From the IMG/VR virus record IMGVR_UViG_3300023172_000054, positions 1 to 44,630 of that record: a stretch of 44,630 bases of DNA; one strand, given 5' to 3'. The stretch's first letter is position 1. The number at the start of each line of letters is the position of its first letter. Shown one piece after another: positions 1-44,630 of the stretch. This DNA comes from a virus. The notes under the pieces are model-generated. The model did no database searches, was not told the DNA's origin, and worked only from the letters and a program-made list of their open reading frames with translations. Position numbers and translations under genes: made by a program.

Positions 1-3000
1 CAATTCTTTACTGATGGTACTCAGCGTTTAGAAATTAACGGAACATTTATTACTGGTGCAGTCGACGGTTTCTTCCCGAACTTATATGCAGGTAGATATT
101 ACGACAGTGGTAATGCTACTTATTATGTCGATCCAGCTAGCAGCTCAAGATTAAATGATATTTCATTAGTTGGTGAAATTATTCACGACGGTGATGCAGA
201 TACTTATTTACAGTTTAATGCAGCAGATAGTTTTAGAGTAGTAACTGGTGGTTCTCAAAGATTACTTGTTAATAATACTTATGTATTAGCAAATGATCAG
301 ATGCGTTCACCTATTTTCTACGATTCAAATAATACAGCTTATTATGGTAATTTTGCCGGCACTTCGGTAATGAATGATATTGGTCTTGATGATTATATTG
401 CTCACAATGGTGATACTGATACATACATCGGATTTCCGAATAATGATGAATTTGTAATTTCAACCGGCGGAACCATAAGATTTACAGCTAATACTTCTGC
501 AATCACAAGTACTCTTTCTATTACAGCTCCTACAATGTATGCTGGAATCTATTATGATTCAGATAATAATGATTATTATTTTGATGGTTCAAGTACGACA
601 ACATCATTAACTGCTGCTGGTAAAATTTTAATTGGTAATGTATCTGATGCAGATAGAACAGATGATAACACAGGTGATGGTGGTATCACGATTCAGCCAA
701 ATGCTGCAGGTACAAATTCAAATATTCAAATTAGTGGATCTAATGGTGGAGCTGCATTACTCAATTTAAATAGAATTGATATTGGAAATAATCCAACAAA
801 TGCATCTAATGTGTATCTTCAGTTTAATGCAGACGGAACTGCTGGCGGACAATTTAGAGGTGATGCTTCTGGTAATCTTTATCAAGTTCTAAAAGCAAGT
901 ACTAACTGGGGATTCTGGACATCAGGTTATACTGAAGCATTAATTGTTGACGATAGCGCTAATGTTATGGTCAATAACTCTACTGGTCCTACATATACAG
1001 CAAATGATAATACACCTCTTATAGGCGCAACAACAGACAATAAATTACATGTTGGTGGATCTGTTCAATTAGCTAGTTTAGACGATGCTTTTGTTGTTGG
1101 AAATGGAACTGCTACATTCTTAAAAGGTGATGAACTAGGATTTGGTTCAGGTGGTGGTTTCTACATGGACAACACCACTACAGTTAAGATTCGAAACAAT
1201 AAAGATTTTTCATCTAACGGCGATTTCTACGCTTCAACTTATTATGACGTTGATAATACAAATTATTATGTAGACCCAGCTGGTGATTCACAAATGAATA
1301 CTATCGACATTGATGACTATATTCGTCATCGTGGAGATACAAACACTTATTTTGGTTTTGAAGCTAATGATACATTCAGAGTTTGGACAAATGGAGTTCA
1401 AAGATTAAACATTGACAATGATTCCGCTGATTTCCAAGGAAATGTTTATGCACCTCGTTATTATGACTCTGATGATAATACTTTCTTTATTGATGGTGAT
1501 GGAACTTCTGTACTTAAATACTTAAATGTTTACAGTGGTGCAACCACTGGTGAATTAAATGTTGGCCGTAGCTCATCAGAACGTATTCGCCAGTATATTA
1601 CAGATGGTATAGGTTACATTCAATATTGGCAAGACGAAACTGATACCACAGATCATTCTTTAAGATTCGAGATTCTATCTACATCAACTGGAACAAATAC
1701 ATTCCAATTTAACAGACCAATTCAGATTACTGGTGGCGGCGGTGGAATGTATGCTTCTATCTACTATGATCAAGACGACAATAGATATTATTTAGATCCA
1801 AACGCAACAGGTAATGCCGGAAGTAATGCAGGTTTCTTTGGTGGAAATCTATCATTTGGTTTACCTGGAAATGGAACAGCATCAAACGCAGAAGCTCAAA
1901 AAGGTAGATGGTTATCTATCGAAGGTAATGCAGATACTTCAGGTGAAGGTTCATCAAGAATATTCTTCACAGAACATAACAGTTCAACAGGTTCAATGTC
2001 TGCTTATGGTATGTCACTTGGATATCGTGGTGGTGCTACAAGTATTGTTGGTTCTGATGGTAATACTTGGACAGGTTTAACTCAAATCAATAACGGCGAA
2101 TGGGGTATGTGGGGCCATGATGGTAGCGCAACCGGTCAATGGGCAATGAAAGGTCCAAGGTCTGGTAGCTTTGTTGTTGCTTCAGGCTCATTCCGCGCAC
2201 CAATTTTCTATGATTCAAATAATACTAATTATTTTGTAGATCCAAATTCAGAATCTAGAATGGATACTATCAAACTTGATGGTAACGCTGTTGTATTAAG
2301 AGAGCCTACAGGAGATTATGGTTCATTTGCAGTAAGCGGTGGCGCAAGAAATGGATACTCAGGATTCAGTATTGATGACCGTTTTGTATTCATGCATGAT
2401 GGCGCAAATCGTGTAGGTGTTTACAATGATGTAGATAATGAATGGATCTGGTACGCAGATCGCAACTCATACATGAGATTAATGTATAATGGTGGTGAAC
2501 AAGCAAGAACAGACAACGGATACTTTAGAGCAAATAACCAATTACGTACTCCAATATTCTATGACTTAAATAATACAGCATTCTATGTAGATCCTAACAA
2601 TACTTCAAATATTCAAAACTTAATTGTTAATGGTACGTTCGAACAAGGTGGTTATTTACAAAATAACCCAGTTGAATCTTATTGGTATCAACAAAGTACA
2701 TATAGTTATAGCACATCACAAACACCTAATACACAATATTACTGGATTCCAGTTGGTGTTACAAATAATGGTGGTGCAAAAGGTTTCTTAGAATATTACG
2801 CTAAAGACGATGTAAACTATAGTGGTAATGTTATTGGTAGAATTGTAATCAGTTCATGGAATAGTAGTTCAATTTCTATTGACCATCATACAACTGGCCC
2901 ACTCAATAATGGTACACCAAAAGTTCGTGTTGATAATAACAACCGAATTTGGATGCAAATGGACAGCATCACTTGGGATTCATATGTAAGATGGCATTGG

Positions 3001-6000
3001 GTTGCAGTAAGTGGTATCACATTAGAAGATGGTTCAGGCAAACAATTAACAACACCAGCAAACTCTATTGAAATCTTAACTGGTCAACAAGTAAGAGCAA
3101 CTCTTGGAAATGTTACTGGTGCTACTGTTACGAATACAAGACATCACTTTGGTTCAATTGATTCGAGACAAGATGTACGCTCACCAATTTATTATGATTT
3201 AGATAATACAGGATATTTTGGAGACTTTGCTTCTCGTTCAAGATTTAATACTTTAGAATTAGGAAACCAAGGTGCTCTAACAGGTTCTACTTCATATCCA
3301 TTAGGAGTCTATCATAATAACAGATACTTAATTGGTTTCAGAAACAGTGGTGCTGATGCTAACTATCCTTGGTTAGTCCACGATAATGTCAATGGTAAAT
3401 CTGCATTTATTATTCACTTTAATGGTAAAGGCGATAGATTCTATGTTGATGAAGATGGTGATACAGTATTCTCAGGTGATATTACTGCAGACGAAATGTT
3501 TGCAAGAAGATTTGTAGATACAGATGATACGAACTTTTATGCTGATCCTGCAGGAACATCTAATTTTGCAAGACTAACATTACCACAAAACCCAGTCGGT
3601 ACCGCATACGCTAGTGTTGCAACACAACCTGACTATTATATTGGTCAGACAATGGGTAATGACGATGCTTGGAAGATCTACGGCGAATCACCAAGTGGAA
3701 CAAACACTGGCGCTCTCATCCTTCAATCTGAAGACGATTACGATGGTAATGAATCTATTCGTCATAGATTCAAGAGAACATACGGTGCTTACGACACGCG
3801 TGATAACTTAATCACATATTTTAACTATGTGTACTCACCAACAAGTTTCCGTGCTCCAATCTTCTACGATAGTAACGATACTAATTACTATGTAAATCCA
3901 GCATCTCAGTCACACATGAATACACTGACTCTTGCTGGTAATAGAATTGGTTTTATTAACTCAAGCTTTGATGCTGAAATTAGAGTATCTGATGCTAACC
4001 CAGATGGTACAGGTGCAACATTTGTATTCTGGGGAGATCAAGTAGAATATAATGCTGAAGTAGCAACTGAAGTATTCAGAGCAACAAGACATATGCGTGC
4101 TCCAATTTATTATGATTTAAATGATGCTAATTACTATTTAAATCCAAATGGTATTTCAATCTTAAACGATGTTCGTGCATCTATTTTCTATGATAGAAAT
4201 GATACAAACTATTATGTAAACCCGGCTTCAAATTCTATTCTACATAATTTAGAATTAAGAAATTACGGTTTAAGACTTGCGCGTAATTATACACACAATG
4301 GTATTTGGTTTAATGCCGGCACTGATACTAACCACGTATTGTGGAATGACTACTATGGTGGACCAAATGCTAGAGGTGCAGCTAACTCAGGATTTGATGG
4401 AATACTTTGGAATACTTATCGTGGTATTCAAATACGCGGTGGCTCTAATGGTGCATACAACTTAATTCGTTCTACAAATTCAGGTAGCAACACCAACGAT
4501 CACTATGTACAACTTTATGCTGCTAATGTTGAGCAATTAGGTACTCGTGCTGGTTATGGTTATGCTCCTAATCAGATGCGTTCACCAATTTATTACGACT
4601 ATAATGATACAAACTACTACGCTAATCCAGCTGGAACAACAAGATTCTATGAACAACGACTTATATACAGATTACATATTGGTGATGAGTCTAATTTATA
4701 TAATGGCGTACTTCAAGAAACACGTAGACCTGATTTAACAATTAAAGGACAATATCCTCAGTTGAACCTTATGTCATCTGAGATTAATAACAGTAATCAC
4801 GGTCCTACATTAAGATTTACAGCCTATGATTCGGCTAACGCATCTTCAGGTAACCTAAAACATTGGGTAATTGGTATTCCTGGTACAAATGCAACGATGT
4901 TGAGTTTTGGATATAGAGCAAATCCACCATCAAATAACCCACACTACGGTATTGGTAGAGGTTGGTCATCTGGTGATAATGTTGCTATTATGTGGCTACA
5001 AAATGATAGACACGTATATGCTGAAAACGACGTAAGAGCTGACATATTTAGAGATAGAAATTCTACTGGATACTATGTTGAGCCAAGCAATCTATCAGAA
5101 CTCTATGATGTAAGACAAAGAGGTTGGTACACAAGAACATTCGCACACTCAGGTTCTGATTTTGCAAATGGTACAATTGTAAGAACAAGTATTCCTGCGA
5201 CAGCAACTAACGGTGCTTCATTCGTACTTGAAGCAACAGGTAAATCTTATTCTGGTGATCCACCATTTAGTTTTATTGCACAAGGTTATTTGTACAATAA
5301 TACTATTATCAACTATTCTGGTCAACATTTTGGTAAAGCAGGATTTGGAACACTATATGCATTTGAAAATGGTGGAGTATTATGTTTCTGGTGGCCAAGA
5401 GTATCTTATTGGAACTCCTTCACTGTTCACGTAAGAAATGCAAATGGCGATGATAGAAACTTAGTTACAAGTATTTCAAACTCAACATTGCCAAGTTATA
5501 GTAAAGGCGTAGGCATTACTATGAAGACCACAGCCGTGTATAACCAAAATATTGGTTCCGGCGCAATGTATGCAACAATTTACTATGATGCTAACGATGC
5601 TGGCTATTACGCAGATCCTAATGGCAATTCACAATTCTCTAGATTGTATCTAAATGCAGATCTTAGAATGCAAGGTGGCGCGCCTATTTACTTCTACACA
5701 AGTTCAGGTTCCTTACGTGGATATATTCGTGCAACTGAAACTAATGATTCTCACTTTGAATTTGCTACATCAGGTGGAGAGGACTTCATCTTCCGTGATG
5801 GTGGATTCGGAGGTTCTTGGAATCAAATTATTCGCGGTAACGGTCAAGTATTAATTGCTAGTCGTCTTGATACACCGATTATCTATGATAGGAATAATAC
5901 TGGCTATTATGTTGACCCGAATGGTTCTACACAATTAAGAACAGTTTATGCTAATGATTGGTTTAGACCACAAGGTAACACCGGTCTTTATTTCCAATCT

Positions 6001-8472
6001 TATGGACATGGTTTATGGGCTCCTGAATCTGAAGGAAACTCATACGGTAACGTAGCTACATACGGTAGCGGTAGAAACGGTTGGAGAGGTTATGGATTAG
6101 GTTCACGTTGGGTATTAATGAGTACTGGTGGAGATAATATCGGTATTCATGATAACTCTAGAACTTGGATGTATTATTGGAATGGTAGTTATCACCAATA
6201 TAATTATGGTTATCTGCAAGCTCAAGGTTCTATGAGAGCGCCTATCTTCTATGATACCAATGACACTGGTTATTATTTCAATGGTGCTTCAGATAACAGT
6301 ACAAGATTCCGTGGTGTTAATAACCTAACAATGGCATTCATGGGTCTTTCTGGTCAAACAAGATCAAGTAAAGAATACTATGCAGCTAGACCTCGTATAA
6401 CAGGAGATACAAACTACTGGACTGGTTCAGTCGGTTGGAGCCGGGTAAATATGAACACGGTTGCCGACTGGGGTTCAGGCTTCTTTGATTCATGGAGTAA
6501 TCCACCTAACCAGCCTTCAGGTACATCACACTGGGTCGGTGTTCAAGCCTATCACTACACTAATGGTTCAGCAAGATACGGTTGGCAGCTGGCTGGTGGT
6601 CCTATCTCAGGATTGTGGTTCCGTAATACTTGGTCCGGCTTTAGTAGCTGGAAGAAAGTCGCGATGCATGGTGTTAATGAATATTCTGGTTCATTCTACG
6701 CATCCATTTACTACGATTCTGATAATACTGGTTATTATTGCGATCCAAATGGTACCTCAAGATTAAATGCGACTGATGCTAATGAACATTACACTTATGG
6801 TTGGTTCCGCAACAGAAACTCTGGTAATGGATTATATAACCAAGCTACCGCAATGCATTTCTACTCCAATAATGGATACTACAAGTATGCAGGTGGAGGC
6901 TATAGTTATGGTGGTCTAGTAGCATATAGAAACTACGAATCAGATTTAAGAGGTTATGCAGGATATTGGGACGGAAACGGTTTCGGTCTTCTTAATAGTT
7001 CTGGTAACTGGCAGGTTCGTATATTCTACGGAAATAGCCACATGGAGCTATACCGTGTTACATACATGAATGATGCTCGCGCATATATCTTCTACGATCG
7101 TAATAACACTGCATATTATGCTGACCCAAATGGTAATTCAAGATTTAATGTAACAAGAACAAATACGGCTTATGGTGGTAGTGATACTAATAAAGGTCGC
7201 TTGCAAGGATATGGAACATGGTCATCTGAATTCCATAAGATGGCTTACATATCATTCGACTGGAATGCTAACTATGATTATTACTACTATCATGGACTTT
7301 CCTCGACGGATATTAATGGTTCGTTTACAGATTCAATGTCACTTAACTCGTTTAATGACATTAACCTAAGACTTGACTCAAATAATAATAACGGAAACTC
7401 TTATGTACGTATTCACGACAATGGTTCTGGTAATTCACAGAACGTAGCATATATTGGTCGTGAAGGCGGAAACGCTATTGCATACTTCTATAATAGAGTT
7501 TATGGTTCTGTATTCTATGACCATGATAGTAGTTATTATGCTAATATGAATACCTGGTCTCGTTTCTGGGGTCTTGGAACATTCTATCTACGTAATAACT
7601 ATGATGTTTCAACTAACCACGAATATGGTGTAGCGTTCGCTAACAACCAATCAACTGCTTATCGTGTATATCGTGAAGGCGGTGGTTGGAGCTATCCATA
7701 TCCTGACTTACGTATCGCATTCCATACTGGTTTGAAATTTGGTGCTAACCCATCATATGAAGGTATGCGTTTCTATACTGATTATAACATGGCAAGCTTG
7801 GTATGGCAGTTCAACGGTGGTTCGAACTACTCTTACCAGTATCGTTGGAACAACTTAACTGGCTATCACGGTATTTACTCTGGTATTAACGGCGCTCACT
7901 TCTATCCTAACAACGCATCTTACGGTTCTTGGAGAGTTCAAGGTTCTCGTAACGGTTGGGGTGGTATGCAGTTTGATAACAACATCTGCTTGATGATGAA
8001 CTATACAGAGCATGGTTTCTATAGTACATCGTTTGGTTGGAGATTATATCTAAACGGTTCAGTATATACACCAGGTAACGTTGTTGCTTATTGGTCAGAT
8101 AGAAGATTGAAAGAAAATATTCAAGAACTTCCAAGAGGTGAAGGTCTTGATACGATCATGAAACTGAAACCAAGTCGATTTAATTGGAAGAAAGAAGCCG
8201 AACAAGTAACAGCTGGTGTTATTGAAGGTGGAATGGAAGAAGTCGCTGTTATTGCTCAAGAAACACAAGATGTAATACCTAATTCTGTAGTTATAAATAA
8301 AGCTGGTAACGGCGGCAAAGACAAAATTATGGTTGATGGTGAGGAGCTTAAAGACTTCCTCACAGTTAACTATGACAAGATTACACCATTCTTAATACAA
8401 GCAGTTAAAGACTTAAAATCAGAATTAGATGAATTGAGAGAAGAAGTAAAATTTTTACGAGGAGACAAATAG
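1..8472 (+). CDS. Giant tail fibre with YD-repeat modules and C-terminal S74 chaperone (5' end outside window)
   Basis: The reading frame is open from base 1, so this is the last 2823 residues of a longer protein. I count about 21 copies of a short module of the form IFYDxNNTxYYxDP, at roughly nt 94, 301, 541, 1234, 1456, 1755, 2198, 2548, 3181, 3502, 3853, 4099, 4179, 4581, 5038, 5572, 5872, 6238, 6700, 7078 and 7504. They are separated by glycine/asparagine/tyrosine-rich beta-type spacers of unequal length. The C-terminus (nt about 8090-8472) has WSDRRLKENI followed by a coiled coil (LKSELDELREEVKFLRG). That is the peptidase S74 intramolecular chaperone domain of endosialidases, which trimerises a fibre and then cleaves itself off before the Ser; the S-x4-K spacing fits the Ser-Lys dyad. 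The probable role is a long host-recognition fibre. Spacers vary more than modules, as expected for receptor-binding diversification. An internal ATG at 301 is not the true start. Confidence 0.9.
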   Translation, partial: QFFTDGTQRLEINGTFITGAVDGFFPNLYAGRYYDSGNATYYVDPASSSRLNDISLVGEIIHDGDADTYLQFNAADSFRVVTGGSQRLLVNNTYVLANDQMRSPIFYDSNNTAYYGNFAGTSVMNDIGLDDYIAHNGDTDTYIGFPNNDEFVISTGGTIRFTANTSAITSTLSITAPTMYAGIYYDSDNNDYYFDGSSTTTSLTAAGKILIGNVSDADRTDDNTGDGGITIQPNAAGTNSNIQISGSNGGAALLNLNRIDIGNNPTNASNVYLQFNADGTAGGQFRGDASGNLYQVLKASTNWGFWTSGYTEALIVDDSANVMVNNSTGPTYTANDNTPLIGATTDNKLHVGGSVQLASLDDAFVVGNGTATFLKGDELGFGSGGGFYMDNTTTVKIRNNKDFSSNGDFYASTYYDVDNTNYYVDPAGDSQMNTIDIDDYIRHRGDTNTYFGFEANDTFRVWTNGVQRLNIDNDSADFQGNVYAPRYYDSDDNTFFIDGDGTSVLKYLNVYSGATTGELNVGRSSSERIRQYITDGIGYIQYWQDETDTTDHSLRFEILSTSTGTNTFQFNRPIQITGGGGGMYASIYYDQDDNRYYLDPNATGNAGSNAGFFGGNLSFGLPGNGTASNAEAQKGRWLSIEGNADTSGEGSSRIFFTEHNSSTGSMSAYGMSLGYRGGATSIVGSDGNTWTGLTQINNGEWGMWGHDGSATGQWAMKGPRSGSFVVASGSFRAPIFYDSNNTNYFVDPNSESRMDTIKLDGNAVVLREPTGDYGSFAVSGGARNGYSGFSIDDRFVFMHDGANRVGVYNDVDNEWIWYADRNSYMRLMYNGGEQARTDNGYFRANNQLRTPIFYDLNNTAFYVDPNNTSNIQNLIVNGTFEQGGYLQNNPVESYWYQQSTYSYSTSQTPNTQYYWIPVGVTNNGGAKGFLEYYAKDDVNYSGNVIGRIVISSWNSSSISIDHHTTGPLNNGTPKVRVDNNNRIWMQMDSITWDSYVRWHWVAVSGITLEDGSGKQLTTPANSIEILTGQQVRATLGNVTGATVTNTRHHFGSIDSRQDVRSPIYYDLDNTGYFGDFASRSRFNTLELGNQGALTGSTSYPLGVYHNNRYLIGFRNSGADANYPWLVHDNVNGKSAFIIHFNGKGDRFYVDEDGDTVFSGDITADEMFARRFVDTDDTNFYADPAGTSNFARLTLPQNPVGTAYASVATQPDYYIGQTMGNDDAWKIYGESPSGTNTGALILQSEDDYDGNESIRHRFKRTYGAYDTRDNLITYFNYVYSPTSFRAPIFYDSNDTNYYVNPASQSHMNTLTLAGNRIGFINSSFDAEIRVSDANPDGTGATFVFWGDQVEYNAEVATEVFRATRHMRAPIYYDLNDANYYLNPNGISILNDVRASIFYDRNDTNYYVNPASNSILHNLELRNYGLRLARNYTHNGIWFNAGTDTNHVLWNDYYGGPNARGAANSGFDGILWNTYRGIQIRGGSNGAYNLIRSTNSGSNTNDHYVQLYAANVEQLGTRAGYGYAPNQMRSPIYYDYNDTNYYANPAGTTRFYEQRLIYRLHIGDESNLYNGVLQETRRPDLTIKGQYPQLNLMSSEINNSNHGPTLRFTAYDSANASSGNLKHWVIGIPGTNATMLSFGYRANPPSNNPHYGIGRGWSSGDNVAIMWLQNDRHVYAENDVRADIFRDRNSTGYYVEPSNLSELYDVRQRGWYTRTFAHSGSDFANGTIVRTSIPATATNGASFVLEATGKSYSGDPPFSFIAQGYLYNNTIINYSGQHFGKAGFGTLYAFENGGVLCFWWPRVSYWNSFTVHVRNANGDDRNLVTSISNSTLPSYSKGVGITMKTTAVYNQNIGSGAMYATIYYDANDAGYYADPNGNSQFSRLYLNADLRMQGGAPIYFYTSSGSLRGYIRATETNDSHFEFATSGGEDFIFRDGGFGGSWNQIIRGNGQVLIASRLDTPIIYDRNNTGYYVDPNGSTQLRTVYANDWFRPQGNTGLYFQSYGHGLWAPESEGNSYGNVATYGSGRNGWRGYGLGSRWVLMSTGGDNIGIHDNSRTWMYYWNGSYHQYNYGYLQAQGSMRAPIFYDTNDTGYYFNGASDNSTRFRGVNNLTMAFMGLSGQTRSSKEYYAARPRITGDTNYWTGSVGWSRVNMNTVADWGSGFFDSWSNPPNQPSGTSHWVGVQAYHYTNGSARYGWQLAGGPISGLWFRNTWSGFSSWKKVAMHGVNEYSGSFYASIYYDSDNTGYYCDPNGTSRLNATDANEHYTYGWFRNRNSGNGLYNQATAMHFYSNNGYYKYAGGGYSYGGLVAYRNYESDLRGYAGYWDGNGFGLLNSSGNWQVRIFYGNSHMELYRVTYMNDARAYIFYDRNNTAYYADPNGNSRFNVTRTNTAYGGSDTNKGRLQGYGTWSSEFHKMAYISFDWNANYDYYYYHGLSSTDINGSFTDSMSLNSFNDINLRLDSNNNNGNSYVRIHDNGSGNSQNVAYIGREGGNAIAYFYNRVYGSVFYDHDSSYYANMNTWSRFWGLGTFYLRNNYDVSTNHEYGVAFANNQSTAYRVYREGGGWSYPYPDLRIAFHTGLKFGANPSYEGMRFYTDYNMASLVWQFNGGSNYSYQYRWNNLTGYHGIYSGINGAHFYPNNASYGSWRVQGSRNGWGGMQFDNNICLMMNYTEHGFYSTSFGWRLYLNGSVYTPGNVVAYWSDRRLKENIQELPRGEGLDTIMKLKPSRFNWKKEAEQVTAGVIEGGMEEVAVIAQETQDVIPNSVVINKAGNGGKDKIMVDGEELKDFLTVNYDKITPFLIQAVKDLKSELDELREEVKFLRGDK

Positions 8473-8475
8473 ATT

Positions 8476-8883
8476 ATGGCACTCATTAAATCATATGAAC
8501 TAAACTCTGGATTAGAATGTCCTGAAGCATATCACGTTATTCATAATGTTGAAACGAAAAAACGTGTTGTTGATGACCAAGATCCAGGTGGTGTAAGACC
8601 AGACAATTCACCAGATCATGCGTGGAAAGCTGGTTATTACGGAAGAGTATCGGTTGTAGTATATGCTAGTAGAGCAGCTCGAGAAGCTGGTAAACAAGCA
8701 ATTGCAGCATACGCACAATATCCTACTGATGTTCCTGGAGGAGACTTTCAAGGAGAAATTAATATTATGCAAGTAGAGGATATGAATTTTACAATTGACC
8801 TAGCATCAGAAAAAAGTATTATAGAACAAGGTTATGATCACCTAATGACTCTACCTACTTGGTCTGATGCGGTTAACGATTAA
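8476..8883 (+). CDS. Small virion-associated hypothetical protein downstream of tail fibre
   Basis: A 135-residue protein starting 4 bases after the fibre stop, with AGGAGA ahead of the ATG, so it is probably co-transcribed with the fibre. It has no signal peptide or membrane segment. The sequence is mixed alpha/beta with a run of Ala/Arg-rich helix (ASRAAREAGKQAIAAYAQ). I do not recognise a catalytic motif. Position directly after a fibre gene suggests a fibre-assembly or baseplate accessory protein, but this is inference from context only. Confidence 0.75.
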   Translation: MALIKSYELNSGLECPEAYHVIHNVETKKRVVDDQDPGGVRPDNSPDHAWKAGYYGRVSVVVYASRAAREAGKQAIAAYAQYPTDVPGGDFQGEINIMQVEDMNFTIDLASEKSIIEQGYDHLMTLPTWSDAVND

Positions 8884-8884
8884 T

Positions 8885-8892
8885 TATAAATA
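8885..8892 (+). promoter_or_regulatory. T4-type late promoter box TATAAATA
   Basis: A perfect TATAAATA lies 36 bases before the ATG at 8928, in the gap after the preceding stop. This is the consensus recognised by the gp55 late sigma factor in T4-like phages. The same octamer recurs in other intergenic gaps before structural genes in this window, which supports it. Confidence 0.65.
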
Positions 8893-8927
8893 ACAAGTAA
8901 TTAAAATTATTACGGAGAAATAAAAAA

Positions 8928-9368
8928 ATGGCACTTACATATACTTGGAAAGTTAAAGGTCTTCGAAAGCAAGACCAAGTTAACAGTGAAGGCGCTACAT
9001 TAAATGGCGCGGTCGTTCAGACATACTGGGAATGCGAAGGTACCGATGAAAACGGTAATACTTCTGTGTTCTCTGGTGCAACTCCTTTTTCAGCAGAAAA
9101 TGTTCCAGCAGGTACATTTGTTGCTTTCGAGGATTTAACAGAAGAAACTGTTCTTGGTTGGATCAGAAACGTTGTTGAAGGTGACGGCGGCTATATGGAT
9201 CATATCGAAGAGCGCATTAGACATGAGATTGGTAAAGTTACTATCGAAGATGCACAAATGCCTTGGGCCCCTGAAGAAGTAACACCAGTTCCTAATGATA
9301 ATCTTGAAACTGAAGTGGAAGCTGAAGCAACATCAGGCGGTAATACTGACATTATAGACTCAGAATAA
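8928..9368 (+). CDS. DUF7936-like phage protein, long paralogue
   Basis: A 146-residue protein preceded by CGGAGAAA. It opens with TYTWKVKGL and contains VAFEDLTEETVLGWI and MPW near the end of the conserved part, followed by an acidic low-complexity tail (about residues 115-146). The next gene has the same pattern (TYTWEILSL, IAFESLTEAKVVEWL, VPWL), so the two are tandem paralogues. The pattern matches a small protein family common in T4-like cyano- and marine phages that I recall as DUF7936. Function is unknown; the position suggests a virion or assembly role. Confidence 0.8.
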   Translation: MALTYTWKVKGLRKQDQVNSEGATLNGAVVQTYWECEGTDENGNTSVFSGATPFSAENVPAGTFVAFEDLTEETVLGWIRNVVEGDGGYMDHIEERIRHEIGKVTIEDAQMPWAPEEVTPVPNDNLETEVEAEATSGGNTDIIDSE

Positions 9369-9381
9369 TAAGGAATAAGAA

Positions 9382-9714
9382 ATGACTTATACTTGGGAAA
9401 TTCTTAGTCTTAAAACACAAAACACTGTTAATTCCAGTGGTGAATCTTTAACGGATGCAGTATTAACTATTAATTGGAGAAGGCATGCAGATAATGGTGC
9501 AGGAAACAAAGTATCTATTACTGGTCAATGCCTTCTATCTTCAGAATCTGTATCATTAGCAGACTTTATAGCGTTTGAAAGTCTTACTGAAGCTAAAGTT
9601 GTAGAATGGCTTGAATCAAAACTTGGTGCAGAGCTTATTGCTGATTATGACAGTTCTTTAGAGAAAAAATTAAATCAAGACATCGCAACCGATCGAAGCG
9701 TTCCTTGGCTTTAA
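9382..9714 (+). CDS. DUF7936-like phage protein, short paralogue
   Basis: A 110-residue protein starting 13 bases after the stop of its paralogue, with AAGGAATAAG as ribosome-binding site. It shares the TYTW start, the central LTExxVxxWL helix and the terminal PWL with the preceding gene but lacks the acidic tail. Tandem duplication is the simplest explanation. It is the last gene before an independent promoter at 9733. No catalytic residues are apparent. Confidence 0.8.
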   Translation: MTYTWEILSLKTQNTVNSSGESLTDAVLTINWRRHADNGAGNKVSITGQCLLSSESVSLADFIAFESLTEAKVVEWLESKLGAELIADYDSSLEKKLNQDIATDRSVPWL

Positions 9715-9732
9715 AATAATCAATAAATAATA

Positions 9733-9761
9733 TTGACATTTAGTTAAACACGTGTTATAAT
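9733..9761 (+). promoter_or_regulatory. Consensus sigma70-type promoter before the glycan-type gene cluster
   Basis: TTGACA (9733-9738), a 17-base spacer and TATAAT (9756-9761) match the bacterial housekeeping consensus exactly. The start codon of the next gene is 39 bases downstream, after GGAGAT. This is not a T4 late box, although the surrounding genes are late type. The downstream cluster is therefore probably expressed early by host polymerase. Confidence 0.85.
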
Positions 9762-9768
9762 AACACGT
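9750..9768 (+). repeat. Perfect inverted repeat over the -10 box (operator-like)
   Basis: ACGTGTTA-TAA-TAACACGT is an 8-base perfect inverted repeat with a 3-base centre. It contains the whole -10 hexamer of the promoter at 9733. A dimeric repressor binding here would block polymerase; this is inference. No other copy was noticed in the window. Confidence 0.6.
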
Positions 9769-9799
9769 AGAATAGTATGATTTATATCATGGAGATATT

Positions 9800-10846
9800 A
9801 TGCACGATTTACGGCATTATGGCCTAGTCCATTGGGCGTTGAAAAGAGGCGGGAGTATTCATCCTGTCATATTGCCAAAAGAGTTAACTGGCGAAACAGG
9901 GATCATGAATCCATCAATATTTTTCCATAAAGGAAAATTATTGCTTAATGTTCGACATGTTAATTATACTCTTTATCATTCAGAAGGTAAAAAGTTTCCC
10001 CATACTTGGGGACCACTTCAATATATCCATCCGGAAAACGACGTATCTTTAACAACACATAATATTATGTGTGAATTAGATGCGCATTTAAATATCGTTC
10101 CAGGATCAGCAAATCGAATTAAGATGAATTTAGATACAGGTGAACCAACCTGGAACTTTATTGGTCTTGAAGATGGTAGATTGTTTGCTTGGGAAGATAG
10201 ACTTTTTCTTTGTGGTGTTCGTCGTGATTGTTATGACGACAAAGGTAAAGGTCGAATGGAAATGTGTGAAATAGAATTTATTGATGGTGTATGGCAAGAA
10301 GTATCTCGAAATCCAATTCCTGCACCAGGAGATGATGGAACATATTGTGAAAAGAATTGGATGCCAATTGTCGATATGCCTTGGCATTTTGTAAAATGGT
10401 GTAATCCTACAGAAGTTGTAAAATATGATATTAATACACGAACAACAACCACAGTTCATTTAGACGAATCTCAATTTCGCCCAGATATTTTCTTTAGAGA
10501 TTTAAGAGGAGGAACTCAAGTACTTCCTATTGGTGATGGCCGACATATGTGCTTTACACATGAAGTTGATTTATCTAAAGATATATTTCATAGAAAAGAT
10601 GGCCACTATAATCATCGTATAATCGTCTGGGACAAAGATTGGAATCTTATTAAGTGGACTAATGATTTTCATTTCTTGGGCACTCAGATTGATCCAGTAA
10701 CAGGATATGAATATAATATTGAATTTGCTACTGGTATGCAATTTGTAAACGGCCAAGTTCTTATCGTTTTTGGATATCAAGATAATGGAACTTTTATATT
10801 GAGAATGCCAGAAGATCTTTTCTTTGAATTTGTGAGTAGAGGATAA
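9800..10846 (+). CDS. Five-bladed-propeller glycosidase-like protein (GH130/GH43-like fold suspected)
   Basis: A 348-residue soluble protein with a strong GGAGAT site. It has repeated blade-like segments: NPSIFFHKGKLLLNVR (about residues 37-52), GLEDGRLFAWEDRLFLCGVRRD (about 122-143), EKNWMPIVD...FVKWCNP (about 184-203), RGGTQVLPIG (about 236-245) and FATGMQFVNGQVLIVFGYQD. These resemble the beta-propeller of GH130/GH43-superfamily enzymes and phosphorylases, with Glu-Asp pairs at blade edges. Substrate and catalytic residues cannot be assigned. It is first in a three-gene unit with a methyltransferase and a sugar-type nucleotidyltransferase, which suggests a role with surface or virion glycans. 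A non-catalytic glycan-binding propeller is an alternative. Confidence 0.6.
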   Translation: MHDLRHYGLVHWALKRGGSIHPVILPKELTGETGIMNPSIFFHKGKLLLNVRHVNYTLYHSEGKKFPHTWGPLQYIHPENDVSLTTHNIMCELDAHLNIVPGSANRIKMNLDTGEPTWNFIGLEDGRLFAWEDRLFLCGVRRDCYDDKGKGRMEMCEIEFIDGVWQEVSRNPIPAPGDDGTYCEKNWMPIVDMPWHFVKWCNPTEVVKYDINTRTTTTVHLDESQFRPDIFFRDLRGGTQVLPIGDGRHMCFTHEVDLSKDIFHRKDGHYNHRIIVWDKDWNLIKWTNDFHFLGTQIDPVTGYEYNIEFATGMQFVNGQVLIVFGYQDNGTFILRMPEDLFFEFVSRG

Positions 10847-10849
10847 ATT

Positions 10850-12082
10850 ATGTTGCAAGAATTATTGAATGAACACGTACTCGATCCTAAAAATCCAGAA
10901 AAGCTTTTTCGTTTAGCACAAGAATATGATGGATTAGAACAAGGAGCTATGGCAGTTTCTTTATATCTTAAAACTGCAGACTTAACTAATGATAAACAAC
11001 TTCAATATAAATGTATGATATTACTTGGTAAGTCATATGAAAGACAAGGTGGAAGAAACTTTACTGTTGAAGGTGCTTATCACGATGCTGCGGCTTTAAT
11101 GCCAGATAGACCAGAAGCACATTTCTTTTTATCAAATCATTATTGCGAAAGAGGAATGTGGAAACAATGTCTAACTCATGCAAATCTAGGATTAATGGCC
11201 GAAAGAGTATTACCTGAAATTCATGTTGGTTATCCAGGAAGAAAAGTTTTAGCCTTTCTTAATTCAATGGCTACTTGGTATATTGCTGGTCAACAATCTG
11301 GTAAACACAAATTATTTGATTTAAAACATAAAGTTATATTAGAGGGTGAACTTAAAAATAGAGCTGAGCAAATGCTTAAGCAAATTGGATATCCTGATAC
11401 TATTCCTTATAAAAAACACGACGAACATCGACTTAAGCATACGTTTCCAGGCTTACAAAGTATAATAAAAAATTATTCTAAACATTTTCAAGATATGTTT
11501 GTCTTAACTATGTTGAATGGTAAAAGAAATGGAACTTACTTAGAAATAGGATCTGGTCAGCCATTTATTCATAATAATACAGCTTTACTTGAAACTAAAT
11601 TTGGTTGGAAAGGTATTTCTGTTGATAATTCTCCAGCATTATGTTATCAATTTAAAGAAGAAAGAAATAATACGGTTATATGTTTAGATGCAACAGAAAC
11701 AAACTGGGAAGATTTATTTGAAAAACATTGTGTAGAACCAACATTTGATTATTTACAAATAGATTGTGATGAAGCATCTTTAGACATTTTAAAGAAGCTT
11801 CCATTCAATACTCACAAATTTGGTATTATAACATTTGAACATGATTGTTATCGATTAGGAACAGAAATACGCGATGAAGCAAGACAAATATTAATGCAAC
11901 ATGGATATAAATTAGTTGTTAGCGATGTTGGATTTACTCCAGAACATTCTTATGAAGACTGGTATGCACATCCAGATTTAGTTGATATTCCATCTAAATT
12001 ATTAGCGACATCTAATCATGTTAATTTTATATTTGATTATTTTATGGAACCTTTAACAGAAAAAAATGAGTTACAAATATGA
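10850..12082 (+). CDS. TPR-like N-terminus fused to FkbM-type SAM methyltransferase
   Basis: A 410-residue protein. The N-terminal part (about 1-130) is helical with TPR-like periodicity (LFRLAQEYDGLEQGAMAVSLY; KCMILLGKSYERQGG). The C-terminal part (about 210-390) has the SAM-binding motif TYLEIGSGQPFIHNNT, followed by WKGISVDNS (acidic end of strand 2), CLDATETNW and FDYLQIDCDEAS. This is the FkbM methyltransferase layout, with the host-type GIITFEHDCY strand. FkbM enzymes O-methylate sugars or small molecules. It starts 3 bases after the preceding stop and overlaps the next gene by 4 bases, so the three genes form one operon. Confidence 0.8.
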   Translation: MLQELLNEHVLDPKNPEKLFRLAQEYDGLEQGAMAVSLYLKTADLTNDKQLQYKCMILLGKSYERQGGRNFTVEGAYHDAAALMPDRPEAHFFLSNHYCERGMWKQCLTHANLGLMAERVLPEIHVGYPGRKVLAFLNSMATWYIAGQQSGKHKLFDLKHKVILEGELKNRAEQMLKQIGYPDTIPYKKHDEHRLKHTFPGLQSIIKNYSKHFQDMFVLTMLNGKRNGTYLEIGSGQPFIHNNTALLETKFGWKGISVDNSPALCYQFKEERNNTVICLDATETNWEDLFEKHCVEPTFDYLQIDCDEASLDILKKLPFNTHKFGIITFEHDCYRLGTEIRDEARQILMQHGYKLVVSDVGFTPEHSYEDWYAHPDLVDIPSKLLATSNHVNFIFDYFMEPLTEKNELQI

Positions 12083-12831
12083 TTACAGTAATAGCAACAG
12101 GTGGATTTGATCCAATTCATTCTGGACATATTAAATATTTAAAAGATGCAGCAACCTATGGAACAAGACTTATTGTAGGTATTAATTCTGATGAATGGCT
12201 CATAAGAAAAAAGGGTAAAAACTTTATGCCTTGGTATGAGCGAGCATCAATTGTAAATGGATTAGCAAGTGTTGATAATGTAATGGATTTCGACGATTCA
12301 GATGATACAGCAATTGATTGTATAAGAAAAGTAAAAGAAAAATTTCCAAATGACACAATTGTTTTTGTAAATGGTGGAGATAGAACAAAAGAAAATATTC
12401 CAGAAATGATTTTTGATGATGTTGAGTTTGAGTTTGGTGTAGGCGGTTCAGAAAAATCAAATAGTTCAAGTTGGATTTTAGAGGAATGGAAACACCCAGT
12501 CACAAAACGAAAATGGGGAACATATAAAGTATTAAATAATAATACAACTTGGCAAGTAAAAGAACTTTCCTTTACTAAAGGAAGATCTTTAAGTGATCAA
12601 AAACACTCTCATAGATCTGAACATTGGCACGTAGTCAGTGGTAAAATTAAGATGGATTTAGAATATCCAAATGGTGATAGATTAACAAAAACATATAATA
12701 CTGGTGAGAGTATAGATATTCCTGTTAATACTTGGCATAAAGCAACTAATATTAGTAATGTTGATGCTAAAGTTATTGAAGTTTGGTTAGGAAATATTCT
12801 TACTGAAGATGACATCGAAAGACGAGACTAG
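12079..12831 (+). CDS. Bifunctional HxGH nucleotidyltransferase with C-terminal cupin
   Basis: A 250-residue protein. The N-terminal 125 residues carry ATGGFDPIHSGHIKYLKDA (HxGH phosphate-binding motif), LIVGINSDEWL and ERASIVNGLASVD, typical of the cytidylyltransferase-like superfamily and closest in feel to RfaE/HldE-C or TagD enzymes. The C-terminal part (about 150-250) is a cupin with HSHRSEHWHVVSGK and IPVNTWHKATN, supplying the metal-binding His cluster. This resembles the mannose-6-phosphate isomerase type II/WbuC-like cupins. It likely activates a sugar or polyol phosphate and modifies or binds it. ATGA overlap with the methyltransferase gene shows translational coupling. Confidence 0.8.
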   Translation: MITVIATGGFDPIHSGHIKYLKDAATYGTRLIVGINSDEWLIRKKGKNFMPWYERASIVNGLASVDNVMDFDDSDDTAIDCIRKVKEKFPNDTIVFVNGGDRTKENIPEMIFDDVEFEFGVGGSEKSNSSSWILEEWKHPVTKRKWGTYKVLNNNTTWQVKELSFTKGRSLSDQKHSHRSEHWHVVSGKIKMDLEYPNGDRLTKTYNTGESIDIPVNTWHKATNISNVDAKVIEVWLGNILTEDDIERRD

Positions 12832-12832
12832 T

Positions 12833-12840
12833 TATAAATA
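12833..12840 (+). promoter_or_regulatory. T4-type late promoter box TATAAATA
   Basis: A perfect TATAAATA begins 2 bases after the preceding stop codon, 44 bases before the ATG at 12884. It restarts late transcription after the separately promoted cluster. Confidence 0.65.
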
Positions 12841-12883
12841 GAACTATAAATTAAATTAACACGCTAATAGTCAGGAGACGAAG

Positions 12884-13828
12884 ATGGCGATTAAAGTAGG
12901 TTCACAAACTGTTATCAATAACAGTTTTGCATTAGAAAACGTTGCAGAATTTGAAGGATTATTTACTAATTTTCATCCTCTTGTAAATGCAATTACCACA
13001 GATATAGATTTCACAAAACCATTCGTTACGCTGGCAATGACCAGCAATGTTACGTTTACTACATCAAATAGAAACACTGGAAAGCAAGTTACTTTATTGC
13101 TTGACACAAGTACAACACCATACGCGCCTACTTGGCCTTCAGAAGTTAAATTTCCAACAGCAATTACATGGTCCTCAAATAGATTTTGGACAGTTACTTT
13201 AACTTGTTGGGATGCTTCTACTGTTAGAGCAACAGCACTTCCTTATGATGCGGCTGGTACACAATCTTCATCAATGGATAGTGGTTTTTCATTAACTAGT
13301 TTGCAAATGAGTAGAAGTATTAATTCAAGTGTTGGATTTCCACAAGCTTGGTTATTTGTAGAATTCGCTCGTGATGATGCAAATAGCAGAATAATAGTTA
13401 ACTATGCAAGTGGAACAAGCGCAGCTCAAGCAACAGTTTATACAGACTATATAAACTATACTGGAATGACTGGTATTGATGCTAGTACTGGTATTCAGGT
13501 TCAATATAATGTTTCAGGTCAATCTTGCCAAGGTGACTGTAATGCATCTAATTACAGTTTTGGGCCAACTCCAGCTTCAGACGGTTATAATTCAGGAACA
13601 TATTACAATGTACCAGCTTCTCCAGGTGCAAGACAATTTTCTTGGATGGCCGAAGGTGATCCAAATACTAGTAACCCTGTAACAACAATTACAACAGCTG
13701 ATTTCGGTTCAGCAAATCCAGATTTTCGTGTAAAACTTGTTTCTAATGAAGGTACTTTCTATTCAACAGGTGAAACACCAGGAAATGCAATGACATTAAC
13801 AGCGTCTGAAGGTACTCCAGCACTTTAA
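12884..13828 (+). CDS. Virion-type beta-rich protein, paralogue A (long)
   Basis: A 314-residue protein with CAGGAGA as ribosome-binding site. The first ~125 residues (MAIKVGSQTVINN..., VTLLLDTSTTPYAPTWP, FWTVTLTCWDASTVRA) are shared with the proteins starting at 13839 and 14412, defining a common N-terminal module. The unique C-terminal ~180 residues are Ser/Thr/Gly/Asn-rich and beta-type, as in fibre tips or decoration proteins. There is no signal peptide. Its location between tail fibre and neck genes, behind a late box, supports a structural role, probably a short fibre or capsid decoration. No homologue is recognised with certainty. Confidence 0.7.
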   Translation: MAIKVGSQTVINNSFALENVAEFEGLFTNFHPLVNAITTDIDFTKPFVTLAMTSNVTFTTSNRNTGKQVTLLLDTSTTPYAPTWPSEVKFPTAITWSSNRFWTVTLTCWDASTVRATALPYDAAGTQSSSMDSGFSLTSLQMSRSINSSVGFPQAWLFVEFARDDANSRIIVNYASGTSAAQATVYTDYINYTGMTGIDASTGIQVQYNVSGQSCQGDCNASNYSFGPTPASDGYNSGTYYNVPASPGARQFSWMAEGDPNTSNPVTTITTADFGSANPDFRVKLVSNEGTFYSTGETPGNAMTLTASEGTPAL

Positions 13829-13838
13829 GGAATAAAAT

Positions 13839-14237
13839 ATGTCAATTAAAATAGGCGGAACAGAAATAATAAACAACTTTCAAGAGTTTCTTAATATTAC
13901 TGGTATGGAAGGAAATTATGGAGATTTTCAGCCTTTGTCGTTTACAACTCCAGGCGGTGGAGTAGGTACTATAAATTTTGATAGAACTTTTAATAAGTGT
14001 ACATTAACTGCAGCAACAACATTCGCAAATGCAAATATGACAAACCGAGCGGCTGGAAAAATGCACACACTCATTTTAGATATTAGTGCAAATGGATATG
14101 CACCAACTTTTGATACAGATGTTAAATGGGCAAATGATACAACACCATCATTTACTGGAGCAAGATATTGGCAAATTGTTTTTACTTGTTGGGATTCAAG
14201 TGTAATAAGAGCTGTAGCAACGAGTTGGGGAGCATAA
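13839..14237 (+). CDS. Virion-type beta-rich protein, paralogue B (minimal)
   Basis: A 132-residue protein consisting only of the N-terminal module shared by the proteins starting at 12884 and 14412: MSIKIGGTEIINN, CTLTAATTFANANM, HTLILDISANGYAPTF and YWQIVFTCWDSSVIRA. It starts 11 bases after the preceding stop with AAGGAATAA upstream. It is effectively the module without a distal domain, perhaps a truncated copy or a cap subunit. Function is not established. Confidence 0.7.
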   Translation: MSIKIGGTEIINNFQEFLNITGMEGNYGDFQPLSFTTPGGGVGTINFDRTFNKCTLTAATTFANANMTNRAAGKMHTLILDISANGYAPTFDTDVKWANDTTPSFTGARYWQIVFTCWDSSVIRAVATSWGA

Positions 14238-14238
14238 G

Positions 14239-14412
14239 ATGGCAAAAACAGGAAAAAATATACAAATATGTATTTGTCAAAAAGATTCAAGTAATAATGA
14301 AGTGGAAGTATGGTATACTATACCAGAACATGACGATCCACAAGAGCAAAAAGAACAAATAAAAAGACAAATTCTCAAAGTAAAAGGTCTAATAACGTTG
14401 GGTGAATCATAA
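14239..14412 (+). CDS. Small hypothetical protein, 57 residues
   Basis: An ORF in the gap between two paralogues. ATG lies 2 bases after the preceding stop, GGGGAG lies upstream, and the stop overlaps the next ATG as TAATG. The product has a CxC near the N-terminus (ICICQKD), a central acidic stretch and a C-terminal helix. The tight packing on both sides supports it as a real gene. Function is unknown. Confidence 0.65.
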   Translation: MAKTGKNIQICICQKDSSNNEVEVWYTIPEHDDPQEQKEQIKRQILKVKGLITLGES

Positions 14413-15245
14413 TGGCAATTAAAATTAGTTCAACAATTGTAGTAGATGATAATAGAAAATTAAAAAACATTACCGATGCTACTGGTTATTTTACGAATCT
14501 TCGTTCATCTCCTATAGCAATAACTGATAATGTCAATTTTACTACACCTATGATGTCGTGTACTTTAGCTGCAGCAACCACATTTACAGAATCTGGTATG
14601 GCCGCCGGCAGAACAGCAACTCTCTTATTAGATACATCTACAAATTATTATACACCAACTTTTCCTGCTTCTTGGAATTGGGTAAGCAATACAGAACCTA
14701 CATGGGGTAATTATCAGCATTGGCAAGTTTATGCAACTTGTGTTTCTGCATCTGAAATAAGAGCAAACGCTGTTGGGTTTACGGCAACAAGTGGTGGCCC
14801 TCCATCAGAAACAGTTTCATTAGAAGGTACCACAGGTACACCTATAAGTTTCTTTGACCAGAGTGGTGGACTTGACGATCTTGTTATGGGTTGGACTTTT
14901 GATTCTAACGGCAATATTTACAAATATGAAAACATTTATAATGTAAGTGGTGCTGGAACATACTTATATTCTACATCAACGTGGGTTAACACAACACCTA
15001 GTACCACATATTATATTCGAGTCAGTAATTTTGCTGGTAACAATTTAAGCACTGGTGATAGTGCTACATTAAATGCTTGGATAGCACTAACAACAACGAG
15101 AACATTTAGATATAGAGACGCGAGAGATATCAGTTCATACGGAAACGAGTCTGGAACAATGAAAGTAGAAATTGCTTCTGATTCTGGTGGTTCAAATATA
15201 CTTGCCACTGGTTATTATCAATGTGAATGGGAAGGAACAGCATAA
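14412..15245 (+). CDS. Virion-type beta-rich protein, paralogue C
   Basis: A 277-residue protein. Residues 1-125 are the shared module (MAIKISSTIVVDD, CTLAAATTFTESGM, ATLLLDTSTNYYTPTFP, WQVYATCVSASEIRA). The C-terminal 145 residues differ from those of paralogue A and read as beta-sandwich-like (SLEGTTGTPISF, TTYYIRVSNFAGNNLS, MKVEIASDSGG). A conserved base with interchangeable distal domains is typical of fibre or decoration families. It overlaps both neighbours by TAATG, so translation is coupled. Confidence 0.7.
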   Translation: MAIKISSTIVVDDNRKLKNITDATGYFTNLRSSPIAITDNVNFTTPMMSCTLAAATTFTESGMAAGRTATLLLDTSTNYYTPTFPASWNWVSNTEPTWGNYQHWQVYATCVSASEIRANAVGFTATSGGPPSETVSLEGTTGTPISFFDQSGGLDDLVMGWTFDSNGNIYKYENIYNVSGAGTYLYSTSTWVNTTPSTTYYIRVSNFAGNNLSTGDSATLNAWIALTTTRTFRYRDARDISSYGNESGTMKVEIASDSGGSNILATGYYQCEWEGTA

Positions 15246-15913
15246 TGGCAACACATACTTATAACACAGCTTCAGGATTAACAGTAACTGGTGGAACAGG
15301 CGGAACTTCAGGTAATCCTATTCCAACTGGATCAGCAATTGAATATGTCCAAAATTCTGATGATGGGCTTGGACTTGATAGTGCTGCTTTTTCTTTTTCG
15401 TCTGGAGCATCATCTTTATCAGCATGCGGAATCGAACTTAAATTTATGAGACTTGCAAGTGGAATGGAAATACAGGCACGTAGATCAGCTCTTACAACAA
15501 ATGGTGATGTAACTAGTAGCTACTCAAGAAAATATGCAGTAGGTGGTTCTTATACAAATTTAACAACTAGCGCATTTGATAGTGCAGATGATGTTTGGCA
15601 AATTCTTCAAAGCGCTTATACACCAACTCATATTAAGATGAAATATTCTCAGTCTACACTACAGCAATACGGAAGTAACAGTTCTTCTGTAACATTTGAG
15701 AATAGTTATGTGAATGATACTTGGTTAGCAACAAATAATACAGGAGATAACATTACTGTTGAGTTTGCAAACCAAGCTGCTGCAGGTTCCGGTGCTATGT
15801 CTGGAAATAATATTACATGGGTTGTTGAATTTTGGGGTCGTGTATCTGGATATGATGATACAAAATTATGGCAAATTAGAGTAGACTTAGACTCTGAGGC
15901 TGATTCACCATAA
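15245..15913 (+). CDS. Virion-type hypothetical protein
   Basis: A 222-residue protein. The ATG at 15245 is preferred because it overlaps the preceding stop (TAATG) and follows AAGGAA; an earlier in-frame ATG at 15227 would overlap more. The sequence is Ser/Thr/Gly-rich and beta-type throughout, without signal peptide or membrane segments. It lacks the paralogue module of its neighbours. It is probably a structural component, by position and composition only. Confidence 0.65.
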   Translation: MATHTYNTASGLTVTGGTGGTSGNPIPTGSAIEYVQNSDDGLGLDSAAFSFSSGASSLSACGIELKFMRLASGMEIQARRSALTTNGDVTSSYSRKYAVGGSYTNLTTSAFDSADDVWQILQSAYTPTHIKMKYSQSTLQQYGSNSSSVTFENSYVNDTWLATNNTGDNITVEFANQAAAGSGAMSGNNITWVVEFWGRVSGYDDTKLWQIRVDLDSEADSP

Positions 15914-15926
15914 AGCAGATAATTAA

Positions 15927-15934
15927 AATAAATA
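15927..15934 (+). promoter_or_regulatory. Degenerate late box AATAAATA
   Basis: AATAAATA lies 28 bases before the gp13 ATG, differing from TATAAATA at the first base. The site is plausible but weak in an AT-rich gap. Confidence 0.35.
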
Positions 15935-15961
15935 TTAATAAATTAATGGAAATAGAATAAC

Positions 15962-16705
15962 ATGTCAATACCGAATTCAAGAGAACTTTTCAAGGATTAT
16001 ATCCTCCGAAAAATCGGTGCGCCCGTTATTGAAGTAAACGTGTCAGATGAACAGGTTGAAGATCGTATAGACGAAGCTGTTTCTTTTTGGAGAGATTATC
16101 ATTATAATGGAAGTCAACTCGTTTATTTAAAACACCAAATTACTGAAGACGATAAGAATAACGGATACATTTCTTTGCCCGATGGATTGTTAGGTATTTC
16201 TGGTATTTTTCCTCTTACAACAAACCTTTCTACAGGCTCAGGCATTTTTAATGTTCAATATCAGTTTGTATTAAATAACATTCAAGATATTACAGGCTAT
16301 AATGTTCAAAACTATTATATGGCAATGAGCCATCTTCAATTCTTACAAGAAATTCTTGTAGGAAAACCAATGATAAGATATAATAAACATGTTAATCGTC
16401 TTTATATAGATGTTGAAAAAGAGTTTTTAACTCCTGGTGAATATATTATCATTGAAGCATATGATGTTATTGACCCATCTACTTACTCAGATGTTTGGGG
16501 AGACAGATGGTTGCAAAACTATGCAACTGTTTTAGTAAGAGAGCAATGGGGACTTAACTTAACTAAATTTACCAACATGCAATTAGTTGGCGGTGTATCA
16601 TTTAATGGAGAACAAATTCTATCAGAAGCACGCGAAGAAAGAAGAAATATGGAAGAAGAAGCGATACGAGCTTATCAGCCTCTCACCTATAACTTTATTG
16701 GGTAA
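15962..16705 (+). CDS. 13: Neck protein, T4 gp13-like head completion
   Basis: A 247-residue protein, shorter than T4 gp13 (309). The opening SRELFKDYILRKIGAPVIEVNVSDEQVEDRIDEAV and SFWRDYHYNG are characteristic of the gp13 family. It joins gp14 to seal the DNA-filled head and form the tail-attachment neck. It is followed after 7 bases by gp14 and then gp15, the conserved T4 order, which makes the call firm. No unusual features were seen. Confidence 0.92.
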   Translation: MSIPNSRELFKDYILRKIGAPVIEVNVSDEQVEDRIDEAVSFWRDYHYNGSQLVYLKHQITEDDKNNGYISLPDGLLGISGIFPLTTNLSTGSGIFNVQYQFVLNNIQDITGYNVQNYYMAMSHLQFLQEILVGKPMIRYNKHVNRLYIDVEKEFLTPGEYIIIEAYDVIDPSTYSDVWGDRWLQNYATVLVREQWGLNLTKFTNMQLVGGVSFNGEQILSEAREERRNMEEEAIRAYQPLTYNFIG

Positions 16706-16712
16706 TGTTTAA

Positions 16713-17402
16713 ATGGCAACAAATGTATTCTTCAGAAATTACGATAACTTCAATGAGCAACAACTTATTGATGATCTTGTAATTGAAAGCATTAAAATGT
16801 ATGGTGTTGACGTTATATACGTCAGCCGTTCACATGGTGCAATTGATAAAGTATTTAATGAAGATGATCTTCCTTTATACGATACCGTATTTCAATTTGA
16901 AGCTTATGTTAAAACCGTTGATGGATTTGAAGGTGAAGGCGATTTCCTATCTAAATTTGGTCTACAAATCAGAGACCAAGTTACATTTTCAATAGCAAAC
17001 AGAACATTCGAACGCTACGTTACTCGTGAAGTAGAAACTCTTATAAGACCTCGTGAAGGTGATTTAATTTACTTCCCATTAAATGAGAAGATGTTTGAAA
17101 TTAAATTTACAGAACATGAAAGTGTATTCTATCAAAGTGGTGCATTACAAGTATATGATGTTCGTTGTGAATTAATAGAATATACGGGTCAAAGGTTTGC
17201 TACCGGCTATGAGAATATTGATAATTACTTTGATTCAATTGATACCACTCAAACAACAACACTTCAAGCACTTGCAAATACAGAAGCTGATGGTAGTGAT
17301 GCATTAGCGAGAAACTATACATTCGAAACAGAAGGAGATAATATTCTTGATTTTTCAGAAAGTGATCCATTTACTGAAAACATTAATATTAGCGACACAT
17401 AA
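16713..17402 (+). CDS. 14: Neck protein, T4 gp14-like
   Basis: A 229-residue protein, near the T4 gp14 length (256). It begins ATNVFFRNYDNFNEQQLIDDLVIESIKMYGVDVIYVSRS, and the FFxNY...EQxLxxDLxxExIxxYGxDxxYxxR pattern typifies the family. It is a partner of gp13 in the neck collar. The ribosome-binding site is weak. The stop overlaps the start of gp15 (TAATG), so the two are translationally coupled. Confidence 0.92.
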   Translation: MATNVFFRNYDNFNEQQLIDDLVIESIKMYGVDVIYVSRSHGAIDKVFNEDDLPLYDTVFQFEAYVKTVDGFEGEGDFLSKFGLQIRDQVTFSIANRTFERYVTREVETLIRPREGDLIYFPLNEKMFEIKFTEHESVFYQSGALQVYDVRCELIEYTGQRFATGYENIDNYFDSIDTTQTTTLQALANTEADGSDALARNYTFETEGDNILDFSESDPFTENINISDT

Positions 17403-18220
17403 TGGCAATTGCAAATTATTTTTATAACGCAACACTAAGAAAATATGTAGCATTATTTGGTACATATTTTAATCAGTTAAAAGTTTTAAGAGTTGATAAT
17501 GGTAACATTACTCAACAAGAAATGATTGTGCCTATTTCTTATGCACCATTTCAAAAGATTCTTGCAAGACTAGAACAAAATCCAGATTTTAAAGCAAAAG
17601 CAGCAATTCAATTACCTCGCATGTCTTTTGAAATGAATAGTATGAGTTATGATGCTGACCGTAAAATTTCACCGATTACAAAAATAAGAAAAAATACTGT
17701 ATCTAATGACGTAAGTGGTCGTAAATTTCATTATGCAGGTGTTCCATACAACATGGAATTTTCTCTTTATATTATGACAAAATATCAAGAAGATGCAGTT
17801 AAATTATTAGAACAGATTATTCCATTCTTTAATCCAGATTACACTAGAACAGCTAGAATTATTGATGGGTTAGATCCTATAGATATTCCATTAGTGTTAA
17901 ATGGTGTATCTATGGAGGACATCTACGAAGGTTCTTTTGATGAAAGACGTAGTATATTATATACTTTAACCTTTACTATGAAAGGCTGGTTCTTTGGACC
18001 AGAAAAAGAAAAAGGTATTATTAAATTTATCGATACTCGTTATCATACTGATATTACTTCAAATACAACACCAGAAGAATTTTACACATTGCAGCCAGGT
18101 ATGACTGCTAATAATGAACCGACAACAGATCCTGATTTATCTGTTGATTTTAGTTTAATTGATTTTGATGACGATTGGGATTATGCCGATCAAATCGCAA
18201 ATACAGCACCTTCTAGTTGA
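17402..18220 (+). CDS. 15: Tail sheath stabiliser/completion protein, T4 gp15-like
   Basis: A 272-residue protein, the same length as T4 gp15. It opens IANYFYNATLRKYVALFGTYFNQL and contains PISYAPFQKILARLEQNPD, both typical of the family. The protein caps the completed contractile tail and binds the neck. The last bases of the gene overlap the -35 box of the promoter at 18217. Confidence 0.93.
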   Translation: MAIANYFYNATLRKYVALFGTYFNQLKVLRVDNGNITQQEMIVPISYAPFQKILARLEQNPDFKAKAAIQLPRMSFEMNSMSYDADRKISPITKIRKNTVSNDVSGRKFHYAGVPYNMEFSLYIMTKYQEDAVKLLEQIIPFFNPDYTRTARIIDGLDPIDIPLVLNGVSMEDIYEGSFDERRSILYTLTFTMKGWFFGPEKEKGIIKFIDTRYHTDITSNTTPEEFYTLQPGMTANNEPTTDPDLSVDFSLIDFDDDWDYADQIANTAPSS

Positions 18221-18245
18221 CATTCTGTAAAAAGTATGTTATAAT
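18217..18245 (+). promoter_or_regulatory. Consensus sigma70-type promoter for the TagD-like gene
   Basis: TTGACA (18217-18222), a 17-base spacer and TATAAT (18240-18245) match the consensus exactly. The leader GGAGATATATT before the ATG is nearly identical to that of the gene at 9800, so the two insertions share a promoter-plus-leader design. Confidence 0.85.
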
Positions 18246-18274
18246 ATTAGGTTATTTAATTATGGAGATATATT

Positions 18275-18688
18275 ATGAAAGTAGGGTTAACCGCAAGTAC
18301 ATTTGATCTATTACACGCAGGTCATGTACAGATGTTAAGAGATGCTAAAACAGAATGTGATTATTTAATATGCGCATTACAAATCGATCCAAGTGTTGAT
18401 AGGCCAGAAAAAAATTCACCCATTCAAACAGTTGTAGAAAGATATACGCAATTAAAAGCAGTAAGTTATGTTGATGAAATTATACCTTATGCTACTGAAA
18501 GAGATCTTGAAGATATTTTAGAACTATATACAATTCATGTTCGTATATTAGGAGAAGAATATCGTGATAAAGATTTCACAGGAAAAGATATTTGTCGTAA
18601 ACGAGATATCGATTTGTATTTTAATAAAAGAGATCATAGATTTAGTAGTAGTGGCTTAAGAAAAAGAGTAATAGAAAAAAATGGCTAA
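18275..18688 (+). CDS. TagD-like cytidylyltransferase
   Basis: A 137-residue single-domain nucleotidyltransferase, the usual size for glycerol-3-phosphate cytidylyltransferases. Motifs: TASTFDLLHAGHVQMLRDAK (HxGH), ERYTQLKAVSYVDEIIPY, and RFSSSGLR at the position of the family's RTxGISTT. It forms a CDP-alcohol or CDP-polyol from CTP. It is inserted between gp15 and gp16, with its own promoter, and overlaps gp16 by 8 bases. A T4-type neck-terminase block normally has no gene here. Together with the HxGH gene at 12079 it suggests a phage-directed cell-surface modification; the substrate is unknown. Confidence 0.85.
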   Translation: MKVGLTASTFDLLHAGHVQMLRDAKTECDYLICALQIDPSVDRPEKNSPIQTVVERYTQLKAVSYVDEIIPYATERDLEDILELYTIHVRILGEEYRDKDFTGKDICRKRDIDLYFNKRDHRFSSSGLRKRVIEKNG

Positions 18689-19148
18689 AGAAAATAAAAT
18701 TGCAGAGACTCTTAATATGAGACCTATTGATGAAGCTAAAGAAGATTTAAGGGCTGAATTTGAAGCAACTCTTGAAGAAGAACAACTTGACTTACCAGTT
18801 ATAAGACAAGAGACTTTACCTGCAATACAATCTGATGATAAAAATGCTGAAGAAAATTTAAAAGATATTGAATTAGCAAAAGCAAATATTGAAAATATAA
18901 TTAATTTAGGTGATGATGCTGTAAAAGAAATGGTTGAAATTGCAAAACAATCTGAATCACCAAGAGCTTTTGAAGTTGTATCTACTCTTATGAAAACACT
19001 CTTAGATGCAAACAAAGATTATGTTGAAATGTCAACAAAGAAAAGATACGCAAAAGAAGAACAAACAACAACACAAAACGTTACTAATAATAACCTTATT
19101 GTCTCAACTGCAGATTTATTGAAAATGATTAAAGACGGAAACGAATAA
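18681..19148 (+). CDS. 16: Terminase small subunit, T4 gp16-like
   Basis: A 155-residue protein (T4 gp16: 164), acidic and helical, with a central coiled-coil-prone part (ENLKDIELAKANIENIINL) and ARxxEVVSTLMKTLLDAN. It directly precedes the large terminase with TAATG overlap, as in T4. It would recognise concatemeric DNA and regulate gp17. Assignment rests on position, size and helical character. Confidence 0.85.
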   Translation: MAKENKIAETLNMRPIDEAKEDLRAEFEATLEEEQLDLPVIRQETLPAIQSDDKNAEENLKDIELAKANIENIINLGDDAVKEMVEIAKQSESPRAFEVVSTLMKTLLDANKDYVEMSTKKRYAKEEQTTTQNVTNNNLIVSTADLLKMIKDGNE

Positions 19149-20755
19149 TGCCAGTTGGATACTTAGGTAATACCTACCTTAAAAGGTCCAATGAGCAAAT
19201 AGAATATACTCCTGAGCAAATTAAAGAGTATATGAAATGTGCAGAAGACCCAATATATTTCGCAGAAAATTATATTAAAATCGTACATGTTGATAAAGGA
19301 TTTGTTCCTTTTGAAATGTATGATTATCAAAAAGAAATTACAGAAAAAATTACTCATAATAGACGCGTTGCTGTATTAACTGCTAGACAAAGCGGTAAGA
19401 CAACTACAGCTGTTGCAGTTATTCTTCATTATATACTTTTTAACGAGTTTAAAACAGTTGCTATCCTTGCTAATAAAGGAGATGCAGCAAGAGAAGTATT
19501 AAGTAGAGTACAACTTGCTTATGAAGCTTTACCTAAATGGATGCAACAAGGTATTGAAGAATGGAATAAAGGTAATATCACATTAGAAAATGGCTGTAAA
19601 ATATATGCAGGTACAACAACATCATCGGCAATTCGTGGTAAATCTATTTCGTTCCTATATCTTGATGAGGTTGCATTTATTGAAGGATTTGATGAATTCT
19701 TTGCTTCAGTATATCCAACAATATCAGCAGGTGAAAGCACAAAGTTATTAATGACTTCAACACCAAATGGTTTAAATCATTTTTGGAAAACTTGCAAAGG
19801 TGCGCGCGAAGGAACAAATGGTTATCAATATGTTGAAGTAATGTGGAATGATGTTCCAGGTAGAGATGATAAATGGAAGCAAGAAACTCTTGAAGCATTA
19901 GATTATGATGAAGAAAAGTTTAGACAAGAATATTGTTGTCAATTCTTAGGAAGTTCTGGTACTCTTATTGATGGTTCAAAACTTAAAGAATTAGCATATT
20001 CAAGGCCTATAGCAGAACAAAGTGGGTTATCTCAATATGAAAACGCACAAGAAGGCCATTCTTATGTAATGACTGTTGATGTTTCGAGAGGAAAAGGTCT
20101 AGATTATAGTACCTTTTGTGTAATTGATGTAACACAAATGCCTTATAAACAAGTTTGTGTTTATAGAGATAATATGGTTGCACCAGTAGATTTTGCTTCT
20201 ATTATATATAGAATAGGATTAATGTACAATGAGAGTGCTGTTCTGATTGAAATTAATGATATTGGTGAACAAGTATCAGACGTTCTCTTGATGGACTATG
20301 GTTATGAGAATCTTCTTTATACCGAAAATGCAGGAAGATCTGGGAAAAGAATTTCGGCAGGATTTGGAAAAAGAGTAGATAATGGAATACGTACAACTAA
20401 AAGTGTTAAATCTATTGGTTGTACAATATTAAAAATGTTGATTGAACAGAATCAACTTATAGTACAAGACTATAATACAATACAAGAGTTATCACGATTT
20501 AGTAAAAAAGGCTCTTCATATGAAGCAGAATCTGGCTCTCATGATGATTTGGTTATGAACCTAGTCATTTTTTCATGGTTATCAGATCAAACTTTTTTTA
20601 AAGACCTTACAGACATAAATACATTGTTAAAGCTTCGTCAGAAAACTGAAGAACAAATTGAAGAAGAATTATTACCGTTCGGCTTTATAGATGATGGTAG
20701 TCCAATGGTAGATCGAGACGGATTCGAGGCAATTCAAGATGAATGGGAAATTTAA
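19148..20755 (+). CDS. 17: Terminase large subunit, T4 gp17-like packaging ATPase/nuclease
   Basis: A 535-residue protein (T4: 610). The ATPase domain has Walker A TARQSGKTT (residues 78-86) and Walker B LYLDEVAF (170-177, with Asp173-Glu174). The RNase H-like nuclease domain has VDVSRGKGLDYSTF (Asp311), VLIEINDIG (Glu369/Asp371) and SGSHDDLVMN (Asp467), matching the acidic triad of gp17. It docks on the portal and pumps and cuts DNA. The protein is complete, with no truncation. Confidence 0.96.
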   Translation: MPVGYLGNTYLKRSNEQIEYTPEQIKEYMKCAEDPIYFAENYIKIVHVDKGFVPFEMYDYQKEITEKITHNRRVAVLTARQSGKTTTAVAVILHYILFNEFKTVAILANKGDAAREVLSRVQLAYEALPKWMQQGIEEWNKGNITLENGCKIYAGTTTSSAIRGKSISFLYLDEVAFIEGFDEFFASVYPTISAGESTKLLMTSTPNGLNHFWKTCKGAREGTNGYQYVEVMWNDVPGRDDKWKQETLEALDYDEEKFRQEYCCQFLGSSGTLIDGSKLKELAYSRPIAEQSGLSQYENAQEGHSYVMTVDVSRGKGLDYSTFCVIDVTQMPYKQVCVYRDNMVAPVDFASIIYRIGLMYNESAVLIEINDIGEQVSDVLLMDYGYENLLYTENAGRSGKRISAGFGKRVDNGIRTTKSVKSIGCTILKMLIEQNQLIVQDYNTIQELSRFSKKGSSYEAESGSHDDLVMNLVIFSWLSDQTFFKDLTDINTLLKLRQKTEEQIEEELLPFGFIDDGSPMVDRDGFEAIQDEWEI

Positions 20756-20767
20756 ATTCATTCATTT

Positions 20768-20775
20768 TATAAATA
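20768..20775 (+). promoter_or_regulatory. T4-type late promoter box TATAAATA
   Basis: A perfect TATAAATA lies in the gap between terminase and tail sheath, 62 bases before the gp18 ATG. High-level sheath production from its own late promoter is expected in T4-like phages. Confidence 0.7.
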
Positions 20776-20836
20776 AATCAGTGATAACTAAAATTAGACT
20801 AGGTTTTTTAAATAGATAATATTAAAGGAGAATAAT

Positions 20837-22759
20837 ATGGCTTTTTCCGTAAGTCCTTCCGTAATAGTTCGCGAAGTGGACGCATCAGCAGCGGTACCAG
20901 CCATCGCAACACCACCTGCTGCAATTGCGGGTGTTTTTAGATGGGGTCCTGTAGGCGAGGCAGTTCTTATTTCTTCAGAAAATGGATTAGTAAATCGCTT
21001 CGGCAAACCCAGCGATGACAATTACGAAACATTTTTTGTAGCAGCAGACTACCTTTCTTATGCAAATGCTCTTTACGTGGCTAGAGTAGATAATGGTGCT
21101 GTAAAGGCATCTGCATCTGATACATCAAGTGCAAATACACAATTGCACACTTTTGGTGCTTTTGACGCCTTATATCCTGGTGCACTAGGTAACTCAATCG
21201 ATGTTGCTTATGTTAAGGAATCAAGCTTCTCAAATGACCTTCTTGATGTCGGTGACATTACATCTTCTCAATTAACAGGTAACACACAAATTCAGCAAAC
21301 ATTAGAATTCAACGACACAACAGTTGACTTTGAAGTAGCTCCAGCAAATAGAATTGCTCCTGGAACCGTTGAAGTTGGTGATATTCTAGTAATTGGAAAC
21401 GATTCAGTAGGTTACCAAGAGCTCGAAGTAAGTTCATTTAGTGAAACAATGAGAGATTCAGCCGGCGATGAAACTGCAAATACACAAACATTAACTGCGT
21501 ATGATTACGCAATTGGGTTTGGTTCATCTTGGAGATTAGCAGAAACTGATCTTAATAAACTTTCTATTAATAGAAAGTGGAAATATTCAAGTTGGTTTGG
21601 TAGAGCACCGCAAAGTGGAAACTATCACATTGCTGTAATTGATAACGATGGTACAATCTCTGGTCAAGCTGGAACTGCATTGGAACTTTATACAGACGTT
21701 TCAACAACATCCACAGCAAAACTATCAGACGGAACAACAAATTACTACGTAGACGTAATACGCAATGGCTCTTCATGGGTTGAAGTTGCAAATACTACAC
21801 ATTTTGAAGCAGTTGGTTCAAACAGTTCATATGAAACACTTGAAAATGGTACTGATGGTACATCAGAATCAAGTGTTGCATTAGGACCTCTTGCTGCAGG
21901 ATATGATCTTTTCAAATCTGCAAATGAAATCGATGTTTCATTCGTACTTCAAGGTAAGGGTGACCAAGCCGGAACGCTTGCTAACTACATCATTTCTAAT
22001 ATCGCAGATTACAGAAAAGATGCAGTAGCATTTATTTCACCTTCTAAAGCTGATGTAGTAGACGAAAATAAAACAAATGCAAAACTTAACAACGTCATTG
22101 CATATCGTAACAAATTACAAAACTCTTCATACTGGTTTATGGATAGTGGATACAAATACAGATACGATAAGTACAACGATACATACCGTTATGTTCCATT
22201 AAATGGAGATACAGCAGGTCTTGCTTCAAGAGTTGAACCTTTTGAATCACCAGCTGGTTTCCGTAAAGGTGTAATTAAGAATGTTGTAAAACTTGCTTTT
22301 AATCCTAATAAAACACAAAGAGATCAATTATACTCTTCAGATGTTAACCCTGTAATGAGTCAAGTAGGACAAGGAATTGTACTATTTGGTGATAAGACAG
22401 GTCTTGGTTTACCAAGTGCATTTGACAGAATCAATGTAAGAAGACTCTTTATTGCGGTTGAAAAAGCAATTGCTAACGCAGCTCAATCTTTCTTATTCGA
22501 ACTCAACGATGAATTCTCACAAACTCAGTTCAAAAATATTGTTGAACCATTCTTGAGAGAAATTCAAGGTAGACGTGGTATTATCGACTTTAGAGTAGTA
22601 TCTGATACAACAGTAAACACTCCTGAAATCGTGGATGCTGGTAAATTTAGAGCAAATATCTTTATCAAGCCTGCTAGAAGCATAAATGTTATTGAATTAA
22701 CATTTGTTGCAACAAGAAGTGGTGTTGAATTTGAAGAAATTGTTGGCTCAATTGGTTAA
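20837..22759 (+). CDS. 18: Contractile tail sheath protein, T4 gp18-like
   Basis: A 640-residue protein (T4: 659). It starts SVSPSVIVREVDASAAVPAIATPPAAIAGVFRWGP, the usual sheath N-terminus. Its C-terminal domain (RGIIDFRVVSDTTVNTPEIVDAGKFRANIFIKPARSINVIEL) is the conserved sheath core that handles inter-subunit strand exchange. It is preceded by AAAGGAGAA and followed by the tube gene. Many copies polymerise round the gp19 tube and contract at infection. Confidence 0.96.
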   Translation: MAFSVSPSVIVREVDASAAVPAIATPPAAIAGVFRWGPVGEAVLISSENGLVNRFGKPSDDNYETFFVAADYLSYANALYVARVDNGAVKASASDTSSANTQLHTFGAFDALYPGALGNSIDVAYVKESSFSNDLLDVGDITSSQLTGNTQIQQTLEFNDTTVDFEVAPANRIAPGTVEVGDILVIGNDSVGYQELEVSSFSETMRDSAGDETANTQTLTAYDYAIGFGSSWRLAETDLNKLSINRKWKYSSWFGRAPQSGNYHIAVIDNDGTISGQAGTALELYTDVSTTSTAKLSDGTTNYYVDVIRNGSSWVEVANTTHFEAVGSNSSYETLENGTDGTSESSVALGPLAAGYDLFKSANEIDVSFVLQGKGDQAGTLANYIISNIADYRKDAVAFISPSKADVVDENKTNAKLNNVIAYRNKLQNSSYWFMDSGYKYRYDKYNDTYRYVPLNGDTAGLASRVEPFESPAGFRKGVIKNVVKLAFNPNKTQRDQLYSSDVNPVMSQVGQGIVLFGDKTGLGLPSAFDRINVRRLFIAVEKAIANAAQSFLFELNDEFSQTQFKNIVEPFLREIQGRRGIIDFRVVSDTTVNTPEIVDAGKFRANIFIKPARSINVIELTFVATRSGVEFEEIVGSIG

Positions 22760-22765
22760 TAAATA
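22758..22765 (+). promoter_or_regulatory. Degenerate late box AATAAATA before tail tube
   Basis: TAATAAATA overlaps the gp18 stop region, 26-33 bases before the gp19 ATG. One base differs from the late consensus. The tail tube needs abundant late expression, so a weak late start is plausible. Confidence 0.35.
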
Positions 22766-22790
22766 ATTAAGAAAATAGGAGAACACGAAC

Positions 22791-23324
22791 ATGGCATTTA
22801 ATATTAACGAGTTCAAATCCCAACTTGTTGGTGGTGGCGCTCGTCCAACTCTTTTCCAGGTTCAAATCTTAAACCCTGTTGCTCCTGAAGCCGACTTTAA
22901 AGTTCCTTTCATGGTAAGAGCCGCGGGTATCCCCGGCTCTTCATTGGGTTCTTTTACAGCACCATATTTTGGCCGTCAGGTTAAGTATGCCGGAGACAGG
23001 ACGTTTGAAGATTGGACAGTAACAGTTATTAACGATGAAGATTTCCTCGTTAGAAACGCTATGGAAGCTTGGTCAAACGCTATTAATACACATGATGGCA
23101 ATTTAAGATCACTTCCAGCTGATTATAAATCAAATGGTTTAATTACACAATATAGTAAAGACGGAGACGCAATTAGATCTTATGTGTTTGAAGGATTGTA
23201 CCCAGTGACTATTGATCAAATCCAAATGGATTGGGGTACAACAGATACAATTGAAGAATTTACAGTTACGTTCCAATACGACTTCTGGAGAGTTGAAGGA
23301 ACAACTGGAATTCCAACTACATAA
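22791..23324 (+). CDS. 19: Tail tube protein, T4 gp19-like
   Basis: A 177-residue protein (T4: 163). FQVQILNP, FMVRAAGIPGSSLGSF, PYFGRQVKYAGDRTFEDWTVTVINDEDF and EFTVTFQYDFWR are family hallmarks. Hexameric rings of it form the inner tube of the contractile tail. It has a strong AGGAGAAC site, and its place between sheath and portal is the T4 order. Confidence 0.96.
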   Translation: MAFNINEFKSQLVGGGARPTLFQVQILNPVAPEADFKVPFMVRAAGIPGSSLGSFTAPYFGRQVKYAGDRTFEDWTVTVINDEDFLVRNAMEAWSNAINTHDGNLRSLPADYKSNGLITQYSKDGDAIRSYVFEGLYPVTIDQIQMDWGTTDTIEEFTVTFQYDFWRVEGTTGIPTT

Positions 23325-23340
23325 TTTATAGGTATATAGA

Positions 23341-24876
23341 ATGAAAATATTTGGCTTTGAAATAAAGAGGCCAGAAGACGAAAAAGTAGATGAAAGAGCT
23401 CTTTCGTTTGTCGAACCTCAAAACGATGATGGGGCGATTACCGTTAGTGGTAATTCGCTCGGTGGTTTTTATAGTACTTTACTTGATATGGAAGGTTCCG
23501 CTAAGTCGGAATCTGAACTTATCACTAAGTACAGACAGATGGCATTGCAACCAGAAATTGCACAAGCTGTTGATGATATTGTTAACGAAGCCATTTCAAT
23601 TGAATTAGATGAAAGTGTAGTTGACATTAGTCTGGGAGAAACAGATTTACCAGACAAAGTTAAAGATAAAATTGTTGATGAATTTCATAATATCTTAACC
23701 TTATTAGATATTTCTAACCAAGGTTATGATATGTTTTATAAGTTCTATATCGATGGTAGATTGAACTATCATATCGTCATCGATCCAGAGAACTTAAAAG
23801 GTGGCATACAAGAATTACGTTATTGTGATCCTCGTAAGCTCAAACTTATCCGAGAAATGGATAAGAAAGTTAAAGACAAGCATTCAGGTGCTCCAGTCAA
23901 GAAAGTAAAAAATGAATACTATATGTATTCAGAAAACGGATTTGGAGCAACTAGTGTCAGCGGTTCAACTGTTGGTTTTAAGATTGCGAAGGACTCTATT
24001 GCTAGAGTTACTTCAGGATTGATGAATGAGAATAATAGTTTAGTATTATCTCATTTACATCCAGCAATTAAGCCATTGAATCAGTTAAGAATGCTGGAGG
24101 ACGCAACAGTCATTTATACATTGACTAGAGCTCCTGAAAGAAGAATTTTTTATATTGATGTAGGTAATTTACCTAAGAATAAGGCGGAACAATATCTTAG
24201 AGATATGATGACTCGCCATAAGAATAAACTTCAATATAATTCGTCAACAGGTGAGATTACAGATTCTCGTAAAATGTTGACAATGACTGAGGACTTTTGG
24301 TTCCCACGTCGAGGCGGTGAGCGTACCACAGAGGTTGATACATTAGCAGGTGGTAGTGCTCAAGGTTTAAGCAACGACGAAAACATGACGTATTTTCAAC
24401 GTAAATTATATAAAGCGTTGAAAGTACCTTTAACGCGTTTAGAGCCTGAAACAATGGCGAACTTTGGTAGAACATCTGAAATTACCAGAGACGAGTTAAA
24501 GTTTGGAAAGTTTATTAAACGTATCAGATCACGTTTTTCTTGGATATTTACTATTATGCTAGAAAAACAATTGGTACTTAAAGGTATTTTAACACCTGAA
24601 GAGTTCGATGAAATTAGAAATGATATTCGTTATGATTTTGCTAGAGATAGTTATTATGACGAATTGAAAAATGCTGAAATTTTAAGAGAAAGATTAAATA
24701 CTCTTAGAGATGTTGAAGAACAAATTGGAAAATATTATTCAAGAGAATGGGTAATAAGAAATGTTCTTCAAATGTCAGAAGAAGAATTTAATGAAATGAC
24801 GGATCAGATGGAAGCAGAAAAAGCGGCGGCACCTGATGAAGGCGACGAAGACATGGACTCAGGTAATCCATTTTAA
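23341..24876 (+). CDS. 20: Portal protein, T4 gp20-like
   Basis: A 511-residue protein (T4: 524). It contains ITKYRQMALQPEIAQAVDDIVNEAI, the DRAPERRIFYIDVGNLPK-like segment (APERRIFYIDVGNLPKNKAEQ) and FWFPRRGGERTTEVDTL, all conserved in T4-type portals. A dodecamer occupies one capsid vertex, nucleates head assembly with the core and serves as DNA channel. The acidic tail ends in EGDEDMDSGNPF. The late box of the next gene overlaps its stop codon region. Confidence 0.96.
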   Translation: MKIFGFEIKRPEDEKVDERALSFVEPQNDDGAITVSGNSLGGFYSTLLDMEGSAKSESELITKYRQMALQPEIAQAVDDIVNEAISIELDESVVDISLGETDLPDKVKDKIVDEFHNILTLLDISNQGYDMFYKFYIDGRLNYHIVIDPENLKGGIQELRYCDPRKLKLIREMDKKVKDKHSGAPVKKVKNEYYMYSENGFGATSVSGSTVGFKIAKDSIARVTSGLMNENNSLVLSHLHPAIKPLNQLRMLEDATVIYTLTRAPERRIFYIDVGNLPKNKAEQYLRDMMTRHKNKLQYNSSTGEITDSRKMLTMTEDFWFPRRGGERTTEVDTLAGGSAQGLSNDENMTYFQRKLYKALKVPLTRLEPETMANFGRTSEITRDELKFGKFIKRIRSRFSWIFTIMLEKQLVLKGILTPEEFDEIRNDIRYDFARDSYYDELKNAEILRERLNTLRDVEEQIGKYYSREWVIRNVLQMSEEEFNEMTDQMEAEKAAAPDEGDEDMDSGNPF

Positions 24877-24884
24877 TATAAATA
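24877..24884 (+). promoter_or_regulatory. T4-type late promoter box TATAAATA
   Basis: A perfect TATAAATA starts right after the portal stop codon, 34-41 bases before the ATG at 24918. Confidence 0.65.
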
Positions 24885-24917
24885 AAAAATAATATCAAAT
24901 AAAATAGGGACTTAACA

Positions 24918-26048
24918 ATGAAAAACTTTAAAGATATTCTCTCAGAAATCGCCCAGCCGAAAAGTGGCGACGAGAAGAAATTTAAAGATCTACATAAGAT
25001 CGAATTGATTAAACACCCAGTCGCTCCTGATAGTCAATTTACAGGTGAGATCGAAGGTGTAGAGCGTAAACCAAGACCAGCCGATCAAGAAGGCGATACT
25101 AATTACGATCCTCATTTAGAAAAACAAGACAAGCCATTTAAAATGCCAAGAGATATTGGCGGTGGTGCATTAAGAAAAGAAAATACTCAAGTTTCTTTTA
25201 AAGATTTAATGAACAAAATCACTTCAGAAGAAGATCTTCTTGAAAGTCCCCAAGAAGAAATTCCAATGATGATGAAGCAACTTCATTATATCTGTTATGC
25301 AGCAGAAGATCTTATGGAATTTTTAGCAACAGACGATTTAGATCCAGAAGAATGGTGGCAAAATAAATTAGCACAAGTATTCGGTAATGTTAAATCATTA
25401 CATGCTTATGCAGTAGGTTCAAAGAAAGCAGCAGAAGCTGAAAAAGATATTGATGTCGATGACGATGATATGGAAGAAACATACGAGTCTGTTGACGAAG
25501 AAATTGCAAGCCTTCTTCATGAAGAAAAATGTGAATGTTGCGGAAATGAAATTACTAAAGAAGGTTGTGGATGTGATGAAGATTGTCCACATTGTGGCGG
25601 CAAAGGAAAAGTAGCCGAAGCTTATGATAGAGCTGCTGTTAGTGCAGCAGTAAGAAAAGCTGCCGAAAAAGAAAATATGAAATCAAAGCGTGATGTAGAG
25701 CGTTTCTTTGATTATGATGGTGGCGATATTATCTTTAGAATGGTTAAAGATGAAGACGAAGCAAATGTTCTAATGAGTCAACTCAAATCTCAATATAAGC
25801 AAAAGTTTAAAGAAGAAGTAGAAAACGTTGAAGAAGCAGCTTTTAAACCAGTGGTAGTAAAGCCTGGGTTTATGCAATTAAATAATAAAAAGAGAGTAAG
25901 AGTTACTCCACAAGATTCTAAGCTCTTAAATGATTTATTCAAAGGTTTAAAAGACAGAAAGAACAAAGAAGAAATGCAAACTATTTTCATGAGAGATGAA
26001 AAAGGGTTTAAAGAAATTTTAGATTTTGCTAAAACAGCAGGTGTATAA
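24918..26048 (+). CDS. Prohead core-region protein with cysteine-rich zinc-knuckle-like cluster
   Basis: A 376-residue, highly charged protein at the locus of T4 genes 67/68 (between portal and prohead protease), so probably a prohead core component. The N-terminus (KNFKDILSEIAQPKSGDEKKFKDLH) resembles core proteins of other marine T4-like phages as I recall them. Unusually, residues 205-226 hold seven cysteines (C205, C207, C208, C217, C219, C223, C226) ending in CPHCGGKGK, like a DnaJ-type zinc knuckle. It is flanked by acidic and helical segments. The stop overlaps the next ATG. The core role is inferred from position; zinc binding is inferred from the motif. Confidence 0.7.
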   Translation: MKNFKDILSEIAQPKSGDEKKFKDLHKIELIKHPVAPDSQFTGEIEGVERKPRPADQEGDTNYDPHLEKQDKPFKMPRDIGGGALRKENTQVSFKDLMNKITSEEDLLESPQEEIPMMMKQLHYICYAAEDLMEFLATDDLDPEEWWQNKLAQVFGNVKSLHAYAVGSKKAAEAEKDIDVDDDDMEETYESVDEEIASLLHEEKCECCGNEITKEGCGCDEDCPHCGGKGKVAEAYDRAAVSAAVRKAAEKENMKSKRDVERFFDYDGGDIIFRMVKDEDEANVLMSQLKSQYKQKFKEEVENVEEAAFKPVVVKPGFMQLNNKKRVRVTPQDSKLLNDLFKGLKDRKNKEEMQTIFMRDEKGFKEILDFAKTAGV

Positions 26049-26287
26049 TGGCATGGGTTTCTGTTCTCGGTTCTAACGGAATTTGGGAATACGACAATGC
26101 CGCTACAGCATCAGATACTTATTCAGATGCTAATGGCACTACAGCTTTAGGAGTAAGAACATATACTCCTACAGGTGGAAATGCTCAATACACCTATGTA
26201 AAGGTTAGAAAGGTAGGAGAAACCGCAGAGCGGGGAGAACTATCAAAAAATTTCTATGATAATAGGAATGCTAATGGTATTCCTTAA
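26048..26287 (+). CDS. Small conserved T4-like phage protein in head gene cluster
   Basis: A 79-residue protein translationally coupled to the preceding core-region gene (TAATG). The opening MAWVSVLGSNGIWEYDN and the later YTYVKVRKVGETAERGELS match a small family I recall between gp20 and gp21 in cyano- and marine phages. It has no known enzymatic motif. It may be a head decoration or assembly factor. Confidence 0.7.
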   Translation: MAWVSVLGSNGIWEYDNAATASDTYSDANGTTALGVRTYTPTGGNAQYTYVKVRKVGETAERGELSKNFYDNRNANGIP

Positions 26288-26290
26288 AGT

Positions 26291-26298
26291 TATAAATA
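26291..26298 (+). promoter_or_regulatory. T4-type late promoter box TATAAATA
   Basis: A perfect TATAAATA stands 31-38 bases before the gp21 ATG, directly after the preceding stop. Confidence 0.65.
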
Positions 26299-26328
26299 TT
26301 TAAAAGATTTATAGATAGGGTAAGAAAC

Positions 26329-27012
26329 ATGAAACTAATAACTGAAGTAAACGAAACTTGCGAAGTTATTACCGAAGCAAAAGAAGACGGTAAAAAGAAT
26401 TATTTTATCGAAGGTATCTTCATGCAAGGTAATATCAAAAACCGCAATGGAAGAATTTACCCAAGTGATACTTTAGAAGGTGAAATGAATCGTTATCAAA
26501 AGGATTTCATTGAACAAAAAAGATCTCTTGGTGAATTAGGACATCCTGACGGTCCAACAATCAACGGAGATCGTGTTTCTCACTTGATCACTAGTATGAA
26601 ACGTGAAGGTAATGACTTTTACGGTAAAGCAAAAATTTTAACAACTCCTATGGGTGAAATTGTTAAATCATTGCTTGACGAAGGAGTTAAAATCGGCGTT
26701 TCAACAAGAGGTTTAGGCTCGGTAAAGCAATTGAAGGACGGTGTTATGGAAGTTCAAAAGGATTTCCATTTAGCAACAGTTGATATTGTAACTGATCCTT
26801 CAGCTCCTAATGCTTTTGTGAACGGCATTATGGAGAATAGAGAGTATTACTACGACATTGCTTCTGCATCTTGGAGAGCTCAAGAAGTTGAGCAGGTAAT
26901 CGAAGAGATTGTAGAAGAAGTTGAGAAAAAAATCAATCGAGTGGTAAGAAAAATTGATGAAGAAACGGCAGCAAGAATGTTTACAACATTCGTTCGTTCT
27001 TTGAGAAAATAA
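26329..27012 (+). CDS. 21: Prohead core protease, T4 gp21-like
   Basis: A 227-residue protein (T4: 212). GNIKNRNGRIYP, LGELGHPDGPTIN (His72) and KIGVSTRGLGSV (Ser125) fit the His and Ser of the herpesvirus-assemblin-like fold used by T4-type prohead proteases; LATVDIVTDPSAPNAFV follows. It degrades the core and trims gp23 during head maturation. It lies in T4 order before gp22. Confidence 0.95.
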   Translation: MKLITEVNETCEVITEAKEDGKKNYFIEGIFMQGNIKNRNGRIYPSDTLEGEMNRYQKDFIEQKRSLGELGHPDGPTINGDRVSHLITSMKREGNDFYGKAKILTTPMGEIVKSLLDEGVKIGVSTRGLGSVKQLKDGVMEVQKDFHLATVDIVTDPSAPNAFVNGIMENREYYYDIASASWRAQEVEQVIEEIVEEVEKKINRVVRKIDEETAARMFTTFVRSLRK

Positions 27013-27018
27013 CTTTTT

Positions 27019-27026
27019 AATAAATA
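27019..27026 (+). promoter_or_regulatory. Degenerate late box AATAAATA before scaffold
   Basis: TAATAAATA follows the gp21 stop, 52 bases before the gp22 ATG. It is one base off the late consensus. Confidence 0.35.
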
Positions 27027-27077
27027 ATTTGCAGTCAGATTAATTTTGTACTAAAACATATTAAAGGAGAAAACATT

Positions 27078-28079
27078 ATGGCAGACGACAAAAATACATT
27101 CGTTGCTGACGACGGTATTTCAACTGTCCCTACACCTCAAGCCCCTGAGGGTGGTGAAGGTAACAGAAAGCCTAAAAAAGACGACAAGCCTAAAGAGCAT
27201 GACGTAAAAACTCCTGGTCAAGAAAAGGCCGGAGAAAAAGTTCCTACAGCTGAAGAAGTAGAAACAGAAGAAGTAGCAATCGCTGAAGATGCAGTTGAAG
27301 AAGAAACTGAAACTGTAGAAGAAGTTGTTGTAGCAGAATCTATTGCTTCTATCATCGATGGAGAAGAACTTTCTGAAGAATTCAAAAACAAAATCGAAGT
27401 TGTTTTTGAAGCAGCAGTAAACGAACAGGTCAAAACCCAAGTAGAAGCTATTCGTTCAGAGCTTGAAGAAAAGCTTGAAGTAGAATTAAGCGAGTCAATT
27501 GAAACTCGTATGAAAGATGTTGTTGAAAATGTAGACAAGTATCTTGATTACGTAGTTGGCGAGTGGATGGAAGAGAACAAGATCGCTGTAGAAGCTGGCA
27601 TTAAAGTAGAAATGGCAGAGTCTTTAATGAATGGTCTTAAAACTCTTTTCGCAGAACACAATGTTACTATTGACGACGAAACATTCGACGTAGTAGCTGA
27701 CTTGGAAACACAAGTTTCAGACTTAGAAGAGAAATCAAATGAACTCGTTAACGAGAACATTGAGCTTCAAAGAGCAATTTCTTCTATTAAAGCTGAAAGA
27801 GTTTTCGAAGAAATGACTGAAGGTCTTTCTGAAAATCAAAAAGAAAGATTTAAAGTACTTTCTGAAAAACTCGATGTTGAAGATTTAGAAGCTTATGCAG
27901 ATAATCTTCAAGTAATCAAAGAATCTTTCTTTAGCGAAGGCAAAGTTGCCGCACCTAAAGTAGAAGAAGTCGAAGAAGACGAAATTATTCTAGAAGAACA
28001 GGAAGTTAAAAAACCAGCTTCTGATTACGCTTCTATTAATGCTCTTGTTGAAGCACTCGACAGAAAAAAGAATAATTAA
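27078..28079 (+). CDS. 22: Major prohead scaffold, T4 gp22-like
   Basis: A 333-residue protein (T4: 269), very acidic, Glu/Val-rich and largely helical. It has coiled-coil-prone stretches (VADLETQVSDLEEKSNELVNENIELQRAISSIKAE), a typical T4-type scaffold. The Lys/Pro-rich N-terminal ~50 residues are disordered-looking. It lies between protease and major capsid genes with AAAGGAGAA upstream. Its composition explains the long antisense ORFs over this stretch, which are not genes. Confidence 0.93.
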   Translation: MADDKNTFVADDGISTVPTPQAPEGGEGNRKPKKDDKPKEHDVKTPGQEKAGEKVPTAEEVETEEVAIAEDAVEEETETVEEVVVAESIASIIDGEELSEEFKNKIEVVFEAAVNEQVKTQVEAIRSELEEKLEVELSESIETRMKDVVENVDKYLDYVVGEWMEENKIAVEAGIKVEMAESLMNGLKTLFAEHNVTIDDETFDVVADLETQVSDLEEKSNELVNENIELQRAISSIKAERVFEEMTEGLSENQKERFKVLSEKLDVEDLEAYADNLQVIKESFFSEGKVAAPKVEEVEEDEIILEEQEVKKPASDYASINALVEALDRKKNN

Positions 28080-28129
28080 TAAATTGGTTTTTTTTAATAA
28101 TAAACGTTAATTAAATAAAGGAGACAAAA

Positions 28130-29452
28130 ATGTCTAATTATCAAGCCTTAGTGGAAAAGTGGACTCCAATTTTGGATCACGAATCTTTTTCACCAATTAA
28201 CGATCAACATAGAAAAGCCGTAACTGCGACTATTCTTGAAAACACTGAAAGAGCACTTGCTGAAACAGGTGACTTGTCTGCAAACATGACAAGTCTTCTT
28301 TCTGAAGCACCAGCTAACGACGCTGGTACAGGTGGTTTCTCTGCAAGTGTATCTCCAGGAAATGCAGCAGCTGGTCCAACAGCTGGTTACGACCCTATTT
28401 TGATCTCATTAGTAAGAAGAGCTATTCCTAACCTTATCGCTTACGATATCTGTGGTGTTCAGCCTATGACTGGTCCTACAGGTCTTATCTTCGCGATGAG
28501 AGCTAAGTATGGTTCACAAGGTGGCGCTGAAGCTATGTACAACGAAGCTGATACAGACTTCTCAGGTACAGGAGCTCACGCTAACACATTACCAAATGCT
28601 AATACTCAGTTAATTACAACTGGTACTGGTATGACTACTGCAGCTGCAGAAGCTCTAGGTGATGGTCAAGGTACAAACTTTGCTGAAATGGCATTCTCAA
28701 TTGAGAAAGTTACAGTATCAGCGAAAACACGTGCTTTGAAAGCTGAATACACAACTGAACTTGCTCAAGACTTAAGAGCAGTTCATGGCTTAGACGCTGA
28801 AACAGAACTTGCTAACATTCTTCAGTCTGAAATCTTAACAGAAATCAACAGAGAAGTTGTTAGAACAATCTATAGCACAGCGTTTCCAGGTGCAACAGGA
28901 ACAGCAGTTCCAGGTACTTTCGACTTAGACGTTGATGCTAACGGCAGATGGTCAGTTGAGAAGTTCAAAGGACTTATGTTCCAGATTGAACAAGAAGCTA
29001 ACGCTATTGCAAAAGGAACACGTAGAGGGAAAGGTAACATCGTTATTTGTTCTTCAGACGTAGCTTCTGCATTGCAAATGGCTGGTGTATTGGATTACGC
29101 TCCTGCTCTTAACAGCAACTCTTTAGAAGTTGATGATACTGGTAATACTTTTGCTGGTGTTCTTAACGGACGTTTCAGAGTGTATGTTGATCCATTCGCA
29201 GGCGCAAACTACTTAGTAGTTGGGTACAAAGGTTCATCTGCTTTTGACGCAGGTTTATTCTATTGCCCATACGTTCCATTACAAATGGTTAGAGCAGTTG
29301 GTGAGAATAGCTTCCAGCCAAAAATCGGGTTCAAAACTCGTTATGGCATGGTTGCTAATCCATTTGCTCATGGTACAGCTCAAGGTCTTGGTGCTCTTAC
29401 TGCAGACCTTAACCAGTACTACAGAAAAGTTATTGTTTCTAACTTATTCTAA
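28130..29452 (+). CDS. 23: Major capsid protein, T4 gp23-like
   Basis: A 440-residue protein (T4: 521). The sequence around SLVRRAIPNLIAYDICGVQPMTGPTGLIFAMRAKYG is a signature of T4-type capsids. EKVTVSAKTRALKAEYTTELAQDLRAVHGLDAE and the C-terminal FKTRYGMVANPF are also conserved. It has the HK97 fold. The N-terminal ~70 residues are a likely gp21-cleaved peptide (SLLSEA at about 56-61). It is the last gene of the structural run and is followed by a strong terminator. Confidence 0.97.
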   Translation: MSNYQALVEKWTPILDHESFSPINDQHRKAVTATILENTERALAETGDLSANMTSLLSEAPANDAGTGGFSASVSPGNAAAGPTAGYDPILISLVRRAIPNLIAYDICGVQPMTGPTGLIFAMRAKYGSQGGAEAMYNEADTDFSGTGAHANTLPNANTQLITTGTGMTTAAAEALGDGQGTNFAEMAFSIEKVTVSAKTRALKAEYTTELAQDLRAVHGLDAETELANILQSEILTEINREVVRTIYSTAFPGATGTAVPGTFDLDVDANGRWSVEKFKGLMFQIEQEANAIAKGTRRGKGNIVICSSDVASALQMAGVLDYAPALNSNSLEVDDTGNTFAGVLNGRFRVYVDPFAGANYLVVGYKGSSAFDAGLFYCPYVPLQMVRAVGENSFQPKIGFKTRYGMVANPFAHGTAQGLGALTADLNQYYRKVIVSNLF

Positions 29453-29506
29453 GCTTAGAAAAAACTTTTCATCAATAAGAAGAGTAGGGTTCACCTACCA
29501 ATCTTT

Positions 29507-29535
29507 AAAGGGATCCTTTCAGGGTCCCTTTTTTT
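29507..29535 (+). terminator. Intrinsic terminator after gp23
   Basis: AAAGGGATCC and GGGTCCCTTT form a 10-base stem (one G.T pair) with a 5-base loop, followed by a run of T. It ends the late structural transcript. It abuts the 3' end of the convergent minus-strand gene. Confidence 0.88.
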
Positions 29536-29764
29536 ATTTGGGGTGTTTATCAAAGTATGATCGAATCAGAAAGATTCTTGTGTAAGCAACAATAGTCATC
29601 ACGCAAGTAACCATTGTTCCTAATAATAAAGGATCATTAATACCAACCTTTTCAATAAAAATATACAACAAAGATAAGTTAAGTGGATAATTGACTAACA
29701 ATCCAGTCCCAACTTGTGTTCCTGTTTCTCTGTGTATTCTTTTGGTTCTTTCGCTTATATTCAT
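29534..29764 (-). CDS. Small membrane protein, DUF7220-like
   Basis: A 76-residue protein. The ATG at 29764 is chosen because the longer frame would start inside the tRNA gene. It has two hydrophobic segments (about residues 18-40 and 43-64) and ends TRIFLIRSYFDKHPK. The overall pattern recalls small phage proteins of the DUF7220 type, with a terminal arginine-rich RxxxFxR tail. It lies 13 bases downstream of tRNA-Glu on the same strand, so it probably shares its transcript. Its ribosome-binding site is weak. Confidence 0.6.
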   Translation of the reverse strand: MNISERTKRIHRETGTQVGTGLLVNYPLNLSLLYIFIEKVGINDPLLLGTMVTCVMTIVAYTRIFLIRSYFDKHPK

Positions 29765-29777
29765 AATATTATTCAGT

Positions 29778-29852
29778 TGGCAGCCCGTAGGAGAATCGAA
29801 CTCCTGTTGCATGGATGAAAACCATGTGTCCTAACCACTAGACGAACGGGCC
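29778..29852 (-). tRNA. tRNA-Glu (TTC anticodon)
   Basis: Read on the minus strand it folds as a full cloverleaf. Acceptor GGCCCGT pairs with ACGGGCT (G.T at the end). The D arm is GTCT...GGAC. The anticodon stem CATGG/CCATG encloses TTTTCAT (anticodon TTC). The T arm AGGAG-TTCGATT-CTCCT follows, then discriminator G and an encoded CCA. GAA-rich phage genes would benefit from it. Its 5' end is 7 bases after an intrinsic terminator. Confidence 0.95.
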
Positions 29853-29858
29853 ATACAT

Positions 29859-29912
29859 AAAAAAACGGCGGACCTTCCATATACACCAATCAAAGGTATG
29901 TAAAGATCCGCC
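29859..29912 (-). terminator. Intrinsic terminator on minus strand just before tRNA-Glu
   Basis: On the minus strand GGCGGATC pairs with GGTCCGCC (one T.G), and the stem continues imperfectly to a loop near TTTGATT. It is followed by G and seven T (29865-29859). This is a standard Rho-independent terminator shape. It would end the RNA begun at the promoter at 30251-30279. Confidence 0.75.
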
Positions 29913-30106
29913 TAAGTATTGAACTCCGCAGTCACAATCGTCATTTGTTCTTTGCGCTTTTCTAAAAGCCTAAGTGACTAACTTAGTGTTTCAAATTACC
30001 TAAAAATTGGGGCGGTGGATTTTGTTAACGTAATTCGTTAATTAGTGTAGAATTGTTAATCATAGTCCTGCCGCTACCCCGAGCTAGAAGCCCCTATTAT
30101 TATAAC
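29913..30106 (-). ncRNA. Candidate structured non-coding RNA / long 3' UTR
   Basis: There is no convincing ORF in 194 bases between a 40-codon gene and a terminator, but several perfect inverted repeats: GCTTTT/AAAAGC (29956-29969), CTAAGT/ACTTAG (29970-29986), TTAACG/CGTTAA (30025-30041), plus an outer interrupted pairing of 30010-30019 with 30066-30079. The density of hairpins suggests a folded RNA. No known RNA family is recognised. Together with the tRNA and terminator it fills the gene-poor stretch 29765-30106. Confidence 0.4.
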
Positions 30107-30229
30107 TTATAGTGGAATGAAAACTCTTTCGATTAATCTCAATCCACCAGATTGCAATAAGTGAGAATCACTCTCAGGAATGATTTTCATTATGCTATCT
30201 GAGATTTGTTCAACGATGAAATAATACAT
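30107..30229 (-). CDS. 40-residue hypothetical protein
   Basis: A short ORF starting about 20 bases downstream of a consensus promoter, with GGAGAAAG 0-8 bases upstream of the ATG. The product is amphipathic (starts MYYFIVEQISDSIMK, ends RLIERVFIPL), without clear membrane segment. Good promoter and ribosome-binding placement argue for a real early mini-gene. Function is unknown. Confidence 0.55.
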   Translation of the reverse strand: MYYFIVEQISDSIMKIIPESDSHLLQSGGLRLIERVFIPL

Positions 30230-30250
30230 CTTTCTCCATAATAAAAATAT

Positions 30251-30279
30251 ATTATAACACAGTTTCACGCAAATGTCAA
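30251..30279 (-). promoter_or_regulatory. Early-type sigma70 promoter, minus strand (family copy 1)
   Basis: On the minus strand TTGACA (30279-30274), 17-base spacer, TATAAT (30256-30251), with an A-rich upstream stretch containing GTG/GAAAAA-type tracts. It shares TTGACATTTGC with the other minus-strand promoters at 33277, 33613, 34062 and 44162. Confidence 0.85.
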
Positions 30280-30302
30280 CCATTTTTGTGAAAAAAGTTT
30301 AA

Positions 30303-30515
30303 TTATTTTTCGTTAACAAATTCATTAAGTTGTTTTGCAACCTGAATTACATCAGCTGGACTTACCTGACGTAACGGTAAATCTTTCTTGTTTTCAGGGT
30401 GGTTTTGATTCCATTCAAAGATAGTTTGATACTCTCTATCAATGTTGGACATAAGAAGTCCCTCTGCTTGGGACAATAGATTTGCTCTGATTTCAAAGCC
30501 TGTTTTATTAGACAT
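30303..30515 (-). CDS. Conserved small T4-like phage protein
   Basis: A 70-residue soluble protein with AGGAGAAA upstream. It begins SNKTGFEIRANLLSQAEGLL and ends VIQVAKQLNEFVNEK, predicted helical. I recall similar small proteins with the NKTGxEIRxxLL start in cyano- and other T4-like phages, of unknown function. It lies in the early-type minus-strand cluster. Confidence 0.75.
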   Translation of the reverse strand: MSNKTGFEIRANLLSQAEGLLMSNIDREYQTIFEWNQNHPENKKDLPLRQVSPADVIQVAKQLNEFVNEK

Positions 30516-30559
30516 AATATTTCTCCTGTGTGTAATGTCTGTGTGTAAAAAGGATTAGT

Positions 30560-31261
30560 TTAATTATACCAATCCAACCATATTTTGCCTATAACGTTAA
30601 TTAAGGCAAAAGTGCTTAAAAAGATTCCAATAATATTCATTATTTCCAATCTTTTCATAGCACTAAAAATTCGTCTGTCTGTTCCAATGCGATCTAAAAT
30701 ACTAATTTGGTGCAATTGAGGAACACCAATTCCATCTATTTTTTCTTGATACATAAACCCATGTTTACCATATTCGAAGCTCGCCATTAGTTTACTTCCT
30801 AAGTTTTCTGCTTTAGCAACAATTCCTTGTCTATTATTTGGAAGTTTATGAGCAATAGATAAATCAATAAGCATTGGAATATCTGTATCTGTAATAACTA
30901 CAATATGTGTTGAAACAGCTTGATGAGAGTTTTTAGTCCATACTGTATTATGACCAATCATTTCAGCTTTTTGAGATTCTTGGTCAAATATACTAAGCTT
31001 TACTTCTTCAAGATGGCATTTAATTCCAATCTGATTCAGATAATTAAAAATAATATCTGATACGCTAATACAATATCCTTCACCCATTTTAGTAATTCCA
31101 CTTTCAATAAGTGATGCTAAGACTTTACTCAATTTAATAAAATCTTTATCTTCTTTAATCTCAGGGTGTGGTATAATCAGATGATCTATGGCTTTTTTAT
31201 CTGCAGAATAATCTGATTTAAAGTTTGATTGGTAGCGTATCTGTGGGCCAAAAAATGACAT
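30560..31261 (-). CDS. Hypothetical protein with possible papain/transglutaminase-like Cys-His-Asp triad and C-terminal anchor
   Basis: A 233-residue protein with AGGAGAGA upstream. GEGYCISVSDIIFNYLNQIGI (Cys64), then STHIVVITD (His119), then PMLIDLSIAH (Asp133) reproduce the order and spacing of transglutaminase-like cysteine folds: Cys at the start of a helix, His and Asp on successive strands. Residues about 207-228 form a hydrophobic segment, probably a C-terminal membrane anchor. If so, the bulk is cytoplasmic or periplasmic depending on orientation. No signal peptide is present. The enzyme call is inference; a catalytically inactive relative is possible. Confidence 0.6.
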   Translation of the reverse strand: MSFFGPQIRYQSNFKSDYSADKKAIDHLIIPHPEIKEDKDFIKLSKVLASLIESGITKMGEGYCISVSDIIFNYLNQIGIKCHLEEVKLSIFDQESQKAEMIGHNTVWTKNSHQAVSTHIVVITDTDIPMLIDLSIAHKLPNNRQGIVAKAENLGSKLMASFEYGKHGFMYQEKIDGIGVPQLHQISILDRIGTDRRIFSAMKRLEIMNIIGIFLSTFALINVIGKIWLDWYN

Positions 31262-31335
31262 ATAGTATCTCTCCTTTAATTATATACGGGGTTTCAAGGC
31301 TAGATACTAGTCTGATTAGCTCGTAATATTATTTA

Positions 31336-31482
31336 TTACAATCTTTCGATATTTACAACATACCCTTTTGCTACCATTCCATGATGGAAGCTTAATGCTG
31401 CTTTTAATGAGTCAAAGATATATTCAGCAACAAGTTTTGAATTATCAAGTGCTGTAACTTTAAATGCTCTATAATTCATCAT
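31336..31482 (-). CDS. 48-residue hypothetical protein
   Basis: The start is placed at the ATGATG that overlaps the end of the upstream gene (stop at 31469). A longer reading to 31533 would lie inside that gene. The product (MMNYRAFKVTALDNSK..., ...HHGMVAKGYVVNIERL) is a compact alpha/beta peptide with no recognised family. Coupled translation with its upstream neighbour is likely. Confidence 0.55.
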   Translation of the reverse strand: MMNYRAFKVTALDNSKLVAEYIFDSLKAALSFHHGMVAKGYVVNIERL

Positions 31483-31666
31483 ATTTAAGAATCTCTGTGT
31501 TTTCACCAGAACCTCGAGTTTTGAGATAACCATCTTTTATTAAGGTATCTATTACATTTTCGGTTATTTTTTTAGAATGTTCTAATGGTACTGGTTCGTT
31601 TTTTCCAAAATAATAACCTATTACAGTAAAGATGGTTGCGGTTACCCAAAACATCCAATAATCCAT
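31469..31666 (-). CDS. 65-residue single-pass membrane protein
   Basis: The ATG at 31666 is chosen because GGAG sits 7 bases upstream, inside the end of the preceding gene, and only one base separates the stop and start. The N-terminal MDYWMFWVTATIFTVIGYYFG is a membrane segment, followed by a soluble helical tail (SKKITENVIDTLIKDGYLKT). It is part of a tight run of small genes. Function is unknown. Confidence 0.65.
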   Translation of the reverse strand: MDYWMFWVTATIFTVIGYYFGKNEPVPLEHSKKITENVIDTLIKDGYLKTRGSGENTEILKYDEL

Positions 31667-31667
31667 G

Positions 31668-31916
31668 TTATTCTCCATGCCTTCGTAAGACTTTTTCGAT
31701 AATTTTTTGAGGAGCATCAAGTTCATAATCAACGAACTCTTCATCATCGTCATTTGCATCTTCAATAAAACCATATTCAATGGCCATTTCAAAGAGAACA
31801 TTAGAATCTAGTTTGTCTAATGTCTCTAAGCATACTCTTAGAAGATGATCTTTACCGATTAATCCTCTGTTAACGTCATCTAAAAGCTGTTCTACAAGCT
31901 CTTTCGAATTTGACAT
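31668..31916 (-). CDS. 82-residue acidic hypothetical protein
   Basis: AAGGAGAAAA precedes the ATG. It is helical and strongly acidic (ANDDDEEFVDYELDA), without membrane segment. First of three overlapping or adjacent small genes. Small acidic early phage proteins often bind host enzymes, but nothing in the sequence identifies a target. Confidence 0.7.
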   Translation of the reverse strand: MSNSKELVEQLLDDVNRGLIGKDHLLRVCLETLDKLDSNVLFEMAIEYGFIEDANDDDEEFVDYELDAPQKIIEKVLRRHGE

Positions 31917-31955
31917 GTGTTTTCTCCTTATTGGTTATAGTATTAATTATAAAAA

Positions 31956-32522
31956 TTATATACTCGTACCTTGGTATCCTTCCCACCAATCTGGTGCAGG
32001 TCTACCCCATTCCCATTTTGCGAATGGTTTAGATGCATGATAATAATTTCTATAAGCTTTTACAGCATTTCCTTTTACTTTACATTCTGGGAAATGGTTC
32101 ATCGCCTGAGCGAATTCAGTTAATCCTATGTCTGGTATATTCTTTGGCGGTTTAGATAATAACATACCAAGCTTTAACCAGGTTGCGTGTGGTTTTCCAC
32201 GTCTATATTCAAATTCGTTAGCTAATCCACGAAAATGTTCGTAGTGCCATTCATAGTTTGTTTTACTTTCTTTTGTCCACGTTGTGCATGGGTGAAATTT
32301 ATGTACTGCTAAATAGTACATATCATCACGTTCATCACCAAATGAATAATATTGTTGCATTGTTTTACCAGACTTAGAAGGTCGTCTTTCAGGTGTACCA
32401 TCAAGGAGACGATGGACAGTTGACAACATTTGTGCAGACTCGATAATCATTTTAGGCACATGTCTATCACAGCACATTTGTGCTGCTGTAATAGGATTTT
32501 CGTCTAGTACAAAAATATTCAT
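31956..32522 (-). CDS. Conserved phage protein with Cys/His-rich N-terminal motif
   Basis: A 188-residue soluble protein. The N-terminus MNIFVLDENPITAAQMCCDRHVPKMIIESAQMLSTVHRLLDG belongs to a family I recall as widespread in T4-like and other phages (LDxxPxxAAxxxCDxHVxKMxxExxQxLxxxHR). The conserved Asp, Cys and His residues suggest metal binding or an enzyme, but I cannot name an activity. Trp/His-rich segments follow (HPCTTWTKESKTNYEWHYEHF). ATGA overlap with the upstream gene at 32519 shows coupling. Confidence 0.8.
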   Translation of the reverse strand: MNIFVLDENPITAAQMCCDRHVPKMIIESAQMLSTVHRLLDGTPERRPSKSGKTMQQYYSFGDERDDMYYLAVHKFHPCTTWTKESKTNYEWHYEHFRGLANEFEYRRGKPHATWLKLGMLLSKPPKNIPDIGLTEFAQAMNHFPECKVKGNAVKAYRNYYHASKPFAKWEWGRPAPDWWEGYQGTSI

Positions 32523-32737
32523 TCTTCGAGATTAGCTAAGTGTTCCTTTAATTCCGCAAGCTCTAAAGTAAGCCCACGGATTTTTTCTTTATCTTGATAG
32601 TATGCTTGTCCATCAGCATACGGTAAAAATTCATTTAGAGTTTCAAGTTTATTTTGCCTCCAAGCAATCGCTTCTTCGATAGACTTTCGAGATACAATTT
32701 CATCAGCATCGATTTTAGGCGAATATGTATGGATCAT
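32519..32737 (-). CDS. 72-residue coiled-coil hypothetical protein
   Basis: AGAGGAAA lies upstream of the ATG. The C-terminal half (KEKIRGLTLELAELKEHLANLEE) is a clear coiled coil; the N-terminal half contains SIEEAIAWRQNKLETLNEFLPYADG. It overlaps the downstream gene by 4 bases. No family is recognised. Confidence 0.7.
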   Translation of the reverse strand: MIHTYSPKIDADEIVSRKSIEEAIAWRQNKLETLNEFLPYADGQAYYQDKEKIRGLTLELAELKEHLANLEE

Positions 32738-32751
32738 TATATGTTTCCTCT

Positions 32752-33246
32752 TTAAGCGGCTTTATTAAGATAGGTTGATAGTTCATCAGAAGATAGAATC
32801 AATCCATCTTCCATAGTGAAAGAACAAGAGTAACCCTTTCTCTCTTGTCCTGGAAGCATAGACCAAGATTCAAACTTGGACTTAATCTCAGGCCTCATAT
32901 AACCAAATTCATCATTAATGTATTTCTTACTGGCAATGAGACCAAAAGAAGTTGGAGTTATCATGATTGGAGTTTCCCACTCCTGGAAGTGGTCTTCCAT
33001 TTTGAAATCACATTCATCGAACAACTCCATAGAAAGGATATACTCCTTTGAAGCATCGTTAGCATAACACACATGATCTTCTAGCATTTGCCAGAAATCT
33101 TTTGATTGCGCCTGTTCTAGGTTACAATCAACCACATACCCAGAACCACCCTTGAACTTCCAATAAGCATCAGGACCAGTACCTAAAGTACCGTCCTCAT
33201 TCCAAGCGTAGTTTTCGCAGTATTGAGTTTGAATAACGATTTTCAT
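32752..33246 (-). CDS. Conserved phage hypothetical protein, 164 residues
   Basis: It opens MKIVIQTQYCENYAWNEDG and has YWKFKGGSGYVV, a pattern I recall from hypothetical proteins of many large phages. It is soluble, with several cysteines but no metal motif. It has its own consensus promoter (33277-33305) and AAAGGTGAT site, so it begins a transcript that includes the next downstream genes. Confidence 0.8.
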   Translation of the reverse strand: MKIVIQTQYCENYAWNEDGTLGTGPDAYWKFKGGSGYVVDCNLEQAQSKDFWQMLEDHVCYANDASKEYILSMELFDECDFKMEDHFQEWETPIMITPTSFGLIASKKYINDEFGYMRPEIKSKFESWSMLPGQERKGYSCSFTMEDGLILSSDELSTYLNKAA

Positions 33247-33276
33247 AATATATCACCTTTCTCCATTGAGGTTAAC

Positions 33277-33305
33277 ATTATACTACAGTCTCGAGTAAAT
33301 GTCAA
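33277..33305 (-). promoter_or_regulatory. Early-type sigma70 promoter, minus strand (family copy 2)
   Basis: TTGACA (33305-33300), 17 bases, TATAAT (33282-33277) on the minus strand, with A-tracts upstream (two long A runs separated by GT). It shares TTGACATTT with the other copies but has a diverged spacer. Confidence 0.85.
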
Positions 33306-33321
33306 CCTTTTTTTACTTTTT

Positions 33322-33579
33322 TTATGCGGCTTCTTTGGGGGCAAACAACTTCGCCATACCTTCGTAAACTACATTATAAGCATTGACTTCATAACACCAA
33401 CCACCGAAGAACTCATCATCGTCTTGCTCTTCACCTGGTAAGTTTACATAATCTGACCAAAGTTGGTCCATTTTCTTCATGCCAGTCAACAAGTCACCAC
33501 CACCAAACCTTGTGATGCAGTCAGCTGCAACGTTGAAGTCCAGGTTGTCTTCTTGATAAAAATGAGGGATTCTAAACAT
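33322..33579 (-). CDS. 85-residue hypothetical phage protein
   Basis: AAGGAAAAAAG precedes the ATG. It is soluble and acidic in the centre (EEQDDDEFFGGW). It is preceded by its own promoter (33613-33641), making this a one-gene early unit. Its 3' end runs into the A-tract region of the next promoter. No family is recognised. Confidence 0.7.
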   Translation of the reverse strand: MFRIPHFYQEDNLDFNVAADCITRFGGGDLLTGMKKMDQLWSDYVNLPGEEQDDDEFFGGWCYEVNAYNVVYEGMAKLFAPKEAA

Positions 33580-33612
33580 ATTCTTTTTTCCTTTTTCCTA
33601 ATTTATGTTACC

Positions 33613-33641
33613 ATTATACATCATCTCAAAGCAAATGTCAA
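33613..33641 (-). promoter_or_regulatory. Early-type sigma70 promoter, minus strand (family copy 3)
   Basis: TTGACA (33641-33636), 17 bases, TATAAT (33618-33613). The spacer and the leader down to TTAGGAAAAAGG are nearly identical to the copies at 34062 and 44162. A-tracts lie upstream. Confidence 0.9.
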
Positions 33642-33676
33642 CTGTTTTTTGCAAAAAAGTTGCACTTTTTTCACTT

Positions 33677-34030
33677 TTAAAGTAAATCCATAGACTTAGC
33701 AGCTCGTTGGACATGCTTATCCATAAGAGCATCAGCTTTAGAAGAGATAGTATCCCAATCAGGATTATTGAAATTACGTCCACGAAGATGTTGCATTACA
33801 CCTGGGAAGAATTTTGAAACTTTACGAGTATCGTTATTACATCCACCATTGTTGAAGATGTCGTAGTATGCGTTGACAACTTGACGAAATGTGTCAAGAG
33901 GCTTATTGATTCCTGAAGTATCATCATCAGGTATGTTGTAACAAGGACCAGATACTGGAACCATGTTTTGCATTTTATCGGCGAGGTCTTGAAACTTTCC
34001 TGTTCCACCCCAGTAAGAATAATCAGCCAT
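33677..34030 (-). CDS. 117-residue hypothetical phage protein
   Basis: AAAAGGAG lies upstream of the ATG. It is a soluble protein with four short conserved-looking blocks: YSYWGGTGKFQDLADK, GPCYNIPDDD, NGGCNNDTRKVSKFFPGVMQHLRGR and KADALMDKHVQRAAKSMDLL. Its promoter at 34062 is the best copy of the repeated early promoter. First gene of the leftward early cluster, divergent from the curli-type operon. No family is recognised. Confidence 0.7.
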   Translation of the reverse strand: MADYSYWGGTGKFQDLADKMQNMVPVSGPCYNIPDDDTSGINKPLDTFRQVVNAYYDIFNNGGCNNDTRKVSKFFPGVMQHLRGRNFNNPDWDTISSKADALMDKHVQRAAKSMDLL

Positions 34031-34061
34031 AATTTAACTCCTTTTCCTAATTTATGTTACC

Positions 34062-34090
34062 ATTATACATCATCTCAAAGCAAATGTCAA
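34062..34090 (-). promoter_or_regulatory. Early-type sigma70 promoter, minus strand (family copy 4)
   Basis: TTGACA (34090-34085), 17 bases, TATAAT (34067-34062). Almost the same sequence, leader included, appears at 33613 and 44162. Directly upstream is a three-fold 10-base A-tract repeat. Confidence 0.9.
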
Positions 34091-34123
34091 CCCTTTTTTT
34101 CACTTTTTTTCACTTTTTTTCAC
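34091..34123 (-). repeat. Phased A-tracts upstream of promoter copy 4
   Basis: On the minus strand three consecutive 10-base units each contain seven A, separated by GTG or GGG. A-tracts in 10-base register bend DNA and can act as UP elements for RNA polymerase; that role is inferred. Confidence 0.7.
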
Positions 34124-34251
34124 AAAATTTACACCAGAAAGCCCCTGAAAAAAGTAAGTATATCTAAATGGTATAAGATTTCCGTGTAATCTGAGTGATC
34201 TGAGAGGCTCTGGTGGCATATATTAAATTGCTTTATTGTGTACAGTTATAT

Positions 34252-34259
34252 TATAAATA
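34252..34259 (+). promoter_or_regulatory. T4-type late promoter box before curli-type operon
   Basis: A perfect TATAAATA lies 50-57 bases before the first ATG of the ten-gene operon at 34309, in a divergent intergenic region. No sigma70 consensus is seen on this strand here, so late expression is expected. Confidence 0.7.
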
Positions 34260-34263
34260 GTAC

Positions 34264-34283
34264 GATACAGTTTTTATTGTATC
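34264..34283 (+). repeat. Inverted repeat in the operon leader
   Basis: GATACA and TGTATC are separated by 8 bases, just downstream of the late box and 26 bases before the start codon. It could form a leader hairpin or bind a regulator. The arms are short (6 bases), so it may be chance. Confidence 0.3.
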
Positions 34284-34308
34284 ATTATAAAAAAAATAAA
34301 AGGATAAT

Positions 34309-34605
34309 ATGGAATCTATACTCCAGCTAATAGCTGATTTAGGCTTACCTATAGCAGGTGCATTAGTAATGGGAGCATTCCTCTTTATTATTATTAAACA
34401 AATTTTTGAAGGAATAGTTGATAGCATTAATACGTTGAATATGTTCTGTGAAAGCCTAGAAAACAGAGCGAGAACTATGTCAAATGAGATGGTTAAAATA
34501 GATTTACTCGTTTCTAGCGCACTTGGATTAAATCCTGATATTGAGCGAATTGCTCGAGCGGAAAATTTTATAGAAGACGGAAAACTCGACGTAAGGAGAG
34601 ATTAA
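34309..34605 (+). CDS. Holin-like membrane protein, paralogue 1
   Basis: A 98-residue protein with AAAAGGATA upstream. It has one N-terminal membrane segment (about residues 11-32, LPIAGALVMGAFLFIIIKQIF), then an amphipathic helical region. It is alignable with the protein at 34807: xGxPxxxxxxxGxFxxxxxxxIxExIxxxIxxx, then RxRxMxxxxxxIxxLV, then IER. Size and topology fit phage holin or spanin-like helpers, but curli operons do not normally contain such genes. First gene of the operon; its stop touches the next start. Function is uncertain. Confidence 0.7.
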   Translation: MESILQLIADLGLPIAGALVMGAFLFIIIKQIFEGIVDSINTLNMFCESLENRARTMSNEMVKIDLLVSSALGLNPDIERIARAENFIEDGKLDVRRD

Positions 34606-34817
34606 TGCTATATTGTGGTTATCATTTCACGGTAATACCCGGTGGAGATTTACTAATATTTGACGAATCTGACGGTGAATTAACACTAGAAAAATTGAAT
34701 TGGAAAGCTGGTGATAAATTTGTTGCGATGGAACATTACAACGGTGCCGCCGCTTTGATAAGGACTAATAGGAAACCATATAATCCAAAACAATTGGATT
34801 TGTTCGATGGAATTTGA
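34605..34817 (+). CDS. 70-residue soluble protein ending in a clamp-binding-like QLDLF motif
   Basis: AAGGAGAG precedes the ATG, which overlaps the preceding stop by one base. The product is a small beta-rich domain (VIPGGDLLIFDESDGELTLEKLNWKAGDKFVAME), followed by a basic linker and KQLDLFDGI. QLDLF matches the canonical beta-sliding-clamp-binding pentapeptide. Whether this is functional is unknown. It sits between the two holin-like paralogues and overlaps the second. Confidence 0.65.
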   Translation: MLYCGYHFTVIPGGDLLIFDESDGELTLEKLNWKAGDKFVAMEHYNGAAALIRTNRKPYNPKQLDLFDGI

Positions 34818-35082
34818 TATAGTTACTGCCGTATCTGAATATGGCTTTCCTACAGTGATGGTAATTGGTTTAGGATATTTTGTGTATTTTGTGTGGAATT
34901 TTATAAACGAAAATATTATTCCTACAATAGATAAAATGCACATGCAACTTATCAAAGTAATTGATCGCATGAGAATGTTAGATCAAGACCTCATTCGTTT
35001 ACAACAAAAAGTAGATGTCGTATTAAAATATAGAGAAATTGAAAGATTAAAAGAGGATTCTAAAAATAATGAAAAAAACTGA
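34807..35082 (+). CDS. Holin-like membrane protein, paralogue 2
   Basis: A 91-residue protein with a membrane segment at about residues 13-35 (GFPTVMVIGLGYFVYFVWNFI), then a helical, coiled-coil-prone tail (MRMLDQDLIRLQQKVDVVLKYREIERLKED). It is a paralogue of the first gene of the operon. Start overlaps the preceding gene by 11 bases and its end overlaps csgF by 14 bases, so these genes are tightly coupled. It could form inner-membrane oligomers feeding or gating the secretion system, or act as a pinholin; both are speculative. Confidence 0.7.
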   Translation: MEFDIVTAVSEYGFPTVMVIGLGYFVYFVWNFINENIIPTIDKMHMQLIKVIDRMRMLDQDLIRLQQKVDVVLKYREIERLKEDSKNNEKN

Positions 35083-35599
35083 TGATAGAGGTTTACTTGC
35101 TATTGGTTGGGTAATACTTATTACATATCTTTTACTTGCAACAGGAAAAGTATATGGTGAACCTATAGTACAAAAATTTAAAAATCCATCATTCAGCGGA
35201 ATTGGAACTGGTGCTCATTATTTAACTATTGAGAACCAAGAATTTAGTAGAAAGAAACAAATCGAAGATGCAATGGAAGCTGCAAGAAAGGCAGCAGAAC
35301 GAGAAGCAGATAATACAATTTTAGCAAAGTTTATAAGAAATCTTGAAAGCAGGATTTATGCTCAATTAGCAAAACAGTTAGTAGACAATATGTTCTCTAA
35401 TGATAATCCTGTAAGGTATGGATCCTTTGTATTGGAAGGATCAACAGTAACATATGAAGTAATTACAAACACAGATGGTACTGAATATATTAAGATGACG
35501 ATTGTCGGGGAAGATGGGACAACGACCGTGATTGAAATACCTATTGGTAGTGGTAACTTCGGCGGAGGAACTGATGACTCGAATCCTGACGGCGGTTAG
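35069..35599 (+). CDS. csgF: CsgF-like curli assembly factor
   Basis: A 176-residue protein with AGAGGA upstream. A hydrophobic leader (about residues 9-30, ending GKVYG) gives export. The mature start PIVQKFKNPSFSGIGTGAHYL matches the conserved CsgF N-terminus (FxNPxFGG...GxxLL) that plugs into the CsgG channel. This is followed by a helical segment (about 60-110, with NFIRxLESRIYAQLAKQL-type pattern) and a beta-rich end (GSFVLEGSTVTYEV, ...IVGEDGTTTVIEIPIGSG) as in CsgF. It is longer than E. coli CsgF (138) because of an extra charged helix and a Gly/Asp tail. CsgF couples the outer-membrane channel to nucleation of curli fibres at the cell surface. csgG overlaps it by 26 bases. Confidence 0.88.
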   Translation: MKKTDDRGLLAIGWVILITYLLLATGKVYGEPIVQKFKNPSFSGIGTGAHYLTIENQEFSRKKQIEDAMEAARKAAEREADNTILAKFIRNLESRIYAQLAKQLVDNMFSNDNPVRYGSFVLEGSTVTYEVITNTDGTEYIKMTIVGEDGTTTVIEIPIGSGNFGGGTDDSNPDGG

Positions 35600-36488
35600 T
35601 CTATTACTTCTTATTACAGGTTGTGCATCTATTCCGCAATGGAATGAAAATCCTGGTCAATGTGAATATGGTAAAGGTAAATATTCAGAAGGATTTGGAA
35701 GAGACGTTTATACAGGCGTAAGAAAGTTTTATGCACAACAATTAATATGCGCAGATAATCCTGAAGTTGTAAGATTACCATCTTATATAGAATTATTAAA
35801 TTTACCGCCAGCCGAACAAATGCCGGTGGTTGCTGTATATAACTTTTTAGATAAAACAGGACAACGTAAAGATTCAGTCACAGGACAAAGTTTCTCCACT
35901 GCGGTAACACAAGGTGGAACAGAATTATTAATTGATGCACTCAAAACTGCAGGAGATGGTAAATGGTTTAGAGTTGCTGAAAGACAAGGGATTGATGCTC
36001 TTGTTAGAGAAAGACAAATTATTCGTAGTGGTCGAGAAGAAGCCGCAAAGATAACTGGAGAAGATGCTCCAAATCTTGGACCACTTTTATTCGCAGGAAT
36101 GATAATTGAAGGCGGTATTATTGGATATGATAGTAACTTAAGAACGGGCGGTATCGGAGCAAGGACGCTAGGATTAGGTATTACTCGTCAATATAGACAA
36201 GATCAAGTTACTATTTCATTAAGAGCAGTATCAGTTTTAACTGGTGAAGTATTACTTAATGTACAAACGAAAAAAACAATTTTAAGTTATGGTGCCGGAG
36301 GCGATGTTTTTAGATTCATCGAGCAGGGAACGCAGTTGATTGAATATGAAGACGGTGTAGGAAATAATGAAAGTGTGACGTATGCAGTACGAACAGCAAT
36401 TGAAGCTGCCGTATTGGAAATGGTTTATCAAGGAGATCGTCGTGGTTTCTGGAAAATAAACAAACAAAATAACGGGGAAGAAGAATGA
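35574..36488 (+). CDS. csgG: CsgG-like curli secretion channel lipoprotein
   Basis: A 304-residue protein. The ATG at 35574 is chosen because GGAGG lies 5 bases upstream and it yields a clean lipoprotein signal (LLLLITGC, Cys17). Conserved CsgG blocks are VVAVYNFLDKTGQRK, SFSTAVTQGGTELLIDAL, WFRVAERQGIDALVRERQIIR, MIIEGGIIGYDSNLRTGGIGARTLGLG, YRQDQVTISLRAVSVLTGEVLLNVQTKKTILSY, DVFRFIEQGTQLIEYEDGVGNNESVTYAVRTAIEAAV and DRRGFWK. The protein forms a nonameric outer-membrane pore for curlin export. Odd points: an extra ~50-residue insert after the lipobox with two cysteines, and loss of two of three constriction residues. It lies between csgF and a curlin-repeat gene. Confidence 0.95.
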   Translation: MTRILTAVSLLLLITGCASIPQWNENPGQCEYGKGKYSEGFGRDVYTGVRKFYAQQLICADNPEVVRLPSYIELLNLPPAEQMPVVAVYNFLDKTGQRKDSVTGQSFSTAVTQGGTELLIDALKTAGDGKWFRVAERQGIDALVRERQIIRSGREEAAKITGEDAPNLGPLLFAGMIIEGGIIGYDSNLRTGGIGARTLGLGITRQYRQDQVTISLRAVSVLTGEVLLNVQTKKTILSYGAGGDVFRFIEQGTQLIEYEDGVGNNESVTYAVRTAIEAAVLEMVYQGDRRGFWKINKQNNGEEE

Positions 36489-37216
36489 TTAAAAAACTAT
36501 TAGGCCTAAGTTTAGTTTTTGTTTCTACTTTCGCATTTGCGCAAGCAACGGACGATAACGAAATCAATATTGACCAACAAGGTGATACATTGACTTTATA
36601 TATTGACCAATATGGATATGGAAACAAAGTTGGAGGAGATAACGCTTCTTCAGGATCAGTTTCAGCAATGTCTATTATTGGTGCAACTTTGAATATTGAC
36701 ATTAATCAAATTGGTAATAGCAATTTGCTTTTTGGTCCTATTACATTAGACAGTTCAACAATAGATCTTACTTGGACTGGAGATAGTAATAGTTGGGATT
36801 GGAACATTGGTTATGTTGGTTCATCAGATTCAGCAAACATTTTGTCTGATATAACTGGTGATAGCAACACTATGGATTTCGATCTAGGTTATAACGCAAG
36901 TGCCGAGAGATTGGATTTTGATTTATCTGTTCTCGGTTCAACTAACGTATTTGATATTGACATTGATGTTGATGATGCGATTTGGAACTTCGATATTACT
37001 GGAGATTCAAATAACATTAACACAATGCAAAAAGATGGTGCTGAGCACGAAATCAATATGACTCACGTTGGAGATAGTGCCGATATAGATATCAATCAAT
37101 TAAGTGGAACATGTCCTACAGGTGTATCAACCTGTAATGGGATTATAACTTTAGACATTGATTCTGACAATGCTACTATCCAGATTAATCAAAAAGATTC
37201 GTCTAACGATACTTAG
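36485..37216 (+). CDS. Secreted curlin-repeat protein 1 (candidate amyloid subunit)
   Basis: A 243-residue protein with a standard signal peptide (MIKKLLGLSLVFVSTFAFAQA). The mature part is Asp/Asn/Ser/Thr-rich and contains curlin-type repeats: NEINIDQQGDTLTLYIDQYGYGNKV (about 25-49), ATLNIDINQIGNSN (about 67-80) and ADIDINQLSG (about 199-208), TIQINQKDS at the end, plus degenerate ITGDSNNINTMQ and LTWTGDSNSWDW units. The NxxxIxQxGxxN pattern is that of CsgA/CsgB. A long Trp/Asp-rich central part departs from canonical CsgA. Start overlaps csgG by 4 bases, GGGGAAG upstream. A disulfide is possible (CPTGVSTC). Likely the substrate of the adjacent CsgG channel. Confidence 0.8.
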   Translation: MIKKLLGLSLVFVSTFAFAQATDDNEINIDQQGDTLTLYIDQYGYGNKVGGDNASSGSVSAMSIIGATLNIDINQIGNSNLLFGPITLDSSTIDLTWTGDSNSWDWNIGYVGSSDSANILSDITGDSNTMDFDLGYNASAERLDFDLSVLGSTNVFDIDIDVDDAIWNFDITGDSNNINTMQKDGAEHEINMTHVGDSADIDINQLSGTCPTGVSTCNGIITLDIDSDNATIQINQKDSSNDT

Positions 37217-38321
37217 TGTTTTCACTTTGTTGCCATTGGGTTTGTCTGCAGCAGACCCAATTGGCAATATTGTTGAACACACAGGAACTGGTTCTATTAC
37301 AAGAGAAGCAGGTGCAACTCTTGAGGTGTCAGACCAACAAGTACCTGACATTGTCATTAATGATACGGCCGAAACTGAGAATGGCCGAATGCTTATCGAA
37401 TTCTTAGATAAAGCAGAACTCAGTCTTACCGAAAATACAAAAGTATACATTGATAGCGTATACTACGATCCTGATCCAAGTAAATCCAAAATGGCAATGC
37501 GTATGGCATTAGGCACTGCACGATTTGCATCAGGTCGTTTGGGTATGGTAAATAAAAGTAATATAGACATACAAACACCTACTGCAAGTATTGCGGTACG
37601 CGGAACAGATTTCACAACCACCATAGATGAGCTTGGAAGATCACTGGTCATACTTTTACCAGATCAATATGGTAATCCATCAGGAACAATTGAAGTATCT
37701 AATTTAGGAGGTACGATTACTTTAGAAGAAGCTTATGCAGCAACAATGGTTTCTACATTAGATGATCCGCCAACAAGACAGATTAATATTTCAAATATAA
37801 CAGCAAATGTTATTGATAATATGTTCATTGTGTCTCCACCTCCTGAAGTAAAAAGAGCATTAGAAGAAGAATATAACGATGAAAATAATGATGATCAAGG
37901 ATTGCTTGATGTTGACTTTTTAGAATTTAACGAATTAGAATATGATGCATTAGCGGAAGACGAATTAGAATTTTCAGAACTTGATATTGATTTTTTAGAT
38001 GTAGATTTTCTTGTTGATTTATTAAATGTAATTGATGATCTCGTAAAAACAACAGCTTCATTAGATGATAGTGCAGTATCAAATAATGCGATGGGCGCAG
38101 AATTAAAAGGTGCAGGATTTGGTTTAAATTCAGATTCTCAATATAACATTTATGAAGATAACGGTAAAATAATTTTTTATCGTTTGGCAAATGGAAAGAT
38201 TCAATTAGCATTTGCCGTAGATGCTTCAGTAAAAGTAAATACAGAAGTAGAAGGATATAGTGGGATCATTGATCTAAATGGCGGTAATAACTCAACAGTA
38301 ATTATAAGACAGGGTGGATAA
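37170..38321 (+). CDS. Secreted FecR-domain protein with curlin-like C-terminal tail
   Basis: A 383-residue protein from the ATG at 37170 (a TTG at 37158 is the alternative); both read through the end of the preceding gene. A basic N-region and hydrophobic stretch end at LGLSA, a probable signal peptide. The FecR domain spans about residues 32-155: IGNIVEHTGTGSITREAG, GRMLIEFLDKAELSLTENT, MRMALGTARFASGRLGMVN, IDIQTPTASIAVRGTDFTT. A very acidic Leu/Phe/Asp region (about 230-290) follows, then a beta-rich tail ending GIIDLNGGNNSTVIIRQGG, which resembles a curlin repeat. FecR-domain proteins with CHASE2 cyclases are frequent gene neighbours in bacteria. The tail could dock to the amyloid. Confidence 0.8.
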   Translation: MLLSRLIKKIRLTILSVFTLLPLGLSAADPIGNIVEHTGTGSITREAGATLEVSDQQVPDIVINDTAETENGRMLIEFLDKAELSLTENTKVYIDSVYYDPDPSKSKMAMRMALGTARFASGRLGMVNKSNIDIQTPTASIAVRGTDFTTTIDELGRSLVILLPDQYGNPSGTIEVSNLGGTITLEEAYAATMVSTLDDPPTRQINISNITANVIDNMFIVSPPPEVKRALEEEYNDENNDDQGLLDVDFLEFNELEYDALAEDELEFSELDIDFLDVDFLVDLLNVIDDLVKTTASLDDSAVSNNAMGAELKGAGFGLNSDSQYNIYEDNGKIIFYRLANGKIQLAFAVDASVKVNTEVEGYSGIIDLNGGNNSTVIIRQGG

Positions 38322-38329
38322 ATAAGTTT

Positions 38330-39070
38330 ATGGACGAATTTGATAGAAAATTAGATAAATGGTTATTAGGATTTAGTTGGTGCCTATTAGGAATGTATTT
38401 TCTTTTGGCAGCCGGTAAAGCCTATGCAGATAATGAAATCACAATAGAACAGACTGGTGACAATTTTGATCTAAATATAACACAAATAGGTTATAGCAAT
38501 ATCATTAAACAATGGTCATCAACAGAAGGAATAGATGGTGCAGACAATACTATCTCTATTGCACAAAATAAGAACTATGGTAGTTCTACTGATAAAAACA
38601 TCATAGAGATTCGTAGAGTTTGGGGAATAGGAAACGATCTAAAACTTGCTCAAGGATATATCATTAATGGAGACGGAAGTTTTTCTATAGACAATGATGA
38701 ATATGGTGATACCTTTGCTCATATCAATGTCACTGGTGATTACAACAATATAGAAATGACTCAACGAACAAACAGTACTTCTTCAGGTCATTGGTATGGT
38801 TTACATATTGAAGGAGATTATAATGATATATCTACTATTCAAAGAGAAGGTGGTGGACATACATTAGATTTAGATATTTACAATGATGGTAATATTGTTG
38901 ATGTTGTTCAAAAGAATAGTGGAAGTCATTATGCATGGATAAGACTTGATGGAACATACGGAACTGATATAACACTTTTACAAGATTCGACTTTAAATAA
39001 ATCATATTCACTCAATCAAACCTGTTATACTGTAGGTGGTTGTAGTGTATCAGTAACGCAGGGCCAATAA
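38330..39070 (+). CDS. Secreted curlin-repeat protein 2
   Basis: A 246-residue protein. The N-terminus (KLDKWLLGFSWCLLGMYFLLAAGKAYA) is an export signal similar in layout to that of the CsgF homologue (LLxxGW...YLLLAxGKxY). Curlin-type repeats follow directly: NEITIEQTGDNFDLNITQIG, NTISIAQNK, NNIEMTQRTN, NDISTIQREG, NIVDVVQKN and CSVSVTQGQ at the end, each with the NxIxxxQ core. It is Asn/Asp-rich, with two cysteines near the end. It may be the nucleator (CsgB-like) partner of curlin 1; which is subunit and which nucleator cannot be decided. Stop overlaps the next start (TAATG). Confidence 0.8.
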   Translation: MDEFDRKLDKWLLGFSWCLLGMYFLLAAGKAYADNEITIEQTGDNFDLNITQIGYSNIIKQWSSTEGIDGADNTISIAQNKNYGSSTDKNIIEIRRVWGIGNDLKLAQGYIINGDGSFSIDNDEYGDTFAHINVTGDYNNIEMTQRTNSTSSGHWYGLHIEGDYNDISTIQREGGGHTLDLDIYNDGNIVDVVQKNSGSHYAWIRLDGTYGTDITLLQDSTLNKSYSLNQTCYTVGGCSVSVTQGQ

Positions 39071-41109
39071 TGAAATGGTTAACAAAGTGGTGGACAGTAT
39101 TAATAACAATTGCTGGATTTGCAACCTTATCAATTTCTAATCCAAACTTTATTCAAAGTATAGAATATGCATATTATGACTATCTTCAATCAGAACAAGA
39201 AAAAATACAATCAACCGATATTGTCCTCGTCAACATTGACGAAAGAGCTATCGCAGCTGAAGGCCAATATCCGTGGCCTCGGGATATTGTTGCTAAGTAC
39301 CTTAATAACAATTCTCCTAATTCTCTTTATGTCTTAAATATGATCTATTCCGAATCTGATAGGTTCGGAGGAGATAATCAACTTGCAGAAGCAATGGCAC
39401 AAAAAGCTGTTGTATTATCTTCTGCTCCTACTCAACAAACATCAGATGGAGTTGGCACCTTTGTTGGTGTTGCTACCTTTGGAGAACAAAATGAAAATTG
39501 GCTTTATGAATTTCCAGGATTATTGTACCCTATTCAACCTCTTGCTGATTACGCTTTTGGTGTTGGTGCCACCGTTGCTGTTCCTGATGAACCAACAGGA
39601 GTTGTGCGTAGAGCACCACTCGTGGTCAGAGCAGCCGGGAATCCCTATCCATCTCTCGCACTCGATACATTACGAGTGTTCACAGGAGAACCCAGTTATC
39701 AAATGAAAGTAGGTCCACTCGGAGTTGAGTGGATTCGTATGGGTCGTCAAGATCCTATCACAACAAATAGTTTTGCCGAAATACCAATTGCTTTCTGGAA
39801 CGAATTTGAACAAGTAAGTATACTTGATCCTTTACCAGATGGAAAGGTATTAATATTTGGTATTACAGCAGAAGGATATGCTAATCCAGTCGCAACCCCA
39901 ACGGGTGCAAAGTATCCTCACGAAGTTCAAGCACACCTGGTTCAGACCGTCCTTTCAGGAGTTGAAATACAGATTCCCGACTGGCAGCCAATAGTCGAGC
40001 TGCTTCTTCTGGTCTTACTGAGTCTAGGTATCCTTGGAGCGGTCTATATTTTGCCCACAATTCTTGGATTGACAACGAGTTTATTTCTGCTCGCTTCCTC
40101 TTCATTAATATCATATTATTTATGGACTGATTCGCTGCTATTCGTTGACGCCACAATGAGTTCATTTGCTTCCTTAGTAGTATTTGCTCAATCAAGTTTT
40201 AACAAGTATTTTATCACGTTTTTAGAGAAACGTCAACTAGCAAAACAATTTGCTGGGTATGCTTCTCCTACAGTCGTTCGTTTACTCCAAGAGAATCCTT
40301 CTCTCGTTAAAGAGGGAATGAAAAAAGAAATTAGTATTTGTTTTTCTGATTTAAGAGGATTTACACCTTTAGGTGAAAGCTTTGGAGATGACGTACAAGG
40401 ATTAACGAAATTAATGAATGGATATATGGATTCAATCACTGAGCCTGTCCTTAACGCTGATGGAATGATTATTAAATATATAGGCGATGCGTCGATGCAC
40501 ATCCACAACGCACCTATAGAAGATCCTGACCACCCTAAAACTGCTGTTCAAACTGGATTGAACATGCTTAAATCTGTAGAAGAATTTAATAAAAAGATTA
40601 TTGCTGAAGGAAGACCACCAATTGGTATGGGTGCCGGTATTAATACTGGTCTCGGATATCTTGGTGAAATGGGTTCTACAGAGCGACATAGTTATGATGT
40701 TCTTGGAGATGCAGTATCAACAGCAGCACGAATAGAATCTAAATGTAAAGAATATGGTTGTTTGCTTTTAGTAGGTGGCGCAACTGTTGAAAGATGTCGA
40801 AATGACTTTTTCTTTTTGAAAGTAGATGATCTTGCTGTAAAGGGCAAATCAGTAGGCATTGAGATATACACAGTTTTAGATTTAAATAAGGATAAATATA
40901 TTAAACCGGCTGAGATGCATGAAGCTATGCATATGAATTATAGAAAACAAAACTTTGATAAAGCCATAAAAATATGTAATGATTTAATGGAATGTTTTGA
41001 AGGTCAGATGGCTGGATATTATACCATGTGGATAGAGCGTTGTGAATATATGAAAACGCAAGATCTACCCAAAGATTGGGACGGGATTTTCATTGCGACT
41101 ACTAAATAA
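39070..41109 (+). CDS. CHASE2 membrane sensor with class III adenylate cyclase domain
   Basis: A 679-residue protein. A membrane segment at about 8-22 is followed by a periplasmic CHASE2 domain (about 30-300: YDYLQ, VLVNIDERAI, QYPWPRD, GFG/AxxD blocks), three membrane segments (about 308-327, 329-350, 352-372), then a cyclase domain (about 415-605). Visible catalytic residues are metal-binding Asp427 (CFSDLRGFT) and Asp473 (YIGDASM), purine-selecting Lys469 and Asp543 (SYDVLGD, adenine type), and Arg554. The transition-state Asn expected in GDxVNxAAR is Ser550. A C-terminal helical extension (about 610-660) resembles a TPR-like tail. It probably senses an envelope signal and makes cAMP. Last but one gene of the operon; a cyclase in a phage is unusual. 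Confidence 0.93.
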   Translation: MKWLTKWWTVLITIAGFATLSISNPNFIQSIEYAYYDYLQSEQEKIQSTDIVLVNIDERAIAAEGQYPWPRDIVAKYLNNNSPNSLYVLNMIYSESDRFGGDNQLAEAMAQKAVVLSSAPTQQTSDGVGTFVGVATFGEQNENWLYEFPGLLYPIQPLADYAFGVGATVAVPDEPTGVVRRAPLVVRAAGNPYPSLALDTLRVFTGEPSYQMKVGPLGVEWIRMGRQDPITTNSFAEIPIAFWNEFEQVSILDPLPDGKVLIFGITAEGYANPVATPTGAKYPHEVQAHLVQTVLSGVEIQIPDWQPIVELLLLVLLSLGILGAVYILPTILGLTTSLFLLASSSLISYYLWTDSLLFVDATMSSFASLVVFAQSSFNKYFITFLEKRQLAKQFAGYASPTVVRLLQENPSLVKEGMKKEISICFSDLRGFTPLGESFGDDVQGLTKLMNGYMDSITEPVLNADGMIIKYIGDASMHIHNAPIEDPDHPKTAVQTGLNMLKSVEEFNKKIIAEGRPPIGMGAGINTGLGYLGEMGSTERHSYDVLGDAVSTAARIESKCKEYGCLLLVGGATVERCRNDFFFLKVDDLAVKGKSVGIEIYTVLDLNKDKYIKPAEMHEAMHMNYRKQNFDKAIKICNDLMECFEGQMAGYYTMWIERCEYMKTQDLPKDWDGIFIATTK

Positions 41110-41644
41110 ATTACTTATCGGATTACTTTTTTTAAGTTTTCCAGTATATGCAGGGTACACTGATATACAAAGAGTAATGTTTGAAGCAGGTTATACTGCA
41201 CCATACAATGACGAATATGTTCAAAGAGTTATTATAGGTCAAGCAAGAATAATGCCTAATGGCTCAATTGTTAATTTACCACATCCATCTCACATTCAAT
41301 CAACATTAATTTTTCCTGAATTTAAAATAACAGAGGAGGAACCTGCCAGCTTAGCCACCTGGACGATCTTTTTTCTCGTTCAAGCTGCAGATATCTGGTC
41401 TACCAAAAAAGCCCTCGCTTACGATTGTGTATATGAATTGAATCCTTTATTACCAAGAGTGCCAGAGATACATGAAATGGTACTTCTTAAAACAGCAATA
41501 TTTGGATCTATATTACCAGAGATTCAAAAAAGACAAACAATCACAAATGAAATCTTGATGCCTACACTTATGTTAACTTCTGTTGTTGTTCACAGTAATC
41601 TTAGAGTACTCGAAAAAGCAAAAAAACATTGTAATAAAAGATAA
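41093..41644 (+). CDS. Secreted/membrane DUF5658-like protein (TTG start)
   Basis: A 183-residue protein. The start is a TTG at 41093, overlapping the cyclase gene by 17 bases, with GGGA upstream. It is preferred over later ATGs because only it gives the signal peptide (RLLNKLLIGLLFLSFPVYAG). The C-terminal half is a membrane unit with FLVQAADIWSTKKALAYDCVYELNPLLP, close to the QxxDxxTTxxAL...ExNPxL pattern of DUF5658 proteins, then MVLLKTAIFG and a final hydrophobic stretch. Function is unknown. Last gene of the operon, followed by a hairpin. Confidence 0.7.
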   Translation: MRLLNKLLIGLLFLSFPVYAGYTDIQRVMFEAGYTAPYNDEYVQRVIIGQARIMPNGSIVNLPHPSHIQSTLIFPEFKITEEEPASLATWTIFFLVQAADIWSTKKALAYDCVYELNPLLPRVPEIHEMVLLKTAIFGSILPEIQKRQTITNEILMPTLMLTSVVVHSNLRVLEKAKKHCNKR

Positions 41645-41664
41645 GGGACCCTTTCGAGTCCCTT
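41643..41664 (+). terminator. Terminator-like hairpin ending the curli-type operon
   Basis: AAGGGAC and GTCCCTT form a 7-base perfect stem round an 8-base loop, overlapping the stop codon region. The downstream T run is weak (GCTGTTT). It resembles the gp23 terminator sequence (AGGGA...TCCCTT). Confidence 0.6.
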
Positions 41665-41689
41665 GCTGTTTGGATTGCAGTTTTGAAGT

Positions 41690-41800
41690 CTAGACTATCG
41701 TACTAACGCTGTAGACCATCATTCCTAAGAAAGTGGTTACTAACAAGCATTCAACACAAATCTCGCCGTTCAATCGCAATCCTTTGATGATTGCTCTCAT
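41690..41800 (-). CDS. 36-residue membrane peptide
   Basis: AAGGAAC lies upstream of the ATG. The product MRAIIKGLRLNGEICVECLL... has a short basic N-terminus and a hydrophobic segment (about 17-35), with CVEC just before it. It is the last of a tight leftward run of tiny membrane-protein genes. No family is recognised. Confidence 0.5.
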   Translation of the reverse strand: MRAIIKGLRLNGEICVECLLVTTFLGMMVYSVSTIV

Positions 41801-41811
41801 AACAGTGTTCC

Positions 41812-41940
41812 TTATTGATTGTGTTTGTTGAGTTTACGAACTTTTTCTGCATAAAGCGCGTACTTTATGTCGTGCATAGGTGCAAATTTTAAAAAGCCAT
41901 AGGTTACAAGCAAAGCCAGAGGTATTATTAAATATTCCAT
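41812..41940 (-). CDS. 42-residue membrane protein
   Basis: The ATG overlaps the preceding stop (TAATG). The N-terminal MEYLIIPLALLVTYGFLKFA is a membrane segment, followed by a basic, tyrosine-containing tail (DIKYALYAEKVRKLNKHNQ). Translational coupling supports expression. Function is unknown. Confidence 0.5.
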   Translation of the reverse strand: MEYLIIPLALLVTYGFLKFAPMHDIKYALYAEKVRKLNKHNQ

Positions 41941-41999
41941 TAGTTTTTACGAATTAGTCCACACCAAGGTAGAATCCAATATTTGAAAAATGTATTCAT
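41940..41999 (-). CDS. 19-residue peptide
   Basis: A 20-codon frame whose start and stop both form TAATG overlaps with neighbours. The product starts MNTFFKYWILPW. It may be a real peptide or only a coupling device between two membrane-protein genes. Confidence 0.35.
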   Translation of the reverse strand: MNTFFKYWILPWCGLIRKN

Positions 42000-42091
42000 T
42001 ATACTGGGTTTACTCCATATAATGTAACAAGAAATATTGCACATAAAAGTACAACTTCTAATTTCTCTTTTAATCTTTCTATATCGTTCAT
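41999..42091 (-). CDS. 30-residue single-pass membrane peptide
   Basis: The start overlaps the EF-hand gene stop (TAATG) and AAGG lies 6 bases upstream. A charged N-terminus (NDIERLKEKLE) is followed by a membrane helix (VVLLCAIFLVTLYGV). No family is recognised. Confidence 0.5.
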   Translation of the reverse strand: MNDIERLKEKLEVVLLCAIFLVTLYGVNPV

Positions 42092-42345
42092 TATACCTTT
42101 TTAGGACAGTTGGCTCTAAAAATATACTCAGAAGCATTTCTTGCTTCTTTCACATTTAAAAATCCATCTTTGTTTTTATCTGCATGCTTCCAAAGACCTT
42201 TTTTAACGGTGCACTCGGATGCTTTAAGTTCTTCTATGCTGATTAGTTTGTCACCATTCAAATCGAATCGTTCCATTCTCCAGTCAGCATATGCTGGTGC
42301 TGCAATTAAGCAAGCAGCAATTGCTATCATAAATTTGTTATTCAT
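42091..42345 (-). CDS. Secreted two-EF-hand calcium-binding protein
   Basis: An 84-residue protein. The ATG at 42345 follows AAGGAAC and gives a clean signal peptide (MNNKFMIAIAACLIAAPAYA, cleavage before Asp21). Two canonical EF loops are visible: DLNGDKLISIEE (28-39) and DKNKDGFLNVKE (56-67), each with ligands at positions 1, 3, 5, 9 and 12. Cys45 and Cys80 could form a disulfide in the periplasm. It heads a coupled run of tiny membrane-protein genes and lies just beyond the curli-type operon on the opposite strand. Calcium binding is a strong prediction; the role is unknown. Confidence 0.85.
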   Translation of the reverse strand: MNNKFMIAIAACLIAAPAYADWRMERFDLNGDKLISIEELKASECTVKKGLWKHADKNKDGFLNVKEARNASEYIFRANCPKKV

Positions 42346-42367
42346 TGTGTTCCTTATAATAGAATAA

Positions 42368-42511
42368 TCAAACAAAAAGATTTACTAATGCCATCGTGCC
42401 TAACATAAATCCTAATACAACTACTTGTAAGATTGAAGCATATACGACTTGACGCATTGGGTGCATATCAACTAACTTCTCAATAGGGTGTACTCCTGGT
42501 GAGAGGTTCAT
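42368..42511 (-). CDS. 47-residue membrane protein
   Basis: An ORF with N-terminal soluble part (NLSPGVHPIEKLVDMHPMRQ) and a C-terminal membrane segment (VVYASILQVVVLGFMLGTMALVNLFV). An in-frame TTG at 42538 with GGGA upstream could add nine residues; the ATG at 42511 has no clear ribosome-binding site. An extended -10-type promoter lies at 42555-42560. No family is recognised. Confidence 0.5.
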   Translation of the reverse strand: MNLSPGVHPIEKLVDMHPMRQVVYASILQVVVLGFMLGTMALVNLFV

Positions 42512-42554
42512 TATTTTTAGTGCTGTTTCTCTTTTCAATTAGATCATCCCAGTT

Positions 42555-42563
42555 AGTATAACA
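42555..42563 (-). promoter_or_regulatory. Possible extended -10 promoter, minus strand
   Basis: TGTTATACT on the minus strand is an extended -10 (TGnTATACT). There is no good -35. It overlaps one arm of a perfect inverted repeat. It would serve the small membrane and EF-hand genes. Confidence 0.4.
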
Positions 42564-42578
42564 AAACAAAAGTTATAC
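42556..42578. repeat. Perfect inverted repeat GTATAAC/GTTATAC
   Basis: Seven-base arms and a 9-base A/C spacer, overlapping the possible -10 box. It may be an operator or a weak hairpin. Confidence 0.5.
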
Positions 42579-42596
42579 GATAATATATATACGAAA

Positions 42597-42618
42597 TTTT
42601 TATAATACGTTATAAAAA
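42597..42618. repeat. Perfect AT-rich inverted repeat TTTTTATAA/TTATAAAAA
   Basis: Nine-base arms with a 4-base loop (TACG), between the leftward gene at 42639 and the next leftward unit. The U-rich end in either direction could act as a weak bidirectional terminator, or mark a protein site. Confidence 0.45.
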
Positions 42619-42638
42619 AGTCATATATTTTGTTACAA

Positions 42639-42848
42639 TTACGAAAACAATTCAGTTTGTTCGTATTCAGGAAACAAAGTTGTTTGTTTATACTCTTCAT
42701 TAGCGATTTGAGTATCATAAAATGCTTTCAATTCGTCATATTTTTTACGAATTTGAACTGGCATAACTCCACCTGAATCAATCACCCATTGAATTTCTCT
42801 GCCTAATGCTCTAGACAATTGCAACTCCATTACTGTAGCTCTATCCAT
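42639..42848 (-). CDS. 69-residue protein with tandem QxxLF motifs
   Basis: The start lies one base after the guaC stop, with AGGAG inside the guaC end, so it is co-translated. It is a helical protein (RATVMELQLSRALGREIQWVID) ending QTTLFPEYEQTELFS, with two Q-T-x-LF motifs resembling clamp-binding peptides. No family is recognised. Confidence 0.65.
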   Translation of the reverse strand: MDRATVMELQLSRALGREIQWVIDSGGVMPVQIRKKYDELKAFYDTQIANEEYKQTTLFPEYEQTELFS

Positions 42849-42849
42849 A

Positions 42850-44001
42850 TTATACTCCTATTGTTGAACTTTCATAAACTTGATTGTGCGTTTGAGTGCA
42901 GCGAACAAAGGTTGTACATTTACTTAAATTTTTAAGCTTTTCTGCACCAGCATATGTACACGCACTACGTAAACCACCTAGAATGTCCTGTACTGTATTA
43001 AGTACTGGTCCTTTATATGGTACCACCACTGTACGACCTTCTGAGGATCTGTAGTCTTTAAGACCACCAAAGTGTTTATCATTAGCAGACTTAGAACTCA
43101 TACCATAAAACTCTACAAATTGTTTCTCAATACGTTTACCAATCCCCGCGGACGTAGCGGGCGCCTGCACGTTTGAAATAATAGATTCAGTAATTACATT
43201 ACCACCACCTTCATCATGTCCTGCGAGCATTCCACCCAACATTACAAAATCTGCTCCTGCGGCAAATGCCTTTGCTACATCACCAGGTGATACACAACCA
43301 CCATCAGCAATAATATGTCCACCAAGACCATGTGCAGCATCAGCGCATTCAATGACCGCTGAAAGTTGAGGATAACCCACACCAGTTTGAATACGAGTAG
43401 TGCAAACACTACCAGGTCCAATTCCAACTTTAACAATATCTGCTCCACTCAGTATAAGTTCTTCTGTCATTTCACCAGTTACAACATTACCAGCAATAAT
43501 CACAATATGTGGTGCTTTTTCTCTTAGTGTTGCGATATAGTCTCTAAAACGATTACTATATCCATTGGCAACATCTACACATACATACTTAATTGCTTCT
43601 CGGTCATGTTGATATACTTCAATAAACTTAGTAAGCTCTTCAATTGAAATACCCATGCTATATGCACAGTGTTCTGTACGAAGAATTTTTCCTGAATTAA
43701 AGAATTTAATTAGATCTTCTTTAGAATAAGTTTTTACAAGACAGGTAAACAATCCATGTTTCGAAAGTACATCTGCCATTTCAAATGTACCAACTCCATC
43801 CATGTTCGAAGCCATAATAGGAATACCACGATAATCTGGCATTTCAGGTCGTAAAGCATTCATACTCATTTCATAATGCTCAGAATTCCTATAATTAAAC
43901 TCACGATATAGATCTACTTCTTTTCTGCTTCCAAGTGTTGATCTTTTTGGACGAATCAAAACATCTTTATAGTCAAGTTTGATTTCATTATCAATACGCA
44001 T
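42850..44001 (-). CDS. guaC: GMP reductase (GuaC-like)
   Basis: A 383-residue protein, close to bacterial GMP reductase (E. coli about 347). It shares KLDYKDVLIRPKRSTLGSR, PIMASNMDGVGTF, CVDVANGYS, AGNVVTGEMTEELILSGADIVKVGIGPGS, VCTTR (catalytic Cys200), GVGYPQLSAVIECADAAHGLGG, DGGCVSPGDVAKAF, ADFVMLGGMLAGH, FYGMSS and ILGGLRSACTYAGA. GVGYPQ and the single-domain length without CBS modules favour GMP reductase over IMP dehydrogenase. It converts GMP to IMP with NADPH, feeding adenine nucleotides. It differs by an insert of about 24 residues near 268-295 and an N-terminal insert near 43-57. It is an auxiliary metabolic gene in an early-type operon. Confidence 0.93.
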   Translation of the reverse strand: MRIDNEIKLDYKDVLIRPKRSTLGSRKEVDLYREFNYRNSEHYEMSMNALRPEMPDYRGIPIMASNMDGVGTFEMADVLSKHGLFTCLVKTYSKEDLIKFFNSGKILRTEHCAYSMGISIEELTKFIEVYQHDREAIKYVCVDVANGYSNRFRDYIATLREKAPHIVIIAGNVVTGEMTEELILSGADIVKVGIGPGSVCTTRIQTGVGYPQLSAVIECADAAHGLGGHIIADGGCVSPGDVAKAFAAGADFVMLGGMLAGHDEGGGNVITESIISNVQAPATSAGIGKRIEKQFVEFYGMSSKSANDKHFGGLKDYRSSEGRTVVVPYKGPVLNTVQDILGGLRSACTYAGAEKLKNLSKCTTFVRCTQTHNQVYESSTIGV

Positions 44002-44003
44002 TT

Positions 44004-44132
44004 TTATTTACTCTGATAGGTCGCCTTCACGTTATTGATACCATTCTTACTGACTGCAATATGAAAGGCCTTCCTTGCATCTTTGATATTATCATACAGA
44101 TAAACAATATCACCTATTATCACTTTATACAT
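44004..44132 (-). CDS. 42-residue hypothetical protein upstream of guaC
   Basis: An ORF with AAGGAG upstream, 2 bases from the guaC start and immediately downstream of promoter copy 5. The product (YKVIIGDIVYLYDNIKDARKAFHIAVSKNGINNVKATYQSK) is a small alpha/beta peptide with no recognised family. Placement makes it a likely real leader gene. Confidence 0.65.
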   Translation of the reverse strand: MYKVIIGDIVYLYDNIKDARKAFHIAVSKNGINNVKATYQSK

Positions 44133-44161
44133 ATTTTCTCCTTTTCCTAATTTATGTAGCT

Positions 44162-44190
44162 ATTGTACATCATCTCAAAGCAAATGTCAA
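44162..44190 (-). promoter_or_regulatory. Early-type sigma70 promoter, minus strand (family copy 5)
   Basis: TTGACA (44190-44185), 17 bases, TACAAT (44167-44162). Spacer and leader nearly match copies 3 and 4 about 10 kb away. It drives the small gene at 44004, guaC and the gene at 42639. Confidence 0.88.
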
Positions 44191-44214
44191 CCCTTTTTGT
44201 GAAAAAAGTTCAAT

Positions 44215-44394
44215 TTAGTCTCTCATAAAATCTTCAAGCCATTCATCACCGTAGTTTTGAACAAACTCATTAAATTTTGAAATGTATTTGATACTGTAGT
44301 ACCACGCAGTCCAAAAAAGTACAGGAAGAATTACTAATGCAATTTTTCCCCATTTCCTTAGTACTTTACGATCGGATAAAATTTCAAATTTCAT
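44215..44394 (-). CDS. 59-residue single-pass membrane protein
   Basis: The ATG at 44394 is chosen (a TTG lies one codon upstream); GGAG is about 12 bases upstream, in the end of the preceding gene. A basic N-terminus (SDRKVLRKWGK) precedes a membrane helix (IALVILPVLFWTAWYYSI), then an acidic tail. No family is recognised. Confidence 0.6.
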   Translation of the reverse strand: MKFEILSDRKVLRKWGKIALVILPVLFWTAWYYSIKYISKFNEFVQNYGDEWLEDFMRD

Positions 44395-44400
44395 CAAGTG

Positions 44401-44568
44401 TTATCTCCACTTATCAAATAGTTTATGATATGTCTTGTTTAAAGCTCCGCCTTTTTCCCAAAGCAAAGGAATGTATTTTCCTGCATCTTTTTCACAAGCC
44501 ATATGAAATCCAATATATGTCAATAGTAACATAAAACCAAGAATTAAATAAGCTATTAAATTTTCCAT
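44401..44568 (-). CDS. 55-residue single-pass membrane protein
   Basis: AAGGAGAAA precedes the ATG. The N-terminal ENLIAYLILGFMLLLTYIGFHM is a membrane segment, followed by a basic soluble tail (KTYHKLFDKWR). It is 6 bases upstream of the next small membrane gene, so the two are probably coupled. No family is recognised. Confidence 0.6.
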   Translation of the reverse strand: MENLIAYLILGFMLLLTYIGFHMACEKDAGKYIPLLWEKGGALNKTYHKLFDKWR

Positions 44569-44577
44569 AGTTTCTCC

Positions 44578-44630
44578 TTATAGAATGTGTTTACATTTTC
44601 CTCTAAATTGAAAGCCAGGACAACTGCATT
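44578..44630 (-). CDS. 3' end of SWIM zinc-finger-type protein (5' end outside window)
   Basis: Only the last 16 residues are in the window: CSCPGFQFRGKCKHIL then stop. The CxC...CxH arrangement is the SWIM zinc-finger pattern, seen in small DNA- or protein-binding phage proteins. The stop lies 9 bases before the next ATG with AAGGAG between. Partial sequence limits confidence. Confidence 0.65.
   Translation of the reverse strand, partial: CSCPGFQFRGKCKHIL

Follow-up and report, generated by a model that had tools for sequence, protein, structure and literature searches.

Why should a marine T4-like phage carry the genes of a bacterial fibre-secretion system, and at what stage of infection would it use them? 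The question is raised by a viral stretch of 44,630 nucleotides (IMG/VR record IMGVR_UViG_3300023172_000054; hereafter the window), where the ORF listing bears out what a preliminary description had noticed, namely ten co-directional and mostly overlapping genes packed into positions 34309-41644. We read them as a phage-encoded type VIII (curli) operon that secretes surface fibres late in infection and has a periplasmic sensor-cyclase arm, and give this reading a probability of about 0.55. Operons of this kind are already known: the cultured phages HTVC008M and Melnitz have the block, which has been published as the pelagiphage type VIII secretion module, and the earlier mention of csgF/csgG in marine T4-like phages was correct. 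What is new here is the probable late timing, the relabelling of two small membrane proteins (A and C) and of the FecR-domain protein, the conserved gene J, the co-variation of sub-modules and the switches of cyclase type. With the published "histidine kinase" and "FecR regulator" labels corrected and gene J added, experimenters have the right parts list. The features are as follows.

34062-34090, minus strand: perfect sigma-70 (early) promoter, TTGACA-17-TATAAT, serving the early genes that flank the operon divergently and marking its left boundary
34252-34259, plus strand: T4-type late promoter TATAAATA, exact motif, about 50 bp upstream of gene A
34309-34605, plus strand: gene A, 98-aa single-pass membrane protein, A-type (phrog_18771)
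34605-34817, plus strand: gene B, 70-aa accessory protein with C-terminus QLDLFDGI, in close relatives only
34807-35082, plus strand: gene C, 91-aa paralogue of A, C-type, with a conserved helical RMLDxDLIRLQxKV segment
35069-35599, plus strand: gene D, CsgF, exported (PF10614, E=6e-13), with a conserved N-terminal KNPSFSG motif
35574-36488, plus strand: gene E, CsgG outer-membrane lipoprotein channel (PF03783, E=1e-53; structure 3x2r, E=6e-50), lipobox Cys17
36485-37216, plus strand: gene F, exported curlin-repeat protein 1, candidate fibre subunit, with an all-beta model (pLDDT 79.9)
37170-38321, plus strand: gene G, exported FecR-domain protein (PF04773, E=2e-10) with a C-terminal beta domain, from model and fold search
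38330-39070, plus strand: gene H, exported curlin-repeat protein 2, fast-evolving
39070-41109, plus strand: gene I, CHASE2 sensor (PF05226, E=2e-30) with class III nucleotide cyclase (PF00211, E=3e-16; active-site census)
41093-41644, plus strand: gene J, exported DUF5658-like protein, conserved last gene (44/52 loci)
41643-41664, no strand assigned: hairpin AAGGGACCCTTTCGAGTCCCTT 3' of gene J, scored by the terminator scan on the minus strand only

Neighbouring genes overlap by 1-47 bases, with an 8-base gap before H as the sole exception, which is what a single transcript would lead one to expect; the hairpin is a probable shared terminator of two convergent units. A signal peptide or lipobox is visible in the sequences of D, E, F, G, H and J. 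The window itself is T4-like, its terminase, tail sheath, head scaffold and major head protein matching families of such phages, and it shares 19 kb at 99.9% identity with a viral contig of 137,426 bases. The head protein is nearest to those of the Sinorhizobium phages phiM12/phiN3 (65%) and then to that of Melnitz (64%), a split that points to no single host, SAR11 included. A search of 96 other genomes from the order to which one Pelagibacter MAG belongs gave no CsgG, and the one match in that MAG itself sits on a phage-like contig; were the host of this kind, the whole secretion apparatus would have to come from the phage. Complete secretion systems carried by phages are rare, and one of the curli kind would give the host a capacity otherwise absent.

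Five of the families first proposed (CsgF, CsgG, FecR, CHASE2 and cyclase) score above their Pfam cut-offs, among them CsgG and CsgF, for which family thresholds had been named as the test. CsgG reaches 182 bits (cut-off 20.8), matches the E. coli CsgG structure with its channel core kept, and has a lipobox cysteine that is invariant among its relatives. CsgF reaches 49.5 bits (cut-off 25.8), and its N-terminal NPSFSG corresponds to the bacterial NPAFGG. In E. coli the N-terminal segment of CsgF inserts into CsgG, and the retention of this channel-inserting motif in the phage protein argues against a published split of CsgF from CsgG. A search by sequence gave no solved-structure match for either CsgF or the first curlin protein. 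As originally noted, no CsgE, CsgC/CsgH or CsgD family occurs among the ten proteins; these are also missing from other phages and, among bacteria, outside several classes (PMC9599517).

The two exported curlin-repeat proteins are less clear-cut. The window copies stay below the Pfam cut-off of 20.7, with 19.5 and 14.1 bits, the textbook repeat (NEIxIxQxG) being limited to the first repeats and the remaining ones degenerate; their homologues, in turn, match Curlin_rpt in 37/38 cases for the first protein (best E 9e-6) and in 29/31 for the second (best 7e-6). The model of curlin 1 is a regular all-beta succession of strand, turn and strand of fair confidence, for which the fold search returned nothing significant and beta-solenoid-type structures only at E>0.05. 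From the matches of their homologues and their visible signal peptides, F and H are candidate secreted curlin-repeat subunits.

The block starts with two paralogous membrane proteins of 90-98 residues (91-98 aa in the window), which, judging from their position, we infer to be the proteins published as "histidine kinases". That label is rejected, since the proteins are too short and none of 20 A/C homologues matches the kinase families (HisKA/HATPase) even at E<=10. Their earlier description as a pair of holin-like paralogues holds for the paralogy; "holin-like" goes back to a weak phrog_4898 match (E=0.008) of A only, with no Pfam holin family matched by A or C, and a BhlA-type holin assignment was likewise rejected. 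The QLDLF protein is present as gene B, but it recurs in only 5 of about 80 relatives and lies outside the conserved block; the idea that it binds the clamp was rejected, as QLDLF is not retained in its homologues. At the other end, gene J falls short of DUF5658 in the window (21.5 bits, cut-off 25.2), although 13/14 of its homologues match, and by comparison of loci this DUF5658-like last gene is a further conserved member of the operon.

The model of gene G has three parts, namely a FecR domain, an acidic linker of poor prediction quality and a beta domain at the C-terminus, and in a fold search the FecR domain resembles FecR/PupR-type structures (4m0h, E=1e-4; 6ovk, 5e-4). We rejected a FecR-type anti-sigma factor, because the protein begins with a signal peptide and its periplasmic FecR domain alone matches; no anti-sigma domain was found in gene G, and no sigma factor gene in the operon. 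A separate idea, that its tail is a curlin half-repeat, was dropped, as significance was reached only with a padded C-terminus, where the padding favoured the end, and the unpadded profile test was not significant. In the cyclase of gene I, both metal Asp and the adenine-type Lys are kept: D427, D473 (metal Asp), K469, D543 and R554 are present, and the transition-state Asn is Ser550, which makes the activity of the window enzyme uncertain. An active-site census gave two types, Asp with Ser for Asn (17/58) and Ser with Asn (41/58), and the type has changed at least twice on the CsgG and CHASE2 trees; these repeated changes suggest that the output domain was exchanged while the sensor stayed. 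A FecR-domain gene adjoins 4/29 alphaproteobacterial CHASE2 cyclases, whereas 68 bacterial CsgG neighbourhoods, each about 20 kb long, gave no FecR match; from this contrast, FecR and CHASE2 were probably paired before the phage operon arose. In Sinorhizobium meliloti, CHASE2 adenylate cyclases and the FecR-domain protein SMc02177 belong to one cAMP pathway, and CyaD1 without its CHASE2 produces cAMP constitutively (PMC5498481). The Sinorhizobium genes are chromosomal, and no curli genes go with them.

How constant is the block? A viral scan yielded 315 CsgG relatives, the best 80 of which were kept and analysed with per-gene profiles; cellular matches (L084-L094) carry the viral block and were treated as phage contigs in MAGs. 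Across these approximately 80 viral contigs, the survey supports the originally described block apart from the rare gene B: almost all loci of sufficient length keep the order A-C-D-E-F-G-H-I-J, J preceding I in two and missing from a few, and an order that recurs in nearly every homologous contig is not due to chance. Exactly two small membrane proteins, of two subtypes by position, lie upstream of csgF in 77/77 testable loci, two exported curlin proteins are retained in nearly every complete locus, and the 44/52 figure for J refers to loci with enough downstream sequence. Among 50,697 phage records, C, the FecR protein and the full-length cyclase are confined to phages carrying CsgG. Pairwise distances define sub-modules that co-vary (r for A-C 0.88; D-E-F-G 0.83-0.90; I-J 0.68; H variable), a pattern that could also reflect linkage, as shared history or recombination of neighbours gives such blocks. 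The FecR protein, correlating at 0.83-0.90 with the secretion core and at 0.69 with the cyclase, goes more with the core.

Among known systems, the pelagiphages are the closest. Their csgF/csgG genes were described together with "sibling capture" (PMC7029224). For myo- and podophages, a second paper lists the module as "histidine kinase", CsgF, CsgG, CsgA/B, FecR, CsgA/B and adenylate cyclase and reports its expression in metatranscriptomes (PMC9599517). HTVC008M (KC465899) shares with the window the succession of small proteins, CsgF, CsgG, curlin, FecR, curlin and cyclase, seen in marine phages of which some are T4-like (PMC7029224; PMC9599517); its CsgG is 48% identical to that of the window, and its cyclase is of the other catalytic type. 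The Methylophilales phage Melnitz (MZ577097, PMC9004378) has the gene order of the window and its Ser-type cyclase, with a CsgG 43% identical and no J. Its authors reported csgA/csgB as missing (PMC9004378), yet the MZ577097 record holds two curlin-repeat genes. Relative to the pelagiphage module, the clade of the window adds J and, in a few members, B. Bacterial curli operons (E. coli csgBAC/csgDEFG; csgFG of Bacteroidota and Alphaproteobacteria) also place CsgF beside CsgG and have curlin repeats. Unlike the window, bacterial CsgG neighbourhoods (68 plus four alphaproteobacterial ones) contain no FecR, CHASE2 cyclase, A/C or J, and thus none with the same FecR/cyclase content, in a scan that used two peptide patterns and is biased accordingly; a further 336 alphaproteobacterial genomes yielded just five CsgG loci.

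The timing of expression bears on most of the functions proposed. All seven TATAAATA sites of the window lie on the structural-gene strand, a number not above chance (6 expected); the case for a late promoter is therefore made by where the motif sits and by how widely it is conserved. Within the 137-kb record, which comes from the same virus, 9/11 sites are intergenic, and all nine sit 30-62 nt before a start codon. The motif lies upstream of the operon in 60/77 relatives, and in 69/77 if a single mismatch is tolerated, compared with 2.4% of random windows; these relatives are not mutually independent. Perfect sigma-70 promoters number 6 in the window against 0.1 expected and mostly serve divergent early genes, which makes the operon a late island amid early genes. 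An earlier paper sought late promoters in pelagimyophages and reported that none were found, and HTVC008M and Melnitz, unlike the window, have no exact TATAAATA within 160 bp upstream of gene A. From these motifs, the operon is probably switched on late in infection, which counts against two published proposals, import of nutrients and superinfection exclusion of the classical sort, and favours a function towards the close of infection.

Under the fibre-secretion reading, all ten genes would be read from one promoter by the phage late transcription machinery. CsgG lipoproteins would form an outer-membrane channel with CsgF seated in it, and the two Sec-exported curlin-repeat proteins would exit through CsgG and cover the infected cell with fibres or an amyloid-like coat. 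The exported FecR-domain protein may be tied to the channel and to the first curlin, with A and C as dedicated inner-membrane partners, while CHASE2 would face the periplasm and the catalytic domain the cytoplasm, so that the state of the envelope apparatus would probably be converted into cAMP. The likely benefit would be that around lysis the fibres make the infected cell or its debris aggregate, bringing progeny to new hosts. This reading draws on a channel, CsgF and substrates scoring above or near their cut-offs, the fixed gene order, the CsgF motif, the co-variation and the late promoter, and also on the beta model of curlin 1, the conserved CHASE2 and most cyclase active-site residues, and the restriction of C, FecR and cyclase to CsgG phages. 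Against it count the absence of CsgE/C/D, the degenerate repeats, the non-significant fold search, the Ser-type cyclase, linkage as a source of the correlations and the lack of an exact TATAAATA in HTVC008M and Melnitz; moreover, clumping of Melnitz-infected cells was not seen by Buchholz et al. (PMC9004378).

The best-surviving rival, still an improbable one, takes CsgG(F) as a repurposed lysis pore (pinholin or secretin-like), A and C as holins and the curlins as relics. A lysis device was proposed for the CsgGF of Melnitz (PMC9004378), a late promoter would suit it, and A has its weak holin match. Relics, however, would hardly be kept as both exported curlins are, with F co-varying tightly with CsgG; the retained CsgF motif runs contrary to a parting of CsgF from CsgG, a separate cell-wall hydrolase (PF07486) lies elsewhere in the 137-kb genome, and an outer-membrane CsgG would leave the inner membrane polarised. 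Somewhat less probable still is a surface coat excluding rival phages, put forward in PMC9599517 and among the roles suggested initially: fibres could shield receptors, and the fast evolution of H would fit, but classical exclusion genes are early, making this role less natural behind a late promoter. A long shot of comparable order is a late envelope checkpoint, at which FecR and the CHASE2 cyclase would read fibre export and set lysis time through cAMP and A/C; cells would then burst only after being coated. We doubt strongly that the curlin proteins decorate the virion or form its fibres, since Sec signals and an outer-membrane channel would remove them from the cytoplasm, where T4-like virions are assembled, even though the late promoter motif is common to structural genes. 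The weakest proposal, in which the channel supplies the phage with nutrients (cofactors, siderophores) and FecR regulates iron (PMC7029224; PMC9599517), is very unlikely, as late expression comes late for feeding replication, the FecR protein bears a signal peptide and neither an anti-sigma domain nor a sigma factor gene accompanies it, and CsgF and the curlins are left unexplained.

Two curlin-repeat genes are annotated in the record of Methylophilales phage Melnitz (MZ577097), whereas its own paper describes csgA/csgB as absent (PMC9004378):

8719-9438, curlin-repeat gene
10497-11513, curlin-repeat gene

The viral curli block is also present on contigs (L084-L094) that cellular genome collections assign to MAGs of Bacteroidota, Rhodobacteraceae, Synechococcus or Pelagibacter; these contigs look like phage contamination of the MAGs. 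In the operon's exported FecR-domain protein (window 37170-38321, plus strand), an invariant Gln close to the C-terminus lies within a strand motif that resembles the curlin tails (IxIxQ); this likeness was not significant in an unbiased test.

Near this operon, which includes a CHASE2-cyclase gene, the window encodes an IMP dehydrogenase/GMP reductase-like enzyme. Small minus-strand proteins and early promoter repeats are further features of the window:

42091-42375, minus, small protein with EF-hand-like DxNxDG sequence motifs
42639-42848, minus, 69-aa early protein
42850-44001, minus, IMP dehydrogenase/GMP reductase-like enzyme of the phage, matching phrog_9582 (dehydrogenase) at E=1e-115
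30251-30279, minus, early promoter repeat
33277-33305, minus, early promoter repeat
33613-33641, minus, early promoter repeat
34062-34090, minus, early promoter repeat
44162-44190, minus, early promoter repeat

The first of these proteins, whose motifs are of the calcium-binding type, is apparently exported and is probably the source of the EF-hand Pfam match. At its C-terminus the 69-aa protein has QTTLF and QTELF, both of which resemble clamp-binding motifs. Each of the near-identical repeats (55-77 bases) represents one strong early promoter cassette of the sigma-70 type, preceding small early genes, and one copy matches eight places in the 137-kb record of the same virus.

What the first reader, a model, noticed from the sequence alone, without database searches (positions are those of the whole stretch)
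36485..39070. Two divergent curlin-repeat proteins as candidate phage-encoded amyloids
Both have export signals and repeated NxxxIxQ units, but the units are irregular and mixed with Trp/Asp/Gly-rich spacers unlike CsgA. Having two suggests a subunit/nucleator pair. Their position beside csgFG makes them the likely cargo.
Basis: partly seen in the sequence, partly recalled or inferred. Interest (0 to 1): 0.8.

Follow-up and report, generated by a model that had tools for sequence, protein, structure and literature searches.

The report
Late, phage-encoded curli secretion cassette
A marine T4-like virus of bacteria carries a complete-looking kit for exporting curli-type fibre proteins; the kit was already known from related marine phages, but the data here add that it is probably switched on late in infection and that one of its two fibre proteins is repeatedly swapped between phages.

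Summary
The two proteins are real and curlin-like, but this is largely already published. Curlin A (36485-37216) and curlin B (38330-39070) are secreted paralogues (profile-profile E 3e-15), both predicted as two-sheet beta-solenoids (pLDDT 82). They sit in a cassette tm1-tm2-csgF-csgG-curlinA-FecR-curlinB-CHASE2-cyclase that recurs in about 80 viral contigs. Zaragoza-Solas 2020 and a 2022 mSystems pelagiphage paper already reported phage curli cassettes, the latter with CsgA/B, FecR and cyclase. The literal NxxxIxQ repeat is significant only in B; A carries GDSN-type turns. Four points I did not find in the papers read: (1) a T4-type late-promoter element TATAAATA lies upstream of the first cassette gene in 36 of 53 distinct loci and almost never upstream of the others, implying one late operon; (2) curlin B is replaced as an allele between near-identical flanks in at least four lineages while A is conserved, so B looks like an exposed, variable component rather than a simple nucleator; (3) the same core order exists in a Hyphomonas chromosome, so FecR and cyclase are not phage-only additions; (4) the 'histidine kinases' are 91-98 aa membrane proteins without kinase domains. 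Amyloid formation and function remain untested.

The parts
34252..34259 (+). T4-type late promoter element TATAAATA, 49 nt before the first gene of the cassette
   Evidence: same element upstream of the first cassette gene in 36 of 53 distinct relatives, expected about 0.009 per 120 nt
34309..34605 (+). tm1: 98 aa, one hydrophobic stretch plus a charged conserved tail; phrog_18771; called 'histidine kinase' in the literature, but no kinase domain found
34807..35082 (+). tm2: 91 aa, second member of phrog_18771
35069..35599 (+). CsgF homologue (extracellular cap of the pore)
   Evidence: Pfam PF10614 E 6e-13
35574..36488 (+). CsgG homologue, outer-membrane pore lipoprotein (lipobox LITGC; ATG at 35574, mechanical TTG start at 35532)
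   Evidence: Pfam PF03783 E 1.1e-53; NCBIfam CsgG E 1.7e-53 but below equivalog cut-off
36485..37216 (+). curlin A: secreted, conserved beta-solenoid subunit, 243 aa
37158..38321 (+). FecR-domain protein with signal sequence; C-terminus ends in an IxIxQ strand in 52 of 52 relatives (homology to curlin not significant). 37158 is a mechanical TTG start; the true start is probably a little downstream
38330..39070 (+). curlin B: secreted beta-solenoid protein, 246 aa, conserved ends and variable middle; allele exchanged between phages
39070..41109 (+). CHASE2 plus class III nucleotidyl cyclase, membrane receptor
   Evidence: Pfam CHASE2 E 2.4e-30, Guanylate_cyc E 3e-16; catalytic Asn replaced by Ser in GDAVSTAARIES
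41093..41644 (+). DUF5658-like protein, last gene of the run; present in most relatives

Best explanation
This is a phage-borne curli-type (type VIII) secretion cassette, transcribed as one late operon. Shown by sequence: a late-promoter element precedes the first gene; CsgF and CsgG homologues, two secreted curlin paralogues, a secreted FecR protein and a CHASE2 cyclase follow in a conserved order; A is conserved, B is exchanged by recombination. Inferred: late in infection Sec exports A and B to the periplasm, and they leave through the CsgG pore capped by CsgF. There they fold into stacked beta-arches on or near the cell surface. A is the main structural subunit. B shares A's conserved first repeat, joins the same assembly, and presents a variable solenoid body outward. 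The periplasmic FecR protein and the CHASE2 cyclase probably form a sensor pair reporting envelope or secretion state. The late timing favours a role at or after lysis (holding virions, debris or neighbouring cells together, 'sibling capture', or shaping the lysed envelope) over an early role in nutrient uptake.
For: Cassette conservation in about 80 viral loci; in the 63 loci complete from csgG to the cyclase, A is present in 63 and B in 61 by score, with a B-like secreted ORF in the other two. A and B are paralogues, hhalign 98.5%, E 3e-15, reversed control 0.3%. AF2 models: pLDDT 82.1 and 81.7, pTM 0.77 and 0.75, about 16 short strands each; the VIA-align second look gives two-sheet beta-helices SufB/SufD at Z 16-17; the B profile's best PDB hit is the curlin R15.5 chain 8c50, E 0.089. 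Purifying selection on A (dN/dS about 0.06-0.23). Late element TATAAATA upstream of tm1 in 36/53 and upstream of the other cassette genes in 0-1 of 44-56; in the window it also precedes the sheath gene and several other genes. Allele exchange of B: the body of curB falls to 42-78% nucleotide identity per 100-nt window between flanks of mostly 90-100% (lower flanks in the most diverged pair) in four lineages; B's ends are more conserved than its middle.
Against: No biochemical evidence of amyloid. Curlin_rpt scores are at or below the Pfam cut-off for the window's own proteins (the separate search of the parent record G492 gives 22.5 bits for A). Foldseek E-values are all above 0.1 and no curlin structure appears among the matches listed. 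Handedness of models from shallow alignments is unreliable (PMC10192328). CsgE is absent in all eight phage records searched. Melnitz cultures showed no clumping (PMC9004378). The late element is a consensus match, not a mapped start site. The cyclase here lacks the usual catalytic Asn, so its activity is doubtful.
Confidence: 0.6

Rival explanations
1. The csgG/csgF pore is the working part, used as a lysis or leakage device late in infection; A and B are passengers or plugs rather than fibre subunits.
For: Proposed for Melnitz (PMC9004378). The late promoter fits a lysis role. tm1 has a weak holin-like PHROG match (E 0.008).
Against: A and B are kept in 63 and at least 61 of 63 complete cassettes, and A is under purifying selection. 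Both have signal peptides. That paper stated csgA/csgB were absent from Melnitz, yet its own record annotates two curlin repeat proteins.
Confidence: 0.15
2. A and B are secreted monomeric beta-solenoid adhesins or surface coats (not amyloid), exported by CsgG to coat the host cell or released virions; B's variation reflects target or antigen specificity.
For: Only the first repeat of each is canonical QX10Q; later repeats are degenerate, acidic and rich in Asp, Gly and Trp (A net charge -34). Allele exchange of B is typical of exposed proteins. The fold is shared with many non-polymerising solenoids.
Against: Curlin homology and the CsgF/CsgG context; degenerate curlins are a described class (PMC10192328).
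Confidence: 0.2
3. B is a CsgB-like nucleator and A the CsgA-like subunit.
For: Two paralogues of similar length with a shared first repeat.
Against: A nucleator that must template A is expected to be conserved with A, but B changes to 37-63% protein identity while A stays at 87-98% in the same pairs.
Confidence: 0.12

Closest known systems
Pelagiphage type VIII secretion (curli) module (PMC9599517; PMC7029224; HTVC008M, Melnitz)
   Same: Same gene order: two small membrane genes, csgF, csgG, curlin, FecR, second curlin, adenylate cyclase; no CsgE.
   Different: Phage backbone: portal only 45-50% identical to the other cassette-bearing T4-like phages outside its own group, and nearest among isolates to Sinorhizobium phage phiM12 at 53.6%, while CsgG is 62-75% identical to most of the uncultivated ones and 47% to HTVC008M. 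Late promoter, B exchange and a bacterial counterpart are not mentioned in the passages read.
csgFG-curlin-FecR-CHASE2 cyclase operon in Hyphomonas sp. TMED17 (NHBW01000006.1, L090)
   Same: csgF, csgG, curlin-like 504-aa protein, FecR, CHASE2 cyclase in that order, with bacterial genes on both sides.
   Different: One long curlin instead of two, no tm1/tm2; FecR lacks the C-terminal IxIxQ strand.
E. coli CsgA/CsgB
   Same: Sec signal, first repeat with QX10Q kernel, partner of CsgG/CsgF; A matches the CsgA model at E 2.4e-5.
   Different: Later repeats degenerate with long insertions; two cysteines near the C-terminus, conserved in nearly all relatives; no csgE.
FecR-LysM / CHASE2 kinase biofilm operon of Burkholderia (PMC5192318)
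   Same: Secreted FecR protein paired with a CHASE2 receptor in a biofilm-related operon.
   Different: Receptor output is a histidine kinase, not a cyclase; no curli genes mentioned.

Membership tests
Curlin subunits (CsgA/CsgB) | Curlin repeats above the Pfam PF07012 cut-off | tested here: inconclusive
   Window A 19.5 bits (cut-off 20.7) and B 14.1 bits; 22.5 bits for A in the separate search of the parent record; 33/38 A and 20/38 B relatives match at E<=0.01
Curlin subunits (CsgA/CsgB) | Beta-solenoid of stacked strand-arc-strand units | tested here: met
   AF2 pLDDT 82, pTM 0.75-0.77; two-sheet beta-helix matches, Z 16-17 at about 3 A over about 190-200 residues. Solenoid fold only; no curlin structure was listed
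Curlin subunits (CsgA/CsgB) | Sec signal and linkage to csgG/csgF | tested here: met
   Sequence
Curlin subunits (CsgA/CsgB) | Amyloid fibre formation | not testable with these tools
   Needs purified protein
CsgA/CsgB subunit-nucleator pair | B nucleates A | not testable with these tools
   Indirect sign against: B alleles are exchanged independently of A
Pelagiphage curli module | Gene order csgF-csgG-curlin-FecR-curlin-cyclase | tested here: met
Pelagiphage curli module | Histidine kinase(s) upstream | tested here: not met
   Upstream proteins are 98 and 91 aa, no kinase domain in Pfam or NCBIfam, only phrog_18771
Canonical gammaproteobacterial T8SS | CsgE gate | tested here: not met
   No PF10627 match in 8 phage records; E. 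coli control positive
FecI/FecR anti-sigma pair | FecR domain with its cytoplasmic anti-sigma part and a partner sigma factor | tested here: inconclusive
   Only PF04773 found and the protein starts with a signal sequence; the rest of the phage was not searched for ECF sigma factors

The most novel reading that the evidence does not exclude
A lytic phage builds, at the end of infection, a surface curli-like assembly whose exposed component (B) is diversified by allele exchange, so that cells lysed by one phage type carry a type-specific extracellular matrix. This would be a virus-encoded matrix under recognition-type selection, with a phage-encoded CHASE2-FecR sensor reading its export.
Probability: 0.2. 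Interest if true: 0.85.

Novelty: new member of a known kind. Interest (0 to 1): 0.5.

Why it matters
Viral curli genes are widespread in the ocean, but published reports leave their function open and give conflicting accounts of whether fibre subunits exist. Late timing and the exchange of only one of the two curlins narrow the hypotheses and can be tested in cultured phages (HTVC008M, Melnitz). If fibres form, this would be a phage-encoded functional amyloid with a dedicated exporter.

Tried and rejected
FecR C-terminus as a curlin repeat: the IxIxQ ending occurs in 52/52 FecRs and in none of the CsgG, CsgF, cyclase or tm2 control sets, but profile-profile comparison with A and B is no better than reversed controls and Pfam finds no curlin repeat there; kept only as a motif. 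PDB sequence search with the A profile: nothing; with B, only a marginal curlin hit. Foldseek: no significant match; no curlin chain listed, which excludes nothing. Other alphaproteobacteria with the phage-type FecR: only the Hyphomonas genome stood out, 184 bits against 106 for the next. Donor direction from the CsgG tree: the Hyphomonas row is a long branch, so direction is unresolved. 'Bacterial' hits L083-L089 and L091 look like phage contigs binned with bacteria. Sigma-70 promoter scan: no excess over shuffles. No intrinsic terminator called on the + strand at the end of the operon; the hairpin at 41643-41664 lacks a T run on that strand.

Full report
Setting. The window is a T4-like myophage: terminase, sheath, portal, scaffold and gp23 are recognised. 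It is identical in CsgG and portal to a 137,426-base viral record. Its portal is 78-84% identical to two other records with the cassette, 45-50% to the rest, and closest among isolates to Sinorhizobium phage phiM12 at 53.6%. It is therefore not a close relative of the cultured pelagimyophages, and its host is unknown.

What is there. From 34309 to 41644 all genes of the cassette run on the + strand, mostly overlapping or abutting: tm1, tm2, csgF, csgG, curlin A, FecR, curlin B, CHASE2 cyclase, DUF5658-like.

Are they curlins? A starts with a repeat NEINIDQQGDTLTLYIDQYGYGN, B with NEITIEQTGDNFDLNITQIGYSN; each contains the QX10Q spacing that Sleutel and colleagues use to define the curlin kernel (PMC10192328; positions). 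After that the repeats degenerate. Literal NxxxIxQ is above chance in B only; A has GxxN/GDSN turns and strong hydrophobic alternation. Pfam and NCBIfam agree at the family level. A and B are paralogues. AlphaFold2 with 38 relatives each gives all-beta solenoids with pLDDT 82, close to the mean of 83 reported for bacterial curlins. The structural second look lists two-sheet beta-helices such as SufD at Z 16-17, which supports the fold and nothing more.

What was already known. Zaragoza-Solas 2020 (PMC7029224) reported csgF and csgG in pelagimyophages and proposed 'sibling capture'. The Melnitz paper (PMC9004378) proposed a lysis pore and reported no clumping. The 2022 pelagiphage paper (PMC9599517) identified CsgA/B, FecR, adenylate cyclase and 'histidine kinases' in podo- and myophages and inferred transfer between viral families. 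The finding is therefore a new example of a published module.

New point 1, late operon. The T4 late element TATAAATA occurs seven times in the window, all on the + strand; six lie about 30-61 nt before a gene, among them the sheath gene and tm1. The total of seven is not above chance for this AT-rich sequence (mean 6.8 in shuffles); the placement is what stands out. Across relatives the element lies within 120 nt upstream of tm1 in 36 of 53 distinct sequences and upstream of the other cassette genes in 0-1 of 44-56; about 0.009 would be expected per 120-nt stretch. The 2020 paper reports that late promoters could not be predicted in its genomes. Late transcription is an inference from the element.

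New point 2, exchange of curlin B. In pairs of cassettes with nearly identical flanks, curB alone is far more diverged, also at synonymous sites: L036/L044 (B 45% protein identity, dS 1.1; A, FecR, CsgG and cyclase 95-98%, dS about 0.1), L005/L010 (B 63%, dS 1.3, against 0.15-0.30), L065/L072 (B 49%, with a smaller dip inside FecR), L046/L063 (B 37%, in a more diverged pair). Nucleotide identity drops close to the start and end of the gene and recovers on either side. B's first repeat and last 50 residues are more conserved than its middle. This is the pattern of an exposed protein with conserved docking ends.

New point 3, bacterial counterpart. A 705-kb Hyphomonas contig holds csgF, csgG, a 504-aa curlin-like protein, FecR and a CHASE2 cyclase in the same order, flanked by ordinary bacterial genes. 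The 2022 abstract says the histidine kinase and adenylate cyclase are not within bacterial T8SS operons, and its discussion adds FecR. This case shows that FecR and cyclase can be, although only this one genome stood out among about 490 alphaproteobacterial genomes searched. It comes from a metagenome-assembled genome and the direction of transfer is unresolved.

New point 4, annotation. The upstream 'histidine kinases' are two membrane proteins of one PHROG family, 98 and 91 aa, without kinase domains.

Mobility. Cassette proteins are more alike than portals across distant T4-like backbones (CsgG about 70-73% against portal 46-48% for L029, L033, L040 and L044), which fits horizontal movement of the module, as published for podo/myo families.

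Mechanism. Shown: gene content, order, homology, conservation pattern, promoter element. Inferred: export through CsgG/CsgF, assembly outside the cell, A as main subunit, B as variable partner, FecR-CHASE2 as a sensor pair (a FecR/CHASE2 pair in a biofilm-regulating operon is described in Burkholderia). Not shown: amyloid, location, timing, function.

Noticed in passing
L036, L044, L058, L065, L035, L007 and others, upstream of tm1: In 20 of 53 distinct sequences exactly 5 nt separate TATAAATA from the ATG of tm1. If the T4 late start-site rule holds, the late mRNA would begin at the AUG and be leaderless. The window has a 49-nt spacing instead.
   Followed up: partly
window 39070-41109: The cyclase has Ser where class III cyclases have the catalytic Asn (GDAVSTAARIES); one subtype of the viral cyclases shares this, another keeps Asn.
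   Followed up: partly
window 37158-38321, C-terminus: All 52 viral FecR proteins end in a strand [ILV]x[ILV]xQ like the last strand of curlins A and B; the Hyphomonas FecR does not. Homology is not significant.
   Followed up: yes
L083-L089, L091: Phage cassette contigs appear inside public bacterial metagenome-assembled genomes (labelled Flavobacteriales, Synechococcus, Saprospirales, Planctomycetaceae and others), probably misbinned.
   Followed up: no
L002 (Melnitz) 5025-7819: The Melnitz record annotates two curlin repeat proteins and a FecR protein although the paper states csgA/csgB are missing.
   Followed up: yes
window 301-8472: 2723-aa protein ending in an endosialidase-type chaperone (Peptidase_S74), probably a tail fibre.
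   Followed up: no
window 42850-44001 (-): IMP dehydrogenase/GMP reductase homologue on the opposite strand beside the cassette.
   Followed up: no
OR851715.1: A 1499-base unannotated 'Salmonella phage' record encodes a CsgG 43% identical to this one; possibly host DNA.
   Followed up: no
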